NCBI RefSeq assembly: GCF_022763245.1
Contig: NZ_JALEGV010000022.1
Coordinates: 1 to 63,943 of the forward strand
Length of the DNA stretch: 63,943 bases
Source: Oricola sp.
GTDB taxonomy: Bacteria > Pseudomonadota > Alphaproteobacteria > Rhizobiales > Rhizobiaceae
Direction of reading: 5' to 3'
Of this stretch, positions 1 to 63,943 are shown one piece after another. A model generated the notes under the pieces. That model searched no databases. It was not told where the DNA came from and worked only from the letters and a program-made list of their open reading frames with translations. Numbering within the stretch: position 1 is the first letter of the stretch; each line of letters begins with the position of its first letter. The position numbers were made by a program, and so were the translations under genes.

Positions 1-2
1 AG

Positions 3-1988
3 GCCGACGACGTCTCGGGCGGCAAGAACGGCATCCGCGCCGACAACAAGGGCAGCGGCGCGCTTTCCATCACGGTGACCGGAAGGGTGGACGCCGACAC
101 CAACGACGGCATCCAGGCCCACAATGACAGCACCGGCACCGACCTCACCATCGTCGCCAACACCATCTACGCCGACGACTACGGCATCATCGCCACCAAC
201 GACGGCAGCGGTTCCATCAGCATCACGACCAACGGGACCATTCAAGGCGGCAGCGACGTCGGCATCGCCACGCATTCGTCGGCCGGCACGCTGACGACGA
301 TCGTCGTCAACGGGTCGGTGGCGGCGACCAGCGGCAAGGCCATCACCAACGACCTGGGCGATTCCGACATCACGGTCAATGCGGGTGGCTCGCTCAGCGG
401 CGAAGTGAGCCTTGGCGACGGAAGCGACAGCCTGACGCTTTATGGCGACAGCATCGCGGGCGTCACGCTGCTCGACGGCGGAGACGATTCGAGCTCGGTC
501 GACGGCATGGTCGACATCCTGTCCTTCTTCGACGTCACTGCCAGCAAGACTTCCGGCTTCATCACGAACTGGGAGCATATCAGCCTCGACAATTCGGAGC
601 TGACGCTCGCCGGCGACTTCATGGCGCCCGAGCAGCTTTCGATCTTCGGCGGTTCGACCCTTGCGATCAATGGCGGTTTCACGCTTGGCGGCGGCGCGAT
701 CACCATGAGGGACGGCGGGGCGGGCGACAAACTCGTCGTTGACGGAGATTTCTCCGGATCCGGCTCGTTGGCGATCGACGTCGATCTCGACGCCGATCTT
801 TCCGACCAGCTTCAAATCACGGGCACCCTGTCCGGCGGTCCGGTGAGCATCACGGCCAACGGCTTCGGCAATGCCTCCGGCAATGACATTCTGGTCGTCG
901 ACACCACGGGCGGCACCACCGACGGCGACTTCCTGCTGACGAACTCCATGGTCGGTGTCTATTACATGGACTTGGAGCGGATCGGTGACGACTGGTTCCT
1001 GACCAACGCCCGCGCCAGCAGTGCGGCCGCCGCCTATGAGGCTTATCCGCAAGTGCTGGCCAGCCTGATGGGCCAGCCAACCTTGGCGCAGCGTGGCGGA
1101 GGCCGCTTCCTCGACCCGGTCCACGCCGCGGCCGACGCTTTCGGTGGCGCAGGTTCGGCTTCTGGCGGCAGCGAAGCGGTCTGGACGCTGCTATCCGGCT
1201 CGCATTCGCACCTTGCGCCCGACAGCCTGTCCGACGCCGAGATCGACCAGAACCAGTGGCAGGCCCGGAGCGGCCTCGACGCCTTGTTGATCGAGGGCGC
1301 CAACGGCAGCCTGTTCGGCGGGCTGACCCTCAATTACGGCGAGGCTGACGCCGACGTGCTCTATTCGCTGGGCGACGGCATGATCGGGACGAAGACCCGC
1401 GGTGTCGGGCTGTCCGCCACATGGGTCGCAAACAACGGGTTCTATGTCGACAGCCAGGCGCAGTGGAACTGGTTCGAGAGCGATATCGCTGCAGACGGGT
1501 TCGGAACCCTCGCCAGCGGCACGGATGCGACCGGTCATGCGCTGAGCCTGGAACTCGGCCAGCGCATCGACATCGAAAACGGCGTTCGTCTCATGCCGCA
1601 GGCGCAACTCGTCTACAGTTCGATCGATTTCAACGACTTCACCGATCCCAACGGCTTCGACGTCTCGCTCGATGACGGTGACAGCCTGATCCTGCGCACG
1701 GGATTGTCGGCGGAATGGTCGGGCACGAACGCGCAGGGCGGAACGAGCAGCGGGTATGTGCTCACCAACATCAGACACGATTTCCTGGGTGGCTACGGTG
1801 TCAATGTCGCCGGCGGGCAATTCGACAGCGCTGCCGACGAGTGGACGGGCGAAGTGGGCCTTGGCGGATCCCATGAATGGATGCCCGGCCAGTCGCTCTA
1901 TGGCGAAGTCAGTGTTTTGACGGGGCTCGGCAATTTCGGCGAGAGCTACTCCGTGCGCGGAACCAGCGGCATCTCGCTTCGGTTCTGA
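3..1988 (+). CDS. Autotransporter, 3' part: passenger end plus outer-membrane beta-barrel (5' truncated by window edge)
   Basis: The reading frame is open from base 3, so only the C-terminal ~661 residues are visible and the signal peptide lies outside the window. The first ~150 residues are low-complexity, Gly/Asn/Asp/Thr-rich strands of the form 'GI.A.N.GSGSISIT', as in right-handed beta-helix passengers of type V secretion. A junction region follows, and about the last 280 residues alternate polar and aromatic residues and end in 'GISLRF', with the terminal Phe typical of barrel domains recognised by the BAM machinery. The protein should be anchored in the outer membrane and expose its passenger on the surface. 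No catalytic motif is visible. The class is confident from composition and the C-terminus; the ligand is unknown. The next gene is convergent. Confidence 0.85.
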   Translation, partial: ADDVSGGKNGIRADNKGSGALSITVTGRVDADTNDGIQAHNDSTGTDLTIVANTIYADDYGIIATNDGSGSISITTNGTIQGGSDVGIATHSSAGTLTTIVVNGSVAATSGKAITNDLGDSDITVNAGGSLSGEVSLGDGSDSLTLYGDSIAGVTLLDGGDDSSSVDGMVDILSFFDVTASKTSGFITNWEHISLDNSELTLAGDFMAPEQLSIFGGSTLAINGGFTLGGGAITMRDGGAGDKLVVDGDFSGSGSLAIDVDLDADLSDQLQITGTLSGGPVSITANGFGNASGNDILVVDTTGGTTDGDFLLTNSMVGVYYMDLERIGDDWFLTNARASSAAAAYEAYPQVLASLMGQPTLAQRGGGRFLDPVHAAADAFGGAGSASGGSEAVWTLLSGSHSHLAPDSLSDAEIDQNQWQARSGLDALLIEGANGSLFGGLTLNYGEADADVLYSLGDGMIGTKTRGVGLSATWVANNGFYVDSQAQWNWFESDIAADGFGTLASGTDATGHALSLELGQRIDIENGVRLMPQAQLVYSSIDFNDFTDPNGFDVSLDDGDSLILRTGLSAEWSGTNAQGGTSSGYVLTNIRHDFLGGYGVNVAGGQFDSAADEWTGEVGLGGSHEWMPGQSLYGEVSVLTGLGNFGESYSVRGTSGISLRF

Positions 1989-2115
1989 TCAGGGCGGTCC
2001 GGGCGCAGGGCCGGCGTTCGCACAGTCCCGCTTCGATGCTTCCGGAGAAACAAGAACCCCGGATCGGGTCCACGCGCGCTATCACCTGACCCCATCATCC
2101 GAGAGGGGCCCGGAA

Positions 2116-2781
2116 TCAGGACGTCTTGCCTTCCGTGCTGCGCTGCTCTTTCAGTTGCCGTACAGCCGCATCCCGGGACAGTCTGATCGTCTGGCTGTTG
2201 ATTTCTCCGGCCCGCTCCGCGTCCCCGGTCCTTATGGCTTCAACCAGTTCCGCCCAAAGCCCGGACGACTGCTTTCTGCGCTCCTCGGTCATCAGACCCA
2301 ATTGCGCATAACGCAGCGTTTGACGCGACAGGGACTGGATCATGTCGACGAGCTTGGCGCTCCCTGACGCGCCGGCGACGATCTGTCCGGCCTGAGAGCT
2401 CAGCGCGATGTAGTCGGTCGCGCTGAGATCGCCATTGGCGCCCTGCACCATCGCGTCCACGGTTCCGCTCAGCCGCGCGAGAGTCGTCGGATCGATGCTC
2501 CTGGCGGCCTGCTGTGCGGCGAGCACGGAAAGCGCCGCCCGAATGTCGAACAATTGCTCGACTTCCTCAATGCTCAGTTCGGTGACCTGGGCGCCGCGCC
2601 GCGGAGAAAAGGTCACCAGCCCCTCCTTCTCAAGCAGCCGCAGCGCCTCGCGCACCGGCCCCCGGCTCACATTGAACGCAGTGGCAACCGGGATTTCCTG
2701 AATGCGCTCGCCGGGCCCGATTTCCCCCGCAAGAATGGCGTTGCAGATGCGATCCGCGATCTGCTCCGGAAGGCTGAGCAT
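2116..2781 (-). CDS. GntR-family transcriptional regulator, FCD (FadR-like) subfamily
   Basis: A 221-residue predicted cytoplasmic DNA-binding protein. The N-terminal ~65 residues form a winged helix with the family signature 'VSRGPVREALRLLEKEGLV'; the rest is a helical FCD ligand-binding domain ('FDIRAALSVLAAQQAA'). FCD domains usually bind small carboxylic acids, often with a metal ion. I chose the ATG at 2781 because GGAGGG lies 6 bases upstream; an in-frame ATG at 2850 has only a poor ribosome site. It is the last gene of the leftward operon (CT, BC, BCCP, BioY, GntR), 206 bases beyond bioY, so it is the obvious local regulator. The TTGTcaACAA-type operator in the 6.75 kb divergent promoter fits this family. 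The effector is unknown. Confidence 0.88.
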   Translation of the reverse strand: MLSLPEQIADRICNAILAGEIGPGERIQEIPVATAFNVSRGPVREALRLLEKEGLVTFSPRRGAQVTELSIEEVEQLFDIRAALSVLAAQQAARSIDPTTLARLSGTVDAMVQGANGDLSATDYIALSSQAGQIVAGASGSAKLVDMIQSLSRQTLRYAQLGLMTEERRKQSSGLWAELVEAIRTGDAERAGEINSQTIRLSRDAAVRQLKEQRSTEGKTS

Positions 2782-2987
2782 GGCACCCTCCGGCCGGAAG
2801 GCAAAGGCGTAGCGCGGGGGGTGTTTCGCGAAGCTTTCTGGGTCAATCATCCGTCGCCAACCTATTCACAACGCCGAGCAGCGCAACATGCGCAAGAGAA
2901 CGCCGCAGCCCGCGGTGGGCAGTCCGGCCGGCATTATTGGACGCAGGTAACGCCTGATTCAAGCCGGCCGGGCGGCGGATTCACCGT

Positions 2988-3566
2988 TTAGCGTGAACCC
3001 TCCAGCCATGTGCGCAGGGTGCCGAGCGCGCCAAACAACGCCGCTCCCAGTCCAGCCTTGAACAGGGTCGCCAACAGGAAGGGCTCGACACCTGATCGCC
3101 ACGCGGCATCCCAGCCCATTGCGATCCCCAGCCAGAGCGCACCAAGCGTCAGGATGAGGGCGTGCCCCGCCACCATGCCGGCGGCCGCCTTCCAGAACGA
3201 ACTCAGCCAGCCACGCTCGGCAGCCCACCCTGTCAGCACCGCGGCGACAAGAAAGCCGAGGAGATATCCCCCGGTCGGCCCTGCCATGTACGCAAGTCCC
3301 AGGCCGCGTTCCGGCGTTCCTGCGAATACGGGCAGACCGAGCGCACCCTCGACAAGATAGGCTCCGACAACAAGCAGCGCGCCGCGCGCGCCAAATCCCA
3401 TACCGACGGCCAGAATGGCGGCCGTTTGCATGGTCATGGGAACAGGCCAGAATGGGACCTGAATTTTGGCGCTGGCGATCAACAGCAGATTTGCCAGGAC
3501 GGCCGCCGCCGCAAACCAGCCCAAACGCGATGTGCTGGCGGTGCCGGTGAGTTTTTGCGTCAACAT
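2988..3566 (-). CDS. bioY: BioY family biotin transporter (ECF S component)
   Basis: A 192-residue integral membrane protein with about six hydrophobic segments. The BioY hallmark 'PFWPVPMTMQT' is near residues 38-48, and 'YLVEGALGLPVFAG' and 'GPTGGYLLGF' follow. BioY binds and imports biotin, alone or with the BioMN energising module; no bioM or bioN is in the window. AAGGAGA lies just upstream of the ATG. It sits 31 bases after the biotinyl carrier gene in a carboxylase operon, so it probably secures cofactor for the enzymes encoded beside it. The family assignment is strong; the operon role is inferred from position. Confidence 0.92.
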   Translation of the reverse strand: MLTQKLTGTASTSRLGWFAAAAVLANLLLIASAKIQVPFWPVPMTMQTAAILAVGMGFGARGALLVVGAYLVEGALGLPVFAGTPERGLGLAYMAGPTGGYLLGFLVAAVLTGWAAERGWLSSFWKAAAGMVAGHALILTLGALWLGIAMGWDAAWRSGVEPFLLATLFKAGLGAALFGALGTLRTWLEGSR

Positions 3567-3597
3567 GGTTTGTCTCCTTGATAATCGCGGCCAGGCG

Positions 3598-3822
3598 TCA
3601 AACGCTCATGCGGGCGATGACCTGCCCTTCTTCGACCAGATCGTTTTCAGTGACCAGAATTTCGGTAATGACACCGTCAAGCGGCGCGCCGACGGGAATC
3701 TCCATTTTCATGGATTCAAGCGTGACCACCGGATCATCTTCCGAGACGCTGTCGCCAACTGATGCGTCAATCTTCCAGACGGTACCTGTCAGGGATGATC
3801 GTATGTCCTTGGTCTTGCTCAT
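3598..3822 (-). CDS. Single-domain biotin carboxyl carrier protein
   Basis: This 74-residue protein is essentially one biotinyl/lipoyl domain with no N-terminal linker. It carries 'ESMKMEIP', with Lys39 as the expected biotinylation site. It should shuttle carboxyl groups on biotin between the biotin carboxylase encoded 12 bases upstream and the carboxyltransferases of the cassette. Stand-alone carriers of 70-75 residues are known in multi-subunit acyl-CoA carboxylases, whereas AccB of housekeeping acetyl-CoA carboxylase is about twice as long. AGAGGA lies before the ATG. It is the only carrier gene here, yet there are two carboxyltransferase genes, which implies sharing. Confidence 0.93.
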   Translation of the reverse strand: MSKTKDIRSSLTGTVWKIDASVGDSVSEDDPVVTLESMKMEIPVGAPLDGVITEILVTENDLVEEGQVIARMSV

Positions 3823-3834
3823 GCCGGGTTCCTC

Positions 3835-5187
3835 TTATGAAATGGGGGAAAGGCCGGAAATCAGTCCGGTATGGACCCGGCCGGAAACAAAATCCGCGTC
3901 TTGCAGGATGTGAAGCAGAAGCGGAATGTTGGTCTTCGGACCGCTGATCCGGGTTTGCCGCAGGGCAGCGCTCAGCTTCGCGATGGCCTCAGGCCGGTCC
4001 GTTCCGGTGGCGATCACTTTGGCGATCATGGGATCGTAAAAGGGTGTGATCGTCGTTCCGGCCGCGAAGCCGGTATCAACTCTGATCCCTTCGCCTTCCG
4101 GCATGTCGAAATCCGCGATCGCACCCGGCGAGGGCAGGAACGTCTTGGGGTCCTCGGCATAGATCCTGGCCTGCACGGAATGTCCGGTCAGTTTTGGTCG
4201 CGGCGCCACCGCGTCCATGGCCTCGCCCTCAGCCAGCCGGATCTGGATCTCCACGAGGTCGGTGCCGGTGACCTCCTCGGTGACGCCATGCTCCACTTGC
4301 AGCCTCGTGTTCATTTCCAGGAAGGAGAACCCGATGTCGGGGTGATAGAGCATCTCCACCGTGCCGATGGTGGAATAGCCGAGCGCGGCAACGGCGGCGG
4401 CGGCCCGCTCGCCCATCGCGTCGAGTTCGGCGCGCGGAACCGCCGGAGCCCCCGCTTCCTCGATCACCTTCTGATGCCGCCGCTGGACCGAGCAGTCGCG
4501 CTCGAAGAAGTGCCGCGCCTTACCGAACCGGTCGACCGCGATCTGGAACTCGATATGCCGGGGGCGCTCGACAAGGCGCTCGAGATAGACTTCTGCGTCC
4601 GCGAATGCGCGGCTCGCCACACTTCTGGCGCGCGCCACCGCCGCCAGCAATTCTCTGGAACTGAGGGCCGGCTGCATTCCGATCCCGCCGCCGCCATTGG
4701 CGGGTTTGACAAGCACGGGATAGCCCAGCTCATCTCCGGCCTTGAGCACCGCCTCGTCGCTGTCAGGCAAGGCCCCCGAACTGGGCACCATGGGCAGGCC
4801 GGCAGCCGCCATCTTGCGGCGTGCTTCGGTTTTTTCGCCCATGGCGCGGATGACATCCGGCGAGGGACCTATGAAAGCGACGCCCGCCTCGGCGCATTTC
4901 TGCGCAAATCCCGGGTTTTCGGACAGGAACCCGTAGCCCGGATGGATGGCGTCCGCGCCGAAGCGCTTTGCGGCCGCAATGATGAAGTCCTGGTCAAGAT
5001 AGCTTTCGCTGGCCCTGTTGCCCGGGGCTTCCGCCCTGAACGCGGCCTGCCCGACATAGGGAAGGTCCGCATCCGCGGGCGAGTGGACCACACCCACCTC
5101 CCTGCCCATGCGCTTTGCGGTTCGCATGACCCGGGCGGCGACAGCACCCCGATTGGCGATCAGAATCGTCTTATACATCGATGCCAT
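3835..5187 (-). CDS. Acyl-CoA carboxylase, biotin carboxylase subunit
   Basis: A 450-residue ATP-grasp enzyme that carboxylates the biotin of the carrier protein using ATP and bicarbonate. The N-terminal domain opens with 'ILIANRGAVAARV' (canonical NRGEIA is altered here). 'HPGYGFLSENP' is at 82-92, the glycine-rich ATP loop 'KPANGGGGIGM' at 161-171, and 'ERDCSVQRRHQK' at 229-240. Further on are 'EMNTRLQVEH' and a biotin-carboxylase C-terminal domain. The length fits a stand-alone subunit rather than a fused alpha chain. Its ATG directly abuts the TGA of the upstream carboxyltransferase, so translation is probably coupled; a second in-frame ATG three codons later is possible. The biotin carboxylase role is certain; the final acyl-CoA substrate is not. 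Confidence 0.94.
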   Translation of the reverse strand: MASMYKTILIANRGAVAARVMRTAKRMGREVGVVHSPADADLPYVGQAAFRAEAPGNRASESYLDQDFIIAAAKRFGADAIHPGYGFLSENPGFAQKCAEAGVAFIGPSPDVIRAMGEKTEARRKMAAAGLPMVPSSGALPDSDEAVLKAGDELGYPVLVKPANGGGGIGMQPALSSRELLAAVARARSVASRAFADAEVYLERLVERPRHIEFQIAVDRFGKARHFFERDCSVQRRHQKVIEEAGAPAVPRAELDAMGERAAAAVAALGYSTIGTVEMLYHPDIGFSFLEMNTRLQVEHGVTEEVTGTDLVEIQIRLAEGEAMDAVAPRPKLTGHSVQARIYAEDPKTFLPSPGAIADFDMPEGEGIRVDTGFAAGTTITPFYDPMIAKVIATGTDRPEAIAKLSAALRQTRISGPKTNIPLLLHILQDADFVSGRVHTGLISGLSPIS

Positions 5188-6711
5188 TCATCTGTAGGGC
5201 CAGTCGGCCAGCCGTCTTCTCCCCAACCCGTTGGTTCGGGCGCGCGTGTGCACGGCCAGAGCGGAGACCAGATGGTCGCGGGTCATCGCCGGCGTGATGA
5301 CCGACTGCGCCGCGAACATTCCCGCAATCTCATAAGGCGAGTTGTCCGCCTCGACTTTGGTGCGCAGCTCCGCGAACTTCTCGGGGTCGGTCCCCCGGTC
5401 AACGCCATGCGCGATGGCCACCGCGATCCCCGGGTCCATGAAACTGACCTCGGCGCGGTTCCAGACGGAAAAGTCATCGGAATTGCGTCCGCCGCCCATA
5501 TTCACATAGGCAGCGCCGTAGCTCTTGCGCAGCACCACGGAGAGCTTGGGTACCGTGCACATTTGCAGCGCCTGGATGTTGCTCATGATCTTGGCAGGCA
5601 TGCCGCGACGCTCGCCCTGAACCCCGACGAGGAACCCGGGCTGATCAACCAGCTGGATGACGGGGATGTGGAATGAGTCGCACAAGACAAGGAACGAGAT
5701 CGCCTTGTCGCAGGCGTCGTAATCCACCGCGCCGCCCTTTTTTGCGGGATTGTTGGCCATGATGCCGACTGTCTGGCCGTCGAGCCTCGCCAGCCCCGTT
5801 ATCAGCGAGGGGGCGAACCGGCGCTTCAGATCGAAGAAACTGCCCGCGTCGACAATCGCGTCGATGACCTTGTACATGCTGTAGACCTTGGCCCGGTCCA
5901 GGGGCACGATGTCCTCCAGCGTTCGCGGGTCGGTCGCCGGCGCTTTGCCGGACCGCCTGGGCGGGGCTTCTCCGGCATGCGAGGGCATGTAGGAGAGAAA
6001 CTCGCGGATGGCCGCGATGGCCTCCTCGTCCGTGTCGACGAACTGATCCACCAGCCCCGTCACCTCGGCGTGCATCTCCCAGCCCCCGAGTTCCTCCGCA
6101 TCCACGAACTGCCCGATTGCCTGCGAGGTGACCTTCGAACTGGCGACGGCCAGCACCGCCCCTTTGCGCATCACGGCGTAGTCGGCCATGCAGGTGTACC
6201 AGGCGGACGATCCGAAACATGGCCCGAGGACCGCGCTTGCCCACGGGGTTTCGCGGGTGCGCACATATTGTTGCGGATCCCAGCTCGACGCTCCCATGCC
6301 GCGCGCGCCCATATTGTCCTGGATGCGTCCGCCTGAGGATTCGCCCAGGAATACCAGCGGCAGGCCGTTCTTGAGCGCGACGTCCTTGGCGTAGGCTATC
6401 TTTCGGGCGTTCACGGTGCTGCTGGAAGCGCCCAGAACGGTCATGTCATTGGAAACGGCACCGGCCCGGCGCCCCTCGATCTCGCCGAAGCCGACGACCT
6501 TGCCATCGGCAGGCGTCCGGTGCCTGTCTTCGGGGCGTTCGGCCGTTGCAAACAGTCCGACCTCATCGAACCGCCCTGCATCGAACAGGAGCGCAAGCCG
6601 TTCGCGGGCATTCAGCACGCCGCTGGCTCTTCGCCTGTCCAGACGTGCGGGCCCGCCCATGGCCAGCGCACGGTCGCGCCGTTCTTCAAACTCGTGCTGT
6701 GGATTGTCCAT
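5188..6711 (-). CDS. Acyl-CoA carboxylase carboxyltransferase subunit (CT1), atypical active-site loops
   Basis: A 507-residue PccB/12S-type carboxyltransferase with two crotonase-like halves, which transfers carboxyl between carboxybiotin and an acyl-CoA. The first oxyanion-hole region is unusual: 'GESSGGRIQDN' (123-133) where DSGGARIQ is typical, and 'GPCFGSSAWYT' (163-173) where GPCAGGAVYS is typical. The second half keeps 'DQPGF' (356-360) and 'RKSYGAAYVNMGGG' (395-408). It is the first gene of the leftward operon, with AGGAGG before the ATG, and reads out of the divergent operator region. Family assignment is firm. The altered loops suggest a substrate other than propionyl- or acetyl-CoA, or a subunit whose partner supplies activity. 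Confidence 0.92.
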   Translation of the reverse strand: MDNPQHEFEERRDRALAMGGPARLDRRRASGVLNARERLALLFDAGRFDEVGLFATAERPEDRHRTPADGKVVGFGEIEGRRAGAVSNDMTVLGASSSTVNARKIAYAKDVALKNGLPLVFLGESSGGRIQDNMGARGMGASSWDPQQYVRTRETPWASAVLGPCFGSSAWYTCMADYAVMRKGAVLAVASSKVTSQAIGQFVDAEELGGWEMHAEVTGLVDQFVDTDEEAIAAIREFLSYMPSHAGEAPPRRSGKAPATDPRTLEDIVPLDRAKVYSMYKVIDAIVDAGSFFDLKRRFAPSLITGLARLDGQTVGIMANNPAKKGGAVDYDACDKAISFLVLCDSFHIPVIQLVDQPGFLVGVQGERRGMPAKIMSNIQALQMCTVPKLSVVLRKSYGAAYVNMGGGRNSDDFSVWNRAEVSFMDPGIAVAIAHGVDRGTDPEKFAELRTKVEADNSPYEIAGMFAAQSVITPAMTRDHLVSALAVHTRARTNGLGRRRLADWPYR

Positions 6712-6750
6712 TGTTCCTCCTGTCCGACCATACCGGCATCCGATGTAGGA

Positions 6751-6788
6751 TTGTCAACAAAAATTTTATTTACAATCGTGTTGACAAC
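6751..6788. promoter_or_regulatory. Candidate GntR/FCD operator in the divergent carboxylase promoter
   Basis: The 121-base gap between the two divergent operons has an AT-rich core in an otherwise GC-rich window. It holds TTGTcaACAA (6751-6760), a perfect inverted repeat, and GTTGaCAAC (6780-6788), another small palindrome. The 9-base arms TTGTCAACA (6751-6759) and TGTTGACAA (6779-6787) are also perfect inverted complements of each other, 28 bases apart. TTGT-n-ACAA is the usual shape of FCD-type GntR operators, and a GntR gene closes the leftward operon. Two sites about three helical turns apart could let the regulator control both operons. Binding itself is inferred. Confidence 0.6.
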
Positions 6789-6832
6789 ACGTCGGCGTCG
6801 CCGAATAGTTCGAGAAAAGCGAGGAGGGTCAA

Positions 6833-8119
6833 GTGCCATCACGACAAAGTGGCGATCGCCAGGGAGGCGGGGCAAACCGGATGCCGCTTTCGGGGTACCG
6901 GGTGCTGGAACTGTGCAGCACCATTGCCGGGCCCGCCTGCACGCGGCTCATGGCTGATTTTGGAGCCGAGGTGATCAAGGTCGAGCCGCGCGACGGGGAC
7001 TCGGTCCGCGGGATTGGCGGTCAGGACCACGGCGTGTCGCTCTATGGCGCGGCCATTTTGCGGAACAAGGAATCCATCTCGGTCAACATCAAGACCGAAG
7101 AGGGACGGCGGATCGTTCATGACCTCGCCACCCGATGCGACATTGTCGTTGAGAACTTCCGGCCCGGCACTCTCGAGCGACTGGGGTTGGACTACGCGAC
7201 CCTTTCCGCGGCGAACCCCAAACTCGTCCTCGTGCGCATCAGCGGCTACGGCCAGGACGGCCCCTATTCCGCCAAGGCGGGTTATGGGGCGATCTGCGAG
7301 GCCTTCGCCGGCGTTCGCCACATGACGGGCGAACCCGACCGGCCGCCGTCTCGCGTCGCCCTCGCCACGACCGACTATCTGACCTCGGTCTATGCCGCAT
7401 TCGGCGCGATGGTGGCGCTGCTGAACGCAAAGGAAACCGGCAAGGGCCAGGTGGTCGATGCCGCGCTCTACGAGGCCGCCTTCAGCATGATGGAATCGGT
7501 GGTGCCGACCTATGATCGTCTCGGCACGGTCCCTTCACGGCAGGGCTCGAAACTCCCCGGCACCGCACCGAACAACCTCTACCTGACGGCCGACGACACC
7601 TATGTGCTGATCGCCGCCAACAACAATGCCGTGTTTCATCGGCTGGCGCAGGCCATGGGGCAGGAAGAGCTCATCACCGACCCCCGGTTTCTCAACATTC
7701 GCGACCGCAGCGAAAATGACGACGCCCTCGACCAGGAAGTGGCCAAATGGGCGCGCACCGTCGACAGCGAGACCGCGATCGGCCTTCTGGAAGACGCTGG
7801 CGTACCCGCTTCCCGGGTCAACACCGTCGCCGACATCTTCACTGACGAGCATTTCGCGGCCCGCGACATGCTGGTCCCTGTCCCGCATCCCGATCTCGGG
7901 TCGGTCACGGTGGCGGGCGTGGTGCCGAAACTGTCCGATACGCCCGGCGAGATCCGCCATCTGGGGCATCGCATCGGCCAGGACACTTTTGGCGTGCTGG
8001 AGCGTTTGCTGGGCCTCACAGCCTCCGAGGTCCAAGATCTTGCAGCACGCCAAATCATCTTTCAGTCGCCGTATTCCGGCGCGCAGGAGCCGGCGGTCCG
8101 GCACGCAGCAAAGGTCTAG
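6833..8119 (+). CDS. CaiB/BaiF family (class III) CoA-transferase
   Basis: A 428-residue predicted cytoplasmic enzyme of the formyl-CoA transferase family, which moves CoA from a donor acyl-CoA to a free carboxylic acid. Visible family features are 'VLELCSTIAGPACTRLMADFGAEVIKVE' split across residues 24-51, 'ENFRPGTLERLGLDY' (107-121), and the region 'ATTDYLTS' with Asp171 at the expected catalytic position. It starts with GTG, with GAGGAGGG four bases upstream; a downstream ATG at 6881 is less well placed. It is the first gene of the rightward operon and is followed three bases later by a second carboxyltransferase. With the TRAP genes this suggests activation of an imported organic acid. 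The donor and acceptor are unknown. Confidence 0.92.
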   Translation: MPSRQSGDRQGGGANRMPLSGYRVLELCSTIAGPACTRLMADFGAEVIKVEPRDGDSVRGIGGQDHGVSLYGAAILRNKESISVNIKTEEGRRIVHDLATRCDIVVENFRPGTLERLGLDYATLSAANPKLVLVRISGYGQDGPYSAKAGYGAICEAFAGVRHMTGEPDRPPSRVALATTDYLTSVYAAFGAMVALLNAKETGKGQVVDAALYEAAFSMMESVVPTYDRLGTVPSRQGSKLPGTAPNNLYLTADDTYVLIAANNNAVFHRLAQAMGQEELITDPRFLNIRDRSENDDALDQEVAKWARTVDSETAIGLLEDAGVPASRVNTVADIFTDEHFAARDMLVPVPHPDLGSVTVAGVVPKLSDTPGEIRHLGHRIGQDTFGVLERLLGLTASEVQDLAARQIIFQSPYSGAQEPAVRHAAKV

Positions 8120-8122
8120 ACG

Positions 8123-9715
8123 GTGGTTCGAGGGAAGCTGGAAAACGAAGGCGGCTGGGACGACGAGATCGACGATCTGCATCGCCGCAGACACATCGCC
8201 GGGCAGATGGGCGGCGCCGATTCCGTCGCGCGGCAACACGGTTTCGGCAAGCTGACGGCCCGCGAACGGATCGAGAAGCTGTGCGATCCGGACTCCTTCA
8301 GGGAGTATGGCAGCCTGGTGGGCAAGGCCACCTATGCCGACGACGGAACACTGGAAGACTTCACCCCCGCAAACAGCGTGACGGGAACCGGCCGCATCGA
8401 CAAGCGTCACGTCTGCGTGGCGGCGGACGATTTCACCATTCGCGGCGGGTCGTCGGAGGCGGCCAATCCCGACAAATGGGTCTATGCCGAGCGGCTGGCG
8501 CTCGAAGCCGCGACGCCGCTGGTCCGGCTGGTGGACACCGCCGGCGGGAGCGTGAAGCTCCTCGACCAGAACCAGACCACCCGCTTCCCCGACTATTCCA
8601 AATGGCCCATCCTGCCGCTGCTCGAGGCGGTTCCCGTGGTCGGCGTGGCGATGGGATCCTGCGCCGGGCTGGGCGCGCTCAAGGTGATCGCTTCGCATTT
8701 CTCCATCATGGTTCGCGATACCAGCCAGGTGTTCGCGGCAGGGCCGCCGGTGGTGAAGCAGGCCCTCGGCATCGAAATCGACAAGAACGATCTCGGCGGC
8801 TACATGGTCCATTCCCGCCACAGCGGCATGGTGGACAATGAGGCCGTCGACGAAGAGGATGCGCTACGCCAGGTGCGGGCCTTCCTGTCCTACATGCCAC
8901 GCAATGTCTGGAGCCTTCCCGAACGCCTCGACACGGGCGATCCGCGCGACCGCGAGGAAGAATGGTTGAACACCGCCATCCCCAGGAACCGGCGCAAGGT
9001 CTTTGATCCGCGCAAGATCGTCGAGGCGATCGTCGACAAGGACAGCGTGTTCGAGATCGGCCGCTATCACGGCAAATCCATCCTCACCATGCTGGCCCGC
9101 CTCGACGGCGTTCCGGTCGGCGTCATGATCGGCGACACGCGGGAAGCAGGCGGCGCCATGACGCTGACATCCGCCAACAAGGTCGAGCGCTTCGTCGAAC
9201 TCTGCGACCGTTTTCACCTGCCGGTGGTCAATTTCGTCGACCAGCCCGGCAACATGACGGGCCCAGAGGCGGAGCGCGCGGCGACACTGACCGGCGCCCT
9301 CAGGGTGATGAAGGCCATCGAACGGGCAACCGTTCCCTGGGTCACCGTCGTCATCCGCCGGGCCTTCGGCCTGGCGGGGGGATTGCACGGTGCGCAATTC
9401 GGACGCGACGGCGGGCGCAGGCCGCTCAACCACCGCTTCGGATGGCCCTCCGCACGCTGGGGATCGATCCCGATCGAAGGCGGGGTGGCGGCGGCCTACA
9501 AGCGCGAAATCGCGGGCGCCGACGATCCGGATCGCAAGCGAGAGGAACTCGAGGCCCATTACGGGCGCCTCAGTTCGCCCATGCGGACGGCCGAGCGCTT
9601 CTTCATCGTGGACATCATCGAACCGAAGAAAACGCGGCCGTTGCTGTGCGATTGGATCGATCTTTGCCAGGACCGTCTGAAACTCACCGCGGAGGGTGTC
9701 GGCATCGTGAACTGA
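8123..9715 (+). CDS. Acyl-CoA carboxylase carboxyltransferase subunit (CT2), divergent from CT1
   Basis: A 530-residue second carboxyltransferase, clearly a different subgroup from CT1. The N-terminus reads 'GFGKLTARERIEKLCD' (40-55). The first active-site loops are 'DTAGGSVKLLD' (138-148) and 'GSCAGLGALKV' (178-188), both departing from the PccB consensus. The C-terminal half ends with 'WPSARWGSIPIEGGV', seen in many acyl-CoA carboxyltransferases. The stretch around residues 420-440 (HGAQFGRDGGRRPLNHR) looks poorly conserved but the frame stays open. It starts with GTG three bases after the CoA-transferase stop. It may form mixed hexamers with CT1, act on another acyl-CoA, or run decarboxylation in a transcarboxylation pair. 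Confidence 0.9.
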   Translation: MVRGKLENEGGWDDEIDDLHRRRHIAGQMGGADSVARQHGFGKLTARERIEKLCDPDSFREYGSLVGKATYADDGTLEDFTPANSVTGTGRIDKRHVCVAADDFTIRGGSSEAANPDKWVYAERLALEAATPLVRLVDTAGGSVKLLDQNQTTRFPDYSKWPILPLLEAVPVVGVAMGSCAGLGALKVIASHFSIMVRDTSQVFAAGPPVVKQALGIEIDKNDLGGYMVHSRHSGMVDNEAVDEEDALRQVRAFLSYMPRNVWSLPERLDTGDPRDREEEWLNTAIPRNRRKVFDPRKIVEAIVDKDSVFEIGRYHGKSILTMLARLDGVPVGVMIGDTREAGGAMTLTSANKVERFVELCDRFHLPVVNFVDQPGNMTGPEAERAATLTGALRVMKAIERATVPWVTVVIRRAFGLAGGLHGAQFGRDGGRRPLNHRFGWPSARWGSIPIEGGVAAAYKREIAGADDPDRKREELEAHYGRLSSPMRTAERFFIVDIIEPKKTRPLLCDWIDLCQDRLKLTAEGVGIVN

Positions 9716-9794
9716 ATCCCGGGCGGAGTTCGAGAGCTTCTCCAACCTTTGCCCACTCGATTGGTCGTTCAAATTTCAAAAGGGAGGAACCGGA

Positions 9795-10793
9795 ATGAAT
9801 TTGACCAGACTCGCGCTTGGCGCAATCCTAACAGGCACAACCCTGGTGAGCTGTCTTGCTCCGGCAGCAGCTCGGGACTTCACTCTCAAGCTGGCACATC
9901 ACTATCCCGATGTTCACATCCAGGCAGCCGGGCTGAAGCTTTTCGCCGAGGAGGTTGAGGCGAAGTCCGAAGGCCGTATCAAGGTCGAGGTCTATCCGGC
10001 CGAAACGCTGGTCTCCGGCCGTGAAGCGCTTGACGCGGTTGAAAACAACGTCGTTCAGGCCGCGCCGATGCCGGGCAATTACCAAACCGGCATCATTCCG
10101 TCCCTGCAATATTTCACCTACCCGTTCATGTTCGACGACGCGTCGCATTTCCGCCGGGCGGTTGAGGGCGGGATCAAGGACCTGCTGGTGCCCGAATATG
10201 CAAAACACAACATCGTGCTGCTGAACTACTACCACAAGGGCGCGCTGCACCTGATGGACAAGGGCAAGTTCCTTACCTCCGAGGACGCGTTCAGCGGAGA
10301 GCGTGTCCGCAGCCTCGGCCCGGCGATCTCCGAATTGCTTTCGGCTCTCGGCGCCAATCCGCTGTCGGTTCCGCTGGGCGAAGTCGATTCCGCGATCGAA
10401 CGCAATGTCATCGACGCAGTGACAACGAACTGCGCGGCCCACACGTCGCGCGGCTGGGTCGAGCACCTCAAATTCGTGACCTTTGCCGACATGTCTCAAG
10501 GTGGTGAAGGGCTGGGTATCAATGCCGGCTTCTACAACGGCCTGCCTGCCGATCTGCAGGAGATCGTCCAACAGGCAGCCAAGGACATGGAAGACCTGGA
10601 ATGGACCAGCATGATCGCGGATGACGAGGAGGCGTGCTTTGACAAGTGGGAGAAGGCCGGCGCTCAGGTCCACAAGCTGACCGCAGAGGAAAAGGCCCTG
10701 TTCGTGTCCCGCTCGCGGCCCATTCTGGACAAGGCCATCGCCGACAATCCTGATATTCAGCCGTTCGCCGACATCGCGGATCAGACACGATGA
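9795..10793 (+). CDS. dctP: TRAP transporter substrate-binding protein, DctP family
   Basis: A 332-residue periplasmic protein with a signal peptide of about 26 residues ending near 'APAAARDFTLKLAHH'. Family features are 'LKLAHHYPD' at the mature N-terminus, 'RIKVEVYPAETL' (61-72) and 'GERVRSLGP' (168-176). Arg172 is at the place of the conserved TRAP arginine that clamps the substrate carboxylate. GGGAGGAA lies before the ATG. It captures an organic acid and delivers it to the DctQM permease encoded immediately downstream. It follows CT2 by 79 bases, so uptake and CoA chemistry are probably co-transcribed. The retained arginine supports a carboxylate ligand but does not identify it. Confidence 0.93.
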   Translation: MNLTRLALGAILTGTTLVSCLAPAAARDFTLKLAHHYPDVHIQAAGLKLFAEEVEAKSEGRIKVEVYPAETLVSGREALDAVENNVVQAAPMPGNYQTGIIPSLQYFTYPFMFDDASHFRRAVEGGIKDLLVPEYAKHNIVLLNYYHKGALHLMDKGKFLTSEDAFSGERVRSLGPAISELLSALGANPLSVPLGEVDSAIERNVIDAVTTNCAAHTSRGWVEHLKFVTFADMSQGGEGLGINAGFYNGLPADLQEIVQQAAKDMEDLEWTSMIADDEEACFDKWEKAGAQVHKLTAEEKALFVSRSRPILDKAIADNPDIQPFADIADQTR

Positions 10794-11320
10794 AACTTGC
10801 CGCCCGCTTCCAGGCCCTGTCACACGCCGTCGCCTGGTTCCTGCAGATGATCGCCGGAGCCGTCCTGGTCCTGACCGCGATCTGCGTCACCCTCAATGCG
10901 ACGTTGCGATACGGCTTCCACAAGGACATCGCGCTCCTGACGGAAGCGGGCGGCTACATCTTTCTTTTCGTTGTCTTCTTCGGGCTCGCGGCGGCATTCG
11001 TCGCGGGTTCGCACGTCTCCATCGAAATTCTCTCGCTCGTCGCGCCGAAGCGGCTTGCGCGCTTCATGTACGACATCGTGGTCCCCCTGGTCTCGATGGT
11101 GTTCGTTGGCGCCGTTCTCTATGCCGGCGCGGTCATCGCCCAGCGCTATTACCTGACCGGCCGGCTCACCGACGGGAGTGTTCCGCTGCCGTTCTGGTGG
11201 TTCATCGCCATCGTGCCGATCGGGTGCGTCGCAATGGAACTCAGCCTCCTTTCCCACGTGTTTGAAAATCTGCGGAAGTGGAAGCAAACACCCGCTTCAA
11301 GCTCGAAGAGCTCACGTTAG
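10790..11320 (+). CDS. dctQ: TRAP transporter small permease subunit, DctQ family
   Basis: A 176-residue inner-membrane protein with about four hydrophobic helices (near 15-38, 48-70, 90-113 and 135-158), the usual DctQ layout. Charged and polar residues between helices ('RYGFHKDIALLTEAGGYIFLF') fit the family. Its ATG overlaps the dctP stop by four bases (ATGA), indicating translational coupling. It pairs with DctM to form the sodium-driven TRAP permease; TRAP systems use an ion gradient rather than ATP. The C-terminal tail is short and Ser/Lys-rich. Confidence 0.9.
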   Translation: MKLAARFQALSHAVAWFLQMIAGAVLVLTAICVTLNATLRYGFHKDIALLTEAGGYIFLFVVFFGLAAAFVAGSHVSIEILSLVAPKRLARFMYDIVVPLVSMVFVGAVLYAGAVIAQRYYLTGRLTDGSVPLPFWWFIAIVPIGCVAMELSLLSHVFENLRKWKQTPASSSKSSR

Positions 11321-11337
11321 GAAACGGAAACACCTGT

Positions 11338-12648
11338 ATGTCTGTCGAGGTCATCGGTCTTCTTTTCATCGCCGGCATGCTGTTCGCGATCTTTCTCGGG
11401 CTGCCCGTCGCCATCGCGCTCGGCAGCGTGGGCTTGCTCAGCCTGTTCTATGTCGGCGGCACCTCGACACTGATCGTGATGGCTGGCGGCACCGCTGTCT
11501 ATCAGCTGTCGCATTTCGGCCTGCTCGCCATTCCGCTCTTCATGCTGATGAGTTCGACGATCAAGGCTTCCGGCATCGGCGCGAACATCGTCGACCTCGT
11601 CATCAAATGGCTGCACAAAGTCCCCGGCGCGCTGCATTCGGCGGCCGTCGTCTCGTGTGCGATCTTCGCAGCCATGTCGAGTTCGTCGGTGGCGACCGCC
11701 GCGGCGATCGGCGGCTTCGTGCTGCCCGAGATGAAACGGCGCGGACACAATCTGAGGCTCGGCATCGGCGCCGTCGCAGTTGGCGGAACGCTGGGGATCA
11801 TGATCCCCCCAAGCAACTACTTCATCCTTTACGGGGTGCTGACGGAAACCTCGATCACCAAGCTCTTCATGGCCGGCATCGTGCCCGGATTGATGATCGT
11901 GAGTGCGGTGATTGCGTTCAACACCGTCTTGTTCCGGTTGCGGCCCGACTTGAACTCCACCGAGGTCACCGAGGAAGCACCCGGCTGGGCAGTGAAATTC
12001 CAGGCCCTGCGCAAGGCATGGACGGGACTTGTCCTGATCGTCGCGGTCATCGGCGGGATATTCCTGGGGGTCGTGACGCCGACCGAGGCAGGCGGGCTTG
12101 GCGCGGTCATCGCGCTTCTGATCGGCGTGTTTGTGCTCAAGAGCGTCAATCGCAGCAGGTTCGTCGAGATCCTGGTCGAAGCGGTCCAGACCACAAGCAT
12201 GATGGGGTTCATCATCTATGGCGGACTGCTTCTGGCCCGTGCCTCCACCATGATGAACCTTTCGACCTATCTGATCGGGGTGATCACCGAATCCGGGCTT
12301 GAACCCTGGCAGGTCCTGCTCCTCATCAATCTGCTTCTGCTGGTCCTGGGCATGTTCATGGACGCCGCCGCGATCACCATTCTGACGGTGCCGCTCCTGT
12401 TCCCGGTGATCGTTTCACTCGGCTTCGACCCGATCTGGTTCGGGGTTGTCGTGGCCCTGAACATGGAACTGGCGCTCGTCACACCGCCGGTGGGCCTCAA
12501 CATTTTCGTGCTCAAGGCCGTGGCGGGCGTGTCATTGCGCGAAGCCCTGCTGGGGACGATGCCCTATGCGGCCCTTCTCTTCGTCTGCCTCGGCATTCTC
12601 ATCGCATTCCCGCAGATTGCCCTTTGGCTGCCCGGCATGATCCAGTGA
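11338..12648 (+). CDS. dctM: TRAP transporter large permease subunit, DctM family
   Basis: A 436-residue polytopic inner-membrane protein (roughly 12 helices). DctM signatures include 'GLPVAIALGSVGLLSL' near the N-terminus, 'AMSSSSVATAAAIGGFVLPEM', 'GGTLGIMIPPSNYFILYG' and 'VTPPVGLNIFVLKAVAG' near the C-terminus. It is the transport channel of the TRAP system. The frame is open back to 11278, but the ATG at 11338, 17 bases after dctQ ends, gives the expected hydrophobic start ('MSVEVIGLLFIAGML') and has an AGGAAA sequence upstream. It is the last gene of the rightward operon; no clear intrinsic terminator is visible after it. Confidence 0.93.
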   Translation: MSVEVIGLLFIAGMLFAIFLGLPVAIALGSVGLLSLFYVGGTSTLIVMAGGTAVYQLSHFGLLAIPLFMLMSSTIKASGIGANIVDLVIKWLHKVPGALHSAAVVSCAIFAAMSSSSVATAAAIGGFVLPEMKRRGHNLRLGIGAVAVGGTLGIMIPPSNYFILYGVLTETSITKLFMAGIVPGLMIVSAVIAFNTVLFRLRPDLNSTEVTEEAPGWAVKFQALRKAWTGLVLIVAVIGGIFLGVVTPTEAGGLGAVIALLIGVFVLKSVNRSRFVEILVEAVQTTSMMGFIIYGGLLLARASTMMNLSTYLIGVITESGLEPWQVLLLINLLLLVLGMFMDAAAITILTVPLLFPVIVSLGFDPIWFGVVVALNMELALVTPPVGLNIFVLKAVAGVSLREALLGTMPYAALLFVCLGILIAFPQIALWLPGMIQ

Positions 12649-13271
12649 CGTGATCGCCTTCCAGCGGCCGCGACGACCGGGAACCCGATGTTTCCCGGTT
12701 CTGCCCACACAACGCGGCCCGAAGGCAAACTGAGCGCCGCCACACTGGCCGGTTCGGCATCGCCGGGCGCAGGTCGGTCCCAGGTCAGTCCCAGGCCATC
12801 CAGACTTTCCGCCCCGAGGCCGGACGGGTCGTCCAGCGCGACCTTCCGGTTTCAGCCGGTCGGCGGCCGGTGACCAGGGTTTCCGGACGTCCCCGGCCGA
12901 ACCGGCAGCAGTCCCGGTGTCACGAATCTCGGCAACGAATCGACGGTGAAATAATCAGATGATCGGGGTTGCGGCGCGGCATTTTTCAAATTGCAAATCG
13001 CTGCAGAAGCCGCCGTGTATTGCTCCCCGACAAGTGTATGAAATTCATGAATTTAATTTGCCGGTTTCGGCGAAAAGCACGCGTAGATTTTCAATTTGAA
13101 AAGACGGCATTCAATTGACTGCAAATATTCGCGCAAATAAATTGTAGTCATCCAAAATTGATCGGAAATGCAGAAGATGCGAGCGCTGACAAACGCGCTC
13201 GATCGCTGACCTATTGTGCTTTTGCAACCCTCCGGTGGTTTTGGCCGCAGACACCATTTGGGGACGTGATC
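12649..13271. other. 623-base intergenic region between dctM and the large autotransporter gene
   Basis: No convincing gene lies here. The first ~310 bases are GC-rich and unstructured to the eye. From about 12955 to 13150 the sequence becomes AT-rich, with repeated AAATTT-like words such as TTCAAATTGCAAAT and TTTTCAATTTGAAAA. The latter is nearly palindromic and may bind a regulator or nucleoid protein. This AT-rich part directly precedes the candidate promoter of the autotransporter gene. Confidence 0.6.
13115..13143 (+). promoter_or_regulatory. Candidate sigma-70 promoter of the large autotransporter gene
   Basis: TTGACT (13115-13120) and TAAATT (13138-13143) are separated by exactly 17 bases in an AT-rich stretch. 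Transcription would begin near 13150, leaving a leader of about 120 bases before the GTG at 13272. The leader contains GAGCG...CGCTC, a possible small hairpin. This is a pattern match only. Confidence 0.45.
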
Positions 13272-16200
13272 GTGCGCAGTGTAACGAAGAAGGCGAGCAG
13301 CAACTCAGGGGCGGTCCTGCCGGGGTTTGCGGTTTCGAAATCCGAAATGCCCGACAAACCCGGCGCCGGTGTCGAGCGGGCCACCAGGGCGCTTGCCGGT
13401 GTGACGCTGTCGATGGGTTCAACGCCCGCGATGCGCTTCCTTGGCGCGATTGCGATTGCGGCGGTCGCGGCGCTCGTCCTTCTCCCGCGCGCAGGTCATG
13501 CCGGGCCGGGTCCGTGCCTTCAAGACGGAAACACGGTGACCTGTACGGGCGACCAATCCGCGGGCGTCCTGGAGCCAACGGATTACGCCTCGCCGCCCAC
13601 ACAGATATTCATCATCGATTCGACGACCGCGATCACACCCGTCGCCGGCAATTCCGGCGTCGACGCGAGCGGCGACGATGTCGGGCTCTACGACATCACC
13701 GTGCGCGCTCCCAACGGGATCTTCATCACAGGGGATCTCGCTGCGGGCATAAATGCCGGACTTGCGACAGGCAATCCGGTTCCGCCGTTCAATGGCGATG
13801 TGATCGTCAATTCCGAAGCGAATATTTCCGCCAATGGCACAAGGATGCAGGGCATCTCGGCGTTCGTAGGCGGCAGCGGCAGCGTCACTGTCACGTCGGT
13901 TGGAGATATCACCGTCAACACCAACCTCGACCCGGCCGGATTCGGCGAGGCGATCAACGCATCGGTCGGCGATACCGGCAATGTCACAGTCGATACCACA
14001 GGCAACATCACCACGACCAACGCGGTCGGGATAAACGCTGCGGCAAACATCGGTAACGTCAGCATTACGAATGCAGGCGACATCGCGGTGTCTGGCGATG
14101 GAGTGGAAGCGATTAGCGCGAATACGGTGTCGGGGGACATATCGATAACGAGTTCCGGAAACATCTCGGCGGATGGCGGTCAGCCCGCTCTCGAAGCAAT
14201 CATTGTCGATACCGGCAATATCTCGCTTTCGAGCACCGGCAATATCACGACCACGAATGCGCAGGGCATCAGTGCGGTGACGAGTAATGGGACTGTCGAC
14301 GTCACGAATGACGGAAATGTCGAGGTTACGGGAGATGATCAGCACGGCATCTTGTTTGCGGCGAACAACGGCAACCTGTCGCTCACAAGCACCGGCAACG
14401 TGACAACGAACGGCGTCGGAGCTCATGGATTCGCATCGGTATTCAATGGCGACGTCACGATCACATCGGAAGGCGACATCACTGCATCAGGTGACGGTTC
14501 AGCTGGCATCTATCTGCTCCGGGGCGGAGAACCTGCGGTCGGCACGCTCGCCAGCATCACCTCGACCGGAGATATCCTCGCGACGGGGGCCGGCTCTGCC
14601 GGCGTCTTCGCGGGGCTCGACGACAACATGTTCGGGTCGTTTGCCTTCACCGGAAATGTGAGCGCGACAGGATCAGCGTTTCAGGTCGAAGTTGGCGCGG
14701 GCGGGGCGTTCTTCGATCTGAGCGGCGGCGTTTTTGCAGGTGGCACTGGTGCCGCGATCGACATTCCCAATGTCGCAGGCGTCGAGAATGCCTTTGTCAC
14801 CATCAACACCGACGCGTCGACGACCCTGACTGCCGCCTCCGGCACCGCTGTCGTCAGCAATGCGGGCGCAACGACGATCAACAATTCCGGCCTGATGGAC
14901 GGCAGTGTGTTGCTGCGGTCCGGCGGGAACAACCGGATCAACAATCTGGCCGGCGCAACCTTTGCTCCGGACTCAGATGTCATCGTCGGGGCAGGCAGAT
15001 TTGTCGTCAATGACGGTACGTTTTCGCCATTCGGACTTGGCACGCTCGGCACGACTCAGGTCACCGGGAACCTGTATTCCAACGAAGGCGCCACCTATCA
15101 GGTCGACATATCCGACATCGGCTCGGACGCGACGAGCGTCGACGGCCAGTTCACCCTGAACGGCACGCTGGACATCAACGCGACGACGCCCGAAAACACA
15201 TTCGCCGTCAACGACGTGTTCTCCATCGCCGACGCATCGGGCGGAATATACGGCACATTTTCCAGCGTGACGGACAATCTCGCCAACTTCGAGATCGTGC
15301 CGCTGATCGCCCGCGACCGGTCGCAGCTCGCCGCGGTGCTGACGACCGACGGGATCTTCACGACCGGGGACTGTTCCGCGGTCGCCGGGGTTGTCGTGTG
15401 TTCGGGAAACCAGTCGGACGGGATCACCAATATCGGCCTGACGCCGGATTTCGCGTCGCTGACGTCCAACCAGCTCGTGGTCGAGAACCTGACGCAAACG
15501 GTCGGCGCACCATCCGGAGCGGCGGCGGTAGAGGTGCTGGTCAACAACCCGTCCGGCTTCTTCGCCGACATCGACACGGGGGTGCACGGCATCAGCACGG
15601 TTGGCCAGGGACAGAGAGGCATAGAGGTGTTCAACACCGGCGGTGCGGTCAGCATCGAGTCGGCCGGGGACATCTCGACGCTTGGCAGGAATGCTAATGG
15701 GATCGTCGGTGTGACCACCGGCGGTGGCGATGTGTCGATCACGTCGTCTTCGGACATCTCGACGACCGCCATCGATACACACGCCGTCATCGGTGAAACA
15801 CAGAACGAAAACGGCGGGGTCACCATCACCAACTCTGGCGAGATCGTCACGACCGGCGGGTTGTCGAAGGGATTGCTGGCGTCGGTGCGGGAAGTCGGCG
15901 ACATAAGCATCACCAATACCGGGGCCATCAGGACACAGCATGACTCGATTTATGCCCTGGCTCGGCGGGGCGGCAACATCACGATCGACAACACCGCCGA
16001 TCTTGCGTCAGGGGGCGATAACGCCATTGTTGCCGTGGTTGGCGACGATGATGTCGGAGATGGCAACATCACCATCAACTCGGTCGGAAATCTGTCTGTC
16101 GTCGATGGTGAGTCTGCCGGAGGTATTGGCGCCGATGTGGAAGGGGACGGCGATATCGACATATCGTCCTCTGGCGACATTACCGCCAACGGAGGGTTTG

Positions 16201-18647
16201 GCAGCGGCATCACAGGCAGGATCGGCGGCGTTGGAGACATAACGATCCGCTCGACAGGCGATATCTTCAGCAGCAGCTACTACGGCATCCTTGGTTCGGG
16301 CGGCGTCAACACGCTCATCGAGCATGAAGGCAACATAGATTCAGGAGCCACCGGCATTTTCGGCTCCGGCGGCGAAAGCCTCGTGATCAATTCGCGCGGC
16401 AATATCGATGCGACTGCCGCAGATTTCACCGGCGCGATCGAAGCCAACACGGACCGGGACGGGACTGTTGCGATAAACCACACCGGCGACATCCGCGTTT
16501 CACTCGAAGGCATCGGGAACACCGTGATCGGCTCCGGAATCCTGATCGAGACGGGCAGTTTCTTCGGCACGCAGGCTGTCGACATGAATGTCGATCTCAC
16601 CGGCGACATAACATTTGCTGAAGGCCTCGGAATCGTCGATTCTGCGGGATTTCTGGATAACCAGCGCCTGAGCGCCGGCGTTTCCCTCGTATCGCTCAGC
16701 CCGCGCAACATGACGGTCAACGTCACAGGCGACATCACATCGACCAATGCGAACGTGCATGGCGTCGCTGCCATTTTTCGCACGGCAAACCCGAACTCTT
16801 TCGGTGACATCGACATAACGTTGAACGGCGACATCTCGGTTACCGGCGAGAATGCCGATGGAGTGCGCACCCGCGGCACGGCGGACACCACGGCAACCGT
16901 AACCATCGCCGGCGGTTCCATTTTGGGCGGAACAGGTGAAAGCGGCACCGCCGTCGAATTCCGAGGTCCTTCCGGTTCCACCGGCATCCTGAACGTCGAT
17001 GCGGGCTCCATTGCCGCATTGTCGGGCGTTGCCGTGCGTGGCCTCGACGGCAGCGAGACGATCAACAATGCAGGAACGATCACCGGCAGCATTCTGCTTG
17101 GCGGCGGCGTGAACAGCTTCAACAATCTGGCCGGTGGCCGCTTCAACTCGGGCGTCACCGTCGATCTGGGTGGCGGTGTTCTGCGCAACAGCGGCACAAT
17201 TGCCCCTGGCAGTTCCATCGGCACGACCAACCTTCTCGGCGGCCTGGTGTTGGAATCGACCGGTGTTCTGGACATCGAGATTGCAGGCGACGGAACGGCC
17301 GACCGCATCGACGCGACGGGTACGGCGACGATTGCCGGCACGCTGTCCGTATTCGGCCTTGGCTATCCGACCGGATTTCCCAATGCCCAGACCTATACGA
17401 TTCTGACCGCCGACGGCGGGGTGACGGGCACCTTCGACACCGTCACCGACAACCTGCCGGACGTCGACGTAGTGGCCACCTATTCGGCCAACGCCGTCAA
17501 CATCGGATACACCAGGGACGGAACGGGGCCCACGCCGCCGAATTATTCCGACAAATCCATCCTCGCCGACAGCCTTGAGGGCGGGTTGCTGGCTGGCCGC
17601 CTGTTCGACGAGATGCTGCAAATGCGCATGAATGGCCTTCAGCTGGCTGCGAGCCTCGGCGGAAGGTCAATGGATGATGCGCTGGGCTATGCGAGCATGT
17701 ATGCCGGCCTCGGCGACCAAGATAGCACCATCGGGATGCTTGGCGCCGCGCCGGGTGTGTCTGGCGACGACAATCAAGTTTGGCCTGCGACGGCGTTCTG
17801 GCTCGGCGGTCTGGGCGGATACGGAAGTGTCAATGAAAGCAGCGTTTCCCCCGGCTTCGATCAGGCGACTGGTGGTCTTGCGGCAGGCTTCGATTTTGCG
17901 GGGCACATGGGTTCAGGAACCCTGCTGGGCGGGATAGCCGGCGGCTATTCGGTGTCCAATCTGGATAAGAGGCTCGCCGCGGCCGATATCAAGACCATCC
18001 ATTTCGGCGCTTACGCGAGTTTTCTTGACGGACCGCTGCTCGTTTCCGGCGCGCTATCCTACGGCTTCCAGAATTACGAAATTTCCCGCACGATCCCGAT
18101 AGAAGGCGCCGCGCCGGCCTTCGCAATGGCGAGTACGAGTGGTGGCGTCTTCGCAGCAAGCGCGCAGGCATCCTACGATATCGCTTCTACCTTGGGGCTC
18201 GGAGGGTCGCATGGGCTTCGGATCGCGCCGGTCTTGTCGGTCGACCACGTTCATGTCCAGCGCGATGGTTATGTCGAGACGGGTGCCGGTATCCTCAATC
18301 TGACGGTCGATAATTCAAGCTTCGCCCGGACTTTTCTCGGTGCCGGGCTGGAATTTGCCGCCCGGTTCGAGACCGCGTCGGGAATGATCATCACGCCTTC
18401 CGGCAGCGTGAAATACAGCCACGGCTTTGGCGCGGACGCGGCGACAGTCAACTCGTCGATCGCCGGGGCAGCGGCGGCAGATTTCACCGATGTCGGCGCA
18501 TCGCTCGGCGACCACATTCTTGATTTGAGCGCCGGCCTTGGCATTTCGGTGAGCGAGAACGTCTCGGTGAATGCCGCATACCGCGCAACGCTCTCTTCAA
18601 GTTCCACCAGCCATCGTGGCCAAATATCGCTTCGAATGAAGTTTTGA
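13272..18647 (+). CDS. Giant autotransporter with two passenger modules and one beta-barrel
   Basis: A protein of about 1,791 residues from the GTG at 13272, which has GGGGA seven bases upstream; the frame stays open to 13158, and the ATGs at 13413 and 13431 are alternatives. The start I prefer gives an extended N-terminal region before the hydrophobic core 'AIAAVAALVLLP' and cleavage near 'GHA'. The passenger is built from hundreds of residues of 'VTITSEGDITASG' type strands, i.e. a beta-helix. A Cys-containing opening motif occurs twice ('CLQDGNTVTCTGDQSAG' and 'CSAVAGVVVCSGNQSDG'), each opening a module that closes with a 'VTDNL' segment. The last ~280 residues are an autotransporter barrel ending 'GQISLRMKF'. 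It is probably a surface adhesin; the ligand is unknown. Confidence 0.88.
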   Translation: MRSVTKKASSNSGAVLPGFAVSKSEMPDKPGAGVERATRALAGVTLSMGSTPAMRFLGAIAIAAVAALVLLPRAGHAGPGPCLQDGNTVTCTGDQSAGVLEPTDYASPPTQIFIIDSTTAITPVAGNSGVDASGDDVGLYDITVRAPNGIFITGDLAAGINAGLATGNPVPPFNGDVIVNSEANISANGTRMQGISAFVGGSGSVTVTSVGDITVNTNLDPAGFGEAINASVGDTGNVTVDTTGNITTTNAVGINAAANIGNVSITNAGDIAVSGDGVEAISANTVSGDISITSSGNISADGGQPALEAIIVDTGNISLSSTGNITTTNAQGISAVTSNGTVDVTNDGNVEVTGDDQHGILFAANNGNLSLTSTGNVTTNGVGAHGFASVFNGDVTITSEGDITASGDGSAGIYLLRGGEPAVGTLASITSTGDILATGAGSAGVFAGLDDNMFGSFAFTGNVSATGSAFQVEVGAGGAFFDLSGGVFAGGTGAAIDIPNVAGVENAFVTINTDASTTLTAASGTAVVSNAGATTINNSGLMDGSVLLRSGGNNRINNLAGATFAPDSDVIVGAGRFVVNDGTFSPFGLGTLGTTQVTGNLYSNEGATYQVDISDIGSDATSVDGQFTLNGTLDINATTPENTFAVNDVFSIADASGGIYGTFSSVTDNLANFEIVPLIARDRSQLAAVLTTDGIFTTGDCSAVAGVVVCSGNQSDGITNIGLTPDFASLTSNQLVVENLTQTVGAPSGAAAVEVLVNNPSGFFADIDTGVHGISTVGQGQRGIEVFNTGGAVSIESAGDISTLGRNANGIVGVTTGGGDVSITSSSDISTTAIDTHAVIGETQNENGGVTITNSGEIVTTGGLSKGLLASVREVGDISITNTGAIRTQHDSIYALARRGGNITIDNTADLASGGDNAIVAVVGDDDVGDGNITINSVGNLSVVDGESAGGIGADVEGDGDIDISSSGDITANGGFGSGITGRIGGVGDITIRSTGDIFSSSYYGILGSGGVNTLIEHEGNIDSGATGIFGSGGESLVINSRGNIDATAADFTGAIEANTDRDGTVAINHTGDIRVSLEGIGNTVIGSGILIETGSFFGTQAVDMNVDLTGDITFAEGLGIVDSAGFLDNQRLSAGVSLVSLSPRNMTVNVTGDITSTNANVHGVAAIFRTANPNSFGDIDITLNGDISVTGENADGVRTRGTADTTATVTIAGGSILGGTGESGTAVEFRGPSGSTGILNVDAGSIAALSGVAVRGLDGSETINNAGTITGSILLGGGVNSFNNLAGGRFNSGVTVDLGGGVLRNSGTIAPGSSIGTTNLLGGLVLESTGVLDIEIAGDGTADRIDATGTATIAGTLSVFGLGYPTGFPNAQTYTILTADGGVTGTFDTVTDNLPDVDVVATYSANAVNIGYTRDGTGPTPPNYSDKSILADSLEGGLLAGRLFDEMLQMRMNGLQLAASLGGRSMDDALGYASMYAGLGDQDSTIGMLGAAPGVSGDDNQVWPATAFWLGGLGGYGSVNESSVSPGFDQATGGLAAGFDFAGHMGSGTLLGGIAGGYSVSNLDKRLAAADIKTIHFGAYASFLDGPLLVSGALSYGFQNYEISRTIPIEGAAPAFAMASTSGGVFAASAQASYDIASTLGLGGSHGLRIAPVLSVDHVHVQRDGYVETGAGILNLTVDNSSFARTFLGAGLEFAARFETASGMIITPSGSVKYSHGFGADAATVNSSIAGAAAADFTDVGASLGDHILDLSAGLGISVSENVSVNAAYRATLSSSSTSHRGQISLRMKF

Positions 18648-18819
18648 CTTCATCGAGGTGGGGAGACCGGCCGAAGAGTAGGCTCGCGCCCGCACCCGGT
18701 GGCGATCGAACTGGCGAAGGTTTGGAGTGAGTGTGTCTTCTGCGTCAGGATGGTTCGATGGGCGGACGCAGGGCAAACGGCAGACAGCCTGCCGCCAACA
18801 ACAGATTGATACTGTGCAA

Positions 18820-18872
18820 GGAAAACTGGAGCGGGCGATGAGATTCGAACTCACGACCCCAACCTTGGCAAG
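18820..18872 (-). repeat. tRNA-Gly 3' fragment, one copy of a 53-bp direct repeat (candidate att site)
   Basis: These 53 bases are identical to 21017-21069. They contain, on the minus strand, the 3' part of the tRNA-Gly(GCC) gene: anticodon GCC with its 3' flank, variable loop, T arm, acceptor 3' strand and encoded CCA (18827-18829), plus seven bases beyond the CCA. The 5' part of the tRNA (D arm, 5' acceptor strand) is missing, so this is not a functional tRNA. A 3' tRNA fragment in direct orientation to an intact tRNA is the classic mark of integration at a tRNA 3' end. Confidence 0.85.
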
Positions 18873-18998
18873 CGTGGAATGACCTGCGCCCCTGAATTGT
18901 CCCCGCTTGCCGGGTACTGGATCGCATGTTTCTCGTAGCTGTTGGGTGACCTTCCTGATATTGTCAGCGGCAATTGAAACGTCCCAGATATTTCGAGG
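18873..18998. mobile_element. Possible insertion-sequence remnant beside the tRNA fragment
   Basis: This stretch lies between the tRNA-Gly fragment and the end of the EAL gene and encodes nothing convincing. The words GTCAGCGGCAATTGAAAC (about 18963-18980) and CCCCTGAATTGTCCCCGC (about 18889-18906) remind me of sequences near the ends of IS21-type elements, but no transposase gene or clear terminal inverted repeat remains. The resemblance is from memory and weak. The 172 bases to the left (18648-18819), after the autotransporter stop, also hold nothing I recognise. Confidence 0.25.
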
Positions 18999-20591
18999 TT
19001 AGCTCGGCGCCACGCCCATTCTGCGTTGAAGTTCGTCCACTCCCATCGGCTTTCCGAACAGCCAGCCTTGCGCATACTGAACGCCCAGGCCTCGAAGGAA
19101 TTCCAACTGGGGTTCCGTCTCCACGCCTTCTGCAATCATGATCAGGTTCAGTGATTTTGCGATTTCCACGATATGCGGGATAACATGCCCCGTTGCCGCA
19201 TCGGTTCCGATCGTGTCGATGAACGTCTTGTCGATCTTCAGGAAATCGAGGTCGAACTTCTCGAGAGACGACAGGCTCGAATAACCAGTGCCGAAGTCGT
19301 CTATCGCAATTCGGATACCGGCTTCACGCAGCTCGCGGTAGACTTTTGACGCGATGTCAGGATCGGCAAATGACCGCTCCGTGGCTTCGACCACGAAATT
19401 GCTTGGACCGGCCTTTGTCGATTTGACGAGACGGGACAACAGGCCCGGTGTGCATTCATCCTGTAGGTCTGACGCGGACAGATTGATGCTCAGGCGAAAC
19501 TCGGGATTCGCGGCAAACAGGGTTCCAGCGTCCTTCTCCACCAGCTCGATCACGCGCGCGGTGATCCTGCGAATGAGGCCCGTTTCCTCAGCGACCGAGA
19601 TGAATGTCTCGGGCCGCATGATTTCTCCATCCGCTCGTTGCCATCGAAGCAAGACCTCTGCGCCAACCCACTTCCGGTCGCTGAGATCCACAATCGGCTG
19701 ATACTCGAGATGAAACTCCTTGTTCCTCAGCGCCGCTTTGATGACGGAGGGCAATGAGACCTGGGTCTTGGCCAATTGAAAGACGGCATAGGCTAGCAAA
19801 GAGGCGCCGAAAAAACCGAGGGGAATCGCCAACCAAGCGGTCGCAATCACTTCGTCACGCAGATGCACGGTTGGAAATGCCGCAATCGTACCGAGGTCAA
19901 ACCGATCGGACGAGGAGAAGGCGACGACATGATCGGAGTCTATGAAGAAGCCATTGCCCTGGTCGCGGCTCCGTTCGAACCACTCCGGTCGTATGGAACC
20001 GACCGCAGCCATCGGCAGACCTACGGACGGAACAAAGGCGACGATCGAAACATCTCCGCTCGCGACGGTCACGTCGACTGCCTGCTCCAGGTCGACGATC
20101 GCAACGAAACCGCCTCGCGCGAACACCTGGAACGTCTCCTCCCCGGCGAAAGGCAGCCTGACATCTTTTCGAACCTGCAAGCCGGTAGGCAGAACGATAT
20201 CCGGAGGACCGAGATACAATCCGCCCATGTCTTCACCGAGGGACGAGCATACCAGCCAATTGCCTGCCATGCTGCCGACGGTCTTCAGGTATCGTCGGGC
20301 CAGCACGAACGTTCTCATCTTTTGAATGTTGGCTTCAGAGCATGGCGCAATCTGTTTGTCGGCACCCAACTCTGCAAATGCGCCGAATGTCTGATCGGCG
20401 ATTGTTTCGGATCGGGTGAGTGCGTCTTGAGCGTATCTTGCGGCGCGGTCGAACGCGCTTTCCAGCCCGCGTTCATAGGCAACAAGGATTGCCAGCGTGA
20501 TCGGAGCCACTATGGCCAGAGCAATGGCCAGATAACTCGCAACCGTGATAGAGCCTCGTTTCATGCGCTGCTTCTTCGGCCCTGAAAACAT
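18999..20591 (-). CDS. Membrane-bound CSS-motif EAL-domain cyclic-di-GMP phosphodiesterase
   Basis: A 530-residue inner-membrane protein. Helix 1 is at about 14-38, a periplasmic CSS domain follows with Cys84 ('PCSEAN') and Cys115 ('VCSSLG'), helix 2 is at about 250-272, and a cytoplasmic EAL domain spans about 280-525. The catalytic motifs look intact: 'EVLLRW' (312-317, EVL in place of EAL with the metal-binding Glu kept), 'NLSASDL' (370-376), 'EATERS' (402-407), 'IDDFGTGYSSL' (430-440), 'LKIDKTFI' (451-458) and 'AEGVETEPQL' (487-496). CSS domains sense periplasmic redox or disulfide state in known family members. It should degrade c-di-GMP. The start at 20591 lacks a clear ribosome site; ATG 20564 is an alternative. 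It lies between the two 53-bp tRNA repeats. Confidence 0.9.
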   Translation of the reverse strand: MFSGPKKQRMKRGSITVASYLAIALAIVAPITLAILVAYERGLESAFDRAARYAQDALTRSETIADQTFGAFAELGADKQIAPCSEANIQKMRTFVLARRYLKTVGSMAGNWLVCSSLGEDMGGLYLGPPDIVLPTGLQVRKDVRLPFAGEETFQVFARGGFVAIVDLEQAVDVTVASGDVSIVAFVPSVGLPMAAVGSIRPEWFERSRDQGNGFFIDSDHVVAFSSSDRFDLGTIAAFPTVHLRDEVIATAWLAIPLGFFGASLLAYAVFQLAKTQVSLPSVIKAALRNKEFHLEYQPIVDLSDRKWVGAEVLLRWQRADGEIMRPETFISVAEETGLIRRITARVIELVEKDAGTLFAANPEFRLSINLSASDLQDECTPGLLSRLVKSTKAGPSNFVVEATERSFADPDIASKVYRELREAGIRIAIDDFGTGYSSLSSLEKFDLDFLKIDKTFIDTIGTDAATGHVIPHIVEIAKSLNLIMIAEGVETEPQLEFLRGLGVQYAQGWLFGKPMGVDELQRRMGVAPS

Positions 20592-20985
20592 TCATTCTAT
20601 TTTAGATCAGGGCAACAAAGAAGAGCCTTCCGTTGGGGAATGATCGCACAGGGTTGCCCCAGACTTCTAGGTTTGACCGCCCATCCAGCTCAATATGCGA
20701 AGAACGGCCAGATTCTTGGTCCACGGCTCGAACCTCAGGTAATACCCCTGACGGTGCGCCAGATGGATGTTACCATTCGTACCGCATCGTCTTTGACGAG
20801 AACGACAATCCATTGATTGGCCTCGCGCAGGGCAGATGCATGTGCTCTCGTAGTCGTTGGCACCAGGTCAAGAATCTAAACCGCGATTACACGCCGCGCC
20901 GAATTCGCAAAACGGTAACCCGCGTGTAACCGCGACCCGTCGAGCCGCTTCCGCGCATATCCATTTCACTGTGCCTGAAAAAGCA
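20592..20985. other. 394-base stretch with no recognised gene, inside the tRNA-flanked segment
   Basis: The region upstream of the EAL gene contains an AT-rich start (about 20592-20625) that may hold the EAL promoter. A 98-codon open frame on the plus strand (20633-20929) has no ribosome site, no family I recognise and an irregular composition. I see no RNA gene or repeat. It may be relic DNA of the integrated element. Confidence 0.4.
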
Positions 20986-21008
20986 AAAGCCCCGGAAACC
21001 GGGGCTTT
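20986..21008 (-). terminator. Intrinsic terminator of the tRNA-Gly gene
   Basis: AAAGCCCCGG (20986-20995) and CCGGGGCTTT (20999-21008) form a perfect 10-bp stem with a three-base loop. On the minus strand it is followed by TTGCTTTTTC. It begins 16 bases after the tRNA-Gly CCA, as expected for a tRNA transcript end. Confidence 0.85.
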
Positions 21009-21016
21009 GGATGCCT

Positions 21017-21069
21017 GGAAAACTGGAGCGGGCGATGAGATTCGAACTCACGACCCCAACCTTGGCAAG
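21017..21069 (-). repeat. Second copy of the 53-bp direct repeat, overlapping intact tRNA-Gly
   Basis: Perfect match to 18820-18872 at an offset of 2,197 bases. It covers the tRNA-Gly gene from the anticodon stem to seven bases past the CCA end. The pair bounds a 2.1-kb segment holding the EAL gene. Confidence 0.85.
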
Positions 21070-21098
21070 GTTGTGCTCTACCCCTGAGCTACGCCCGC
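21024..21098 (-). tRNA. tRNA-Gly (anticodon GCC)
   Basis: The minus strand reads as a full cloverleaf. The acceptor stem GCGGGCG/CGCCCGC has a U discriminator and an encoded CCA. The D arm is GCTC...GAGC, the anticodon stem CAACC/GGTTG with loop TTGCCAA (anticodon GCC at 21064-21066), and the T arm GTGAG-TTCGAAT-CTCAT. It decodes GGC and GGU glycine codons. The downstream terminator and the duplicated 3' part are listed separately. Confidence 0.97.
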
Positions 21099-21260
21099 TC
21101 GGCGGCCTGAAATCGGCTGCCGCTCTATGCAGCAGGCGCAAGGAGAATGCAACAGCAAATTTCACGGTTCTTTTGATTGTCGGTTCGGCGCCCTCGTTGC
21201 GCCTTGCCAAGCGCCGATTGTGGCCCGTAAGGGTGGCCGAAACGGCATTGGGAGCGATCG

Positions 21261-21782
21261 ATGACGGATATGGCGCGCAAGACCAGGGCTGACCTGATCT
21301 CCTTTCTGGAAACGCTTGGCATCGCGGTGACGACGAGAGAGCATCCGGCGGTCTTTACCGTGGAGGAAGCCAAGGCGCTGCGCGACTCTATCCCCGGCGG
21401 GCACACGAAGAACCTCTTCCTGAAGGACAAGAAGGGCCGGCATTTCCTGCTGACGGTCGGCGAGGATGCGGTGGTCGACCTGAAGACGATCCACCAGACG
21501 ATCGGGGCGAGCGGACGCGTGTCGTTCGGCAAGCCGGAACAGATGATGGCGTATCTCGGCGTCATTCCCGGCGCTGTGACGGCGTTCGGCGTGATCAATG
21601 ACGCCAATCATGACGTGACGCTGATCTTCGACGCTATGCTGGTCGAGCACGATGTCATCAACGCCCATCCGCTGACCAATGAGGCCACGACATCGATCGC
21701 GACGGCGGACCTGCGACGCTTTGTCGAGGCGACCGGCCACGATTGGAATGTCTTGAAACTCGCGGCCGAAAACGCGACATAA
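21261..21782 (+). CDS. ProX/YbaK-type aminoacyl-tRNA deacylase
   Basis: A 173-residue stand-alone editing-domain protein related to the insertion domain of prolyl-tRNA synthetase. Members hydrolyse mischarged tRNA, in this subgroup typically Ala-tRNA(Pro). Visible features are 'TREHPAVFTVEEAKAL' (about 25-40), 'PGGHTKNLFLKDKKG' (about 45-59) with the conserved Lys/Asn, and 'GVIPGAVTAFGVIND'. It is cytoplasmic. It is followed 38 bases later by the YbbN-like gene on the same strand, an arrangement I associate with related alphaproteobacteria. The exact tRNA substrate is inferred from the family. Confidence 0.88.
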   Translation: MTDMARKTRADLISFLETLGIAVTTREHPAVFTVEEAKALRDSIPGGHTKNLFLKDKKGRHFLLTVGEDAVVDLKTIHQTIGASGRVSFGKPEQMMAYLGVIPGAVTAFGVINDANHDVTLIFDAMLVEHDVINAHPLTNEATTSIATADLRRFVEATGHDWNVLKLAAENAT

Positions 21783-21820
21783 GCGGGCAAGTTTTGGCAG
21801 GTGTTGCGAGGGATCGGACA

Positions 21821-22810
21821 ATGAACTCCAATGACAACCCGTTTGCCGCCAATCAGGGCGGCTATGGCGCGCAGACGGTGGCTTTCGGCGGCAATGGCGC
21901 CGCAGCGCCGGCAGCGGGCGGTGCTCCCGCTGGCGCGCTGATCAAGGACACGACGACGAACGGCTTTCAGCAGGACGTGATCGCCGAATCGCGCAACCAG
22001 CCGGTCATCGTCGATTTCTGGGCGCCCTGGTGCGGGCCCTGTCGGCAGTTGGGGCCACGCCTCGAGGCGGCCGTTCAGAAGGCCGGCGGCAAGGTCAAGA
22101 TGGTCAAGATGAACATCGACGATCATCCGGCGATCCCCGGCCAGATGGGCGTGCAGTCGATCCCCGCCGTCATCGCCTTTGCCGACGGCCAGCCCGTCGA
22201 CGGCTTTATGGGCGCGTTGCCCGACAGCCAGATCGCCGAGTTCATCGCCAAGCTGACGGCCGGCGCCGGCAGCGCCCAGGAGAAGGCGATCGAGCAGGCG
22301 CTCGGCGCGGCGGAAGCGGCGCTCGAAGCCGGAGACACCGGCCAGGCGGCGCAGATCTACCAGATGATCCTGCAGCAGATCCCCGACAATGCGGCCGCCT
22401 ATGCCGGACTGGTGGGCATGCTGCTCGACGCCGGCGAGACCGACAAGGCCAAGCAGATGATCGATCAGGCGCCTGAAGGCGTCGCGGAATCGACGGAGAT
22501 CGCCTCGCTGAAGGCGCGCATGGAATTGGCCGAGAAGGTGGCGGGTCTCGGCAATCCGGCCGAGCTGGAGCGCAGGCTGGCAGCCAATCCGGCCGACCAT
22601 GACGCGCGTTTCGATCTTGCCCAGATCCGCAATGCGTCCGGCGACCGTGAGGGCGCGGGCGATCTCCTGCTGGACATCATGAAGGCGGATCGCGAATGGC
22701 GCGAGGACGGCGCCCGGCTGGAACTGCTGAAGTTCTTCGAGGCCTGGGGCCCGACCGATCCGGCCACGGTGAAGGCGCGCCGCAAGTTGTCGACGATCCT
22801 GTTTCGATAG
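21821..22810 (+). CDS. YbbN-like thioredoxin-fold protein with TPR-like C-terminus
   Basis: This 329-residue cytoplasmic protein combines a thioredoxin domain (about residues 40-145, active site 'WCGPC') with a helical, TPR-like C-terminal half rich in 'AxxALxAGDTGQAAQIY' repeats. This matches the YbbN/CnoX co-chaperone family, whose members hold proteins for chaperonin and resist oxidative stress. E. coli YbbN lacks a functional CxxC; here both cysteines are present, so redox activity is possible. I start at ATG 21821, with GAGGGA upstream, rather than at the longer open frame from 21743. Confidence 0.88.
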   Translation: MNSNDNPFAANQGGYGAQTVAFGGNGAAAPAAGGAPAGALIKDTTTNGFQQDVIAESRNQPVIVDFWAPWCGPCRQLGPRLEAAVQKAGGKVKMVKMNIDDHPAIPGQMGVQSIPAVIAFADGQPVDGFMGALPDSQIAEFIAKLTAGAGSAQEKAIEQALGAAEAALEAGDTGQAAQIYQMILQQIPDNAAAYAGLVGMLLDAGETDKAKQMIDQAPEGVAESTEIASLKARMELAEKVAGLGNPAELERRLAANPADHDARFDLAQIRNASGDREGAGDLLLDIMKADREWREDGARLELLKFFEAWGPTDPATVKARRKLSTILFR

Positions 22811-22830
22811 GATTCGTCGCCACGCCTTGA

Positions 22831-22880
22831 GTTCGGCGAAGCCTGACCCAGATTCGTTCGGGTCAGGATCTCCGCCGAAC
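22831..22880. repeat. Nested palindrome in the intergenic gap after the YbbN-like gene
   Basis: Two stems are nested: GTTCGGCG (22831-22838) with CGCCGAAC (22873-22880), and inside them CCTGACCC (22842-22849) with GGGTCAGG (22860-22867). No T-run follows, so it looks more like a palindromic intergenic repeat than a plain terminator, although it could still attenuate transcription or protect an mRNA end. Confidence 0.65.
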
Positions 22881-22905
22881 ACAATGGGAGGAACGCGTTT
22901 CGACG

Positions 22906-23577
22906 ATGCAGGCAGGCAACAGGACATACAGGACCGAAAAGGACATTCCGGAGAGCGTTCCGGTGTTTCCCCTGTCGGGCGCGCTTTTGCTGCCGGGCGG
23001 CCAGATGCCGCTCAACATCTTCGAGCCCCGCTATCTGGAAATGATCGATGCGGCGCTGCGCGGCGACCGTGTGATTGGCATGATCCAACCGAAATTCTCC
23101 GGCGACACGGGATCGGCCGACAAGCCCGGCCTCTGCGCCGTCGGCTGTCTGGGCCGGTTGTCCTCTTTCGCCGAGACGGGTGACGGGCGCTATCTGGTAT
23201 CGATGCAAGGCATCTGCCGGTTCCGGATCGCGACCGAAATCGCGGTGCGAACGCCCTATCGCCAGTGCCGTATCAGCCCCTTCGTGTCCGACCTGGACGA
23301 GGAGGGTGACACGTCCTGTGTCGATCGAGAGGCGTTGTTGCGCGTCTTTCGCGCCTATCTGGACGCCAACGAGTTGGAGGCGGACTGGGAGAGCGTGCAG
23401 AAGGCGGGCAACGACACGCTTGTCAACGCCCTGTCGATGATGTCCCCCTACGGCCCGGCCGAGAAACAGGCGCTCCTGGAGGCGCCCGACCTGAAGAGCC
23501 GCGCCGAGACGCTGATCGCCATCACGGAAATGGCGCTGGCGCGCGACAAGGACGATTTCGCCAGGACGTTGCAGTAG
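22906..23577 (+). CDS. LON N-terminal (substrate-binding) domain protein
   Basis: A 223-residue cytoplasmic protein consisting of only the LAN/LON substrate-binding domain; no AAA or protease domain follows. The start 'VPVFPLSGALLLPGGQMPLNIFEPRYLEMI' (split here, about 17-46) is the family hallmark. Stand-alone LON-domain proteins are common in alphaproteobacteria and their function is unclear; a role in protein quality control is a guess. GGGAGGA is 12 bases before the ATG. The Trm112-like gene follows 40 bases later. Confidence 0.87.
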   Translation: MQAGNRTYRTEKDIPESVPVFPLSGALLLPGGQMPLNIFEPRYLEMIDAALRGDRVIGMIQPKFSGDTGSADKPGLCAVGCLGRLSSFAETGDGRYLVSMQGICRFRIATEIAVRTPYRQCRISPFVSDLDEEGDTSCVDREALLRVFRAYLDANELEADWESVQKAGNDTLVNALSMMSPYGPAEKQALLEAPDLKSRAETLIAITEMALARDKDDFARTLQ

Positions 23578-23617
23578 CCGCTGCCAAAGGCCGGCGGGAG
23601 CGAGACGGAGCTGAAAC

Positions 23618-23833
23618 ATGGCCGAAACCGACAACAAGCCGCCGGTCGATCAGAGCGAGGATCTCGACACCAAGCTGCTCGACCTCCTCGTCTGCCCGCT
23701 GACCAAGACGCGGTTGCGGTTTGACCGCGAGCGCTGCGAACTCGTCTCGGAGGCCGCGAAACTTGCCTATCCGGTGCGCGGCGGCGTGCCTATCATGCTG
23801 CCGTCGGAGGCGCGTTCCCTCGACATTGACTGA
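23618..23833 (+). CDS. Trm112 family protein (UPF0434/YcaR-like)
   Basis: A 71-residue small protein with '[17 protein letters not shown]' and '[18 protein letters not shown]', the two conserved strands of the family. In eukaryotes Trm112 activates methyltransferases; bacterial homologues are small zinc-ribbon-like proteins of uncertain function. Only one Cys is visible here, so zinc binding may be lost. It is probably co-transcribed with the LON-domain gene. Confidence 0.88.
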
Positions 23834-23875
23834 TCAGGGCTTACCCTTGCGGCCTGAGCGAATCGGGAGGGGCGC

Positions 23876-24466
23876 GTGACAGGGGTCGCGACGCGAAAGC
23901 GGGGTCAGGCAAGGCGCGAGGCCTTGGTGCAGGCGGCGGCGGAACTGTTCTGGACGCGCGGCTACGACGCCTCCAGCCTGGCGGACATCGCGACGGTTGC
24001 CCGGGTGCCGCTCGGCAATGTCTATTACTACTACAAGACCAAGGGCGAACTCGCGGCCGCTGTCGCGGACTTGTTCGTGCATCAGACCGAGACGCTGATC
24101 GAGGAGGTTCGGTCAGAAACGCCCGAACCCAGGCGGCGGCTGAAGCTGATGATCGCACGGCTGCAGGCCGGCCAGCAAAGCCGCGTGCGTCATGGCTGCC
24201 CGATCTTCGCTGCGACGCGCGATTTCCGCCGCACCCTGCCCGACCAGGCGTCGCGAGCGGCGGAGAGTTTCACGCTCCTGACCGGCTTCATCGCGACCGA
24301 ATTGGGCCGCACCGGGTTGCGGCCAGCCATTGCCTTGTCGCGTGCCCGCGCGGTCATCGCGGACTGGCAGGGCTCGATCGCGCTGGCGCATGCGCTGGGC
24401 GAGCCGCCGGTTCTGGCCGAATGCTTCGCCCGCATGGAACGCACGCTCGGTCTGTCCGCCGCCTGA
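23876..24466 (+). CDS. TetR/AcrR family transcriptional regulator
   Basis: A 196-residue DNA-binding repressor. The N-terminal helix-turn-helix 'GYDASSLADIATVARVPLGNVYYYYKTKGEL' (about residues 28-58, in pieces) is canonical TetR, and the C-terminal ligand domain is divergent. It starts with GTG, with GGGAGGGG upstream. The downstream creD gene (124 bases away, same strand) is one possible target. No palindromic operator is obvious near it. Confidence 0.88.
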   Translation: MTGVATRKRGQARREALVQAAAELFWTRGYDASSLADIATVARVPLGNVYYYYKTKGELAAAVADLFVHQTETLIEEVRSETPEPRRRLKLMIARLQAGQQSRVRHGCPIFAATRDFRRTLPDQASRAAESFTLLTGFIATELGRTGLRPAIALSRARAVIADWQGSIALAHALGEPPVLAECFARMERTLGLSAA

Positions 24467-24589
24467 TTTCGGCCACCGGACCGCCTTCGCATCACCGTGA
24501 AATGACCTCCTTGCGAGCCGATTTGTGCCGCGAAGCTCACGCTTTGTTTCAGCCGTTTGACATTCGGACCAGGCGTGGAGGGAAGACAC

Positions 24590-26011
24590 ATGGCCGATAT
24601 CGGAACGCAGGGCGCCGGCAGCGCCGCCTCACGACAGACAGGGATGACAGCCCCCCGCGCAGCGCCGGTTTCGGTTCTGGCGCGCAGCCTCGGGGCGAAG
24701 TTCTTCGTCCTCGGCGCGCTGGTCTTCGTCTTGTCCATGCCGCTCCTGGCGGTTTGGGGCCTGGTGCAGGATCGCGAAGCCAATTTTCGCCACGCGACGG
24801 CCGAGATCGGCCGCCAGTGGGGCGGCAACCAGACATTTGCGGGACCTTTGCTTGAGGTGCCCGTCACCATTACCCGTCCGCCCAGGGGAGACCAAGACAA
24901 GCCGACCGTCGTCAATCGGCGCTTCGTTCTGGCGCCCGACAGCCTTTCGTTCGACGGGACTGTCGGCACCGAAACCCGCAAGCGCGGCATTCACGAGGCG
25001 GTGGTTTACCAGTCCGCGCTGACCGGCAGGGCCGTGTTTTCGCCGCCGGATCTGACCGCGCTCGGCGAGACCGATCCGATCACGGTCGATTGGTCGCGAG
25101 CGCGGGTCGTCGCCGGCCTTTCAGACCTGAAGGGCATCGAGAGCCTGACGCTGAAGGTGGACGGGCGTGAGGTCAGGGCAATCGACCCCGGACTGGACGA
25201 GATCTACAACACCGGCTTCGCGGGCTTTGGCGCACCTGCGGGCCTTCGCGCGCCTTTCAGCGGTGAGGAGCAGACGCTGACGGTCGATCTCGACCTCAAG
25301 CTGAAGGGCTCGCAGGAAATCCGGTTTGCGCCGGTGGGTGACGACACGACCGTCTCGTTGACCTCGGCTTGGCCGCATCCGAGCTTTTCCGGCACGTTCC
25401 TGCCGCAGGCCCGCGACGTGAGCGACAGCGGGTTCAAGGCCGACTGGAGAGTGCCGAAACTGGCGCGCGCAATTCCGCATGTCGCTTTCGCGGGCGGGCA
25501 CACCTTTTCGCGCTATGCCGACAACGCCTTCGGGGTGCGTTTCTACCAGCCCATCGATTTCTACAAGCAGGTCGAACGGGCCGTGAAATATGGCGTGCTG
25601 TTCGTGTCGATGGCGTTTCTGGTGATCTTCGTCATCGAGGTCTTGTCGAAGGGACGCATGCATCTCGTCCATTACGCAATGACGGGCATGATGATCGTCG
25701 TCTTCTACACGATGCTGCTTGCGCTGGCGGAGTTCGTCGGCTTCACCGCCGCCTATGCGCTGGCCGCCGGTGCGACCGGCACGGTGATCGCCGGTTTCGT
25801 GTCGTCGCTCTTTGCCGGGCGGACATGGACGGTCGTCGCCTTTGGCGGCTTCGTCGGGCTTTACGGCTTTCTGTATGTCGTATTGCAGCTGGCCGAATCA
25901 GCGCTGCTCGTCGGCAGCGTGACCGGCTTCGTGATCCTGTCGATCCTGATGTTTGCGACGCGCGACGTCGACTGGAGCGGCCGCAAGGGTCCGGTGGAGG
26001 AGGCGGGCTGA
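24590..26011 (+). CDS. creD: CreD family inner-membrane protein
   Basis: A 473-residue membrane protein. One N-terminal helix (about 35-58) precedes a large periplasmic beta-rich region with 'VLAPDSLSFDGTVGTETRKRGIHEAVVY' (split). The C-terminal half has about six helices, beginning after 'FYQPIDFYKQVERAVKYGVLFV', which is diagnostic of CreD. In enterobacteria CreD belongs to the CreBC regulon and affects envelope stress and beta-lactam response; no creBC is seen here. The start at ATG 24590 has GGAGGG upstream; the frame is open back to 24557. Confidence 0.88.
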   Translation: MADIGTQGAGSAASRQTGMTAPRAAPVSVLARSLGAKFFVLGALVFVLSMPLLAVWGLVQDREANFRHATAEIGRQWGGNQTFAGPLLEVPVTITRPPRGDQDKPTVVNRRFVLAPDSLSFDGTVGTETRKRGIHEAVVYQSALTGRAVFSPPDLTALGETDPITVDWSRARVVAGLSDLKGIESLTLKVDGREVRAIDPGLDEIYNTGFAGFGAPAGLRAPFSGEEQTLTVDLDLKLKGSQEIRFAPVGDDTTVSLTSAWPHPSFSGTFLPQARDVSDSGFKADWRVPKLARAIPHVAFAGGHTFSRYADNAFGVRFYQPIDFYKQVERAVKYGVLFVSMAFLVIFVIEVLSKGRMHLVHYAMTGMMIVVFYTMLLALAEFVGFTAAYALAAGATGTVIAGFVSSLFAGRTWTVVAFGGFVGLYGFLYVVLQLAESALLVGSVTGFVILSILMFATRDVDWSGRKGPVEEAG

Positions 26012-26018
26012 CCCCGTC

Positions 26019-27302
26019 TCAGATCGGCTCGCCGCGCAACAGGCGCGGCGAGGGGCCCGACATGCCGGCCGCCTGGTTGATGAAGAAGTTCTTCATGCCG
26101 GGCATCCGGTCGACCAGGCCGAGCCCGATGTCACGGATGGCGCGCAGCGGCGTGAAGTCGTTGGAGAACATGCGGTTCAGCACGTCCGTCGTGACGCCCA
26201 TCTGCCACGTGTCGAAGCGTCGCCAGCGCTCGTAGCGCTGCAGCACGTCGAGCGCGCCGATGTCGAGACCCAGCCTGTCGGCCTCGACGATCGTTTCGGC
26301 GAGCGCGGCGGCGTCCTTGAAGCCGAGATTGAGACCCTGGCCCGCGATCGGGTGGATGCCGTGCGCGGCGTCGCCGACCAATGCGAAGCGCGGCTTGACG
26401 AAATCGCGCGCCAGGGTGAGGCCGAGCGGGTAGGCGCGTTTCTGCCCCTCGACGCGGATCTCGCCGAGCTTCAGGCCGAAGCGCTGCTCCAGCTCGAAAT
26501 CGAAGGTGAAGTCGTCGCCGGCAAGCAGCTTCTCGGCGTTTTCCTTGGTCTCCGACCAGACGATGGAGGAGCGGTTGCCCTTCAGGGGCAGGATCGCGAA
26601 GGGGCCGGCCGGCAGGAAATGTTCCTCGGCGCGCCCTTCATGCGGGCGTTCATGGGCTATCGTGGCGACGATGCCCATCTGGCCGTAATCCCAATGCACC
26701 GTCTTGATGCCGGCAAGTCCGCGCAGCGCCGAGCGGGCGCCGTCGGCTGCCACCAGGAGGCGGGCCTGCACTGTTTCGCCGTTCGACAGGTTGACGGTAA
26801 GCGGTGCGCCGGCGGCTGTCTCTGTGAAGTCCGACACGGCGACGCCTTGAGAGACGGTGACGCCGCTGGCCGCGCATTTCTCGCGCAGCGCGCCGTTGAG
26901 CGCGACATTGGGGAGCATGTGGGCAAAGGGCTCGCCCGACGCGGTTTCGCCGTCGAAAGTCAGGAAGACGGGCCGGACGGGATCGCCGGTGCGTGAATCG
27001 GTGACGATCATCTCGCGGATCGGCTCGGCGTCGGCGACGAGGGCCTGCCAGCAGCCAAGTTCCTCGAGCATGCGCGACGCCGCGGCAGCGATGGCCGAGG
27101 CGCGCGCGTCCTTCTTCCAGACGCCTTCGGGCGCCGGATCGACGATGCGGATCGACAGATGCGGCGCGGCGTCGGCAATCGCGGCCGCCGTGGCCAGGCC
27201 GACATAGCCGGCCCCCGCGATCAGGATGTCGATGCGCTGAGCGCCCGTGTCGTTTGCGTTGTCCGTATTCGTGGCCATTTCAGCCTCCATGTCGCGACGC
27301 AT
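26019..27302 (-). CDS. UbiH/UbiF/COQ6-family FAD-dependent monooxygenase (ubiquinone biosynthesis hydroxylase)
   Basis: A flavoprotein of up to 427 residues. The FAD-binding 'IAGAGYVGLATA' is at 28-39, 'ADGARS' (DG motif) at 186-191, and 'GDAAHGIHPIAGQGLNLG' at 310-327, all diagnostic of the UbiH/COQ6 group. These enzymes hydroxylate the aromatic ring of ubiquinone precursors at the membrane. Which ring position is modified cannot be told from sequence alone. Three ATGs cluster at the N-terminus (27302, 27290, 27278) and any could be the start. It converges with creD (7-base gap) and diverges from tesB. Confidence 0.88.
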   Translation of the reverse strand: MRRDMEAEMATNTDNANDTGAQRIDILIAGAGYVGLATAAAIADAAPHLSIRIVDPAPEGVWKKDARASAIAAAASRMLEELGCWQALVADAEPIREMIVTDSRTGDPVRPVFLTFDGETASGEPFAHMLPNVALNGALREKCAASGVTVSQGVAVSDFTETAAGAPLTVNLSNGETVQARLLVAADGARSALRGLAGIKTVHWDYGQMGIVATIAHERPHEGRAEEHFLPAGPFAILPLKGNRSSIVWSETKENAEKLLAGDDFTFDFELEQRFGLKLGEIRVEGQKRAYPLGLTLARDFVKPRFALVGDAAHGIHPIAGQGLNLGFKDAAALAETIVEADRLGLDIGALDVLQRYERWRRFDTWQMGVTTDVLNRMFSNDFTPLRAIRDIGLGLVDRMPGMKNFFINQAAGMSGPSPRLLRGEPI

Positions 27303-27382
27303 GGGTCCCGCATCGCGCTCTTGACTTGCCCGAGGTCCCCTGTAGCAAAGCCCGACGACCTTTCCAAACGGATGGCTTGCCG

Positions 27383-28246
27383 ATGCCCACTGCGGTGCAG
27401 GACCTCATTTCCATTCTCGATCTGGAGCCGCTGGAACTCAATCTGTTTCGCGGTCGCAGCCCCCAATCCGGATGGCAGCGGGTGTTTGGCGGCCAGGTGA
27501 TCGCGCAGGCGCTGGTCGCCGCGCAGCGCACCGTTTCGGCCGACAAGCATGTCCATTCGCTGCATTGCTATTTCATGCGGCCGGGCGACCCGGCCGTGCC
27601 GATCATCTATGAAGTGGATCGGATTCGCGACGGTTCAAGCTTCGCCACGCGGCGTGTCGTCGCAATCCAGCACGGGCAAGCGATCTTTTCGCTGTCGTCG
27701 TCGTTCCAGATCGACGAGCCGGGCCTTGAACACGCGATTGCGATGCCGGAGGGCATTCCGCGGCCGGAAACGCTCCTGAGCGAGAAGGACGTGATCGCGC
27801 ATTTCATCGACAAGGTGCCCGAACCGGCGCGCGACTATTGGCAGCGCCCGCGCCCCATCGAGTTCAAGCCGGTGTCGCTGACCCACTATCTGACGCGCGA
27901 GAAACTGCCGCCCAGGCAGCACATCTGGATCCGCACCACCGGCCCGGTCCCGGACGACCGGCCGCTGCAGGCCGCGGTGCTCGCCTATCTGTCGGACATG
28001 ACGCTGCTCGATACGTCGCTGTTTGCGCATGGCCGGGCGGTCTTCGACACGGATCTGCAGTCCGCCAGTCTCGATCACTCCATGTGGTTCCATCGGCCGT
28101 ACAGTTTCGAGGACTGGTTCCTCTATACCCAGGACAGCCCCAATGCATCTGGCGCGCGCGGTTTCACCCGCGGTTCCATCTATGCGTCCGACGGCACGCT
28201 CGTGGCCTCGATGGCGCAGGAGGGCCTGATCCGCGTGCGCGGCTGA
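27383..28246 (+). CDS. tesB: Acyl-CoA thioesterase II (TesB)
   Basis: A 287-residue double hot-dog thioesterase that hydrolyses acyl-CoA to free acid and CoA; the E. coli enzyme has 286 residues. Typical segments are 'LFRGRSPQSGWQRVFGGQVIAQAL' (split), 'VHSLHCYFMRPGD', 'LDHSMWFHRPY' with the catalytic-region Asp, and 'VASMAQEGLIR' with the Gln. I chose ATG 27383, which gives the family length, over the longer frame open from 27254. It precedes the glnK-amtB cluster. Confidence 0.92.
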   Translation: MPTAVQDLISILDLEPLELNLFRGRSPQSGWQRVFGGQVIAQALVAAQRTVSADKHVHSLHCYFMRPGDPAVPIIYEVDRIRDGSSFATRRVVAIQHGQAIFSLSSSFQIDEPGLEHAIAMPEGIPRPETLLSEKDVIAHFIDKVPEPARDYWQRPRPIEFKPVSLTHYLTREKLPPRQHIWIRTTGPVPDDRPLQAAVLAYLSDMTLLDTSLFAHGRAVFDTDLQSASLDHSMWFHRPYSFEDWFLYTQDSPNASGARGFTRGSIYASDGTLVASMAQEGLIRVRG

Positions 28247-28306
28247 ACATTTGCGGCGATTTTGCGGCCGCCGCACCCGATAATGCTTTCGCAAAGTCGT
28301 GCGAAC

Positions 28307-28720
<414 letters not shown>

Positions 28721-28750
28721 CGCGCATCTGACACAGGAGGGACCGACTTC

Positions 28751-30079
28751 ATGATATCGCGACTACGAACCGGCGCGCTTGCGCTTTCCGCTTTGCCGTT
28801 CCTTGCCGGCGGGGCTCTCGCCCAGGACGCCGGGGCGGCGGCGACCACGATGGACAAGGGTGACACCGCCTTCATGATGATCGCGACGGTTCTCGTCCTG
28901 TTGATGATCGTGCCCGGCCTGGCGCTGTTCTATGGCGGGCTCGTGCGCGCCAAGAACATGTTGTCGGTGCTCATGCAGGTCACCGTCGGCGCGTCCGCCG
29001 TGATGATCGTCTGGGTGTTGTGGGGCTATTCCTTCGCATTCGGCGGCTCGACCAGCCCGTTCTGGGGCGGGGTCGGCAAGATGTTCCTGGCCGGCGTCGG
29101 CATGGACAGCGAAGCGGCCACCTTCACCGACGGCGTTGTCATTCCCGAATATGTGTTCATCTGCTTCCAGATGACCTTCGCCGCCATCACGCCAGCGCTG
29201 ATCATCGGCGCCTTCGCCGAGCGGGTTAAGTTCTCCTCGATCATCGTCTTCCTGATCCTGTGGGCGACTTTCGTCTATTTCCCGATCGCGCACATGGTCT
29301 GGGACGGTTCCGGACTGCTGTTCGGTTGGGGCGCGATCGACTTCGCCGGCGGCACGGTTGTGCACATCAATGCCGGTATCGCGGGCCTGATCGGCTGTAT
29401 CGTGATCGGCAAACGTGTCGGCTACGGCAAGGACAACATGGCGCCGCATTCCATGACGCTGACGATGGTCGGCGCGGCGCTCCTGTGGGTCGGCTGGTTC
29501 GGCTTCAATGCCGGTTCCAACCTGGAGGCGAATGCTGGCGCAGGCCTTGCGATGATCAACACCTTCGTGGCGACGGCCGCGGCCGTGGTCGCATGGTCGT
29601 TCCTGGAAGGCATTCTGCGCGGCAAGGCCTCGATGCTCGGCGCTGCGTCGGGCATGATCGCCGGCCTCGTCGCCATCACGCCGGCCTGCGGCACGACCGG
29701 ACCGGTCGGCGCCATCGTCCTCGGCGCGGTCGCTGCGGCGGTCTGCTACTGGTTCGTGGCGGTTGTGAAGGTCAAGCTCGGCTATGACGACAGCCTGGAC
29801 GTCTTCGGCGTGCATGGCGTCGGCGGCATTGTCGGCGCGATCGGCACCGGCATCACCACGGCACCGGTCTTCGGCGGCACGGGCGGCGCGGATTACTCGA
29901 TCGTCGGCCAGACCACGATCCAGATCCAGGCCGTTGCCGTGACGATCGTCTGGTGCGCCATCGTCTCGCTGATCCTGTTCAAGGCGATCGACCTGATCAT
30001 GGGGCTGCGCGTCGATGCCGACGACGAGCGCCAGGGTCTCGATCTCACGCAGCACGGGGAGTCGGCCTACCACTCGTAG
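28751..30079 (+). CDS. amtB: Ammonium transporter AmtB (copy 1)
   Basis: A 442-residue polytopic protein with a cleavable signal peptide ('ALPFLAGGALAQ') and about 11 helices. Amt features include 'PGLALFYGGLVRAKNML', 'FAAITPALIIGAFAERVKF', the pore His in 'VHINAGIAG' and the twin His in 'FGVHGVGGIVGA'. It conducts ammonium under control of GlnK. It is co-transcribed with glnK1 and ends 33 bases before a strong terminator. Confidence 0.95.
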   Translation: MISRLRTGALALSALPFLAGGALAQDAGAAATTMDKGDTAFMMIATVLVLLMIVPGLALFYGGLVRAKNMLSVLMQVTVGASAVMIVWVLWGYSFAFGGSTSPFWGGVGKMFLAGVGMDSEAATFTDGVVIPEYVFICFQMTFAAITPALIIGAFAERVKFSSIIVFLILWATFVYFPIAHMVWDGSGLLFGWGAIDFAGGTVVHINAGIAGLIGCIVIGKRVGYGKDNMAPHSMTLTMVGAALLWVGWFGFNAGSNLEANAGAGLAMINTFVATAAAVVAWSFLEGILRGKASMLGAASGMIAGLVAITPACGTTGPVGAIVLGAVAAAVCYWFVAVVKVKLGYDDSLDVFGVHGVGGIVGAIGTGITTAPVFGGTGGADYSIVGQTTIQIQAVAVTIVWCAIVSLILFKAIDLIMGLRVDADDERQGLDLTQHGESAYHS

Positions 30080-30109
30080 GCCCCTCGTTCTTCCCTAGCG
30101 GAACATTTG

Positions 30110-30139
30110 ATGAAGCCCGGGTTTCGGCCCGGGCTTCAT
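30110..30139 (+). terminator. Intrinsic terminator after amtB copy 1
   Basis: ATGAAGCCCGGG (30110-30121) and CCCGGGCTTCAT (30128-30139) form a perfect 12-bp stem with a six-base loop, followed by GCGTTTTC. It separates the first glnK-amtB unit from the second, which therefore needs its own promoter. Confidence 0.8.
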
Positions 30140-30284
30140 GCGTTTTCAGGTCCAGGTTAAGAATTATTCATTTTTAAAAAAATGCCTTTTTTTTGAGCAT
30201 GACTGGTGCCGGCACCGCGAAGCAGCCCATTTCCCGGCGCTTTTTTCCCCTTTTTTTCGCCATATTCGCCCGTCGCGGCCGGTT

Positions 30285-30300
30285 TGGCACGGCGCTTGAT
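30285..30300 (+). promoter_or_regulatory. Sigma-54-like promoter of glnK2
   Basis: TGGCAC-GGCGC-TTGAT matches the element before glnK1 in sequence, spacing and the same TTGA deviation at -12, and both are followed by TG. Conservation of the deviation in both copies argues that it is functional. The 315-base gap around it (30080-30394) also holds the terminator at 30110, an AT-rich tract with T and A runs (30160-30260), and a GGTGCC/GGCACC palindrome near 30210; no gene is seen. Confidence 0.5.
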
Positions 30301-30376
30301 TGGAGAGGGTGACAGCGATCGACATGCGTGTCGCGCTGCACCCAGTATCGTCGGCTTGCCGGCGACCCGAGTATGA

Positions 30377-30733
<357 letters not shown>

Positions 30734-30769
30734 GGCGCCGGACCCAAGTCACTCAGGAGTTCAATTGCA

Positions 30770-32110
30770 ATGACCATGTCTAAGGGTTTTCGATACGGCC
30801 TCGCCGGCCTTGCCGCAGCGGCTGTGCTGTGTGCGGGACCGGCGTTCAGCCAGGAAGCTGAAGCGGCGGCAGAGGCTGCTTCCACCGCCGCGTCGCCCGA
30901 CGTGCAGTATATCCTCAACACGCTGCTGTTCCTGATGGGCGGCTTCCTCGTCATGTGGATGGCCGCCGGCTTCGCCATGCTGGAAGCCGGCCTCGTGCGT
31001 TCCAAGAACGTTTCGATGCAGTCGCTCAAAAACATCGCGCTCTATTCGGTCGCCGGCATCATGTACTGGCTGGTCGGCTACAACCTGATGTACACCGGCG
31101 TTGACGGCGGCTACATGGGCTCGTTCGGCACCTATGCCTTCGATCCGGTCGGCGGCGACGCCCTGGATGTCGGCTATTCGACGGCGTCCGACTGGTTCTT
31201 CCAGATGGTGTTCGTCGCGACCGCCGCGTCCATCGTGTCTGGCACCGTTGCCGAGCGCATGAAGTTCTGGCCGTTCATGATCTTCGTGGTCGTGCTGACC
31301 GGCTTCATCTACCCGATCGCCGGTTCCTGGCAGTGGGGCGCCGGCTGGCTGTCCGAAATGGGCTTCTCCGACTTCGCCGGTTCGACGCTGGTTCACTCGG
31401 TCGGCGGCTGGGCGGCTCTCGCCGGTGCTCTTCTGGTCGGTGCGCGCGCCGGCAAGTATGAAGGCGGCAAGATCAACCCGATGCCCGGTTCGTCCATTCC
31501 GCTGGCCACGCTCGGCACGTTCATCCTGTGGCTCGGCTGGTTCGGCTTCAACGGCGCGTCGCAGCTCGCCATGGGCACGATCGGCGACGTGACGGATGTG
31601 TCGCGCATCTTCGCCAACACCAACATCGCCGCCGCCGCCGGCGTCGTCGCCTCCATCATCCTGCTGCAGATCATGTACCGCAAGATCGACGTGACGATGG
31701 TCCTCAACGGCGCACTGGCCGGCCTGGTGTCCATCACCGCCGAACCGCTGGCTCCGGCCGTCTGGCAGGCGATCGTGATCGGTGCCGTCGGTGCGGTCAT
31801 CGTGGTGCTGACCGTTCCGCTGCTCGACAAGCTGAAGATCGACGACGTGGTCGGCGCTATCCCGGTTCACCTGTTCGCAGGTATCTGGGGCACGCTGATC
31901 GTGCCGTGGTCCAACGCTGACACCAGCTACGGCACGCAGATCACCGGTATCGTCTCCTATGGCGTCTTCACGCTGGTCTGCTCCTTCGTCGTCTGGGCGA
32001 TCCTCAAGGGCACCATCGGCCTGCGCGTTTCGCCTGAAGAGGAACTCAAGGGTCTCGACAAGGCTGAAGTCGGCGTCGAAGCCTATCCGGAATTCTCCCA
32101 GGCGGGCTGA
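30770..32110 (+). CDS. Ammonium transporter (copy 2, divergent AmtB subtype)
   Basis: A 446-residue Amt protein with a signal peptide ending near 'GPAFSQ'. It belongs visibly to another subtype than copy 1: it has 'MAAGFAMLEAGLVRSKN' instead of 'PGLALFYGGLVRAKN', 'VHSVGGWAALAGALLVGAR' at the first pore-His region and 'IPVHLFAGIWGTLIVP' at the second. The overall helix pattern and both His are kept, so channel activity is likely. A strong terminator follows. Different affinity or regulation from copy 1 is inferred. Confidence 0.93.
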   Translation: MTMSKGFRYGLAGLAAAAVLCAGPAFSQEAEAAAEAASTAASPDVQYILNTLLFLMGGFLVMWMAAGFAMLEAGLVRSKNVSMQSLKNIALYSVAGIMYWLVGYNLMYTGVDGGYMGSFGTYAFDPVGGDALDVGYSTASDWFFQMVFVATAASIVSGTVAERMKFWPFMIFVVVLTGFIYPIAGSWQWGAGWLSEMGFSDFAGSTLVHSVGGWAALAGALLVGARAGKYEGGKINPMPGSSIPLATLGTFILWLGWFGFNGASQLAMGTIGDVTDVSRIFANTNIAAAAGVVASIILLQIMYRKIDVTMVLNGALAGLVSITAEPLAPAVWQAIVIGAVGAVIVVLTVPLLDKLKIDDVVGAIPVHLFAGIWGTLIVPWSNADTSYGTQITGIVSYGVFTLVCSFVVWAILKGTIGLRVSPEEELKGLDKAEVGVEAYPEFSQAG

Positions 32111-32201
32111 TCGCCTGGGCGGAACCCGGGGGCGGGCGGTACCTCCTCCCGACGCTCGTCCCCACCTCCATCCCGTCGTGATGTCTGACATCACACCAAC
32201 T

Positions 32202-32230
32202 GGCCCGGTCTTTTGACCGGGCCTTTTTTT
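32202..32230 (+). terminator. Intrinsic terminator after the second amtB
   Basis: GGCCCGGTC (32202-32210), loop TTTT, GACCGGGCC (32215-32223), then seven Ts. This is a textbook rho-independent terminator between the nitrogen cluster and ftsK. Confidence 0.93.
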
Positions 32231-32342
32231 CGGCCGCGGTCCCGTTTCGCATGGTTAAAGCCTGCTTAACCATGCTTGGCTAATCTTGCGATCGGGACAT
32301 TGCGTCCGCGCCTGACGCGGACAGGGAAAACGGGAATTTCGG

Positions 32343-34916
32343 ATGCCGGCCGAACACGCCATTTCAGTATCCGCTGATCGCAGGATCGTCTCCAATCGGC
32401 GGCGCGATCGCTCTTTTGCTGCCGGCATGGTCGATCTCATGCAGCGGCAGGTCGAGATGCTCGCCGGTCTGGCGCTGTGGGCGCTCGGCGCGTTCATGCT
32501 GTTCTCGCTGGCGACATGGAACGCCGGCGATCCGAGCTGGAGCTATGCGGCCGACACGCCGGTGCGCAACGCCATGGGCTATCCGGGCGCTGTCCTGTCC
32601 GATCTCGCCCTCCAATTCTTCGGGATCGCCGCCCTGCCGGCCTTTCTGCCGATCGTGTTCTGGGGCCATGCACGGGTGCGCGGCCATGTCTGGACGCATC
32701 CGGGCCGCCGGCTGGCGATCTGGCCGGTCGCCGTGGTGTTGGCCGCGGCCGTCGCCGGCTGCTTTCCGGTCACCGGCAGCTGGCCGCTGCCCACCGGCCT
32801 CGGCGGCGTCGTTGGCGACATCGCGCTGAAGTTGCCCGGTTTGCTCAGCGGCGGCTACCCGTCGGGCTGGGTGCGGCTTTTTTCTTTCGTCGTCTTCGCG
32901 CCTTTCGCTTTCTACGCCTTGGCTGTGGCCTGCGGTTTCCTGTGGCGCGAGGCGCCTGCTGCGGGAATGGACGAGGAGGATGAGGACGACGAGGATGCCG
33001 GCGGCAATGGCCGTTTCGTCACGCTTGGCGCGCTGATCCACGGTTTCTATTCGCTGCGCACGGCCTTGCGCCGGTCGCTGTTCGGAACGAAGCGAACACG
33101 CCGCCCCCGCGACCGCAACGAGGCGCCGCCGGTGCGCGGCGAGCGTCGCGAACCGGATTTCGAGTTGCGGGTCCCGCCCGCTCCCGAGATGGATTACGAC
33201 GACGACTTTCAGGATGACGGTCCGCAGGGCCACGACGTCGACGATGAGGACGACTGGGTGGAAGAGCCGGTGCGACGTCGCGTCGAGGTTCAGGTCGAGG
33301 AGGACGTGGCGCCGCGTCCCGCCCAACGTGTGGCGTCCGCCGCGCCGAAGCCGAAACAGTCGGTGCGCGTCCAGCGCGAGGCCCAGGCGAGCTTCATCGA
33401 CGACGGCGGATTCGAGCTTCCGGCCATCCATCTGCTGGCGGAGCCGAAGAATGTCGGCAAGGATCCGAGCCTCTCGCCGGAGGCACTGGAACAGAACGCC
33501 CGTCTGCTGGAAGGCGTGCTGGAGGATTTCGGCGTCCGCGGCGAGATCATCCATGTACGACCCGGTCCCGTCGTCACGCTCTATGAACTGGAGCCGGCGC
33601 CGGGCATCAAGTCGTCGCGCGTGATCGGTCTGGCAGAGGACATCGCCCGCTCGATGAGCGCCATCGCCGCACGTGTCGCCGTCGTGCCGGGCCGCAACGC
33701 CATCGGCATCGAATTGCCGAATTCCCGCCGCGAGACGGTGTATCTGCGCGAGCTGATCTCATCGCAGGCCTATGATTCATCCAAGGCGAAGCTGGCGCTG
33801 ACGCTCGGCAAGACGATCAATGGCGAAGCCGTGATCGCGGACCTCGCCAAGATGCCGCATCTGCTTGTCGCCGGCACCACCGGCTCGGGCAAGTCGGTCG
33901 CCATTAACACGATGATCCTGTCGATCCTCTACAAATTGTCGCCGGACGAATGCCGGCTGATCATGATCGACCCAAAGATGCTGGAACTCTCCGTCTATGA
34001 CGGCATCCCGCATCTGCTGACACCCGTCGTCACCGATCCGAAGAAGGCCGTTGTCGCGCTGAAATGGACCGTCCGCGAGATGGAACAGCGCTACAAGAAC
34101 ATGTCGAAACTCGGCGTGCGCAACATCGACGGCTTCAACACCAAGGTGAAGGAGGCGACCAAGAAGGGCAAGGAGATCACCCGCACGGTGCAGACCGGGT
34201 TCGACCGCGAGACCGGCGAGGCGATCTACGAAACCGAGACGCTGGACCTGCAGCCGATGCCCTATATCGTCGTCATCATCGACGAGATGGCCGACCTGAT
34301 GATGGTCGCGGGCAAGGACATCGAGGGCGCGGTGCAGCGGTTGGCGCAGATGGCGCGCGCCGCGGGCATCCATGTCATCATGGCGACGCAGCGTCCCTCC
34401 GTCGACGTCATCACCGGCACGATCAAGGCCAATTTCCCGACACGCATTTCCTTCCAGGTCACCTCCAAGATCGACAGCCGGACCATTCTGGGCGAGCAGG
34501 GCGCCGAGCAGCTGCTCGGCATGGGTGACATGCTCTACATGGCCGGTGGCGGTCGTATCCAGCGCGTGCACGGCCCGTTCGTCAGCGACTCGGAGGTCGA
34601 GGAGATCGTCGCGCATCTGAAGGTTCAGGGCGTGCCGGAATATCTCGAAGCGATCACCGAGGACGACGACGAAGAGGGCGAAGGCGGTGACGGCGGCACC
34701 GGCGGGATGTCCGATTCCGACGACCCCTATGATCAGGCGGTCGCCGTGGTCCTGCGGGACGGCAAGGCCTCGACATCCTATGTCCAGCGGCGCCTCGGCA
34801 TCGGCTACAACCGTGCAGCCTCGATCATCGAGCGCATGGAAGATGAAGGGATCATCGGCCCGGCGAACCACGCCGGCAAGCGCGAAATCCTTGTGCCGAC
34901 CGAAAACGAGGAATAA
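32343..34916 (+). CDS. ftsK: DNA translocase FtsK
   Basis: An 857-residue septal DNA pump that clears and resolves chromosome termini at division. The N-terminal membrane part has about four helices (residues ~35-200). An acidic, Arg-rich linker follows (about 210-350), then the RecA-like motor with Walker A 'GTTGSGKS' at 511-518 and Walker B '[13 protein letters not shown]'. The C-terminal gamma winged helix ('[22 protein letters not shown]') should read KOPS sites. The motor contains a charged insertion ('[21 protein letters not shown]', in part) seen in related alphaproteobacteria. The linker is short compared with that of E. coli FtsK. Confidence 0.95.
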
Positions 34917-35020
34917 TCAGTGCGGGCCCGAAACCGGCCCGACCAGCGCCACACCGATGTCAAACTGTCTGCGTAGGGCTCGGCGCAAGTACACGATTCG
35001 ATAACCGGCAGGAGCGGTTC

Positions 35021-35671
35021 ATGAGTGAGAATTCGATGAAGCACGGGACGATGACGCGGCGCGGCCTGCTCGCAGGCGCCACATGCGCGGCCGCGCTGGC
35101 TGTGACCGCGCCTGCTTCCCTCGCGCAGGTGCCGGCGACCGCGCAGCGCATCGCCGACCATTTCGCCAGCGTGCGCACGATGGCCGGCGAGTTCATCCAG
35201 TTCGGCCCGCGCGGCGAGCAGACCGGCGGAAAGTTCTATATCGAACGGCCGGGCAAGCTCCTCTTCCTGTATGAAGACCCGTCGCCGATCCGGGTTGTTG
35301 CCGATGGCAAGTCGGTGGTGGTGAACAACAAGAAGCTGGACACTTGGGAGATCTATCCGCTTGGCAAGACTCCGCTGAAGGTCTTGCTCGGCGACCGCAT
35401 CGACCTCGGCGGAGACAAGGTGCGCCAGATTACCGAGGCGAACGATCTGACGACGATCGTCATCGGCGACAAGCAGATCTTCGGCGACAGCCAGATCACC
35501 ATGATGTTCGACCCTCAGACCTACGACCTGCGCCAGTGGACCATCCGCGACGCCCAGGGGAAGGACACCACCGTCATCATCAACAATGTGCAGCAGGGCG
35601 TCCGCTTCGGCCGCGGCACGTTCGACATCCCCTATCGCAAGATCCAGGAGGAGCGGTTCAGCTCCGATTGA
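35021..35671 (+). CDS. lolA: LolA-like outer-membrane lipoprotein carrier protein
   Basis: A 216-residue periplasmic protein with a signal peptide containing 'MTRRGLLAGATCAAALAV'. The paired arginines followed by Gly-Leu-Leu resemble a Tat signal, and cleavage is expected near 'SLAQ'. The mature part has LolA features: 'SVRTMAGEFIQFGPRGEQTGGKFYIERPGKLLFLYE' (in pieces) and a repeated 'F.R..LW' like beta pattern. It would ferry lipoproteins from LolCDE across the periplasm. A possible Tat route is unusual for LolA and rests on the motif alone. It follows ftsK on the same strand, an arrangement I recall as common in Hyphomicrobiales. Confidence 0.85.
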   Translation: MSENSMKHGTMTRRGLLAGATCAAALAVTAPASLAQVPATAQRIADHFASVRTMAGEFIQFGPRGEQTGGKFYIERPGKLLFLYEDPSPIRVVADGKSVVVNNKKLDTWEIYPLGKTPLKVLLGDRIDLGGDKVRQITEANDLTTIVIGDKQIFGDSQITMMFDPQTYDLRQWTIRDAQGKDTTVIINNVQQGVRFGRGTFDIPYRKIQEERFSSD

Positions 35672-35792
35672 TCGCGGCTGCGGCGTAAATTGTGGGCGGG
35701 CGGCGTGAAAGCGCCGCCGACGCTTGTCATCGCCCCGGCGTGCTGGAAGAAGATCGCGGCATCGCCCGATGATCCGTCCGGAAGAAACGCCC

Positions 35793-36608
35793 ATGCCATT
35801 CACCGTCGCCACCTGGAACATCAATTCGGTGCGGCTGCGCCTGCCGATCGTGCAGTCGTTCCTGCAGCGCTGGCAGCCGGACGTGCTGTGCCTGCAGGAA
35901 ACCAAATGTCCCAACGACGCCTTCCCGATGGCGGCGTTTCACGACCTCGGCTACGGCCATGTCGAGATCCACGGCCAGAAGGGCTATCACGGCGTCGCCA
36001 CCATCTCCAAACACCCGCTGGAAGAGATTGAAAGCCGCGATTTTTGCGCCATGGGTGACACGCGGCATCTGGACAGCATCGTCAGGACCCCGGACCGCGC
36101 TGTGCGGATTCACAATTTCTACGTCCCGGCCGGAGGTGACGAGCCGGATCCGGAGAAGAACCCCAAGTTCCGTCACAAGCTGGATTTCTTGGACGAGATG
36201 CGCGCCATTTCCGCCGATCCGGGAAAGGCCGATTCGGCACTTCTCGTCGGCGACCTCAATATCGCGCCGCTGGAGACCGATGTGTGGTCCCACAAGCAGC
36301 TTCTGAGGGTGGTCAGCCACACGCCGGTCGAGACCGAAACGCTGGAGGATCTGCGCACGGCCGGCGGCTGGTCGGACCTGATGCGCGTCGCCATTCCGCC
36401 GGAGGAGAAGATCTTCACCTGGTGGAGCTACCGGGCCCGCGAATGGGACATTTCCGACCGTGGCCGGCGTCTCGATCACATCTGGGGTTCGCCCGATCTG
36501 GAGCCGCTGCTTTCAGACCTCACGGTTGTGCGAGAGGCACGTGGGTGGGAAAAACCGTCCGACCATGTGCCGGTGATCGCCGGCTTCGCGTTCAACGACG
36601 CGGGCTGA
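35793..36608 (+). CDS. xthA: Exodeoxyribonuclease III
   Basis: A 271-residue Mg-dependent AP endonuclease and 3' exonuclease of the EEP fold, acting in base-excision repair. Motifs are 'ATWNINSVR' near the start, 'LCLQETKC' with the metal Glu, 'LLVGDLNIAP', and 'SDHVPVIA' at the end with the catalytic Asp-His. I start at ATG 35793, which gives the normal length and N-terminus; the open frame back to 35724 adds residues unlike the family. Confidence 0.95.
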   Translation: MPFTVATWNINSVRLRLPIVQSFLQRWQPDVLCLQETKCPNDAFPMAAFHDLGYGHVEIHGQKGYHGVATISKHPLEEIESRDFCAMGDTRHLDSIVRTPDRAVRIHNFYVPAGGDEPDPEKNPKFRHKLDFLDEMRAISADPGKADSALLVGDLNIAPLETDVWSHKQLLRVVSHTPVETETLEDLRTAGGWSDLMRVAIPPEEKIFTWWSYRAREWDISDRGRRLDHIWGSPDLEPLLSDLTVVREARGWEKPSDHVPVIAGFAFNDAG

Positions 36609-36623
36609 GGGGCCGCGAGCCGT

Positions 36624-37091
36624 TCAGTCCTTTGCGAAGCGCGCTTCCATTTCGCCGATGCTGCGCAGGAGGTTGCGCAGTCGCTCGCTGAGCCGTGTGT
36701 GCAGGGAGACCGCGCAATGGGGATATTCCTCCAGCATGCGCCGGAACAGGCTGCGGTTGATCCGCACCACCTGGCTGTCCTCTGCGGCGATCGCCCCCGT
36801 CAGACGCGTCGTGTTGGCGATCAGGGCCAGTTCGCCGAGTATTGCGCCCGGCTCGACCCGTTTGAGCATCTTGCGGCCGCGCATCGTGGTGCGAAACAGG
36901 TCGATACTGCCGGAGACGACCACAAAGCCGCAATCGGCTGCCTGGCCTTCACGATAAAGTTCCTGGCCTTGACTGAGGGTCAGGCGCTCTGCGCCGAATG
37001 CAAGCAGTCGCAACTGTTCGTCGGAAAGATCCTCGAACAGTGACACGCCGGAAATGACGCGGATATCGTCTTCTAGCGACAAAGGTTGCAC
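36624..37091 (-). CDS. Cyclic-nucleotide-binding (CAP_ED) domain protein without HTH
   Basis: A 155-residue single-domain protein. The cNMP fold is clear: 'LFEDLSDEQLRLLAFGAERLTLSQGQELYREGQAAD' (in pieces) and the phosphate-binding cassette 'GAILGELALIANTTRLTGA' near residues 80-98. No DNA-binding domain follows, so it is not a CRP-type transcription factor. The cassette retains the Glu and Arg expected for ligand binding, so it may respond to a cyclic nucleotide and act through a partner. It converges with xthA (15-base gap). Confidence 0.87.
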   Translation of the reverse strand: MQPLSLEDDIRVISGVSLFEDLSDEQLRLLAFGAERLTLSQGQELYREGQAADCGFVVVSGSIDLFRTTMRGRKMLKRVEPGAILGELALIANTTRLTGAIAAEDSQVVRINRSLFRRMLEEYPHCAVSLHTRLSERLRNLLRSIGEMEARFAKD

Positions 37092-37267
37092 CCGCCGAAC
37101 GAAGTTTCGGTAGAGTCGCTGTTATATGACGGATTCACGAATGAAAAGTCTGCGCGCACGAAACGCCCGGCTTTATCAGGAACAGTCATGATCTTTCACT
37201 GTTCCGTCGTTTTCTGTCTGCGCGTGCAATCGCACCGAGCCGCTTGTCCCGGTAACAGCCCGTCGTC

Positions 37268-38020
37268 TCATCCCGCGGCCCGGCGCGGGGCCGGCACGGC
37301 CTGCTGTGCATCAACGCCTTCGCCCAGAAACACCAGATGGAGAAACTGCTCCAGCCAGGCAAGGACCGGGGGATCATAGAGCAACCGCCCGCGCAGGTGC
37401 TCGCGGCCCTGCTGCGAGCCGGGCAAGGTGAAGCGGTGGGCGCCGCGTGTGACCCAGCGTTGCATCATCGCGAGCGTCAGTTCGGCATGAAACTGGATCG
37501 CCCAGGCATTGTCGCCATAGCGAAACGCCTGGTTCTCATAGGTCTCGCCCGCGGCAAGCCGGACCGCGCCCGCCGGCAGGCTGAAGCCTTCGCGATGGAA
37601 CTGGTAGATCATCTTCGGCCAGTCCATCAATTGCCGACCAGCCTCCGTCGGCAGAAGCGGATACCAGCCGATCTCTACCTGGCCATCCTGTCGACCGGTG
37701 ACATGCCCGCCGAGATGATTGACCAGCAACTGGGCGCCGAGGCAGATGCCGAGCAGCGGCTTGTTCTCCTTCAGGGGAACCGCCAGCCAATCGGTTTCGT
37801 GACGGATATAGTCATGCTCGTCATTGGCGCTCATCGGCCCGCCGAAGACCACCGCGCCGGCATGCCGTTCCAGCGTGTCCGGCAGGCGGTCACCCAGCGG
37901 CGGCCGGCGAATGTCGAGCGGGAAACCCATCCGTACCAATTGCTGGCCGACACGGCCTGGCGAGGACGTCTCCTGGTGCAGAACGATCAGGACTGGCTTC
38001 AGGCCGGGATTGGGAATCAT
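37268..38020 (-). CDS. Class I glutamine amidotransferase-like protein
   Basis: A 250-residue protein with the class I GATase triad: Cys93 in 'GICLGAQLL', His178 and Glu180 in 'IQFHAE'. Its closest type by eye is the stand-alone GMP-synthase-like or gamma-glutamyl amidotransferase group, whose members hydrolyse glutamine or glutamyl amides. The reaction partner is unknown. The start at 38020 overlaps the stop of the TerB-like gene by four bases (ATGA), so the two are translationally coupled; the frame extends upstream to 38173 but only as a shadow of terB. Confidence 0.88.
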   Translation of the reverse strand: MIPNPGLKPVLIVLHQETSSPGRVGQQLVRMGFPLDIRRPPLGDRLPDTLERHAGAVVFGGPMSANDEHDYIRHETDWLAVPLKENKPLLGICLGAQLLVNHLGGHVTGRQDGQVEIGWYPLLPTEAGRQLMDWPKMIYQFHREGFSLPAGAVRLAAGETYENQAFRYGDNAWAIQFHAELTLAMMQRWVTRGAHRFTLPGSQQGREHLRGRLLYDPPVLAWLEQFLHLVFLGEGVDAQQAVPAPRRAAG

Positions 38021-38514
38021 GCCCCGTCTTCCCCCGCCTCCACCATGCGCGCCTGCACGGCCTGCCGCAGCAGGACGCGGTCGCGACCATCGACGCCGAG
38101 GAGCTCGGAAACCCGCCAGACGAGATTGTCCTCGAGTTCGTGGTTCTCGCCGTCGGCATAGACGACCTCCCACAGGAGCTCGATGAAGCGGACGCGTTCG
38201 TCGGCTTCGAGCTTGCGCATCAGCACCGACGTGAACTGGTAGAGATCGACAGCCTCGTTGTCGGCATTGCGCGCGGCCTTCAGCAGGCGCTCGAGTTCGG
38301 CGCTGTCGAGGTCATAGGCTTCTTTCAGCACTGCCGCGAGGTGGGTCTTCTCCGATTCCTGCACCACGCCATCGGCGCCGATCACGTGATACATCAGCGC
38401 CGCGGCCGCAAGGCGCGGGTCGTCGGGCAGAAACCCGTCCTCCCCCTCTGGGGCTTGCGGGTTCAGGGTCTTCAGAAAGGTCGCGATTCGCTCGAACATG
38501 TCCATCTGGTCCAA
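38017..38514 (-). CDS. TerB family protein
   Basis: A 165-residue acidic helical protein with the TerB-like pattern 'AAALMYHVIGADGVVQESEKTHLAAVL' (in pieces, about 38-65) and a second 'EVVYADGENHELEDNLVWRV' segment. The paired acidic 'ADG' loops suggest metal binding. The family name comes from tellurite resistance, but stand-alone TerB proteins are widespread and their usual role is unknown. It is coupled to the downstream amidotransferase gene. Confidence 0.87.
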   Translation of the reverse strand: MDQMDMFERIATFLKTLNPQAPEGEDGFLPDDPRLAAAALMYHVIGADGVVQESEKTHLAAVLKEAYDLDSAELERLLKAARNADNEAVDLYQFTSVLMRKLEADERVRFIELLWEVVYADGENHELEDNLVWRVSELLGVDGRDRVLLRQAVQARMVEAGEDGA

Positions 38515-38555
38515 TCCAGATGGAAATTGTCAGTTTGGCGAGTGCGGCGCAACAC

Positions 38556-40436
38556 TCAAAACAGTCGAAAACGCCGTGACGGCTCATCCGGTTGCGCGTC
38601 CGGGTCGATTCCCGGGTCGTCGGGCAGGGGCGGACGAATGTCTTCGGCCGCGTCCTGTGCGCCTGCGTCCTTCGGCTTCGCCGGCGGCTTGGGCGGTTCC
38701 GGTCTGGGCGGCTCTGCCTTGCTTGCCTCTGCCTTCGGAGGCTGCGGCTTTGACGGCTCGACCTTGGGGGTCTCCGTCTTCGCTGCCTCGGACTTTGCGG
38801 GCTCGGCCTTTGGCGGTTCCGGCTCGTCGACAACCGCCTCTTCCGTCACGGCGTCCGTTGTTACAGGTTCAGCGGCAGGCACCGCGCCGGGGGCCGTCTC
38901 CTTGGGCGTTTCGGGTTTGGGCGGCACCGGAGGCGCTGCCTTCGGGGCCGGTTCACTCTCGGAGGCCGGTGCATCGACGATTTCCGCGTCGATTACCATC
39001 GCCTCGGCTTCCTTCTCCTCAACCGCTTCCTCGGCCGCAGCCGGCTCTTCCGCTGGCGCCTCAAGCGCCTCGGTCACGGGTGCTTCTGCCGCCGCGGCGC
39101 GGCCACCAGGTGTCATCGGATCGAGATCGTTGGCGACCACCGGGCCGAGGCGCTCGACCGGCACTTTCCACTCGAAGGCGTCAAGCCGGCCGCTGATCGG
39201 CGAGACCGGCTCCCAGGTTTCGGAGACATAGCCATCGGCGGTCCAGGCGGGATCGCGCTGGGCGCGGACCGCACGGGCCAGCCATTCGCGCACCTTGCCC
39301 TGGTCCCCGGTCTCCCGGTCCTCGATATCGGCCATCAGCATGAAGGCGCCTTCGCGCGGCTCGTTGCGCAGGATAGCGGCGACCGCCTTGCGGGCATCGG
39401 CAAATTCGCCGGCTTCCATCGCCATCTGCGCGACGATCATGCTGGAATCGATGTTGTTCGGTTTCAGTCGGGCCAGCTTCTGTGCCCGTTTGTGGCGATC
39501 GAAGGCCGAATCGCCGGGTCGCGCATTGACATAGGCCAGCGCGATCTCGGGATGCGGCGTCTTGCGCCACGTCGCCTCAAGCACGTGCACGCCACGGCGC
39601 AGATCGTTCAGCCGGAAACACGCCTGCGCGGCGACGACGGCGGCCGGGGCGAAGGCGGGCGCGAGCCGGTGCGCCTCCAGACCGGCGGATTTTGCCTTGG
39701 ACGGATCCTTTTCCAAAAGCTCTCGCGACAGCGCGGTCAGCAGCACTGCGCGCTTGCGGCGCGCCGGTTCGGCTTCGAGTTGCTTGGCCTTCTTCTGGTT
39801 TTCGAGAAGCCGCAGTGCGCCGTCCCAGTCGCCGGCGGCGGTCTTCAGTTCCAGCGCGGCGGTGCCTGCCCAGGCGAGATGCGGGGCGAGTTCCGCAGCT
39901 TTCTCGGCATAATGCTTGGCGGCGTTGCGGTCGCCGAGGCGCTTGGCCTCCATGTAGAGACCGCGCAGGCCGAGGATGCGCAATTCCGGATCGTCCAGCA
40001 TCCCCTCGAATTTTTTCCGGGCCTCCGTGTGATGACCTTCGGCAATGGTCGCCTGAACTTCCAGAACCTGAATCAATGGCTCGGTGGTGGCGTTGAGAAG
40101 GCCGGTCGCCTGTTTCAGCATGCGGCGTGCCGTTACGCTGTCTCCGGCGCCGGCAGCGATCATCCCGGTCGAAAGCGATTGGTAGCCGCGGTCGCGGCGT
40201 CTCGCGCGGAAGAAGCGCTGCATGCGCTGCGGCGAGGTCACCACCACGTTCAGCACCCACCAGGTGAGCATGATCGCGACGACGATGCCCACCAGCGCGA
40301 CCGCGGCTACCATGAGCGATACGGTGATCTCGCGTCCGGCCACCGTCATGACGATGGAACCCGGCGTGTCGGCGATCCAGGCGAAACCGATGCCGAAAAG
40401 GGCGACGACGGCGATGAAGAAAAGCACGCGCAACAT
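38556..40436 (-). CDS. hemY: HemY-like inner-membrane TPR protein
   Basis: A 626-residue protein. Two N-terminal helices (about 1-22 and 40-66) match the HemY_N domain, followed by TPR-like helices to about residue 400. The C-terminal ~190 residues are a Pro/Ala/Glu/Lys-rich low-complexity tail ('PPKAEPAKSEAAKTETPK') and look disordered. HemY lies in heme operons of many proteobacteria; it is not protoporphyrinogen oxidase, and its function is not settled. It is the last gene of the leftward hemC-hemD-mic60-hemY run, 12 bases after the mic60-like gene. Confidence 0.88.
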   Translation of the reverse strand: MLRVLFFIAVVALFGIGFAWIADTPGSIVMTVAGREITVSLMVAAVALVGIVVAIMLTWWVLNVVVTSPQRMQRFFRARRRDRGYQSLSTGMIAAGAGDSVTARRMLKQATGLLNATTEPLIQVLEVQATIAEGHHTEARKKFEGMLDDPELRILGLRGLYMEAKRLGDRNAAKHYAEKAAELAPHLAWAGTAALELKTAAGDWDGALRLLENQKKAKQLEAEPARRKRAVLLTALSRELLEKDPSKAKSAGLEAHRLAPAFAPAAVVAAQACFRLNDLRRGVHVLEATWRKTPHPEIALAYVNARPGDSAFDRHKRAQKLARLKPNNIDSSMIVAQMAMEAGEFADARKAVAAILRNEPREGAFMLMADIEDRETGDQGKVREWLARAVRAQRDPAWTADGYVSETWEPVSPISGRLDAFEWKVPVERLGPVVANDLDPMTPGGRAAAAEAPVTEALEAPAEEPAAAEEAVEEKEAEAMVIDAEIVDAPASESEPAPKAAPPVPPKPETPKETAPGAVPAAEPVTTDAVTEEAVVDEPEPPKAEPAKSEAAKTETPKVEPSKPQPPKAEASKAEPPRPEPPKPPAKPKDAGAQDAAEDIRPPLPDDPGIDPDAQPDEPSRRFRLF

Positions 40437-40448
40437 GGTTTTCGGCTC

Positions 40449-41897
40449 CTACTCGCTCTGGCCTGTTTCGGCATTGCCGGCGGCCATCGCGCCGCTCAGC
40501 ACTCTGGAGATCAGCGTATCGACGTCGCGACGCGCCCGCAGGTCGTCCACGAAGTCCATCGATGCGGTGCGGGCAGCTTCGGGCAGCGTTTTCCATTCGG
40601 CGATCGCGCGCTCGAAATCGCCTTCCCGCAGCGCGACCTCCATGCGGGCTGTAACGGCGCCGGGCTCCGTGCCCTCCACCTCGCCGACCGGGCGGATCTG
40701 AACGAGAGACCGCGCGCTGGCCGACAGGCGATCCACGATGCCTGCGTCGGCGCCGAGGCCGTTCGAGGAGGCGATGATGCGGTTGGCGACAGCGGGGAAG
40801 CGTTCGACCAGTTGCGCAGGGGTCGGCACGCCGGAGGCGGCGTAGTCGCGCAGCGCGGCGACGGTGTCCTCGTCGGCGCTGACGGCGGCATAGGCTTCCA
40901 GTTCGCTCATGAAGCCTGCGCCGCGATCGGCGGCCGACTTCAGGGCCGAGGCAGCGATGGCGGCCGCGACGCGGCTTCCCGCGCCGGCCTCGATGTCGCT
41001 CTCGACCTTGGTCAGCCGGCCGCCGAAGGCGGCGATCTGCGATTGCGCCTCGGAGAGCGACGACGACAGTGTTTCCAGTTCGCCGCGAAGGGCGGCAACG
41101 CCTTCGGAAGCGGCCTTGGCCGTTTGCGCGACCGTATCGAGTTCCCCGCTGAGCGTCGAATCAACACCTCCACTGCCGGCGTCGAGCGTGTCGATGCGAG
41201 CGCTGAGCTCTGTCACCGCCGTCTCCAACGCGTCGGCCCGCGCCGCGATTGCTTCCAGCCCTGCGCCTTCGCCGGCGCCGCCGGAGGAGACGGCCCGGTT
41301 CAGGGCGTCCAGCTGTTGTTTCACCGCGTCGAGATCGGCCTGCAGCGTGCCGGTCAGCTGATCGATGGTGGCCACCGCGCTTTCCGTGCCCTCGATGCGT
41401 GCGGTAACTTCATCAGCGCCTGTCGGAGTGGCGGTCTTCAGTGCCTCGACTTCCGCCGACAGGGTGTCGAGGCGGTCTTGCATGGGTGTCAGATCCACTG
41501 TCTGGGCGCCACGCATGGAGGGCAGGAGGCCCGCCCATTGCAGGAGTGCTGCCAGCAGAAGCGCGACGATGCCCCCGATCACGCCGCCGCCGAGCCAGGT
41601 CAGACCGCTGAGGTCGAACCCGCGTGCCTTTGTGGACGGCGCGGCTGCCTTCGGCTTCGGAGATTCGCTTGTCGCGGAGTGCGAGGGGCGCTCGCCGCTT
41701 TCGACAGCGTCGCGGGCGGCGGCATCCGCGCCGGCGGTGGTTGTGGCGGCCTGTGCCATTGCCTCGAATGCCACCGGCTCGGCTTCGGGCACGTTCTTGC
41801 TAGCCTTTGGCGCTGTTTCGACCGGGCTGGCCTCGAGGTCGATCGTCACCGGCTCGCGGGTCGCCTTGCTGCGCCGGTTTCGGGGTTTTTGAACCAT
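40449..41897 (-). CDS. Alphaproteobacterial Mic60/mitofilin-like protein
   Basis: A 482-residue protein. A Pro/Ala/Glu-rich cytoplasmic N-terminus (1-95) precedes a single helix ('GGGVIGGIVALLLAALLQWAG', about 102-122). A long coiled coil follows with heptads such as 'LDTLSAEVEALKTAT', and the C-terminal ~130 residues resemble the mitofilin domain. Alphaproteobacterial Mic60 homologues bend inner membranes and lie next to heme genes, as here between hemD and hemY. The name is assigned from architecture and position. Confidence 0.82.
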   Translation of the reverse strand: MVQKPRNRRSKATREPVTIDLEASPVETAPKASKNVPEAEPVAFEAMAQAATTTAGADAAARDAVESGERPSHSATSESPKPKAAAPSTKARGFDLSGLTWLGGGVIGGIVALLLAALLQWAGLLPSMRGAQTVDLTPMQDRLDTLSAEVEALKTATPTGADEVTARIEGTESAVATIDQLTGTLQADLDAVKQQLDALNRAVSSGGAGEGAGLEAIAARADALETAVTELSARIDTLDAGSGGVDSTLSGELDTVAQTAKAASEGVAALRGELETLSSSLSEAQSQIAAFGGRLTKVESDIEAGAGSRVAAAIAASALKSAADRGAGFMSELEAYAAVSADEDTVAALRDYAASGVPTPAQLVERFPAVANRIIASSNGLGADAGIVDRLSASARSLVQIRPVGEVEGTEPGAVTARMEVALREGDFERAIAEWKTLPEAARTASMDFVDDLRARRDVDTLISRVLSGAMAAGNAETGQSE

Positions 41898-41970
41898 CGG
41901 ACGTCTCCTGCGAGGTGCTTCGGCGCTTCATATCACGCCATTCGAAAAGCAAAAGCGCCGGATGTGGTGA

Positions 41971-42720
41971 TCAGATGGCGGACGTGGAGAGTGCGGCTTT
42001 CACGGCAGCGAGAAGCGCTTGCTCGTTTGGCGTGTCCGCAATGTTTGTTCGCGGATGCAGCGAAGATGGAAGCGTGTCCGCGACGCGTCGTGACATGCTG
42101 AAATATAGCGTGTTTTCAAATAGTTGAGCCATCTTCGGAAGAACGGTATCTGCGAAGCCGTGTGCCGAAAGGGCCGAATGGAACAGTACCGCGTCCACCA
42201 TGCGGCCGTTAATCGCATCGCGTATCGACTGAGTTGGGTAACTGACTATATGGGCCGAATAGGCTTCGATCACGTGACATCTCAGCCCGCCCGCAGTCAG
42301 CTTGCCTTCCAGATCGCCGATCCGCTCACGACCGGCGAGATACAGAATCCTCGCGCGCGGTCTCTCTCGCTTGCGGATCAGCGCCGCCAGGTCATCGACC
42401 GCGCCTTGCGCGGAAATGACGTCAGAGAAGCCGAGTTGCCGTGCCTCGGCGACTGTTGCATCGCCGACCGCGTAGAGCGGCCGGTCCTTGAGCGATTCGA
42501 TCAGCCTTGTCGGCGCATGGCGAAGCGCGTTGGCGCTGGTGATCGCTAGCGCATCGACATCCGTGATTGATTCGGGCGGAAGATCGGGCGTGCAGGCGCG
42601 AATTTCGGTGAGCGGCAGGACGAGGGGAGCGTATCCGGCCTGGCGCAAGGCGGCGGCGGTCCTGTCCGCCCCCGGCTGCGGCCGCGTGACCCAGATGAGG
42701 GGCGCGCGGGCGATCTTCAA
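41971..42720 (-). CDS. hemD: Uroporphyrinogen-III synthase
   Basis: A 249-residue cytoplasmic enzyme that cyclises hydroxymethylbilane to uroporphyrinogen III in heme synthesis. The opening '[23 protein letters not shown]' (in pieces), '[11 protein letters not shown]', '[16 protein letters not shown]' and '[12 protein letters not shown]' are typical of this poorly conserved family. The likely start is TTG at 42720, overlapping the hemC TGA (TTGA); no ATG or GTG lies near the family N-terminus. The long open frame extending to 43704 is a shadow of hemC. Confidence 0.88.
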
Positions 42721-43649
42721 CTCCAGGAGGCGAAAAAGCCGCCGCCGGCCTTGCCGCGCAATTGGCGTCCGGCTTCGCGACCCAATTCGGCGGCATCGCC
42801 GGTGGCGCCGGAGAAGGCGATCTCGTGAGCCTCGGCTCCGTCCGGCGTCAGCACCATGCCGCGAAAGACGATACCCGAGGCATCGACCGTGGCTAGTCCG
42901 GCAATCGGCGTCCGGCATGAACCGTCGAGCTCGGACAGGAAGCCGCGCTCGCAGGCGAGAGCGGTGGCGGTCGTCTCGTGGTTCAGCGGCTCGACGAGCG
43001 TATCGGTGCGCGGATCCCCGGCGCGGCCCTCGATGCAGATCGCGCCCTGGCCCGGGGCTGGCAGAAAATAGTCGGGCTCCATCAGGTCGGTGATGATTTC
43101 CCGCATGCCGAGCCGGTTGATCCCCGCGCAGGCCAGGAGCGTCGCGTCGGCGACGCCTTCCTGCAGCTTGCGCAGCCGTGTCTGCACGTTGCCGCGGAAC
43201 TGGACGACGGAGACATCCGGCCGCAGGCGGCGGATCATCGCCTGCCGGCGTAGCGAGGAAGAGCCGACGACGGCGCCTTGCGGCAGGTCGTGCAGCGATG
43301 TCGCCTTGGTCGAGATGAAGGCGTCGCGCGGGTCTTCGCGTTCCAGAAAGGCGGTGATAGCGAGGCCGTCCGGCAAGACGGTCGGCATGTCTTTCGACGA
43401 ATGCACGGCAAGGTCGATACGCCCGTCGCGCAGTTGCTCTTCCAGTTCCAGCGTGAACAGGCCCTTGCCGCCGACTTCCGACAGCGGCCGGTCCTGGATG
43501 CGGTCGCCGGCCGTCGAGATCACCACGACCTCGATCCTGTCCGGGGCGATCGCATGCGCGGCGACCAGCCGGTCCCGCACCTCGTGCGCCTGCGCCAGCG
43601 CCAGCGGGCTGCCGCGCGTGCCGATCCTCACCGTGTCCGTCGTCGCCAT
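42717..43649 (-). CDS. hemC: Hydroxymethylbilane synthase (porphobilinogen deaminase)
   Basis: A 310-residue enzyme that joins four porphobilinogens into hydroxymethylbilane. Visible motifs are '[13 protein letters not shown]' (8-20), 'STAGDRIQD', 'HSSKDMP' (83-89), 'GSSSLRRQA' and '[11 protein letters not shown]' with Cys245, which carries the dipyrromethane cofactor. I place the start at the ATG at 43649; the open frame to 44753 is antisense to tsaD. It leads the leftward hem operon and diverges from tsaD across 132 bases, which must hold both promoters. Confidence 0.95.
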
Positions 43650-43781
43650 GGTTGTTTGCAAGCCTGTCGTTCCGTGATACCCGAGACCGGACAGGTAACC
43701 CCAATCGCGTGTATCGGCAACTGCGCCGGATGCCGCGGTTTTCCGCAGGATCATTTCGGCCCTGCCCATGAGGCTCCTTCC

Positions 43782-44864
43782 TTGACGGTCATTCTCGGTA
43801 TCGAAACCAGCTGCGATGAGACGGCGGCGGCGGTCGTGCGCCGCACCGCGCCGGACGCGCCGGGCGAAATCCTGGCGAGCACGGTCTACAGCCAGATCGA
43901 GGATCACGCGGCGTTTGGCGGGGTGGTGCCCGAGATCGCCGCGCGCGCCCATGTCGAGGGGTTGGACGCGATCGTCGCGCGGGCGCTGGCCGAGGCTGGG
44001 CTGGGCTTTGGCGATATCGATGCCGTCGCGGTCACGGCCGGCCCGGGCCTGATCGGCGGGCTTCTCGTCGGGGTTATGACCGCCAAGGCGATCGCGACCG
44101 CGCGCGGCCTGCCGCTCGTCGCGGTCAACCATCTGGAAGGCCACGCGCTGACGCCGCGGCTGACCGACGGGCTGGCATTTCCCTATCTCCTGCTTCTCGT
44201 TTCTGGCGGCCACACGCAGATCCTTATGGTCAACGACCTCGGCGATTATCGCCGCTGGGGCACGACCATCGACGATGCGTTGGGCGAGGCCTTCGACAAG
44301 ACGGCGAAGCTGCTCGGCCTGCCCTATCCCGGCGGTCCCGCCGTCGAGCGGGAAGCGGCGGGCGGCGACGCGAAACGCTTCGCGCTGCCACGCCCGATGA
44401 AGGGCGAGGATCGTCTCGATTTCTCCTTCTCCGGCCTGAAGACGGCCGTACGCCGCGAGGCGACGCGGCTTGCGCCGCTGGGCGATCAGGATGTCGCCGA
44501 TCTCTGCGCTTCGTTTCAGGCCGCTGTCACCGACACGTTGCGGGACCGGGTGGAACGGGCCTTCGCGCGTTACCGGGACGAGGTGGCCGACGGTCCTGCC
44601 GATCTGGTGGTCGCCGGCGGGGTGGCCGCCAACAGCGCCATCCGCGCGATGCTGGGGGATGTCTGCACCCGAAACGATTTCACCTTGCATGCACCACCGC
44701 TCAACCTGTGTTCCGACAATGCGGCGATGATCGCCTGGGCGGGGCTTGAACACTTCGAGCGCGGCGAGACCAGCGACATGGAGATCGCTCCGCGTTCGCG
44801 CTGGCCGCTGGATCCCTTCGCCGAGACGTTGATCGGTGCGGGGAAGCGGGGTGCGAAGGCATGA
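43782..44864 (+). CDS. tsaD: tRNA N6-adenosine threonylcarbamoyltransferase TsaD
   Basis: A 360-residue ASKHA-fold enzyme that, with TsaB and TsaE, installs t6A37 on ANN-decoding tRNAs. '[16 protein letters not shown]' opens the protein, 'NHLEGHA' at 116-122 gives the metal ligands His117 and His121, and '[13 protein letters not shown]' lies near the C-terminus. The best start is TTG at 43782 with GAGG eight bases upstream; the ATG at 43768 is out of frame. gpsA overlaps its stop by four bases. Confidence 0.94.
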
Positions 44865-45844
44865 GCGGAGACCGCATCGCCGTGCTCGGTGCCGGCGCCT
44901 GGGGCACGGCGCTTGCCGCCTCCTTTGCGCGGGCGGGCCGCGACTGCACGCTTTGGGGCCGTGACGCCGACATCGTCGCTGCGATCAATCGCGACGGCCG
45001 CAATCCCCGCTATCTGAACGGCATCGACCTGCCGCCATCTCTGGCCGCCACGGCCGAGATGGAGCAGGCGCTCTCCGGCGCGTCCGTGGTTGTGCTCGCG
45101 GTGCCGGCGCAGACGTTGCGCGCGTTCCTGGCCGACATTCTGCCGCTCGCCGTGCCAGAGGCGATGCTGGTCTCCACAGCGAAGGGCATCGACCGGGCCT
45201 CCGGCCACACCATGACGGAGATCATCGACGCCGTCGCCGGGCGCGACCGTTCTGCCGCGCTGTCCGGCCCGAGCTTCGCCGTGGACGTCGCCGCAGGCCT
45301 GCCGACCGCGGTGACCGTTGCCGCGCATGATCTGGAGACCGCTCGTTCGCTTGCCGAAACGCTGTCGAGCCTGACCTTGCGCGGCTACGCCTCCGATGAC
45401 CTGACCGGCGTTGAGCTCGGTGGCGCGTTGAAAAACGTGCTGGCGATCGCGGCCGGCATGGTGCACGGCTCCGCGCTTGGGGCGAGCGCCATCGCCGCGC
45501 TGACAACCCGCGGCTTCGCCGAATTGCAGCGCGTGGCCTCGGCGCTCGGCGGCCGGCCGGAGACGCTTGCCGGCTTGTCCGGCCTCGGCGACCTGATCCT
45601 TTCCTGCGGGTCCGAGAAATCACGCAATTTCGCCTATGGCGCGGCGCTGGCGTGGGGTGAAGACGTGTCGCACCTGCCCCTCGCCGAGGGCGTCTACACG
45701 GCGTCGGTCGCCGCGAAGATCGCCCGCGACCATCAGCTCGACGCGCCGATCATCTTCGCCGTCGATGCGATCCTCGCCGGCTCCCTCACGGTCGGCGACG
45801 CGATCACCGAACTGATGTCCCGCCCACTCAAGGCCGAGACTTGA
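44861..45844 (+). CDS. gpsA: NAD(P)-dependent glycerol-3-phosphate dehydrogenase
   Basis: A 327-residue cytoplasmic enzyme that makes sn-glycerol-3-phosphate from dihydroxyacetone phosphate for phospholipids. The Rossmann motif '[12 protein letters not shown]' (7-18), 'STAKGID' with the substrate Lys, '[20 protein letters not shown]' and '[17 protein letters not shown]' with the catalytic Lys are all present. Its ATG overlaps the tsaD TGA (ATGA). Confidence 0.95.
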
Positions 45845-45893
45845 CCGACCGGCCGCGTGATGTAGTCAGGGCGGGTCCGTTTGGAGGCGATTC

Positions 45894-46325
45894 ATGGCAA
45901 ATTACTGGTTGTTCAAATCCGAGCCGTTCAAATTCTCCTGGGAGATGCTGAAGGCGAAGGGCGAGGCCGGCGAGGAATGGGACGGCATCCGAAACTATCA
46001 GGCGCGCAACAACATGCGGGCCATGAAGCTGGGCGACAAGGGCTTCTTCTACCACTCCAATGACGGCCTCGAGGTCGTCGGCATCGCCGAGGTCTGCAAG
46101 GAGATCCACCCGGATTCCACGACCGACGATCCACGCTGGGAGTGCGTTGACATCAAGGCCGTGTGCGACATGCCGAAACCGGTGACGCTCAAAGACGTGA
46201 AGGCCAATCCGGCGCTCGCCGAGATGTCGCTGGTCACCTCCATGCGCCTTTCGGTGCAGCCTGTGACGGAGGCCGAATGGCTGGAGGTCTGCCGCATGGG
46301 CGACCTCGACAAGCCGCCGATGTGA
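45894..46325 (+). CDS. EVE domain protein
   Basis: A 143-residue PUA-like EVE-domain protein ('YWLFKSEPFKFSWEML' at the start, 'WDGIRNYQARNNMRAMKLGDKGFFYHS' in pieces). EVE domains bind modified nucleobases in nucleic acids. GGAGG lies before the ATG. The methyltransferase gene that follows may be coupled, because a GTG overlaps the EVE stop. The function in this housekeeping-type context is unknown. Confidence 0.92.
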   Translation: MANYWLFKSEPFKFSWEMLKAKGEAGEEWDGIRNYQARNNMRAMKLGDKGFFYHSNDGLEVVGIAEVCKEIHPDSTTDDPRWECVDIKAVCDMPKPVTLKDVKANPALAEMSLVTSMRLSVQPVTEAEWLEVCRMGDLDKPPM

Positions 46326-46345
46326 CCGGCGCCGGCAGGAGCCCG

Positions 46346-46978
46346 ATGGATTTCATCCGTGCCAATACCGCGGTCGTCGCGCCGCCGCATGTGCCGGAAA
46401 TCCGGCTGCATCTGGCCGACGAGGCGCATGAACTCTGGCACAAGACGGAGGAGGAACTGCAGGAGATCGGGCTGCCGCCGCCCTTCTGGGCTTTCGCCTG
46501 GGCCGGAGGGCAGGGCCTGGCGCGCTACGTTCTCGATCATCCGGCGAGTGTCCGGGGCCACAGCGTGCTTGATTTCGCCACCGGGTCCGGGCTCGTCGCC
46601 GTGGCGGCAGCCAAGGCTGGCGCGGCTTCGGTCAAGGCCAATGACATCGACCCCTTCTGCGAACCGGCGGTGCGGCTGAACGCCGCGCTCAACGACGCAC
46701 CGATCATCTTCGCGCCGGGCAATCTGGTCGGTTCGGATCTGCCGGGAACCGACGTGCTGCTGGCCGGCGACGTCTTCTTCGACCGCGAGATGAGCGCCGC
46801 CCTGATCCCGTGGTTCGGCCAATTGGCGGCCAACGGGGTTGAGGTTCTGGTGGGTGACCCCGGGCGGTCCTACCTGCCGCGCGAGAGGCTGAGCTTCCTC
46901 GCGGTCTACGAGGTGCCCGTGACCCGCGCGCTGGAGGACAACGAGGTGAAGCGCACGAGCGTGTGGCGTTTCGCTTGA
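46346..46978 (+). CDS. Class I SAM-dependent methyltransferase (ETFB/ribosomal-protein lysine methyltransferase type)
   Basis: A 210-residue methyltransferase with 'LPPPFWAFAWAGGQGLARYVLDHP' (in pieces) and SAM motif I 'VLDFATGSGLVAVAA'. 'DIDPFCEPAVRLNAALN' and 'LLAGDVFFD' follow. The 'FWAFAWAGGQ' segment is typical of the ETF-beta/PrmA-like protein lysine methyltransferases. Candidate starts are ATG 46346 with AGGAG close by, and GTG 46322, which overlaps the EVE stop (GTGA). The target protein is not shown by the sequence. Confidence 0.87.
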   Translation: MDFIRANTAVVAPPHVPEIRLHLADEAHELWHKTEEELQEIGLPPPFWAFAWAGGQGLARYVLDHPASVRGHSVLDFATGSGLVAVAAAKAGAASVKANDIDPFCEPAVRLNAALNDAPIIFAPGNLVGSDLPGTDVLLAGDVFFDREMSAALIPWFGQLAANGVEVLVGDPGRSYLPRERLSFLAVYEVPVTRALEDNEVKRTSVWRFA

Positions 46979-47033
46979 GTTTTGCCGCGCTGCGGTGTTT
47001 CCTCGTTTGCGGAGTGTTGACGGGGAGGAATTC

Positions 47034-47435
47034 ATGTCATTTGGCGGTGCGAATTACATCGCGATCCTGGCGGCGGCGGTCGCCGCCTATCTGGCCGGCG
47101 CGATCTATTACTACTGGCTTGGTCCGGTCTGGATGAAGGCGGCGCGCATCGACCCCAAGGACGCGAAAATGTCGCTGCAGCTGATGGTCACCGGCTTCCT
47201 CTGCGAATTGATCATGGCCTGGGTCATGGCCGGCGTGATCGGCCATTTCGGCGAGGTCAGCGTCAAGACCGGACTGATTTCCGGCATCCTGCTGTGGATC
47301 GGTTTCATCGCCACTACCCAGACGGTCAATCACCGCTATCAGGGTTTCGGCTGGAACCTGACGCTCATCGACAGCATCCACTGGCTGATCGTCGCCTTGA
47401 TCATGGGCGGAATCATCGGCGGCTTCGGGGTCTAG
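47034..47435 (+). CDS. DUF1761 family membrane protein
   Basis: A 133-residue protein with four hydrophobic helices and the family features 'AYLAGAIYYYWLGPVWMKA' at the N-terminus and 'LIDSIHWLIVALIMGGIIGGF' (in part) at the C-terminus. Its function is unknown. GGGGAGGAA precedes the ATG at 47034. Its stop overlaps the stop of the convergent L,D-transpeptidase gene by four bases. Confidence 0.88.
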   Translation: MSFGGANYIAILAAAVAAYLAGAIYYYWLGPVWMKAARIDPKDAKMSLQLMVTGFLCELIMAWVMAGVIGHFGEVSVKTGLISGILLWIGFIATTQTVNHRYQGFGWNLTLIDSIHWLIVALIMGGIIGGFGV

Positions 47436-47953
47436 GCGAGCGTTTTCACCACGGTTTTCCGCCCGATGCGCGGCAAGAGCCAGCGCATCGTCTGCGGTTC
47501 GACCGCGACGCAGCCTTCGGTCGGCGGGAAACCGGGCCTGGCGATGTGCAGGAAGATCGCCGAGCCGCCGCCGCGCATTCGCGCCCGGAAGTTCCAGTCG
47601 AGCACAAGGCAGACATCATAGAGCCGGTCGGCCCGCATCATCGTCTCGTGGCTTGCCGCGAAGGGGAGCGTGACCGGACGGTTGTAATTCGCGTCTGAAG
47701 GAGCGTCGCACCAGCCGTCGCGAGGGCCGATCGCCTGCAGCGGCATGGGGCAGGCCGGACGCGTCATGCGGTCGGCGCGAAAATATCCGCCGAGCACAGG
47801 CATGGATGCGATCGGCGTCGCGCCGTCGCCCTCGCGCTTGATTGGGCGCATGCCGCTTCGACCGAGCGCGCAGGCAAATGTCCGTCCGTCGGCGACGAGG
47901 ATGCCGCGGCGGGGATCGCGCGGGGCGGGGCGCACGGTAATCGTTGAAATCAC
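47432..47953 (-). CDS. L,D-transpeptidase (YkuD) family protein
   Basis: A 173-residue YkuD-type protein. The catalytic region 'IFLHIARPGFPPTEGCVAVE' (about 133-152) has His and the Gly-Cys nucleophile in the usual order. Such enzymes make 3-3 crosslinks in peptidoglycan or attach proteins to it. No signal peptide is visible at the N-terminus ('MISTITVRPAPRDPRRGILV'), although periplasmic action would need export. Its stop overlaps the stop of the convergent DUF1761 gene. Confidence 0.88.
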   Translation of the reverse strand: MISTITVRPAPRDPRRGILVADGRTFACALGRSGMRPIKREGDGATPIASMPVLGGYFRADRMTRPACPMPLQAIGPRDGWCDAPSDANYNRPVTLPFAASHETMMRADRLYDVCLVLDWNFRARMRGGGSAIFLHIARPGFPPTEGCVAVEPQTMRWLLPRIGRKTVVKTLA

Positions 47954-48112
47954 GGTCTTTTTCCGTTCGCCCTCTTTCGTTCAACATTTGCGTCGAAAAC
48001 TCACATCCGCGTGTGATCGCGCGTGAGGTGCTTTCGTGCGATTCATTTCCATGACAGGGGATGAAAAAATCGCGTAAAACGCAAGACATGCTTGATTGGG
48101 GCAGGACAGCCG

Positions 48113-48796
48113 ATGAATCCGAGAACCATCCTTCTGGTCGATGACGACCAAGATCTGCGCGAAATGCTGGTGGAGCAACTGTCGCTCTACGAGGAATTCG
48201 TCGTGCTCGAGGAAGAGACGGCCACCAAGGGCATCCAGGCGGCACGCGGCGGCGTGATCGATCTCCTCATCATCGATGTCGGCTTGCCGGACATGGACGG
48301 GCGCGAGGCTGTGAAGCTGTTGCGCAAATCCGGTTTCAAGGCCCCGGTCATCATGCTGACGGGCCATGACACGGATTCCGACACGATCCTCGGCCTCGAG
48401 GCCGGCGCCAATGATTATGTCACCAAGCCGTTCAAATTCGCCGTGCTCTTGGCGCGTATTCGCGCCCAGCTACGCCAGCACGAGCAAAGCGAGGACGCGA
48501 CCTTCGTCGTCGGTCCCTACACGTTCAAGCCGAGCCAGAAGCTGCTGATCGACGGGACCGGATCAAAGATCCGCCTCACCGAGAAGGAATCGGCGATCAT
48601 CAAGTATCTCTACCGCGCCGACCGCAAGGTCGTGACGCGCGACACGCTGCTCGAAGAGGTCTGGGGCTACAATTCCGGCGTCACCACGCACACGCTGGAG
48701 ACCCATGTCTACCGGCTGCGCCAGAAGATCGAGAAGGATCCGTCCAACGCGTCGATCCTGGTGACCGAAAGCGGCGGCTACAAGCTCAATCCGTAA
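48113..48796 (+). CDS. cenR: CenR-type OmpR-family response regulator
   Basis: A 227-residue response regulator with a receiver domain ('ILLVDDDQDL', phospho-acceptor Asp55 in 'LLIIDVGLPD', Lys in 'DYVTKPFKF') and an OmpR winged helix ('RLTEKESAIIKYLYR', 'THTLETHVYRLRQKIE'). It closely follows the pattern I recall for CenR, an essential cell-envelope regulator in Caulobacter and Brucella. No sensor kinase gene is adjacent, which also fits. ATG 48113 is the natural start; an upstream in-frame ATG at 48092 lacks a ribosome site. The 159-base upstream gap shows no marked motif. Confidence 0.88.
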   Translation: MNPRTILLVDDDQDLREMLVEQLSLYEEFVVLEEETATKGIQAARGGVIDLLIIDVGLPDMDGREAVKLLRKSGFKAPVIMLTGHDTDSDTILGLEAGANDYVTKPFKFAVLLARIRAQLRQHEQSEDATFVVGPYTFKPSQKLLIDGTGSKIRLTEKESAIIKYLYRADRKVVTRDTLLEEVWGYNSGVTTHTLETHVYRLRQKIEKDPSNASILVTESGGYKLNP

Positions 48797-48817
48797 GCAC
48801 TCGACGCTGCAGGCCCG

Positions 48818-50062
48818 TCAGCCCCGACGGTGCAGGTAGCGCGCGTCGCGCAGTTGCGGGAACACGACCGCGCAGCCCGCGGCGACGGCCACCGCGCCGA
48901 TGCCGCCGACGACCACCGCCGGCACCACGCCGATGAAGGCGGCCATGAAGCCGGCGCGGAATTCGCCGAGCTCGTTCGACGCGCCCAGAAACACCATGTT
49001 CACCGCATTGACCCGCCCGCGCACCTCGTCCGGCGTCCACAGTTGCAGCAGGGTCTCGCGCACATAGACGCTGACCATGTCGGCCGCGCCGATCAGCGCC
49101 AGCGCGCCGATCGACAGCCAGGCGATAGTCGACAGGCCGAACAGCACCGTGAACAGGCCGAACAGGGCGACGAAGACCAGCAGGATGCGGCCGGCGTGGT
49201 CGGCGATCGGGGAGGCAGCGAGATAGGCCGCCATGATGATCGCGCCGATGCCCGGTGCGGCGCGCAGCAGGCCGAGGCCCCATGGTCCGAGATGCAGGAT
49301 GTCGCGCGCATAGGCGGGCAGAAGTGCCACCGCCCCGCCGAGCAGCACGGCGAAGAGGTCGAGCGAGATCGCGCCCAGCACCACCTTCTCCTTGCGGATG
49401 AAGCGCAGCCCGTCGAACAGCGAGGAGAAGGTGACCTTCTTCACCTCGCCGCGCACCGGCGGCTTGGGGATGCGGGCGACAAGCACGAGGCCTGCCGCAA
49501 GCAGCGTCGCCGCGACGGCATAGGCCGTGGTCGGCCCGACGCCATAGAGCAGGCCGCCGCCGACGGGTCCGACGATGCTCGCCACCTGCCAGGACGAGGC
49601 GTTCCACGCCACCGCGTTGGCGAAATCGCGCTCCGGCACGAGATTGACCACGAGCGACTGCGAGGCGGGTCCGAAAAAGGCACGGGCGACGCCCATGCCG
49701 GCCAGCGCCACGAAGATCGGCAGCGGGCTTTGCAGGCCGCGAATGGAGAAGAACAGGATCGCGGAGGCACAGACCAGTTCCAGCGCGATCGCCGCGCCCA
49801 TGACGAGCCGCCGGCCGAAGCGGTCGGCGACGGCGCCGGTGACGAGCACCAGGAGCAGGAGCGGCAGGAACTGCACCAGGCCGATGATGCCGAGATCCAT
49901 CGGATCGCGGGTGAGGTCGTAGACCTGCCAGCCGACAGAAACGGCGACGATCTGAACCGCGAAGGTGGCGAAGAACCGCGCCGCCCAAAAGCGGACGAAG
50001 GCCGGATGGGCGAACGCGGCGAAGCGACCCTGTTGAACGATTTCTGGATTTTCGGATGACAT
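48818..50062 (-). CDS. MFS transporter (MFS_3/EntS-like)
   Basis: A 414-residue inner-membrane protein with about 12 helices. The N-terminal half contains 'FVRFWAARFFATFAVQIVAVSVGWQVYDLT' (in pieces) and the MFS loop 'GAVADRFGRRLVM', typical of the EntS-like MFS_3 group of exporters. The substrate is unknown; in other organisms relatives export siderophores or drugs. It converges with cenR across 21 bases that include a short CCGTC/GACGG hairpin. Confidence 0.87.
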   Translation of the reverse strand: MSSENPEIVQQGRFAAFAHPAFVRFWAARFFATFAVQIVAVSVGWQVYDLTRDPMDLGIIGLVQFLPLLLLVLVTGAVADRFGRRLVMGAAIALELVCASAILFFSIRGLQSPLPIFVALAGMGVARAFFGPASQSLVVNLVPERDFANAVAWNASSWQVASIVGPVGGGLLYGVGPTTAYAVAATLLAAGLVLVARIPKPPVRGEVKKVTFSSLFDGLRFIRKEKVVLGAISLDLFAVLLGGAVALLPAYARDILHLGPWGLGLLRAAPGIGAIIMAAYLAASPIADHAGRILLVFVALFGLFTVLFGLSTIAWLSIGALALIGAADMVSVYVRETLLQLWTPDEVRGRVNAVNMVFLGASNELGEFRAGFMAAFIGVVPAVVVGGIGAVAVAAGCAVVFPQLRDARYLHRRG

Positions 50063-50302
50063 GACGCGCTACCGTTATTGCCTTCGCGCAGCTTTGGCAA
50101 AGCGCAATCGCGCGCCGGTGGAAGATTCCTGACACGCGCGGCGTCTTGCAGGGCGCGGCGCGAGCGCCTAAGTGTCACGACGACTGGCGCGGTGGCCGGG
50201 CGGGGTGACGATGCCCTGCCGTTGGCATGCGTTCAGAACTGGGATTTGGGCGCCTTGTCATAGCCTTGAAACGGCGGGGCGCAGCGGCACGGGAGACGGC
50301 GC

Positions 50303-50596
50303 GTGGGCCTGACGATCATTCAAACGCTTCTGTTCGCGATCGGCATCTACAAGTGGATCGTGATTGCCATGGTCATCTTTTCATGGCTCTACGCGTTCAA
50401 CGTCGTGAACAATTCCAACCGTTTCGTCGCCATGGTGGGCGAATTCCTTTACAAGGCGACGGACCCGCTGCTGCGGCCGATCCGCCGGGTGATGCCCGAT
50501 CTCGGCGGGCTCGACATTTCCCCGATCATCCTGTTCATCGGCATCTTCTTCGTCGAGCAGTTCATCATCAACGTGCTCTATCCGGCCATCGTGTGA
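50303..50596 (+). CDS. YggT family membrane protein
   Basis: A 97-residue protein with two hydrophobic helices around 'DPLLRPIRRVMPDLGGLDISPII', the YggT signature. Relatives influence osmotic tolerance or cell-division-linked processes; the role here is unknown. Its TGA overlaps the ATG of the DUF167 gene by one base, so the two are coupled. The 240-base gap upstream (divergent from the MFS gene) shows no gene. Confidence 0.9.
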   Translation: MGLTIIQTLLFAIGIYKWIVIAMVIFSWLYAFNVVNNSNRFVAMVGEFLYKATDPLLRPIRRVMPDLGGLDISPIILFIGIFFVEQFIINVLYPAIV

Positions 50597-50937
50597 TGGC
50601 GCTGCCCGCCTTCGCCTTCGCCCGCGCCGGCGATCGCGGCATCGATCTGTTCCTGCGTGTCACGCCGAACGCGTCGCGCGACGCCATCGAGGGTGTCGAG
50701 ACGCGCGACGACGGTCAGGCGCGCCTGCGCGTGCGAGTCACGGCGCAGCCCGAGAAGGGCAAGGCCAACAAGGCGGTCGTTGCGATCCTTTCCAGGGCGC
50801 TGCGGCTGCCGAAATCGGCCTTGACGGTGGTTTCCGGCGAGACGGCGCGCGACAAGACGCTGCGTGCCGATGCCTGTGGTGAGGTCGAAGCGGCGCTCGC
50901 GGCACTGGGCGAAAAGGCGGAAAGCAAGACGACATGA
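50596..50937 (+). CDS. DUF167 (YggU) family protein
   Basis: A 113-residue small cytoplasmic protein with 'LFLRVTPNASRDAIEGVE' and 'VTAQPEKGKANKAVVAILSRALRLPKSAL' (in pieces), the DUF167 core. Structures of the family are known, the function is not. It overlaps both neighbours (yggT by one base, the RidA gene by four), giving a tight yggT-yggU-ridA unit. Confidence 0.92.
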   Translation: MALPAFAFARAGDRGIDLFLRVTPNASRDAIEGVETRDDGQARLRVRVTAQPEKGKANKAVVAILSRALRLPKSALTVVSGETARDKTLRADACGEVEAALAALGEKAESKTT

Positions 50938-51320
50938 CGCGCAAACGGGTTTCTTCCGGCTCCTATCTGGAGCCCGAGATCGGCTTCAGCCGGGCGGTGA
51001 GGATCGGCAACATGATCGCCGTTGCGGGCACAGCGCCGATCGCGCCGGGCGGCGGCACGGACGGGGTTGGCGATGTGTATCGCCAGACCGTGCGGTGTCT
51101 TGAAATCATCGCGCAGGCGCTGGCGGATGCGGGCGCGTCGATGGACGACGTCATCCGCACCCGTGTGATGCTCACGGACATGTCGCGATGGAAAGAGGCG
51201 GCTCGTGCCCATGGCGAGGCGTTTTCGGGCATACGCCCGGCCTGCACCTTCGTGCAGGTCTCGGGCTTCGTCGATCCGGACTGGCTGGTCGAACTGGAAG
51301 CCGATGCGGTGACCGGCTGA
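50934..51320 (+). CDS. RidA/YjgF family protein
   Basis: A 128-residue protein of the Rid superfamily, which deaminates reactive enamine/imine intermediates. 'GFSRAVRIGNMIAVAGTAPI', 'QALADAGASMDDVIRTRVMLTDM' (in pieces) and 'IRPACTFVQVSGFVDPDWLVELEADAV' (in pieces) match the family. The arginine needed for RidA activity (IRPA here, with Arg) is retained. Its start overlaps the DUF167 stop (ATGA), and a bidirectional hairpin covers its end. Confidence 0.9.
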   Translation: MTRKRVSSGSYLEPEIGFSRAVRIGNMIAVAGTAPIAPGGGTDGVGDVYRQTVRCLEIIAQALADAGASMDDVIRTRVMLTDMSRWKEAARAHGEAFSGIRPACTFVQVSGFVDPDWLVELEADAVTG

Positions 51321-51336
51321 CCGGTTCCGGTCAGCC
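51315..51336. terminator. Bidirectional hairpin between ridA-like gene and ppa
   Basis: GGCTGACCGG (51315-51324) and CCGGTCAGCC (51327-51336) form a perfect 10-bp stem with a two-base minimal loop. It lies across the ends of the two convergent genes and probably stops transcription from both sides. No long T-run follows. Confidence 0.65.
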
Positions 51337-51867
51337 CTTCGCGGCCTTTTCGCGCTCGACTGCTTCCAGGATCAGGCGCTTGGCGGTGTCGACGCCCTGC
51401 CAGCCACCGATCTTGACCCATTTGCCGGGTTCCAGATCCTTGTAGTGCTCGAAGAAATGTTCGATCTGCTTGAGCGTGATCTCCGGCATGTCGGAATATT
51501 CCTTCACGCTGTCGTAGCGTTTGGTGAGCTTGTGCGTCGGCACGGCGATCACCTTCTCGTCCTGGCCGGAATTGTCTTCCATCAGCATCACGCCGATCGG
51601 ACGGACATTGATGACGCAGCCGGGCACCAGCGGGCGCGTGTTGCAGACCAGAACGTCGATCGGGTCGCCATCGTCGGACAGGGTGTGCGGCACGAAGCCG
51701 TAGTTCCCGGGATAGGCCATCGGGGTGTAGAGGAAGCGGTCGACGACGAGCACGCCGGCGTCCTTGTCCATCTCGTACTTGATCGGCTGTCCGCCGACCG
51801 GCACCTCGATGATGACGTTGACGTCTTCCGGCGGGTTGTCGCCGATCGCGATCGATTCGATACGCAT
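51331..51867 (-). CDS. ppa: Inorganic pyrophosphatase (family I)
   Basis: A 178-residue cytoplasmic enzyme that hydrolyses pyrophosphate. The metal-binding Asps of the family are visible: Asp66, Asp68 and Asp71 in '[10 protein letters not shown]' and Asp103 in '[13 protein letters not shown]'. '[18 protein letters not shown]' is also diagnostic. I start at ATG 51867, which gives family length; the frame is open to 52119 but that part is not conserved. Confidence 0.96.
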
Positions 51868-52039
51868 CTGGTCACTCCGTTTTGGGATCGGCGGCTGATA
51901 CCGGGTTTTTGTGTGCAGTGCAACGCGGCCAAATCTCGTAACCGCCGCCGCGTCGCATTGTCGCCTGCCTGACACCGTGCCATTGTATCCTTGGGGAAGC
52001 GTTAACATGGCCGCCGGTCCGAGCGGGAGGAATGACAGC

Positions 52040-52657
52040 ATGCAGTTTCGAAACGTCCTGGCCGCAGGCCTGATCGCCACCATGTTCACGGGCGTCGCGC
52101 AGGCTGCCGACGGGGTCATTTCCAGCAGTTACACCAAGCTCGACATTCAGGCGGGCTGCGTCCAGATTTCATCCTACGAGGCGGGCGCGTCCTATTCCTG
52201 CGATGGCTTATCCGGCTATGGCATCCTGTTTTCCGAAGGTGACCTGCGGCAATCGGTCTTCTTCGGCCATGTCGGGCCCTGGTATGCGGATGGCGGCTGG
52301 CAGAGCTTCGGCCCGTTCAACTATGTCAACGACACGGTGGAATGGCGGCTCTCCGACGGCGTCCCCTATGCGACGATTCTGCGCTGGTTCATAGAGACCG
52401 ACAATCCGGCCACGGGATCGCCGGATGACGCGCATCGCGGCGAGGTGCTCGTCGTCTCCAAGGTCGGGCAGCCCGGCGTCGCCGATGCCTGCGCGGTCGG
52501 CTATGTCGATGCCCGCGTCAATCCCGACGCCAACGCGCTGGCGCGCGAGATCGCCGACACGATGGCCGAGACGTTTGCCTGCGGCTTTGACACAGCGGTC
52601 TATCATGGAGCGCGCGGGCCCTTGGCCGGCGACCCGGTGAGCGCGCTCGGCAACTAG
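52040..52657 (+). CDS. Secreted hypothetical protein
   Basis: A 205-residue protein I do not recognise. It has a clear signal peptide ('[17 protein letters not shown]', cleavage before ADG), so it should be periplasmic or secreted. Four Cys in the mature part ('[11 protein letters not shown]', 'SYSCDGLSG', 'ADACAVGYV', 'TFACGFD') could form two disulfides. GGGAGGA sits about eight bases before ATG 52040; an upstream ATG at 52007 would delay the signal peptide. It ends convergently with the Lnt-like gene, overlapping by four bases. Confidence 0.8.
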
Positions 52658-54177
52658 GCCGCGATTTCGCGATTGCCCGACCGCGCGACCACGATCGCCA
52701 GGACCGCGAAGAGCCCGGTCAGAACCATCGACAGCCAGCCGAGCCAGTCGCCGAACCGGGCATAGATCGTGCGCACTCCCTTCGTTGGCACATCCACGTA
52801 GAGGATGCCCGGTTCGCCGAGGCCGCGGTTCATCCGGCCCAGGATTCGGCCGTATGGATCCATGGCGTAGGTGATGCCGTCATAGGTCGGCCGGACATGG
52901 GTGAAGCCGTTTTCGATGGCGCGGTGCGGATCGTTCATCGTCAGGCCCCTGGGAAATTCATGCGATCCGGTGAGCATGATGTCGGTGCCGGCCCGGCCCG
53001 CCTGCCGGGCGAAATCGGGAAAGCTCATGTCGCGGCAGATCGCGAGGGCGATGCGGCCATAGGGGCTGTCCGCGGTCTGGATGATCTCGGCGCCCTTTTC
53101 GAAGACGGCCGTCTCGCCGAGGTCGCCGATCCCCAGGAGGAAGCGCTTCTGGTAGTCGGCCCGGATCGCGCCGGTATCGTCGATCAGCAGGTGCCGGTTC
53201 GCGCCCTTGCCGGTTTCGGGCACCCAGGCATAGGGCAGCGCCAGCCAGACGCCGTTCTCGGCGGCGATCCTGGAGAATTCCGCGCGGGCGCGCTCGTGTT
53301 CGGCTTCGGTGACCACGATGGCGAATTCATTGTAGGCGACGATCTGCGCGCCATTGGCGACGGCGTCGGCGGTCATGGCGCGAAGCTGCGCCATGGTCGG
53401 CTCGTAGGGTGAGGTCATGCGATCTTCGAAGACCTGGATCATCGATTCCGGACCGCCTTTCTCTGCCGGCATGACGGCCGCGGCGATCTTCATCGTCGGG
53501 ACCTCCGGCGCGGTCATGACCCTGAGGCTGCCCCAGGCAAAGAGGCCGCCGGCGGCGATCACCCAGGCGAGGCCCGCGGCGATCGCGGACCGGCTGCTCA
53601 GGCCGTTCTCCCAGACGTGGTTGATGCAGGACGCCAGCCACGACCACAGGAACACGAAGCCCCAGAGGCCAGCCAGCGCGTAGATCTGCAGGAGGGGCAG
53701 GGGGGCGGTCGCGAAGACGTTCTTGGCCGCGGTGCCGTCGATCGGCGGCGGCATCGAAGACAGGAACATCGAGGCCGTCATCGCGGCGGGGAAGACGAGC
53801 GTCGCAACCAGCCGCCGGCCGAGCCGCGGCGCGACGAGCCGGTCGATCGCATAGGGCAGTGCGTAATAGAGCGCGATGATGGTCGACCGCACGGCGTTGA
53901 AGACAATGCTCAGGGTCGGGTCGCCCATGTCGAAGACGCCCCAGAGCGAAATGTTGAAGGCGAGCACGAAGCCGAGGATCGTCAGCAGGATCGACCGGCC
54001 TGCCGGCAGGGTGCGGCTGAAGCGCAGGATGACGATCGGCGCGACGACGATCATCTGCGGGATCATCGGCAGGAAGTCGCTGCGGCGGCAGAACATGAAG
54101 AGGCCGAAGCCGACAATGAAGAGCGCCGTCGCTTCCGGCAGACCGGCGCGGTGCCTGATCGGTGCGTGATGCGGCAT
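52654..54177 (-). CDS. Apolipoprotein N-acyltransferase-like (carbon-nitrogen hydrolase fold) membrane protein
   Basis: A 507-residue protein with about six N-terminal helices and a periplasmic nitrilase-fold domain, followed by a C-terminal helix, as in Lnt. The Glu-Lys-Cys triad is visible as 'AYNEFA', 'YQKRFLLG' and 'AICRDMSFPDFA'. Lnt adds the third acyl chain to lipoproteins. The sequence diverges from standard Lnt, for example in 'CRDMSFPDFAR', so it is better called Lnt-like. GGAGGAGGGG before ATG 54177 decides the start; an ATG at 54198 lies upstream. No other lipoprotein-processing gene is adjacent. Confidence 0.8.
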   Translation of the reverse strand: MPHHAPIRHRAGLPEATALFIVGFGLFMFCRRSDFLPMIPQMIVVAPIVILRFSRTLPAGRSILLTILGFVLAFNISLWGVFDMGDPTLSIVFNAVRSTIIALYYALPYAIDRLVAPRLGRRLVATLVFPAAMTASMFLSSMPPPIDGTAAKNVFATAPLPLLQIYALAGLWGFVFLWSWLASCINHVWENGLSSRSAIAAGLAWVIAAGGLFAWGSLRVMTAPEVPTMKIAAAVMPAEKGGPESMIQVFEDRMTSPYEPTMAQLRAMTADAVANGAQIVAYNEFAIVVTEAEHERARAEFSRIAAENGVWLALPYAWVPETGKGANRHLLIDDTGAIRADYQKRFLLGIGDLGETAVFEKGAEIIQTADSPYGRIALAICRDMSFPDFARQAGRAGTDIMLTGSHEFPRGLTMNDPHRAIENGFTHVRPTYDGITYAMDPYGRILGRMNRGLGEPGILYVDVPTKGVRTIYARFGDWLGWLSMVLTGLFAVLAIVVARSGNREIAA

Positions 54178-54277
54178 GGCCCCCTCCTCCGCTGGCATCG
54201 CGCAAGGCTAGCGTGCGAGCGGAAGCGGGCACATTGACCGCCGTCAATGGGAGGGGGGAGCGGCCGGACGGCCTGGT

Positions 54278-54784
54278 TTACTGCCAGACCCAGGCGATCT
54301 TGCGCAGCTGGCGGCCTTCGAAGGTCTCGAAGCCCTGGGCGATGTCCTTGCCGCCATGGCCGGCATAGAAGTTCATCGCCATGGTGTTGTCTTCCAGCGC
54401 CCAGATCACGAGGCCGTCGCAGCCATGGGCCTTCAGGTCGTCGCGGGCCGCCGAAAACAGCCGCGTGCCGACGCCGATGCCCTGATATTCCGGCCGGATA
54501 TAGAGCTCGTAGATTTCGCCTTCCTGGGGCAGGGCGCGGGCGCGATTGAGCCCGAAAGTACAATAGCCGGCGATGGTGCCGGCGAAATCAACGACCATGA
54601 CGGAGGTGCCACGCTCTATGGCGCGTTTCCACCACCCCGAATGCCGGCGCACGATCATGCGCCGCAAGGCCTTGTGCGGGATCAGCCCGGCATAGGCGCT
54701 ATACCACGACTGGCTGTGCACCTCGGCGATCTGCGCGGCGTCACGACTTGCGGCGGGCCGGGTTTCGATAGTGAGTTGCGACAT
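54278..54784 (-). CDS. GNAT family N-acetyltransferase
   Basis: A 168-residue acetyl-CoA-dependent transferase. The acetyl-CoA-binding motif A is clear in 'IYELYIRPEYQGIGVGTRLFSAA' (in pieces; QGIGVG at about 99-104). 'AMNFYAGHGG' is the typical late GNAT motif. Substrate unknown. It is transcribed toward the Lnt-like gene, about 100 bases away. Confidence 0.9.
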   Translation of the reverse strand: MSQLTIETRPAASRDAAQIAEVHSQSWYSAYAGLIPHKALRRMIVRRHSGWWKRAIERGTSVMVVDFAGTIAGYCTFGLNRARALPQEGEIYELYIRPEYQGIGVGTRLFSAARDDLKAHGCDGLVIWALEDNTMAMNFYAGHGGKDIAQGFETFEGRQLRKIAWVWQ

Positions 54785-54944
54785 GGCGGGTTAACCATGC
54801 GCTAGCGGTGATTCGCCGACAAGCGCGAAACACGCAATGTGATCGACTATGCACATCCTGTTGGGCGGAATTGCCGGGCACGGAATCCCGCAGCCGCGAA
54901 CCCCCGCACGATCTCGCCTGCAAGAAGCCGCAGTGGCCGTAAAG

Positions 54945-55541
54945 TCAGCTGGGTGATTCGCCCTGAAGCAGCGGCAGGATGTCGTTCTCGATCGCCTCTG
55001 GCGTCAGCGGGCCGGTGTGCTTGTGAAGCACCGTGCCGTCGGCGCCGACGACGAAGGATTCAGGCACGCCGTAGACGCCCCACTCGATCGCCGCGCGGCC
55101 GGACTGGTCGGTGCCCACCTGGTCGTAGGGATTGCCGAGGCCGAGCAGGAACTGGATCGCGTTCGGCGTCTTGTCCTTGTAGTTCAGCCCGGCGATCGTC
55201 ACGCCTTCGCGCTGCGACAGCGCCATCAGGAGCGGGTGTTCCTGGCGGCAGGGCACGCACCACGACGCCCAGACATTGACCAGCACAGGCTTGCCGTCGA
55301 ACGTCGCCGGATCGAAGGCGGGCAAGGGGTTGCCGTCCGCGCCGTTCAGTCCGGGGATCGCCGGCAGGGCTAGTTCGGGCGCCGGATTGCCGATCAACAT
55401 GGAGGGGATCACCCGGGCGTCGCGGCCGGGCCGAAACATCAGGACCGCGAACAGGACCACCAGCACGACGAAGGCCGTGATCGGCAGGAAGACGGCGGGA
55501 TTGAGTTTCCGGCCCTCGGGCTTTTCGGCGGTATCGCTCAT
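54945..55541 (-). CDS. ccmG: Cytochrome c maturation thioredoxin CcmG/DsbE
   Basis: A 198-residue protein anchored by one N-terminal helix (about 16-36) with a periplasmic thioredoxin fold. The redox motif 'WCVPC' has Cys95 and Cys98, and 'YGVPESFVVGADGTV' is the CcmG-specific segment. It reduces apocytochrome c haem-binding cysteines for ligation. It is the last gene of the leftward ccm run and follows map by 48 bases. Confidence 0.93.
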   Translation of the reverse strand: MSDTAEKPEGRKLNPAVFLPITAFVVLVVLFAVLMFRPGRDARVIPSMLIGNPAPELALPAIPGLNGADGNPLPAFDPATFDGKPVLVNVWASWCVPCRQEHPLLMALSQREGVTIAGLNYKDKTPNAIQFLLGLGNPYDQVGTDQSGRAAIEWGVYGVPESFVVGADGTVLHKHTGPLTPEAIENDILPLLQGESPS

Positions 55542-55589
55542 CGTGTTCTGCGGTCCCGGTGATTGATGGTCGTCTGCGTTGGTGTGGCG

Positions 55590-56339
55590 TCAGCCCGGAA
55601 GGGTGACCACGACAGGTCCCCTGCGTGTGGCAACCACCGTGTGTTCATATTGCACGGTCGGCGCACGGGGTTCGCTGAAGAGCGTCCAGTCGTCGTCGCC
55701 GTCTTCGGCCCATTGCCCGCCCATCGAAAGGAACGGTTCGACCGTGAAGACCAGCCCTTCGGTCATGGCCCGGTCGTCGCCCGGCTCGGGCCATGTGGCG
55801 ATTTCGGTCGGCTTCTCGTGCAGGGAGCGGCCGACGCCGTGGCTGGCGAGGTTGCGGATCAGCGTATAGCGATTCCTGTGCGCGAAGGCGCCGATCGCCA
55901 TGCCGATGTCGCCCAGCGGGCGGTCCGTCGCCACCGTCCTGATCCCTGCCCACATCGCCCGTTTCCCGTCACGGCACAGGCGCTCGATGGCGCGCGAAAC
56001 CGGAGGAACCGGAAACGACGCGCCGGTATCGGCGAAGAAGCCGTCCTTTTGCGCCGACACGTCGATGTTCACCAGGTCGCCGGCCTCGATCCGGCGCGCG
56101 CCGGGAATGCCGTGGGCGATTTCCTCGTTCACGCTGATGCAGGTGGCGCCCGGAAAATCGTAGCACTGTTCGGGCGCGGGACGGGCGCCGGCCTCCTCGA
56201 GAAGCCTGCGGCCGATCGCGTCCAGTTCGGCTGTCGTCATGCCCGGTTCGAGCGCCGCGCCCATCGCTTCCAGCGTGTTGGCGACGATCCGGCCGATCGC
56301 CTTCAGGCTTTCCAGTTCGTCTTCGTTCGAGATCGTCAT
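55590..56339 (-). CDS. map: Methionine aminopeptidase, type I
   Basis: A 249-residue pita-bread metalloprotease that removes N-terminal Met. The five metal ligands are all recognisable: 'NIDVSAQKDGFFADTG' (two Asp), 'ASHGVGRSLHEKP' (His), 'VFTVEPFLSM' (Glu) and 'QYEHTVVAT' (Glu). It lies between ccmD and ccmG, which it does not functionally match; the 54-base and 48-base gaps suggest insertion into the ccm unit. Another housekeeping map may exist elsewhere. Confidence 0.93.
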   Translation of the reverse strand: MTISNEDELESLKAIGRIVANTLEAMGAALEPGMTTAELDAIGRRLLEEAGARPAPEQCYDFPGATCISVNEEIAHGIPGARRIEAGDLVNIDVSAQKDGFFADTGASFPVPPVSRAIERLCRDGKRAMWAGIRTVATDRPLGDIGMAIGAFAHRNRYTLIRNLASHGVGRSLHEKPTEIATWPEPGDDRAMTEGLVFTVEPFLSMGGQWAEDGDDDWTLFSEPRAPTVQYEHTVVATRRGPVVVTLPG

Positions 56340-56393
56340 GTCAGTCCCGTCAGATCATCGTGGAAAGTGTGGCGGCGTCAGGGCGCCGGTTTG

Positions 56394-56546
56394 TCAGCTC
56401 TCGGCGCGGCGGCGCACGCCGCTTTCTTCCAGCCGCTTCAGTTCGGCCAGCCGGGCGCGGCGGTCGATCCAAAGCCACAGGCCGAGACCGCCGAGCACGA
56501 GGGCGGTCAGCGCGTAGGAAACGAAGACATACTGCGCGTGGGTCAT
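56394..56546 (-). CDS. ccmD: Heme exporter protein CcmD
   Basis: A 50-residue single-helix protein ('YVFVSYALTALVLGGLGLWLWIDRRARLAELKRLEE', in pieces) that matches CcmD, which helps release haem-loaded CcmE from CcmABC. The small size, the hydrophobic stretch followed by basic residues, and the position after ccmC fit. Its ATG overlaps the ccmC TGA by four bases. Confidence 0.9.
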   Translation of the reverse strand: MTHAQYVFVSYALTALVLGGLGLWLWIDRRARLAELKRLEESGVRRRAES

Positions 56547-57328
56547 GACGCCACCACCGGACGGGCGACGGTGCGCTTTTCCTGGGCGCTGGCGCGGCGC
56601 ATCGAGGCGACGCGGCGCCGCATGACCTCCGTGCGCATGGCGACCATGTGCATGAAGAAGAACAGCGCGGTGAAGCCGAGCGCCATGACCAGGAGCGGCC
56701 AGAGCAGGCTCGGATGGATGGTCGGGCCGTCCATGCGGATGACGGCGGCCGGCTGGTGGAGCGTGTTCCACCAATCGACGGAAAACTTGATGATCGGGAT
56801 GTTGATCGTGCCGATCAGCACGAGGATCGCCACCGGGCGCGCCGCCTTGACGGGATCGTCCATCGCGCGTTGCAGGGCGATGACGCCGAGATACATCAGG
56901 AACAGGACGAACATCGAGGTCAGCCTTGCGTCCCACACCCACCAGGTGCCCCACATGGGCTTTCCCCACAAAGAGCCAGTCGCCAGCGCCAGAAACGTGA
57001 AGGCGGCGCCGATCGGGGCGGCGGCCTTGATCGAGACGTCGGCCAGCGGATGGCGCCAGATGAGCGTGCCGAGCGACGAGACGGCCATCACCATGTAGCC
57101 CATCATCGACAGCCAGGCGGCCGGCACATGCACATACATGATGCGCACGGTCTCGCCCTGCTGGTAGTCCTGCGGGGCGGTGAACGCCATGTAGAGGCCG
57201 ACGACGAGCAGCGCCGCCGTCAGCCCGCCGAGCCATGGCAGGATCTTGCCCGAATAGGACAGGAACCGCGTCGGATTGGCGAGCGCGGAGAAGCTGAAGC
57301 CTTTTGCGTGTGCGGTGGTGTCACTCAT
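56543..57328 (-). CDS. ccmC: Heme exporter protein CcmC
   Basis: A 261-residue inner-membrane protein with six helices. The tryptophan-rich motif 'GTWWVWDARLTSMF' that presents haem to CcmE is present, and conserved His residues lie in flanking loops ('YVHVPAAWLS' and 'NTLHQPA'). The start at ATG 57328 gives the family length. It is separated from ccmB upstream by the PhyH-like gene. Confidence 0.95.
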   Translation of the reverse strand: MSDTTAHAKGFSFSALANPTRFLSYSGKILPWLGGLTAALLVVGLYMAFTAPQDYQQGETVRIMYVHVPAAWLSMMGYMVMAVSSLGTLIWRHPLADVSIKAAAPIGAAFTFLALATGSLWGKPMWGTWWVWDARLTSMFVLFLMYLGVIALQRAMDDPVKAARPVAILVLIGTINIPIIKFSVDWWNTLHQPAAVIRMDGPTIHPSLLWPLLVMALGFTALFFFMHMVAMRTEVMRRRVASMRRASAQEKRTVARPVVAS

Positions 57329-57513
57329 GCGCCATTCTTAATGTGTCTGGCCTCGTCTCGCAATTGACCCTCGTCAATCGGCGTCCGCGCGATCGACCAT
57401 CGCGCGACATATAGTGATGCGGACGCGGATGGGAAGCGTCGCTGCGTCGTGCTGCCGCATGGCCGTCCGGCGCGGAATTCCCGGGACGCGGCGCGCGCCC
57501 CCCGGAGGCCATG

Positions 57514-58311
57514 TCACAGCGTCAGCCCGCAGGCTTCGCGAATGGCGATCTGCACCGGCGAGGGCGGCAGCGCCGGATCGAACTCGCCCTTCGGCAGGAG
57601 CGCCGGCTGTCCCATGAAGCGCGGGGTCTCGCCGCGATGCGGCTGCGCGGCATGCACGATGAAGGGATGGCACAGATAGACCGTTCCCGCCGCGCCCGTC
57701 GCCAGCGCCACGTCGCAATCGGCCGTCGACGCGTAGCCGCCGGCGCCGAGCTGGCGCAGCGTCGCGCCCGCCTCGCCGAAGGCAAGCAATTCGCGCGCGA
57801 CGGTCCTGTGCGAACCCTTGCGGATGCGCGTCGGCGCGTCGCAGGGCCCGACGTCGGACATCAGGAAGAGCATGAGCAGGGTCCGGCCGCTGCTCTTCAC
57901 ATTGGCGCGCCATTCCATGAAGTCCGGATCGGCCGTGCCGAAGCTCATGTCGACATGCCAGCCGTCGTCGCCGGGCGCGCGCTGCGACGGAAACCGGATC
58001 GGGAAGCTGCCGATCCCCGCCGGGGCGATCCAGCGGCCTTCCCCGGCCAGAAGGTCGTAGGCGGCACGAAGGCGCGGCGTGTTGGCGGCCTCGACGAAGG
58101 CCGGCGACGCCATGAACCCCACCCGGACGACGGGTTCGGTCCAGCCTTCGGGCTTGTCGGGCGACATGCCGATCGCCGCCCACAATTCCTCGCGGCACCG
58201 CCGCGCGAGGTCGGCGCTGAAGGCATTCTCCATCTTGATGAAACCGGTTTCGACGAAGTCTCGGACAAGGCTCGCGGCCGGTCCGTCCGTTTCGATGTCG
58301 GGCATATGCAC
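57514..58311 (-). CDS. Phytanoyl-CoA dioxygenase (PhyH) family protein inside the ccm run
   Basis: A 265-residue Fe(II)/2-oxoglutarate dioxygenase. The iron facial triad is His119-x-Asp121 ('GWHVDMSF') and distal His220 ('FIVHAAQPHRGETPRF'), with an Arg nearby for 2-oxoglutarate. 'VKSSGRTLLMLFLMSDV' and 'IRKGSHRTVAR' also match the family. PhyH-type enzymes hydroxylate diverse small molecules, and the substrate here is unknown. It sits between ccmB and ccmC with gaps of 165 and 185 bases, so it probably has its own promoter and no role in cytochrome maturation. Two ATGs (58311, 58305) could start it. Confidence 0.88.
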   Translation of the reverse strand: MHMPDIETDGPAASLVRDFVETGFIKMENAFSADLARRCREELWAAIGMSPDKPEGWTEPVVRVGFMASPAFVEAANTPRLRAAYDLLAGEGRWIAPAGIGSFPIRFPSQRAPGDDGWHVDMSFGTADPDFMEWRANVKSSGRTLLMLFLMSDVGPCDAPTRIRKGSHRTVARELLAFGEAGATLRQLGAGGYASTADCDVALATGAAGTVYLCHPFIVHAAQPHRGETPRFMGQPALLPKGEFDPALPPSPVQIAIREACGLTL

Positions 58312-58476
58312 ATTCTCCGTTCGGCCGTCGCCTCTGCGGGGCCGTGTTGATCCGTTCGGTGACTGGGCGCCGAAGCGCCGGGTCCGTCAGGTCAGCGGAA
58401 AGAATGCGGACATGAACATCATGGCTTCACCCTGCAGGGACGCCGGCCGCGCGTTCGAGGCACGACAGGCCGTCGG

Positions 58477-59142
58477 TCAATCGGAACTCGCCTTCAGCGC
58501 CGCGCCGGCCGCCAGCGGCCCGAGCACGGCGAAGAACAGCGTCAGCGCGCACAACAGCAGAAAGGGCTGCATGAAGGGCGCCGGATTCTCCACCGCACCA
58601 TAGGCTGCCAACACGCCGAAAATGAGGACGGGAATGACGAAGGGCAGCACCATGACCGACACCAGCAATCCGCCGCGCGGCAAGGCGACGGCGAGCGCGG
58701 CGCCGGTCGCGCCGATGAAGGTGATCGCCGGCGTGCCCGCGAGCAGCGTGACCGACGTGGCGAGGATCGCGGCGGGCTGCATGTTCATCAGGAGGCCGAG
58801 CGCCGGCGAGACGATCACGAGCGGCAGGCCCGTCGTCAGCCAGTGGGCGACGCATTTGGCGAAGACCGTCAGCGCCAGCGGGTGTTCGTGATCGTGCAGG
58901 ATCATCCTGTCGAGCGAACCGTCTTCGCGGTCGGCCTGGAACAGCCGCTCCAGACCCAGAAGCGAGGCGAGCAGCGCGCCGATCCACAGGATCGCCGGGC
59001 CGATGCGGGCCAGCAGGTTGAGATCCGGCCCGACTGCGAAGGGCACGACGGCAATGACGGCGAGAAAGAACAGGATGCCGATGAGCATGCCCCCGCCGGC
59101 GCGCGCGCCGATGCGGATGTCGCGCAGGATGATCGACATCAT
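58477..59142 (-). CDS. ccmB: Heme exporter protein CcmB
   Basis: A 221-residue ABC permease with six helices and 'RLFQADREDGSLDRMILHDHEHPLAL' (in pieces), a family hallmark. 'ALPRGGLLVSVMVLPFVIPVLIFG' (in pieces) is the C-terminal helical pair. It works with CcmA and CcmC. The start at ATG 59142 is followed by a second ATG, and it overlaps the ccmA stop (ATGA). Confidence 0.94.
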   Translation of the reverse strand: MMSIILRDIRIGARAGGGMLIGILFFLAVIAVVPFAVGPDLNLLARIGPAILWIGALLASLLGLERLFQADREDGSLDRMILHDHEHPLALTVFAKCVAHWLTTGLPLVIVSPALGLLMNMQPAAILATSVTLLAGTPAITFIGATGAALAVALPRGGLLVSVMVLPFVIPVLIFGVLAAYGAVENPAPFMQPFLLLCALTLFFAVLGPLAAGAALKASSD

Positions 59143-59774
59143 GACGCCGCTCCCGCGAATTCCAGCCGCTTCATGCCCTCGACCGGGAGCGGCAGATGGG
59201 TCGCGGCGACGACGATGCCGCCATAGTCCAGATGCTCGCGGACCAGCGAGGCGAACTCCCGTTCCGACGCGGCGTCGAGGCCCGAGGTCGGTTCGTCGAG
59301 CAGCCAGATCGGGCGGCAATTGAGCACCAGGCGGGCGATGGCGATGCGGCGGCGCTGGCCGGTCGACAGGTAGGAGAAGGGCAGGTCGCGCGTATGGGTG
59401 AGGCCGACATATTCCAGCCCCTCGTCGATGGTCAGAGCCATCGTGCCGCCGGCGAGCTTCTGCCAGAAGGCGAGGTTCTCGGCCACGGTGAGCGTCGGCT
59501 TCATCGCGTTGAAGGGGCCGAGATAATGCGCGGCCGCGCCAACCTCCGGATAGTCGTCGGAGACGCCCGGAAAGTCGCTGTCGCCGCCCTCGACCACGGC
59601 CTGGCCGGCACTCGGTCGCAACAGGCCAGCGATGGCACGGATGAGCGTCGACTTGCCGGCGCCGTTCGGCCCGGTGACAAGCAGCCCCTCGCCGCCGGCC
59701 AGCGTGAAGCTCACATCCTCGAAGATCGGACCGGAGCCGCGGTCGGCGGCAAGGTCGGTGACGACAAGCCTCAT
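59139..59774 (-). CDS. ccmA: Heme exporter ATP-binding protein CcmA
   Basis: A 211-residue ABC ATPase. Walker A is 'GPNGAGKST' (35-43), the signature 'YLSTGQRRR' is at 135-143 (CcmA lacks the usual SGGQ), and Walker B is 'IWLLDEP' (156-162). ATP hydrolysis drives CcmE release in cytochrome c assembly. It overlaps ccmB by four bases. The ATG at 59774 has GGGGA six bases upstream; the very long open frame extending to 62795 is antisense to acnA. It diverges from acnA. Confidence 0.93.
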   Translation of the reverse strand: MRLVVTDLAADRGSGPIFEDVSFTLAGGEGLLVTGPNGAGKSTLIRAIAGLLRPSAGQAVVEGGDSDFPGVSDDYPEVGAAAHYLGPFNAMKPTLTVAENLAFWQKLAGGTMALTIDEGLEYVGLTHTRDLPFSYLSTGQRRRIAIARLVLNCRPIWLLDEPTSGLDAASEREFASLVREHLDYGGIVVAATHLPLPVEGMKRLEFAGAAS

Positions 59775-60074
59775 GACATCCCCGTGTTTCATCGGGATGT
59801 GACACGGATGCGGGTGGTTGGCAACAACCGGGCTTTTTTGACTTTCGATGGTCTGGAAAGGCGAAAAAAACTGCTCTATAGGGTTTTTGCATCGCACCAG
59901 CGGCCGGTGTGCAAACAATTTTGAGCCGACCCAATATGTCGGGCCTCTTCGTGTGGTCTGGCAGGGACGGACAGCGGAAATGGCCGCACCCGCATCTTCT
60001 CGGGTCGCGCTTTTGAGCGCATGCGGAAGAGTTCGTCCCCTGCAAGGCAACCCGAACTCGAAAGGTGAATTTCC
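59775..60074. other. 300-base divergent region between ccmA and acnA
   Basis: No gene is seen. The region is AT-richer than its flanks, with TTTTTTGACTTTCG near 59835-59848, CTCTATAGGG near 59875-59884 and a partly inverted TTGCATCGCACC/GGTGTGCAA pair near 59887-59914. These are likely the promoters and operators of acnA and ccmA; I cannot name a regulator. Confidence 0.5.
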
Positions 60075-62765
<2,691 letters not shown>

Positions 62766-62793
62766 GCCGGCCGGACATTGCCGGGGAATGATC

Positions 62794-62825
62794 AACCCCG
62801 CCGGGCCGACAGGTCCGGCGGGGTT
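62794..62825 (+). terminator. Intrinsic terminator after acnA
   Basis: AACCCCGCCGG (62794-62804) and CCGGCGGGGTT (62815-62825) form an 11-bp stem with a 10-base loop, followed by CTTGTT. It is likely bidirectional, serving the convergent HEAT-like gene as well. Confidence 0.8.
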
Positions 62826-62830
62826 CTTGT

Positions 62831-63601
62831 TCAGCCTTGCGAATCACGGCTTCGCTGGCGAGTGCGCCATCGTTCACCGCGCTGCGACCCGCTCTTCTGG
62901 TACTCGAGCCTGGCCAATTCGGCTCGTGGCCTATGCATGGTGAAGTCGATCACGCGGAGCCCCTCCTCGTCCCGGCAGCCTCTTGCGATCTCAAGACGTC
63001 CGATATCGACGACATATGTCGGCCGTGCCGCCAGACCGACTCCGAAGCGCCTGACCACCGGCTCGTCATGGTCGATGAACTGCTTCAGCCGGGCGTCCGT
63101 CATTCGCAGCGATCGCGTGTCCAGTCGCGTGCGTTTCCCGAGAAGCATGGACAGTATCGTCTCGAACGGCGAGCCCGGAAAGCGTGCTGCCGCTTCACCG
63201 ACCGCATGCACGAGGGTGAGGCTTTCGGCACCGATGACGAAATTCATCGCGGCCCGATGGACGAACGGCTCCGGATCATCGAATGCGAGCATGATTCTCG
63301 ACAGGGCGTCGAGATTGTCCGGCCCGACGCAATCGGTCATGGCGATGATGATGTCGGAACGCCATTGCGCGCCGGGGTGGTCGGCGAGCGGGACGAGATC
63401 GTCGAGAACCGGCCGCATGTCGCTGCCGAGTTCATAGGCAAGATAGGCCGCCGTGGCGGTGATGCGCGGATTTTCGCTGACCAGGAGCGGGCGCAGATTT
63501 TCAACCGGAAACCCGTTTCGAACGGCACCGATCAGGCTCCAAAGCAGGTCATAGTCACCGCCACCGGCGAGGACTTGCGCGATCATGTTCTGGGGAGACA
63601 T
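62831..63601 (-). CDS. HEAT-repeat-like hypothetical protein
   Basis: A protein of about 256 residues I do not recognise. It looks like a stack of helical pairs, such as 'NLRPLLVSENPRITATAAYLAYELG' (in pieces) and 'MRPVLDDLVPLADHPGAQWRSDIIIAM' (in pieces), in the manner of HEAT or Armadillo repeats, which usually bind proteins. The C-terminus is Arg/Ser-rich. I place the start at ATG 63601 with low certainty; a GTG at 63748 with AGGA upstream would add 49 residues, but it falls inside a palindromic repeat arm. Proteins of this type occur near immunity or sensing genes in some bacteria, but nothing here shows that. Confidence 0.6.
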   Translation of the reverse strand: MSPQNMIAQVLAGGGDYDLLWSLIGAVRNGFPVENLRPLLVSENPRITATAAYLAYELGSDMRPVLDDLVPLADHPGAQWRSDIIIAMTDCVGPDNLDALSRIMLAFDDPEPFVHRAAMNFVIGAESLTLVHAVGEAAARFPGSPFETILSMLLGKRTRLDTRSLRMTDARLKQFIDHDEPVVRRFGVGLAARPTYVVDIGRLEIARGCRDEEGLRVIDFTMHRPRAELARLEYQKSGSQRGERWRTRQRSRDSQG

Positions 63602-63744
63602 CGAAGAGCGGCGCTGAAGGCGCTCGCAAGCTGTTGCGACCGTTTCGATGTAGCGTCGCACGCATCCCGCGTCAAATGCGACGCCCGGAGGCAAGGCGCC
63701 AGCTGAAAGGGCGAGCGATCTGCGCCTGCTATGAACCGGGGCGT

Positions 63745-63912
63745 TCACGGAATGGATCCTAGAGCGACGACGGCGCTCCGCTTGTCTTGGGTCAAGCCCT
63801 ACGATGACGGAGTAGGTTTCGGGATCACGGCTTGTCTCAGGCGTCGGCGACTTGCCGGGCCGCAGCCCCCAGCCCGTCATCCTCGGGCTTGACCCGAGGA
63901 TCCATTCCGTGA
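63745..63912. repeat. Palindromic intergenic repeat with inverted ends
   Basis: TCACGGAATGGATCCT (63745-63760) and AGGATCCATTCCGTGA (63897-63912) are perfect 16-base inverted complements. Just inside the right arm, ATCCTCGGG (63879-63887) and CCCGAGGAT (63893-63901) form a hairpin, and on the left GGGTCAAGCCC with GATGACGG mirrors the right-hand CCGTCATC and GGGCTTGACCC. The motif GTCATCCTCGGGCTTGACCCGAGGATCCA is familiar to me as a dispersed palindrome of alphaproteobacterial genomes. It is non-coding and MITE-like in shape. Confidence 0.75.
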
Positions 63913-63943
63913 GGCTGACGGGTGGGCTGCGGTGTCCGAATGG

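Follow-up and report, generated by a model that had tools for sequence, protein, structure and literature searches.

A divergent Oricola gene cluster with two carboxyltransferases, one biotin carboxylase and one carrier: a candidate catabolic module for an organic acid

Gene content of the cluster

In the 63,943-nucleotide stretch of Oricola sp. DNA analysed here (the window), ten open reading frames form two divergent operons, which we read from their sequence, with slightly better than even confidence, as a regulated module for the catabolism of a single organic acid, in which two carboxyltransferase (CT) steps would rely on a common biotin carboxylase (BC) and carrier. The support is at the level of genes and consists of the gene content, intact motifs, conserved linkage, a recurring half-site and a genome in which no bioB was detected.

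The open reading frame list and a Pfam search give the order CT1, BC, carrier (BCCP), BioY and GntR on the minus strand, and CoA-transferase, CT2, DctP, DctQ and DctM on the plus strand (Table 1), with at least one family match over the Pfam cut-off for each of the ten proteins. The first-pass annotation had named all of these parts but counted nine genes; its 121-base region between the operons is confirmed, the CT1 start codon ending at 6711 and the CoA-transferase frame beginning at 6833, and an AGGAGG-like ribosome site was read by eye before both starts. The CoA-transferase start is the GTG with this ribosome site, with an alternative ATG at 6881. DctM probably starts at ATG 11338 and not at the mechanically called GTG 11278, which overlaps DctQ; the DctM frame of a related locus in Aquamicrobium zhengzhouense (L073) begins at the residue corresponding to this ATG.

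Table 1 Features of the cluster, with coordinates in the window.
Feature	Coordinates	Strand	Basis
GntR-family regulator, FCD subfamily, 244 aa	2116..2850	-	Pfam FCD 68 bits, GntR 60.6 bits, both over cut-off
BioY biotin transporter subunit, 192 aa	2988..3566	-	Pfam BioY 107.8 bits
Biotin carboxyl carrier, 74 aa	3598..3822	-	Pfam Biotin_lipoyl 64.5 bits; ESMKM, by reading
Biotin carboxylase subunit, 450 aa	3835..5187	-	Three biotin-carboxylase Pfam domains
Carboxyltransferase CT1, 507 aa	5188..6711	-	Pfam Carboxyl_trans 323 bits (cut-off 22.3); CT1 clade
Divergent promoter region, 121 bp	6712..6832		Between CT1 and CoA-transferase frames
Operator-like inverted pair TTGTCAACA-N19-TGTTGACAA	6751..6787		Pattern search; predicted
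Class III CoA-transferase, 428 aa	6833..8119	+	Pfam CoA_transf_3 402 bits
Carboxyltransferase CT2, 530 aa	8123..9715	+	Pfam Carboxyl_trans 285 bits (cut-off 22.3); CT2 clade
TRAP binding protein DctP, 332 aa	9795..10793	+	Pfam DctP 164.8 bits
TRAP small permease DctQ, 176 aa	10790..11320	+	Pfam DctQ 75.2 bits
TRAP large permease DctM, 456 aa from GTG	11278..12648	+	Pfam DctM 296.7 bits

The predicted parts of a biotin-dependent carboxylase are all there, namely the CT domain, a BC with a conserved catalytic segment and a carrier with its Lys, the latter two being separate genes. The BC segment EMNTRLQVEH is identical to the two solved relatives in the alignment, whilst the residue following GGGG is Ile in the window and Lys in both relatives; the ESMKM of the carrier we take to be the biotin attachment motif. 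All three components of the TRAP transporter exceed their Pfam cut-offs, and the regulator combines an HTH with an FCD domain, which places it in the FCD class of GntR proteins; its Aquamicrobium counterpart is 62% identical.

Predicted regulation and biotin supply

The inverted pair in the divergent region fits TnGTnnACnA, which we take to be the consensus for FCD GntR proteins. It matched once in the window and in none of 100 shuffles, and the 5.6 Mb assembly has no second exact match. Upstream of CT1 in relatives the half-site is found again, lone half-sites not being rare (four in the window vs. 1.35 expected). By binding to this pair, the GntR protein would control both operons from between them.

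No bioB over the family cut-off was found in the genome (best 43.1 bits, cut-off 225). Among module-bearing genomes, an uninterrupted bioB was present in none of the seven whose module encodes a biotin transporter, this genome included, compared with 11 of the 19 without (p = 0.010, kinship ignored); counting one relative's interrupted bioB as present gives 1/7 vs. 11/19 (p = 0.081, again ignoring kinship). The BioY gene in the cluster fits with the lack of a detectable bioB, and its product would supply biotin to a host seemingly unable to make it.

Conservation of linkage

The complete ten-gene order is repeated in A. zhengzhouense, with identities of 41–77%. Across 349 genomes of one order, CT2 occurred in 24 of the 31 genomes with CT1 and in 12 of the 318 others (p = 3e-22, or 2e-20 without two genomes already known to hold CT1, both values ignoring kinship), and the two genes lay at most 15 kb apart in 18 genomes. 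As the whole set recurs in order and the two CTs are co-distributed over the 349 genomes, the linkage goes beyond chance. Distance co-variation does not single out the pair, with r of 0.75 for CT1–CT2 vs. 0.72 for CT1–BC and 0.80 for CT1–GntR. CT1 was absent from 12 of the 36 CT2 genomes, in eleven of which no CT2 protein exceeds 51% identity to that of the window, whilst the other one (G486) has one with 61%.

We counted partner genes by tblastn, with score thresholds of our own setting, in the 80 loci with the best CT1 matches of a scan, a set that includes related strains. A CoA-activating enzyme was found in 70/80, a carrier in 71/80, BC in 54/80, CT2 in 48/80 and either CT2 or a 5S-type CT in 61/80, 5S-type CTs occurring in 17/80. 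Counts on chosen reading frames differed slightly (CT2 49, CoA-transferase 28, activating enzyme 67, BC 54, TRAP 22 and TctC 26). The activating enzyme was a class III CoA-transferase in 31 of these loci, an ADP-forming ligase in 25, an AMP-forming ligase in 17 and SucCD-like in 4, a variation which points to activation of an acid as the common need. The importer type varies as well and the core is more constant: the TRAP–carboxylase linkage put forward in the first-pass annotation is conserved only in part, TRAP genes being present in 20 of the best 80 loci and TctC-type binding proteins in 28. CT2 was not seen in 32 of the 80 loci, 26 of the 80 being shorter than 19 kb, nor, at the threshold used, in 7 of the 31 CT1 genomes, hence it is not always needed. 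The earlier interpretation of the cluster as combining uptake, CoA activation and carboxylation is partly supported, by the conserved set and by its distinctness from the PCC-like CT.

Modules of this kind are distributed over alpha-, beta- and gammaproteobacteria and Bacillota. The CoA-transferase adjoins CT2 in the window and in six other loci (L068, L073, L081, L158, L159, L161), whilst in another module type (L096, L098, L125) it adjoins CT1 and not CT2; a Sulfitobacter plasmid locus (L071) has neither CT2 nor CoA-transferase. A fusion of CoA-transferase and CT2 in a 976-aa frame of locus L160 was rejected, as its first half proved on translation to be an out-of-frame reading.

Proposed route and the direction of carboxyl transfer

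In the route we propose, the TRAP system would bring in an organic acid, the class III CoA-transferase would load it with CoA, succinyl- or acetyl-CoA for example being the donor, and BC would charge the 74-aa carrier with CO2 at the expense of ATP. CT2 would transfer the carboxyl group to the acyl-CoA product of the CoA-transferase, and CT1 would act on another acyl-CoA along the route, probably in that order, with one BC and one carrier feeding both. No hydratase, lyase or dehydrogenase for further processing of the product was found in the gene set of the window.

The CoA-transferase matches its family over the full length, and the Asp of its LATTDYLT, which we take to be the catalytic residue, aligned with an Asp in each of the five solved members compared, as expected of class III enzymes such as SUGCT, YfdE and mesaconate CoA-transferase. 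It differs from these in reaching no named subfamily at the NCBIfam cut-offs, its best matches being glutarate CoA-transferase at 251 bits (cut-off 750) and mesaconate CoA-transferase at 247 bits (cut-off 700). Among solved relatives, an unnamed CaiB/BaiF protein and a formyl-CoA transferase rank highest; others include succinate-hydroxymethylglutarate CoA-transferase and YfdE, the latter with oxalate activity.

The cluster shares BC, carrier and CT families with intact motifs with multi-subunit ACC and PCC, but has two CTs per BC and carrier, plus an importer and a CoA-transferase. The leucine/citronellol-type carboxylases MCC and GCC of the liu and atu operons likewise carboxylate acyl-CoA in catabolism, with BC and carrier on one polypeptide; here the two are unfused and the cluster is without hydratase or lyase. 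By eye, we also noticed a second, TRAP-linked carboxylase cluster in the same genome, which may be of the MCC/GCC type. Na+-pumping decarboxylases of the mmdA type have a membrane beta subunit, which the cluster lacks, and its CTs score 333 and 314 bits against the mmdA cut-off of 998.8. An importer adjoins catabolic genes in TRAP- and TctC-linked operons too, but we know of no such operon that includes a biotin carboxylase with two CTs, and none was recognised among the titles and abstract openings of a mostly open-access literature, which makes this a weak absence.

Sequence alone does not tell carboxylation from transcarboxylation. In a transcarboxylation or decarboxylation reading, the imported acid would be a dicarboxylate, one CT would move the carboxyl group of its CoA ester onto the carrier, the other CT would pass it to a second acyl-CoA, and BC would top up the carrier or itself run in reverse. 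We regard this as possible, if unlikely. The layout it requires, two CTs on one carrier, is present, CT1 and CT2 align with the 12S subunit of transcarboxylase (12S, 5S, 1.3S) over nearly its full length and the carrier is small. Dicarboxylates, a common cargo of TRAP and TctC systems, would suit the importer by analogy; the dicarboxylate-type relatives of the CoA-transferase (glutarate and mesaconate, below cut-off, and the solved succinate-hydroxymethylglutarate enzyme and YfdE, although the best two differ) and the 5S-type CTs in 17 of the best 80 CT1 loci, 5S being the partner of 12S, point the same way. Transcarboxylase, however, contains a 5S (PYC_OADA) subunit and no BC, whereas none of the ten proteins has a PYC_OADA match and BC is present with intact motifs, as it is in 54 of the best 80 CT1 loci; loci with one CT, BC and carrier (L110, L159), moreover, cannot transcarboxylate alone.

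Two clades of carboxyltransferase

In a 168-protein tree, CT1 and CT2 fall in two separate clades, both apart from the PCC-like CT, and to our knowledge neither clade has an assigned substrate; CTs in the plasmid stretches examined carry no annotation beyond "carboxyl transferase domain-containing protein". The Oricola genome encodes a separate PCC-like CT (C9, 646.6 bits, BioY adjoining), with which CT1 shares 34% and CT2 31% identity, and on both counts neither is an orthologue of PCC beta. Two weaker partial matches in the genome may be AccA and AccD, and four half-length CT matches, all at contig ends, are taken as assembly breaks.

The clade consensus of CT1 reads ESSGAR.PD and RKSYGQAYLNM, where the window has ESSGGRIQD and RKSYGAAYVNM; CT2 of the window reads DTAGGSV, RRAFGLAGG and WPSARWGSIPIEGG. 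The N-domain Gly is kept in 92/92 CT1 sequences, with the neighbouring Ala in 79%, and Gly-Gly in 75/75 CT2 sequences. Where PCC has its Asp, 75% of CT1 proteins carry Leu, others Ile, and that of the window Val. In CT2, Gly replaces Tyr throughout the near and far clades, and the window's CT2 has Gly at the Asp position, where most near-clade members carry Ala, Thr or Gly and most far-clade members Met.

It is improbable, in our estimate, that the CTs are paralogous propionyl- or acetyl-CoA carboxylase subunits acquired with an uptake operon, the set carboxylating propionyl-CoA or acetyl-CoA. The closest solved structures are consistent with such an origin, 1x0u (a hypothetical methylmalonyl-CoA decarboxylase alpha; E 3e-88 for CT1, 1e-74 for CT2) and 1vrg (PCC beta; 7e-83 and 1e-72), as is the Leu, Ile or Val of CT1 at the Asp position, since the aligned 1vrg, 1x0u, 12S and 3n6r have Ile, Leu or Val there. 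The genome, however, already holds a PCC-like CT and possibly AccA and AccD, CT2 departs at both the Tyr and the Asp positions, and this reading would not account for the CoA-transferase, importer and site pair linked to the CTs.

Mixed CT complexes exist in mycobacteria (AccD4-AccD5). A single mixed hexamer of CT1 and CT2 with one acyl-CoA specificity would suit their often adjacent genes and strong co-occurrence, and in entry 9t97 the chains D4a and D5a each bear the name propionyl-CoA carboxylase beta chain; we nevertheless find it improbable as well, as the intact Gly and Gly-Gly motifs show no complementary decay of two half-sites, and an obligate hexamer is unlikely because CT1 and CT2 occupy separate loci, each with its own BC, carrier and activating enzyme, in Candidimonas (L110, L159) and Zwartia (L148, L161). 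Of the three arrangements first considered for the two CTs (sequential, alternative or mixed hexamer), the last is thereby weakened.

Candidate substrates considered

A YeiH-family gene (PF03601) was found in 10 of the best 80 CT1 loci vs. 0.4 expected from its density (69 matches in 46 genomes). YeiH is required for sulfite resistance in Salmonella, according to the available part of PMC12880088. The sulfonate this suggests as the acid was not adopted: the YeiH gene of this genome is on another contig, five of the ten YeiH loci come from one genus (Variovorax), no chemistry was seen linking a sulfonate to CT1 or CT2, and an anion transporter could equally carry bicarbonate or the acid. A more speculative scheme, to which we give little credence, would have CT1 and CT2 exchange carboxyl groups via the small carrier, with the CoA-loaded imported acid as donor, which would be degraded whilst a second acyl-CoA is carboxylated with little or no ATP; 5S-type loci would make the same trade with another partner, and the YeiH-type anion exporter, a repeated neighbour of the module in other lineages, would dispose of an inorganic anion freed from the acid. 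In Variovorax WS11, a CoA-transferase and PCC genes take part in isoprene degradation, but this was rejected as a match, as the clusters described in the accessible portion of PMC9804861 hold other genes; PMC6440738, as far as its text was available, is without bearing on this comparison.

Our preferred reading, two CT steps on a common BC and carrier in the degradation of one acid, marks out a testable catabolic module. Once the acid is identified, many CTs of these clades could be given names, and it would become clear whether two CT steps within one degradation route can share a BC and a carrier.

Gene content and sequence integrity of the module

The module comprises two operons that diverge from each other and together contain ten open genes (see table); 121 bp separate their first genes, CT1 and the CoA-transferase. 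Open frames and Pfam, with at least one match above cut-off for every one of the ten proteins, bear out the parts and the divergent layout described in the first-pass annotation, with the gene count rising from nine to ten and small doubts remaining for two start codons. Long repetitive frames on either side of the module read, by eye, like autotransporter or adhesin proteins.

Positions of features in the window (module, 2116 to 12648) and of one gene in a relative
Feature	Position	Strand	Basis
Repetitive frame	75-1988	+	by eye
CT1, BC, BCCP, BioY, GntR	6711 down to 2116	minus	Pfam
Putative operator, TTGTCAACA-N19-TGTTGACAA	6751-6787		
CoA-transferase, CT2, DctP, DctQ, DctM	6833 to 12648	plus	Pfam
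Repetitive frame	13158-18647	+	by eye
Interrupted bioB, L073 genome (Aquamicrobium)	G385:C8:7162-8073		

Judged by conserved residues, the module parts look functional. Compared with the two solved relatives shown, the biotin carboxylase (BC) has an intact EMNTRLQVEH segment and keeps the Lys preceding the glycine-rich loop, with Ile directly after the loop where both relatives have Lys; ESMKM is present in the carrier, the aligned Asp is kept in the CoA-transferase, and CT1 and CT2 each match the full carboxyltransferase (CT) domain. In a FastTree phylogeny of 168 CTs the two form separate clades, each with its own motifs beside two oxyanion-hole regions, at which we take residue roles to be those of propionyl-CoA carboxylase (PCC). 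The CT1 clade has the consensus motifs ESSGAR.PD, RKSYGQAYLNM and MDP, from which the window CT1 partly departs (ESSGGRIQD, RKSYGAAYVNM), and the CT2 motifs are GGSV-type, (F/Y)G(L/V/M)AG and WGS(I/L)P.EGG, with exceptions. A PCC-like CT elsewhere in the same genome (G000) shares 34% identity with CT1 and 31% with CT2; AccA and AccD may be represented there by two further matches, both weaker and partial. BioY homologues adjoin this PCC-like CT (contig C9, L052) and lie near another BC (C33, L053). CT genes broken at contig ends of this genome (C18, C19, C9 and C3; L049, L050, L051 and L155) come as two copies that are nearly the same (DNA identity 95.5% and 96.7% over ~600 bases), one end carrying DctP-, DctM- and CoA-transferase-like matches and, by eye, an acyl-CoA ligase; there may thus be another TRAP-linked carboxylase cluster here, next to an operon of the leucine type.

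Conservation across genomes

We used a CT1 alignment to scan genomes of bacteria and archaea and, of the 546 candidates confirmed among the matches listed, retained the best 80 as loci; most belong to Bacillota or to the alpha-, beta- and gammaproteobacteria. The proposed linkage of the module genes recurs in full in Aquamicrobium zhengzhouense (L073), where all ten occur in identical order (identity: CT2 77%, CoA-transferase 73%, CT1 72%, DctM 70%, BCCP 64%, DctP 63%, BC 63%, GntR 62%, BioY 49%, DctQ 41%).

Loci with each gene type near CT1 (tblastn, thresholds set by us)
Gene type	Best 80 of 546 loci	The 54 of these of at least 19 kb
Carrier	71	50
Any CoA-activating enzyme	70	50
CT2 or 5S-type CT	61	42
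BC	54	42
CT2	48	29
Class III CoA-transferase	31	
TctC	28	
TRAP	20	
5S-type CT	17	
Biotin transporter	6	

TRAP, CT2, CoA-transferase, BC and carrier occurred together in 6 of these best 80 loci (L073, L096, L098, L099, L116 and L125). In plasmid segments from Variovorax (L068) and Cupriavidus (L069, L070), the core is accompanied by TctC-type binding proteins instead of TRAP, and a 25 kb Sulfitobacter stretch (L071) holds CT1, BC, carrier, BioY and TctABC-type genes, without CT2 or a CoA-transferase.

Relationship between the two carboxyltransferases

CT1 and CT2 tend to remain together in one genome. Among 349 genomes from the order of a Candidimonas genome (G409), with CT1 called at E ≤1e-120 and up to 4 candidates scored per genome, CT1 was present in 31, CT2 in 36 and both in 24 (Fisher p 3e-22, relatedness ignored), leaving at the same threshold 7 genomes with CT1 alone and 12 with CT2 alone; the two lay within 15 kb in 18 genomes. 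CT1 was found in 6 of the 7 genomes whose CT2 is at least 58% identical to that of the window (p 2e-6, relatedness ignored). As the presence of CT1 in G409 and G433 was known beforehand, we removed both from the first comparison (p 2e-20) and G409 from the second (p 2e-5), relatedness again ignored. Of 18 genomes picked because their reading frames showed no CT2 at the CT1 locus, 14 encode a CT2-like protein (E ≤1e-80), 55-59% identical in eight of them, and four have none at that threshold. In some of these eight, CT2 is not far from CT1: it lies ~13 kb away in a Pseudomonas genome (G394), on what we took to be the same contig, and tblastn placed it inside CT1 locus L083.

Within the window's own class, CT2 queried alone gave a CT2-like protein (E ≤1e-100) in 74 of 385 sampled genomes. 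Fifteen of these own-class genomes were placed on the tree: 14 have sister-clade proteins only, within the stretches fetched, and in the other (G044, L048) CT2 adjoins a divergent CT1. Own-class loci L056 and L059-L064 carry two closely spaced CT2-like genes from two sister clades, with no window-like BC or carrier in the 7-19.5 kb stretches fetched.

The first-pass annotation allowed the two CTs to be sequential, alternative or a mixed hexamer. In Candidimonas (L110) and Zwartia (L148), CT1 is accompanied by an ADP-forming ligase, a BC and a carrier, whilst CT2 sits at separate loci (L159 and L161) with a CoA-transferase, carrier and BC; a Bordetella genome likewise has a CT1 locus (L115) and a CT2 locus (L158) with CoA-transferase and carrier, no BC being seen at the latter. 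It thus seems that either CT could function with a partner set of its own, and such separate loci within a shared genome make an obligate mixed hexamer less likely and suggest that CT1 and CT2 serve two steps of one route.

Biotin supply and a putative GntR operator

No bioB match above the family cut-off was found in the window's own genome (98.76% complete). Among 25 hand-picked genomes of relatives, the module includes a biotin transporter in six, of which five have no bioB above cut-off and the sixth (L073) was found with a bioB containing one in-frame stop, which may reflect an inactive gene or a sequencing error; bioB is present in 11 of the 19 relatives lacking the transporter there. 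Adding the own genome, the comparison is 0/7 vs 11/19 (p 0.010) with the interrupted gene scored as absent and 1/7 vs 11/19 (p 0.081) with it scored as present. Since bioB is mostly missing where the module holds the transporter, BioY plausibly supplies the carboxylase with biotin in cells unable to make it.

The spaced pair in the divergent promoter occurs once in the window and in none of 100 shuffles, and nowhere else in the 5.6 Mb assembly is it matched exactly. Half-sites taken singly stand out less (4 in the window vs 1.35 expected with one mismatch allowed, a count reached by 4 of 100 shuffles). Searching either strand of the 300 bases upstream of CT1, with one mismatch allowed, we found TTGTTGACAA in 13 of the 30 loci whose GntR belongs to the same cluster and in 2 of 50 others (0.035 per locus expected); in these 15 loci it lies 110-147 bases ahead of a fixed CT1 codon, with a second match in two. 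It was not found in this interval in the other 17 loci of that GntR cluster, and because CT1 follows other operon genes in several site-less loci (e.g. L075, L078, L082 and Pseudomonas loci), the controlled promoter may be elsewhere in these. Part of the half-site conservation may be due to TTGACA being the -35 hexamer of sigma-70 promoters as well.

Proposed route

The protein families point to a module that imports an acid, loads it onto CoA and transfers carboxyl groups with the help of biotin. Several structures match DctP with similar, modest scores and the CoA-transferase fell below every subfamily cut-off, so no single acid is picked out. Carboxylation, which the intact BC favours, is somewhat more likely than not. 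Transcarboxylation or decarboxylation is unlikely; a dicarboxylate substrate, at which relatives of the class III CoA-transferase hint, would favour transcarboxylation.

A YeiH-family anion exporter lies near the module in L071, L073, L075, L076, L078, L079, L082, L117, L123, L125, L136, L157, L163 and L166; among the best 80 of 546 CT1 loci it was counted in 10 (tblastn), vs 0.4 expected. Its cargo could be a sulfite-type anion, bicarbonate or the acid. Several loci (L075, L077, L080, L082, L084, L086-L088, L090, L093, L097, L102, L157 and L163) carry near CT1, whole or in part, a set of long carrier, BC, two 5S/pyruvate-carboxylase-B-like CTs, OB-fold protein, AMP-forming ligase and thiolase, which might carboxylate a keto compound ahead of thiolysis. 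Methylmalonyl-CoA mutase-like genes lie a few kb upstream of CT1 in L107, L132 and L138 (one of the three by Pfam, the others by clustering; the L138 frame is partial).

Hydratase, dehydrogenase and thiolase genes neighbour the module in some relatives (ECH 13, SDR 11 and thiolase 12 of the best 80 of 546 loci, tblastn), which suggests that steps resembling beta-oxidation may degrade the product; for the window route these genes would have to be located elsewhere. The individual parts are known. The first-pass annotation knew of no pathway with this exact set, and we likewise recognised no described system with the combination in our searches of an open-access library, to which most subscription papers do not belong.
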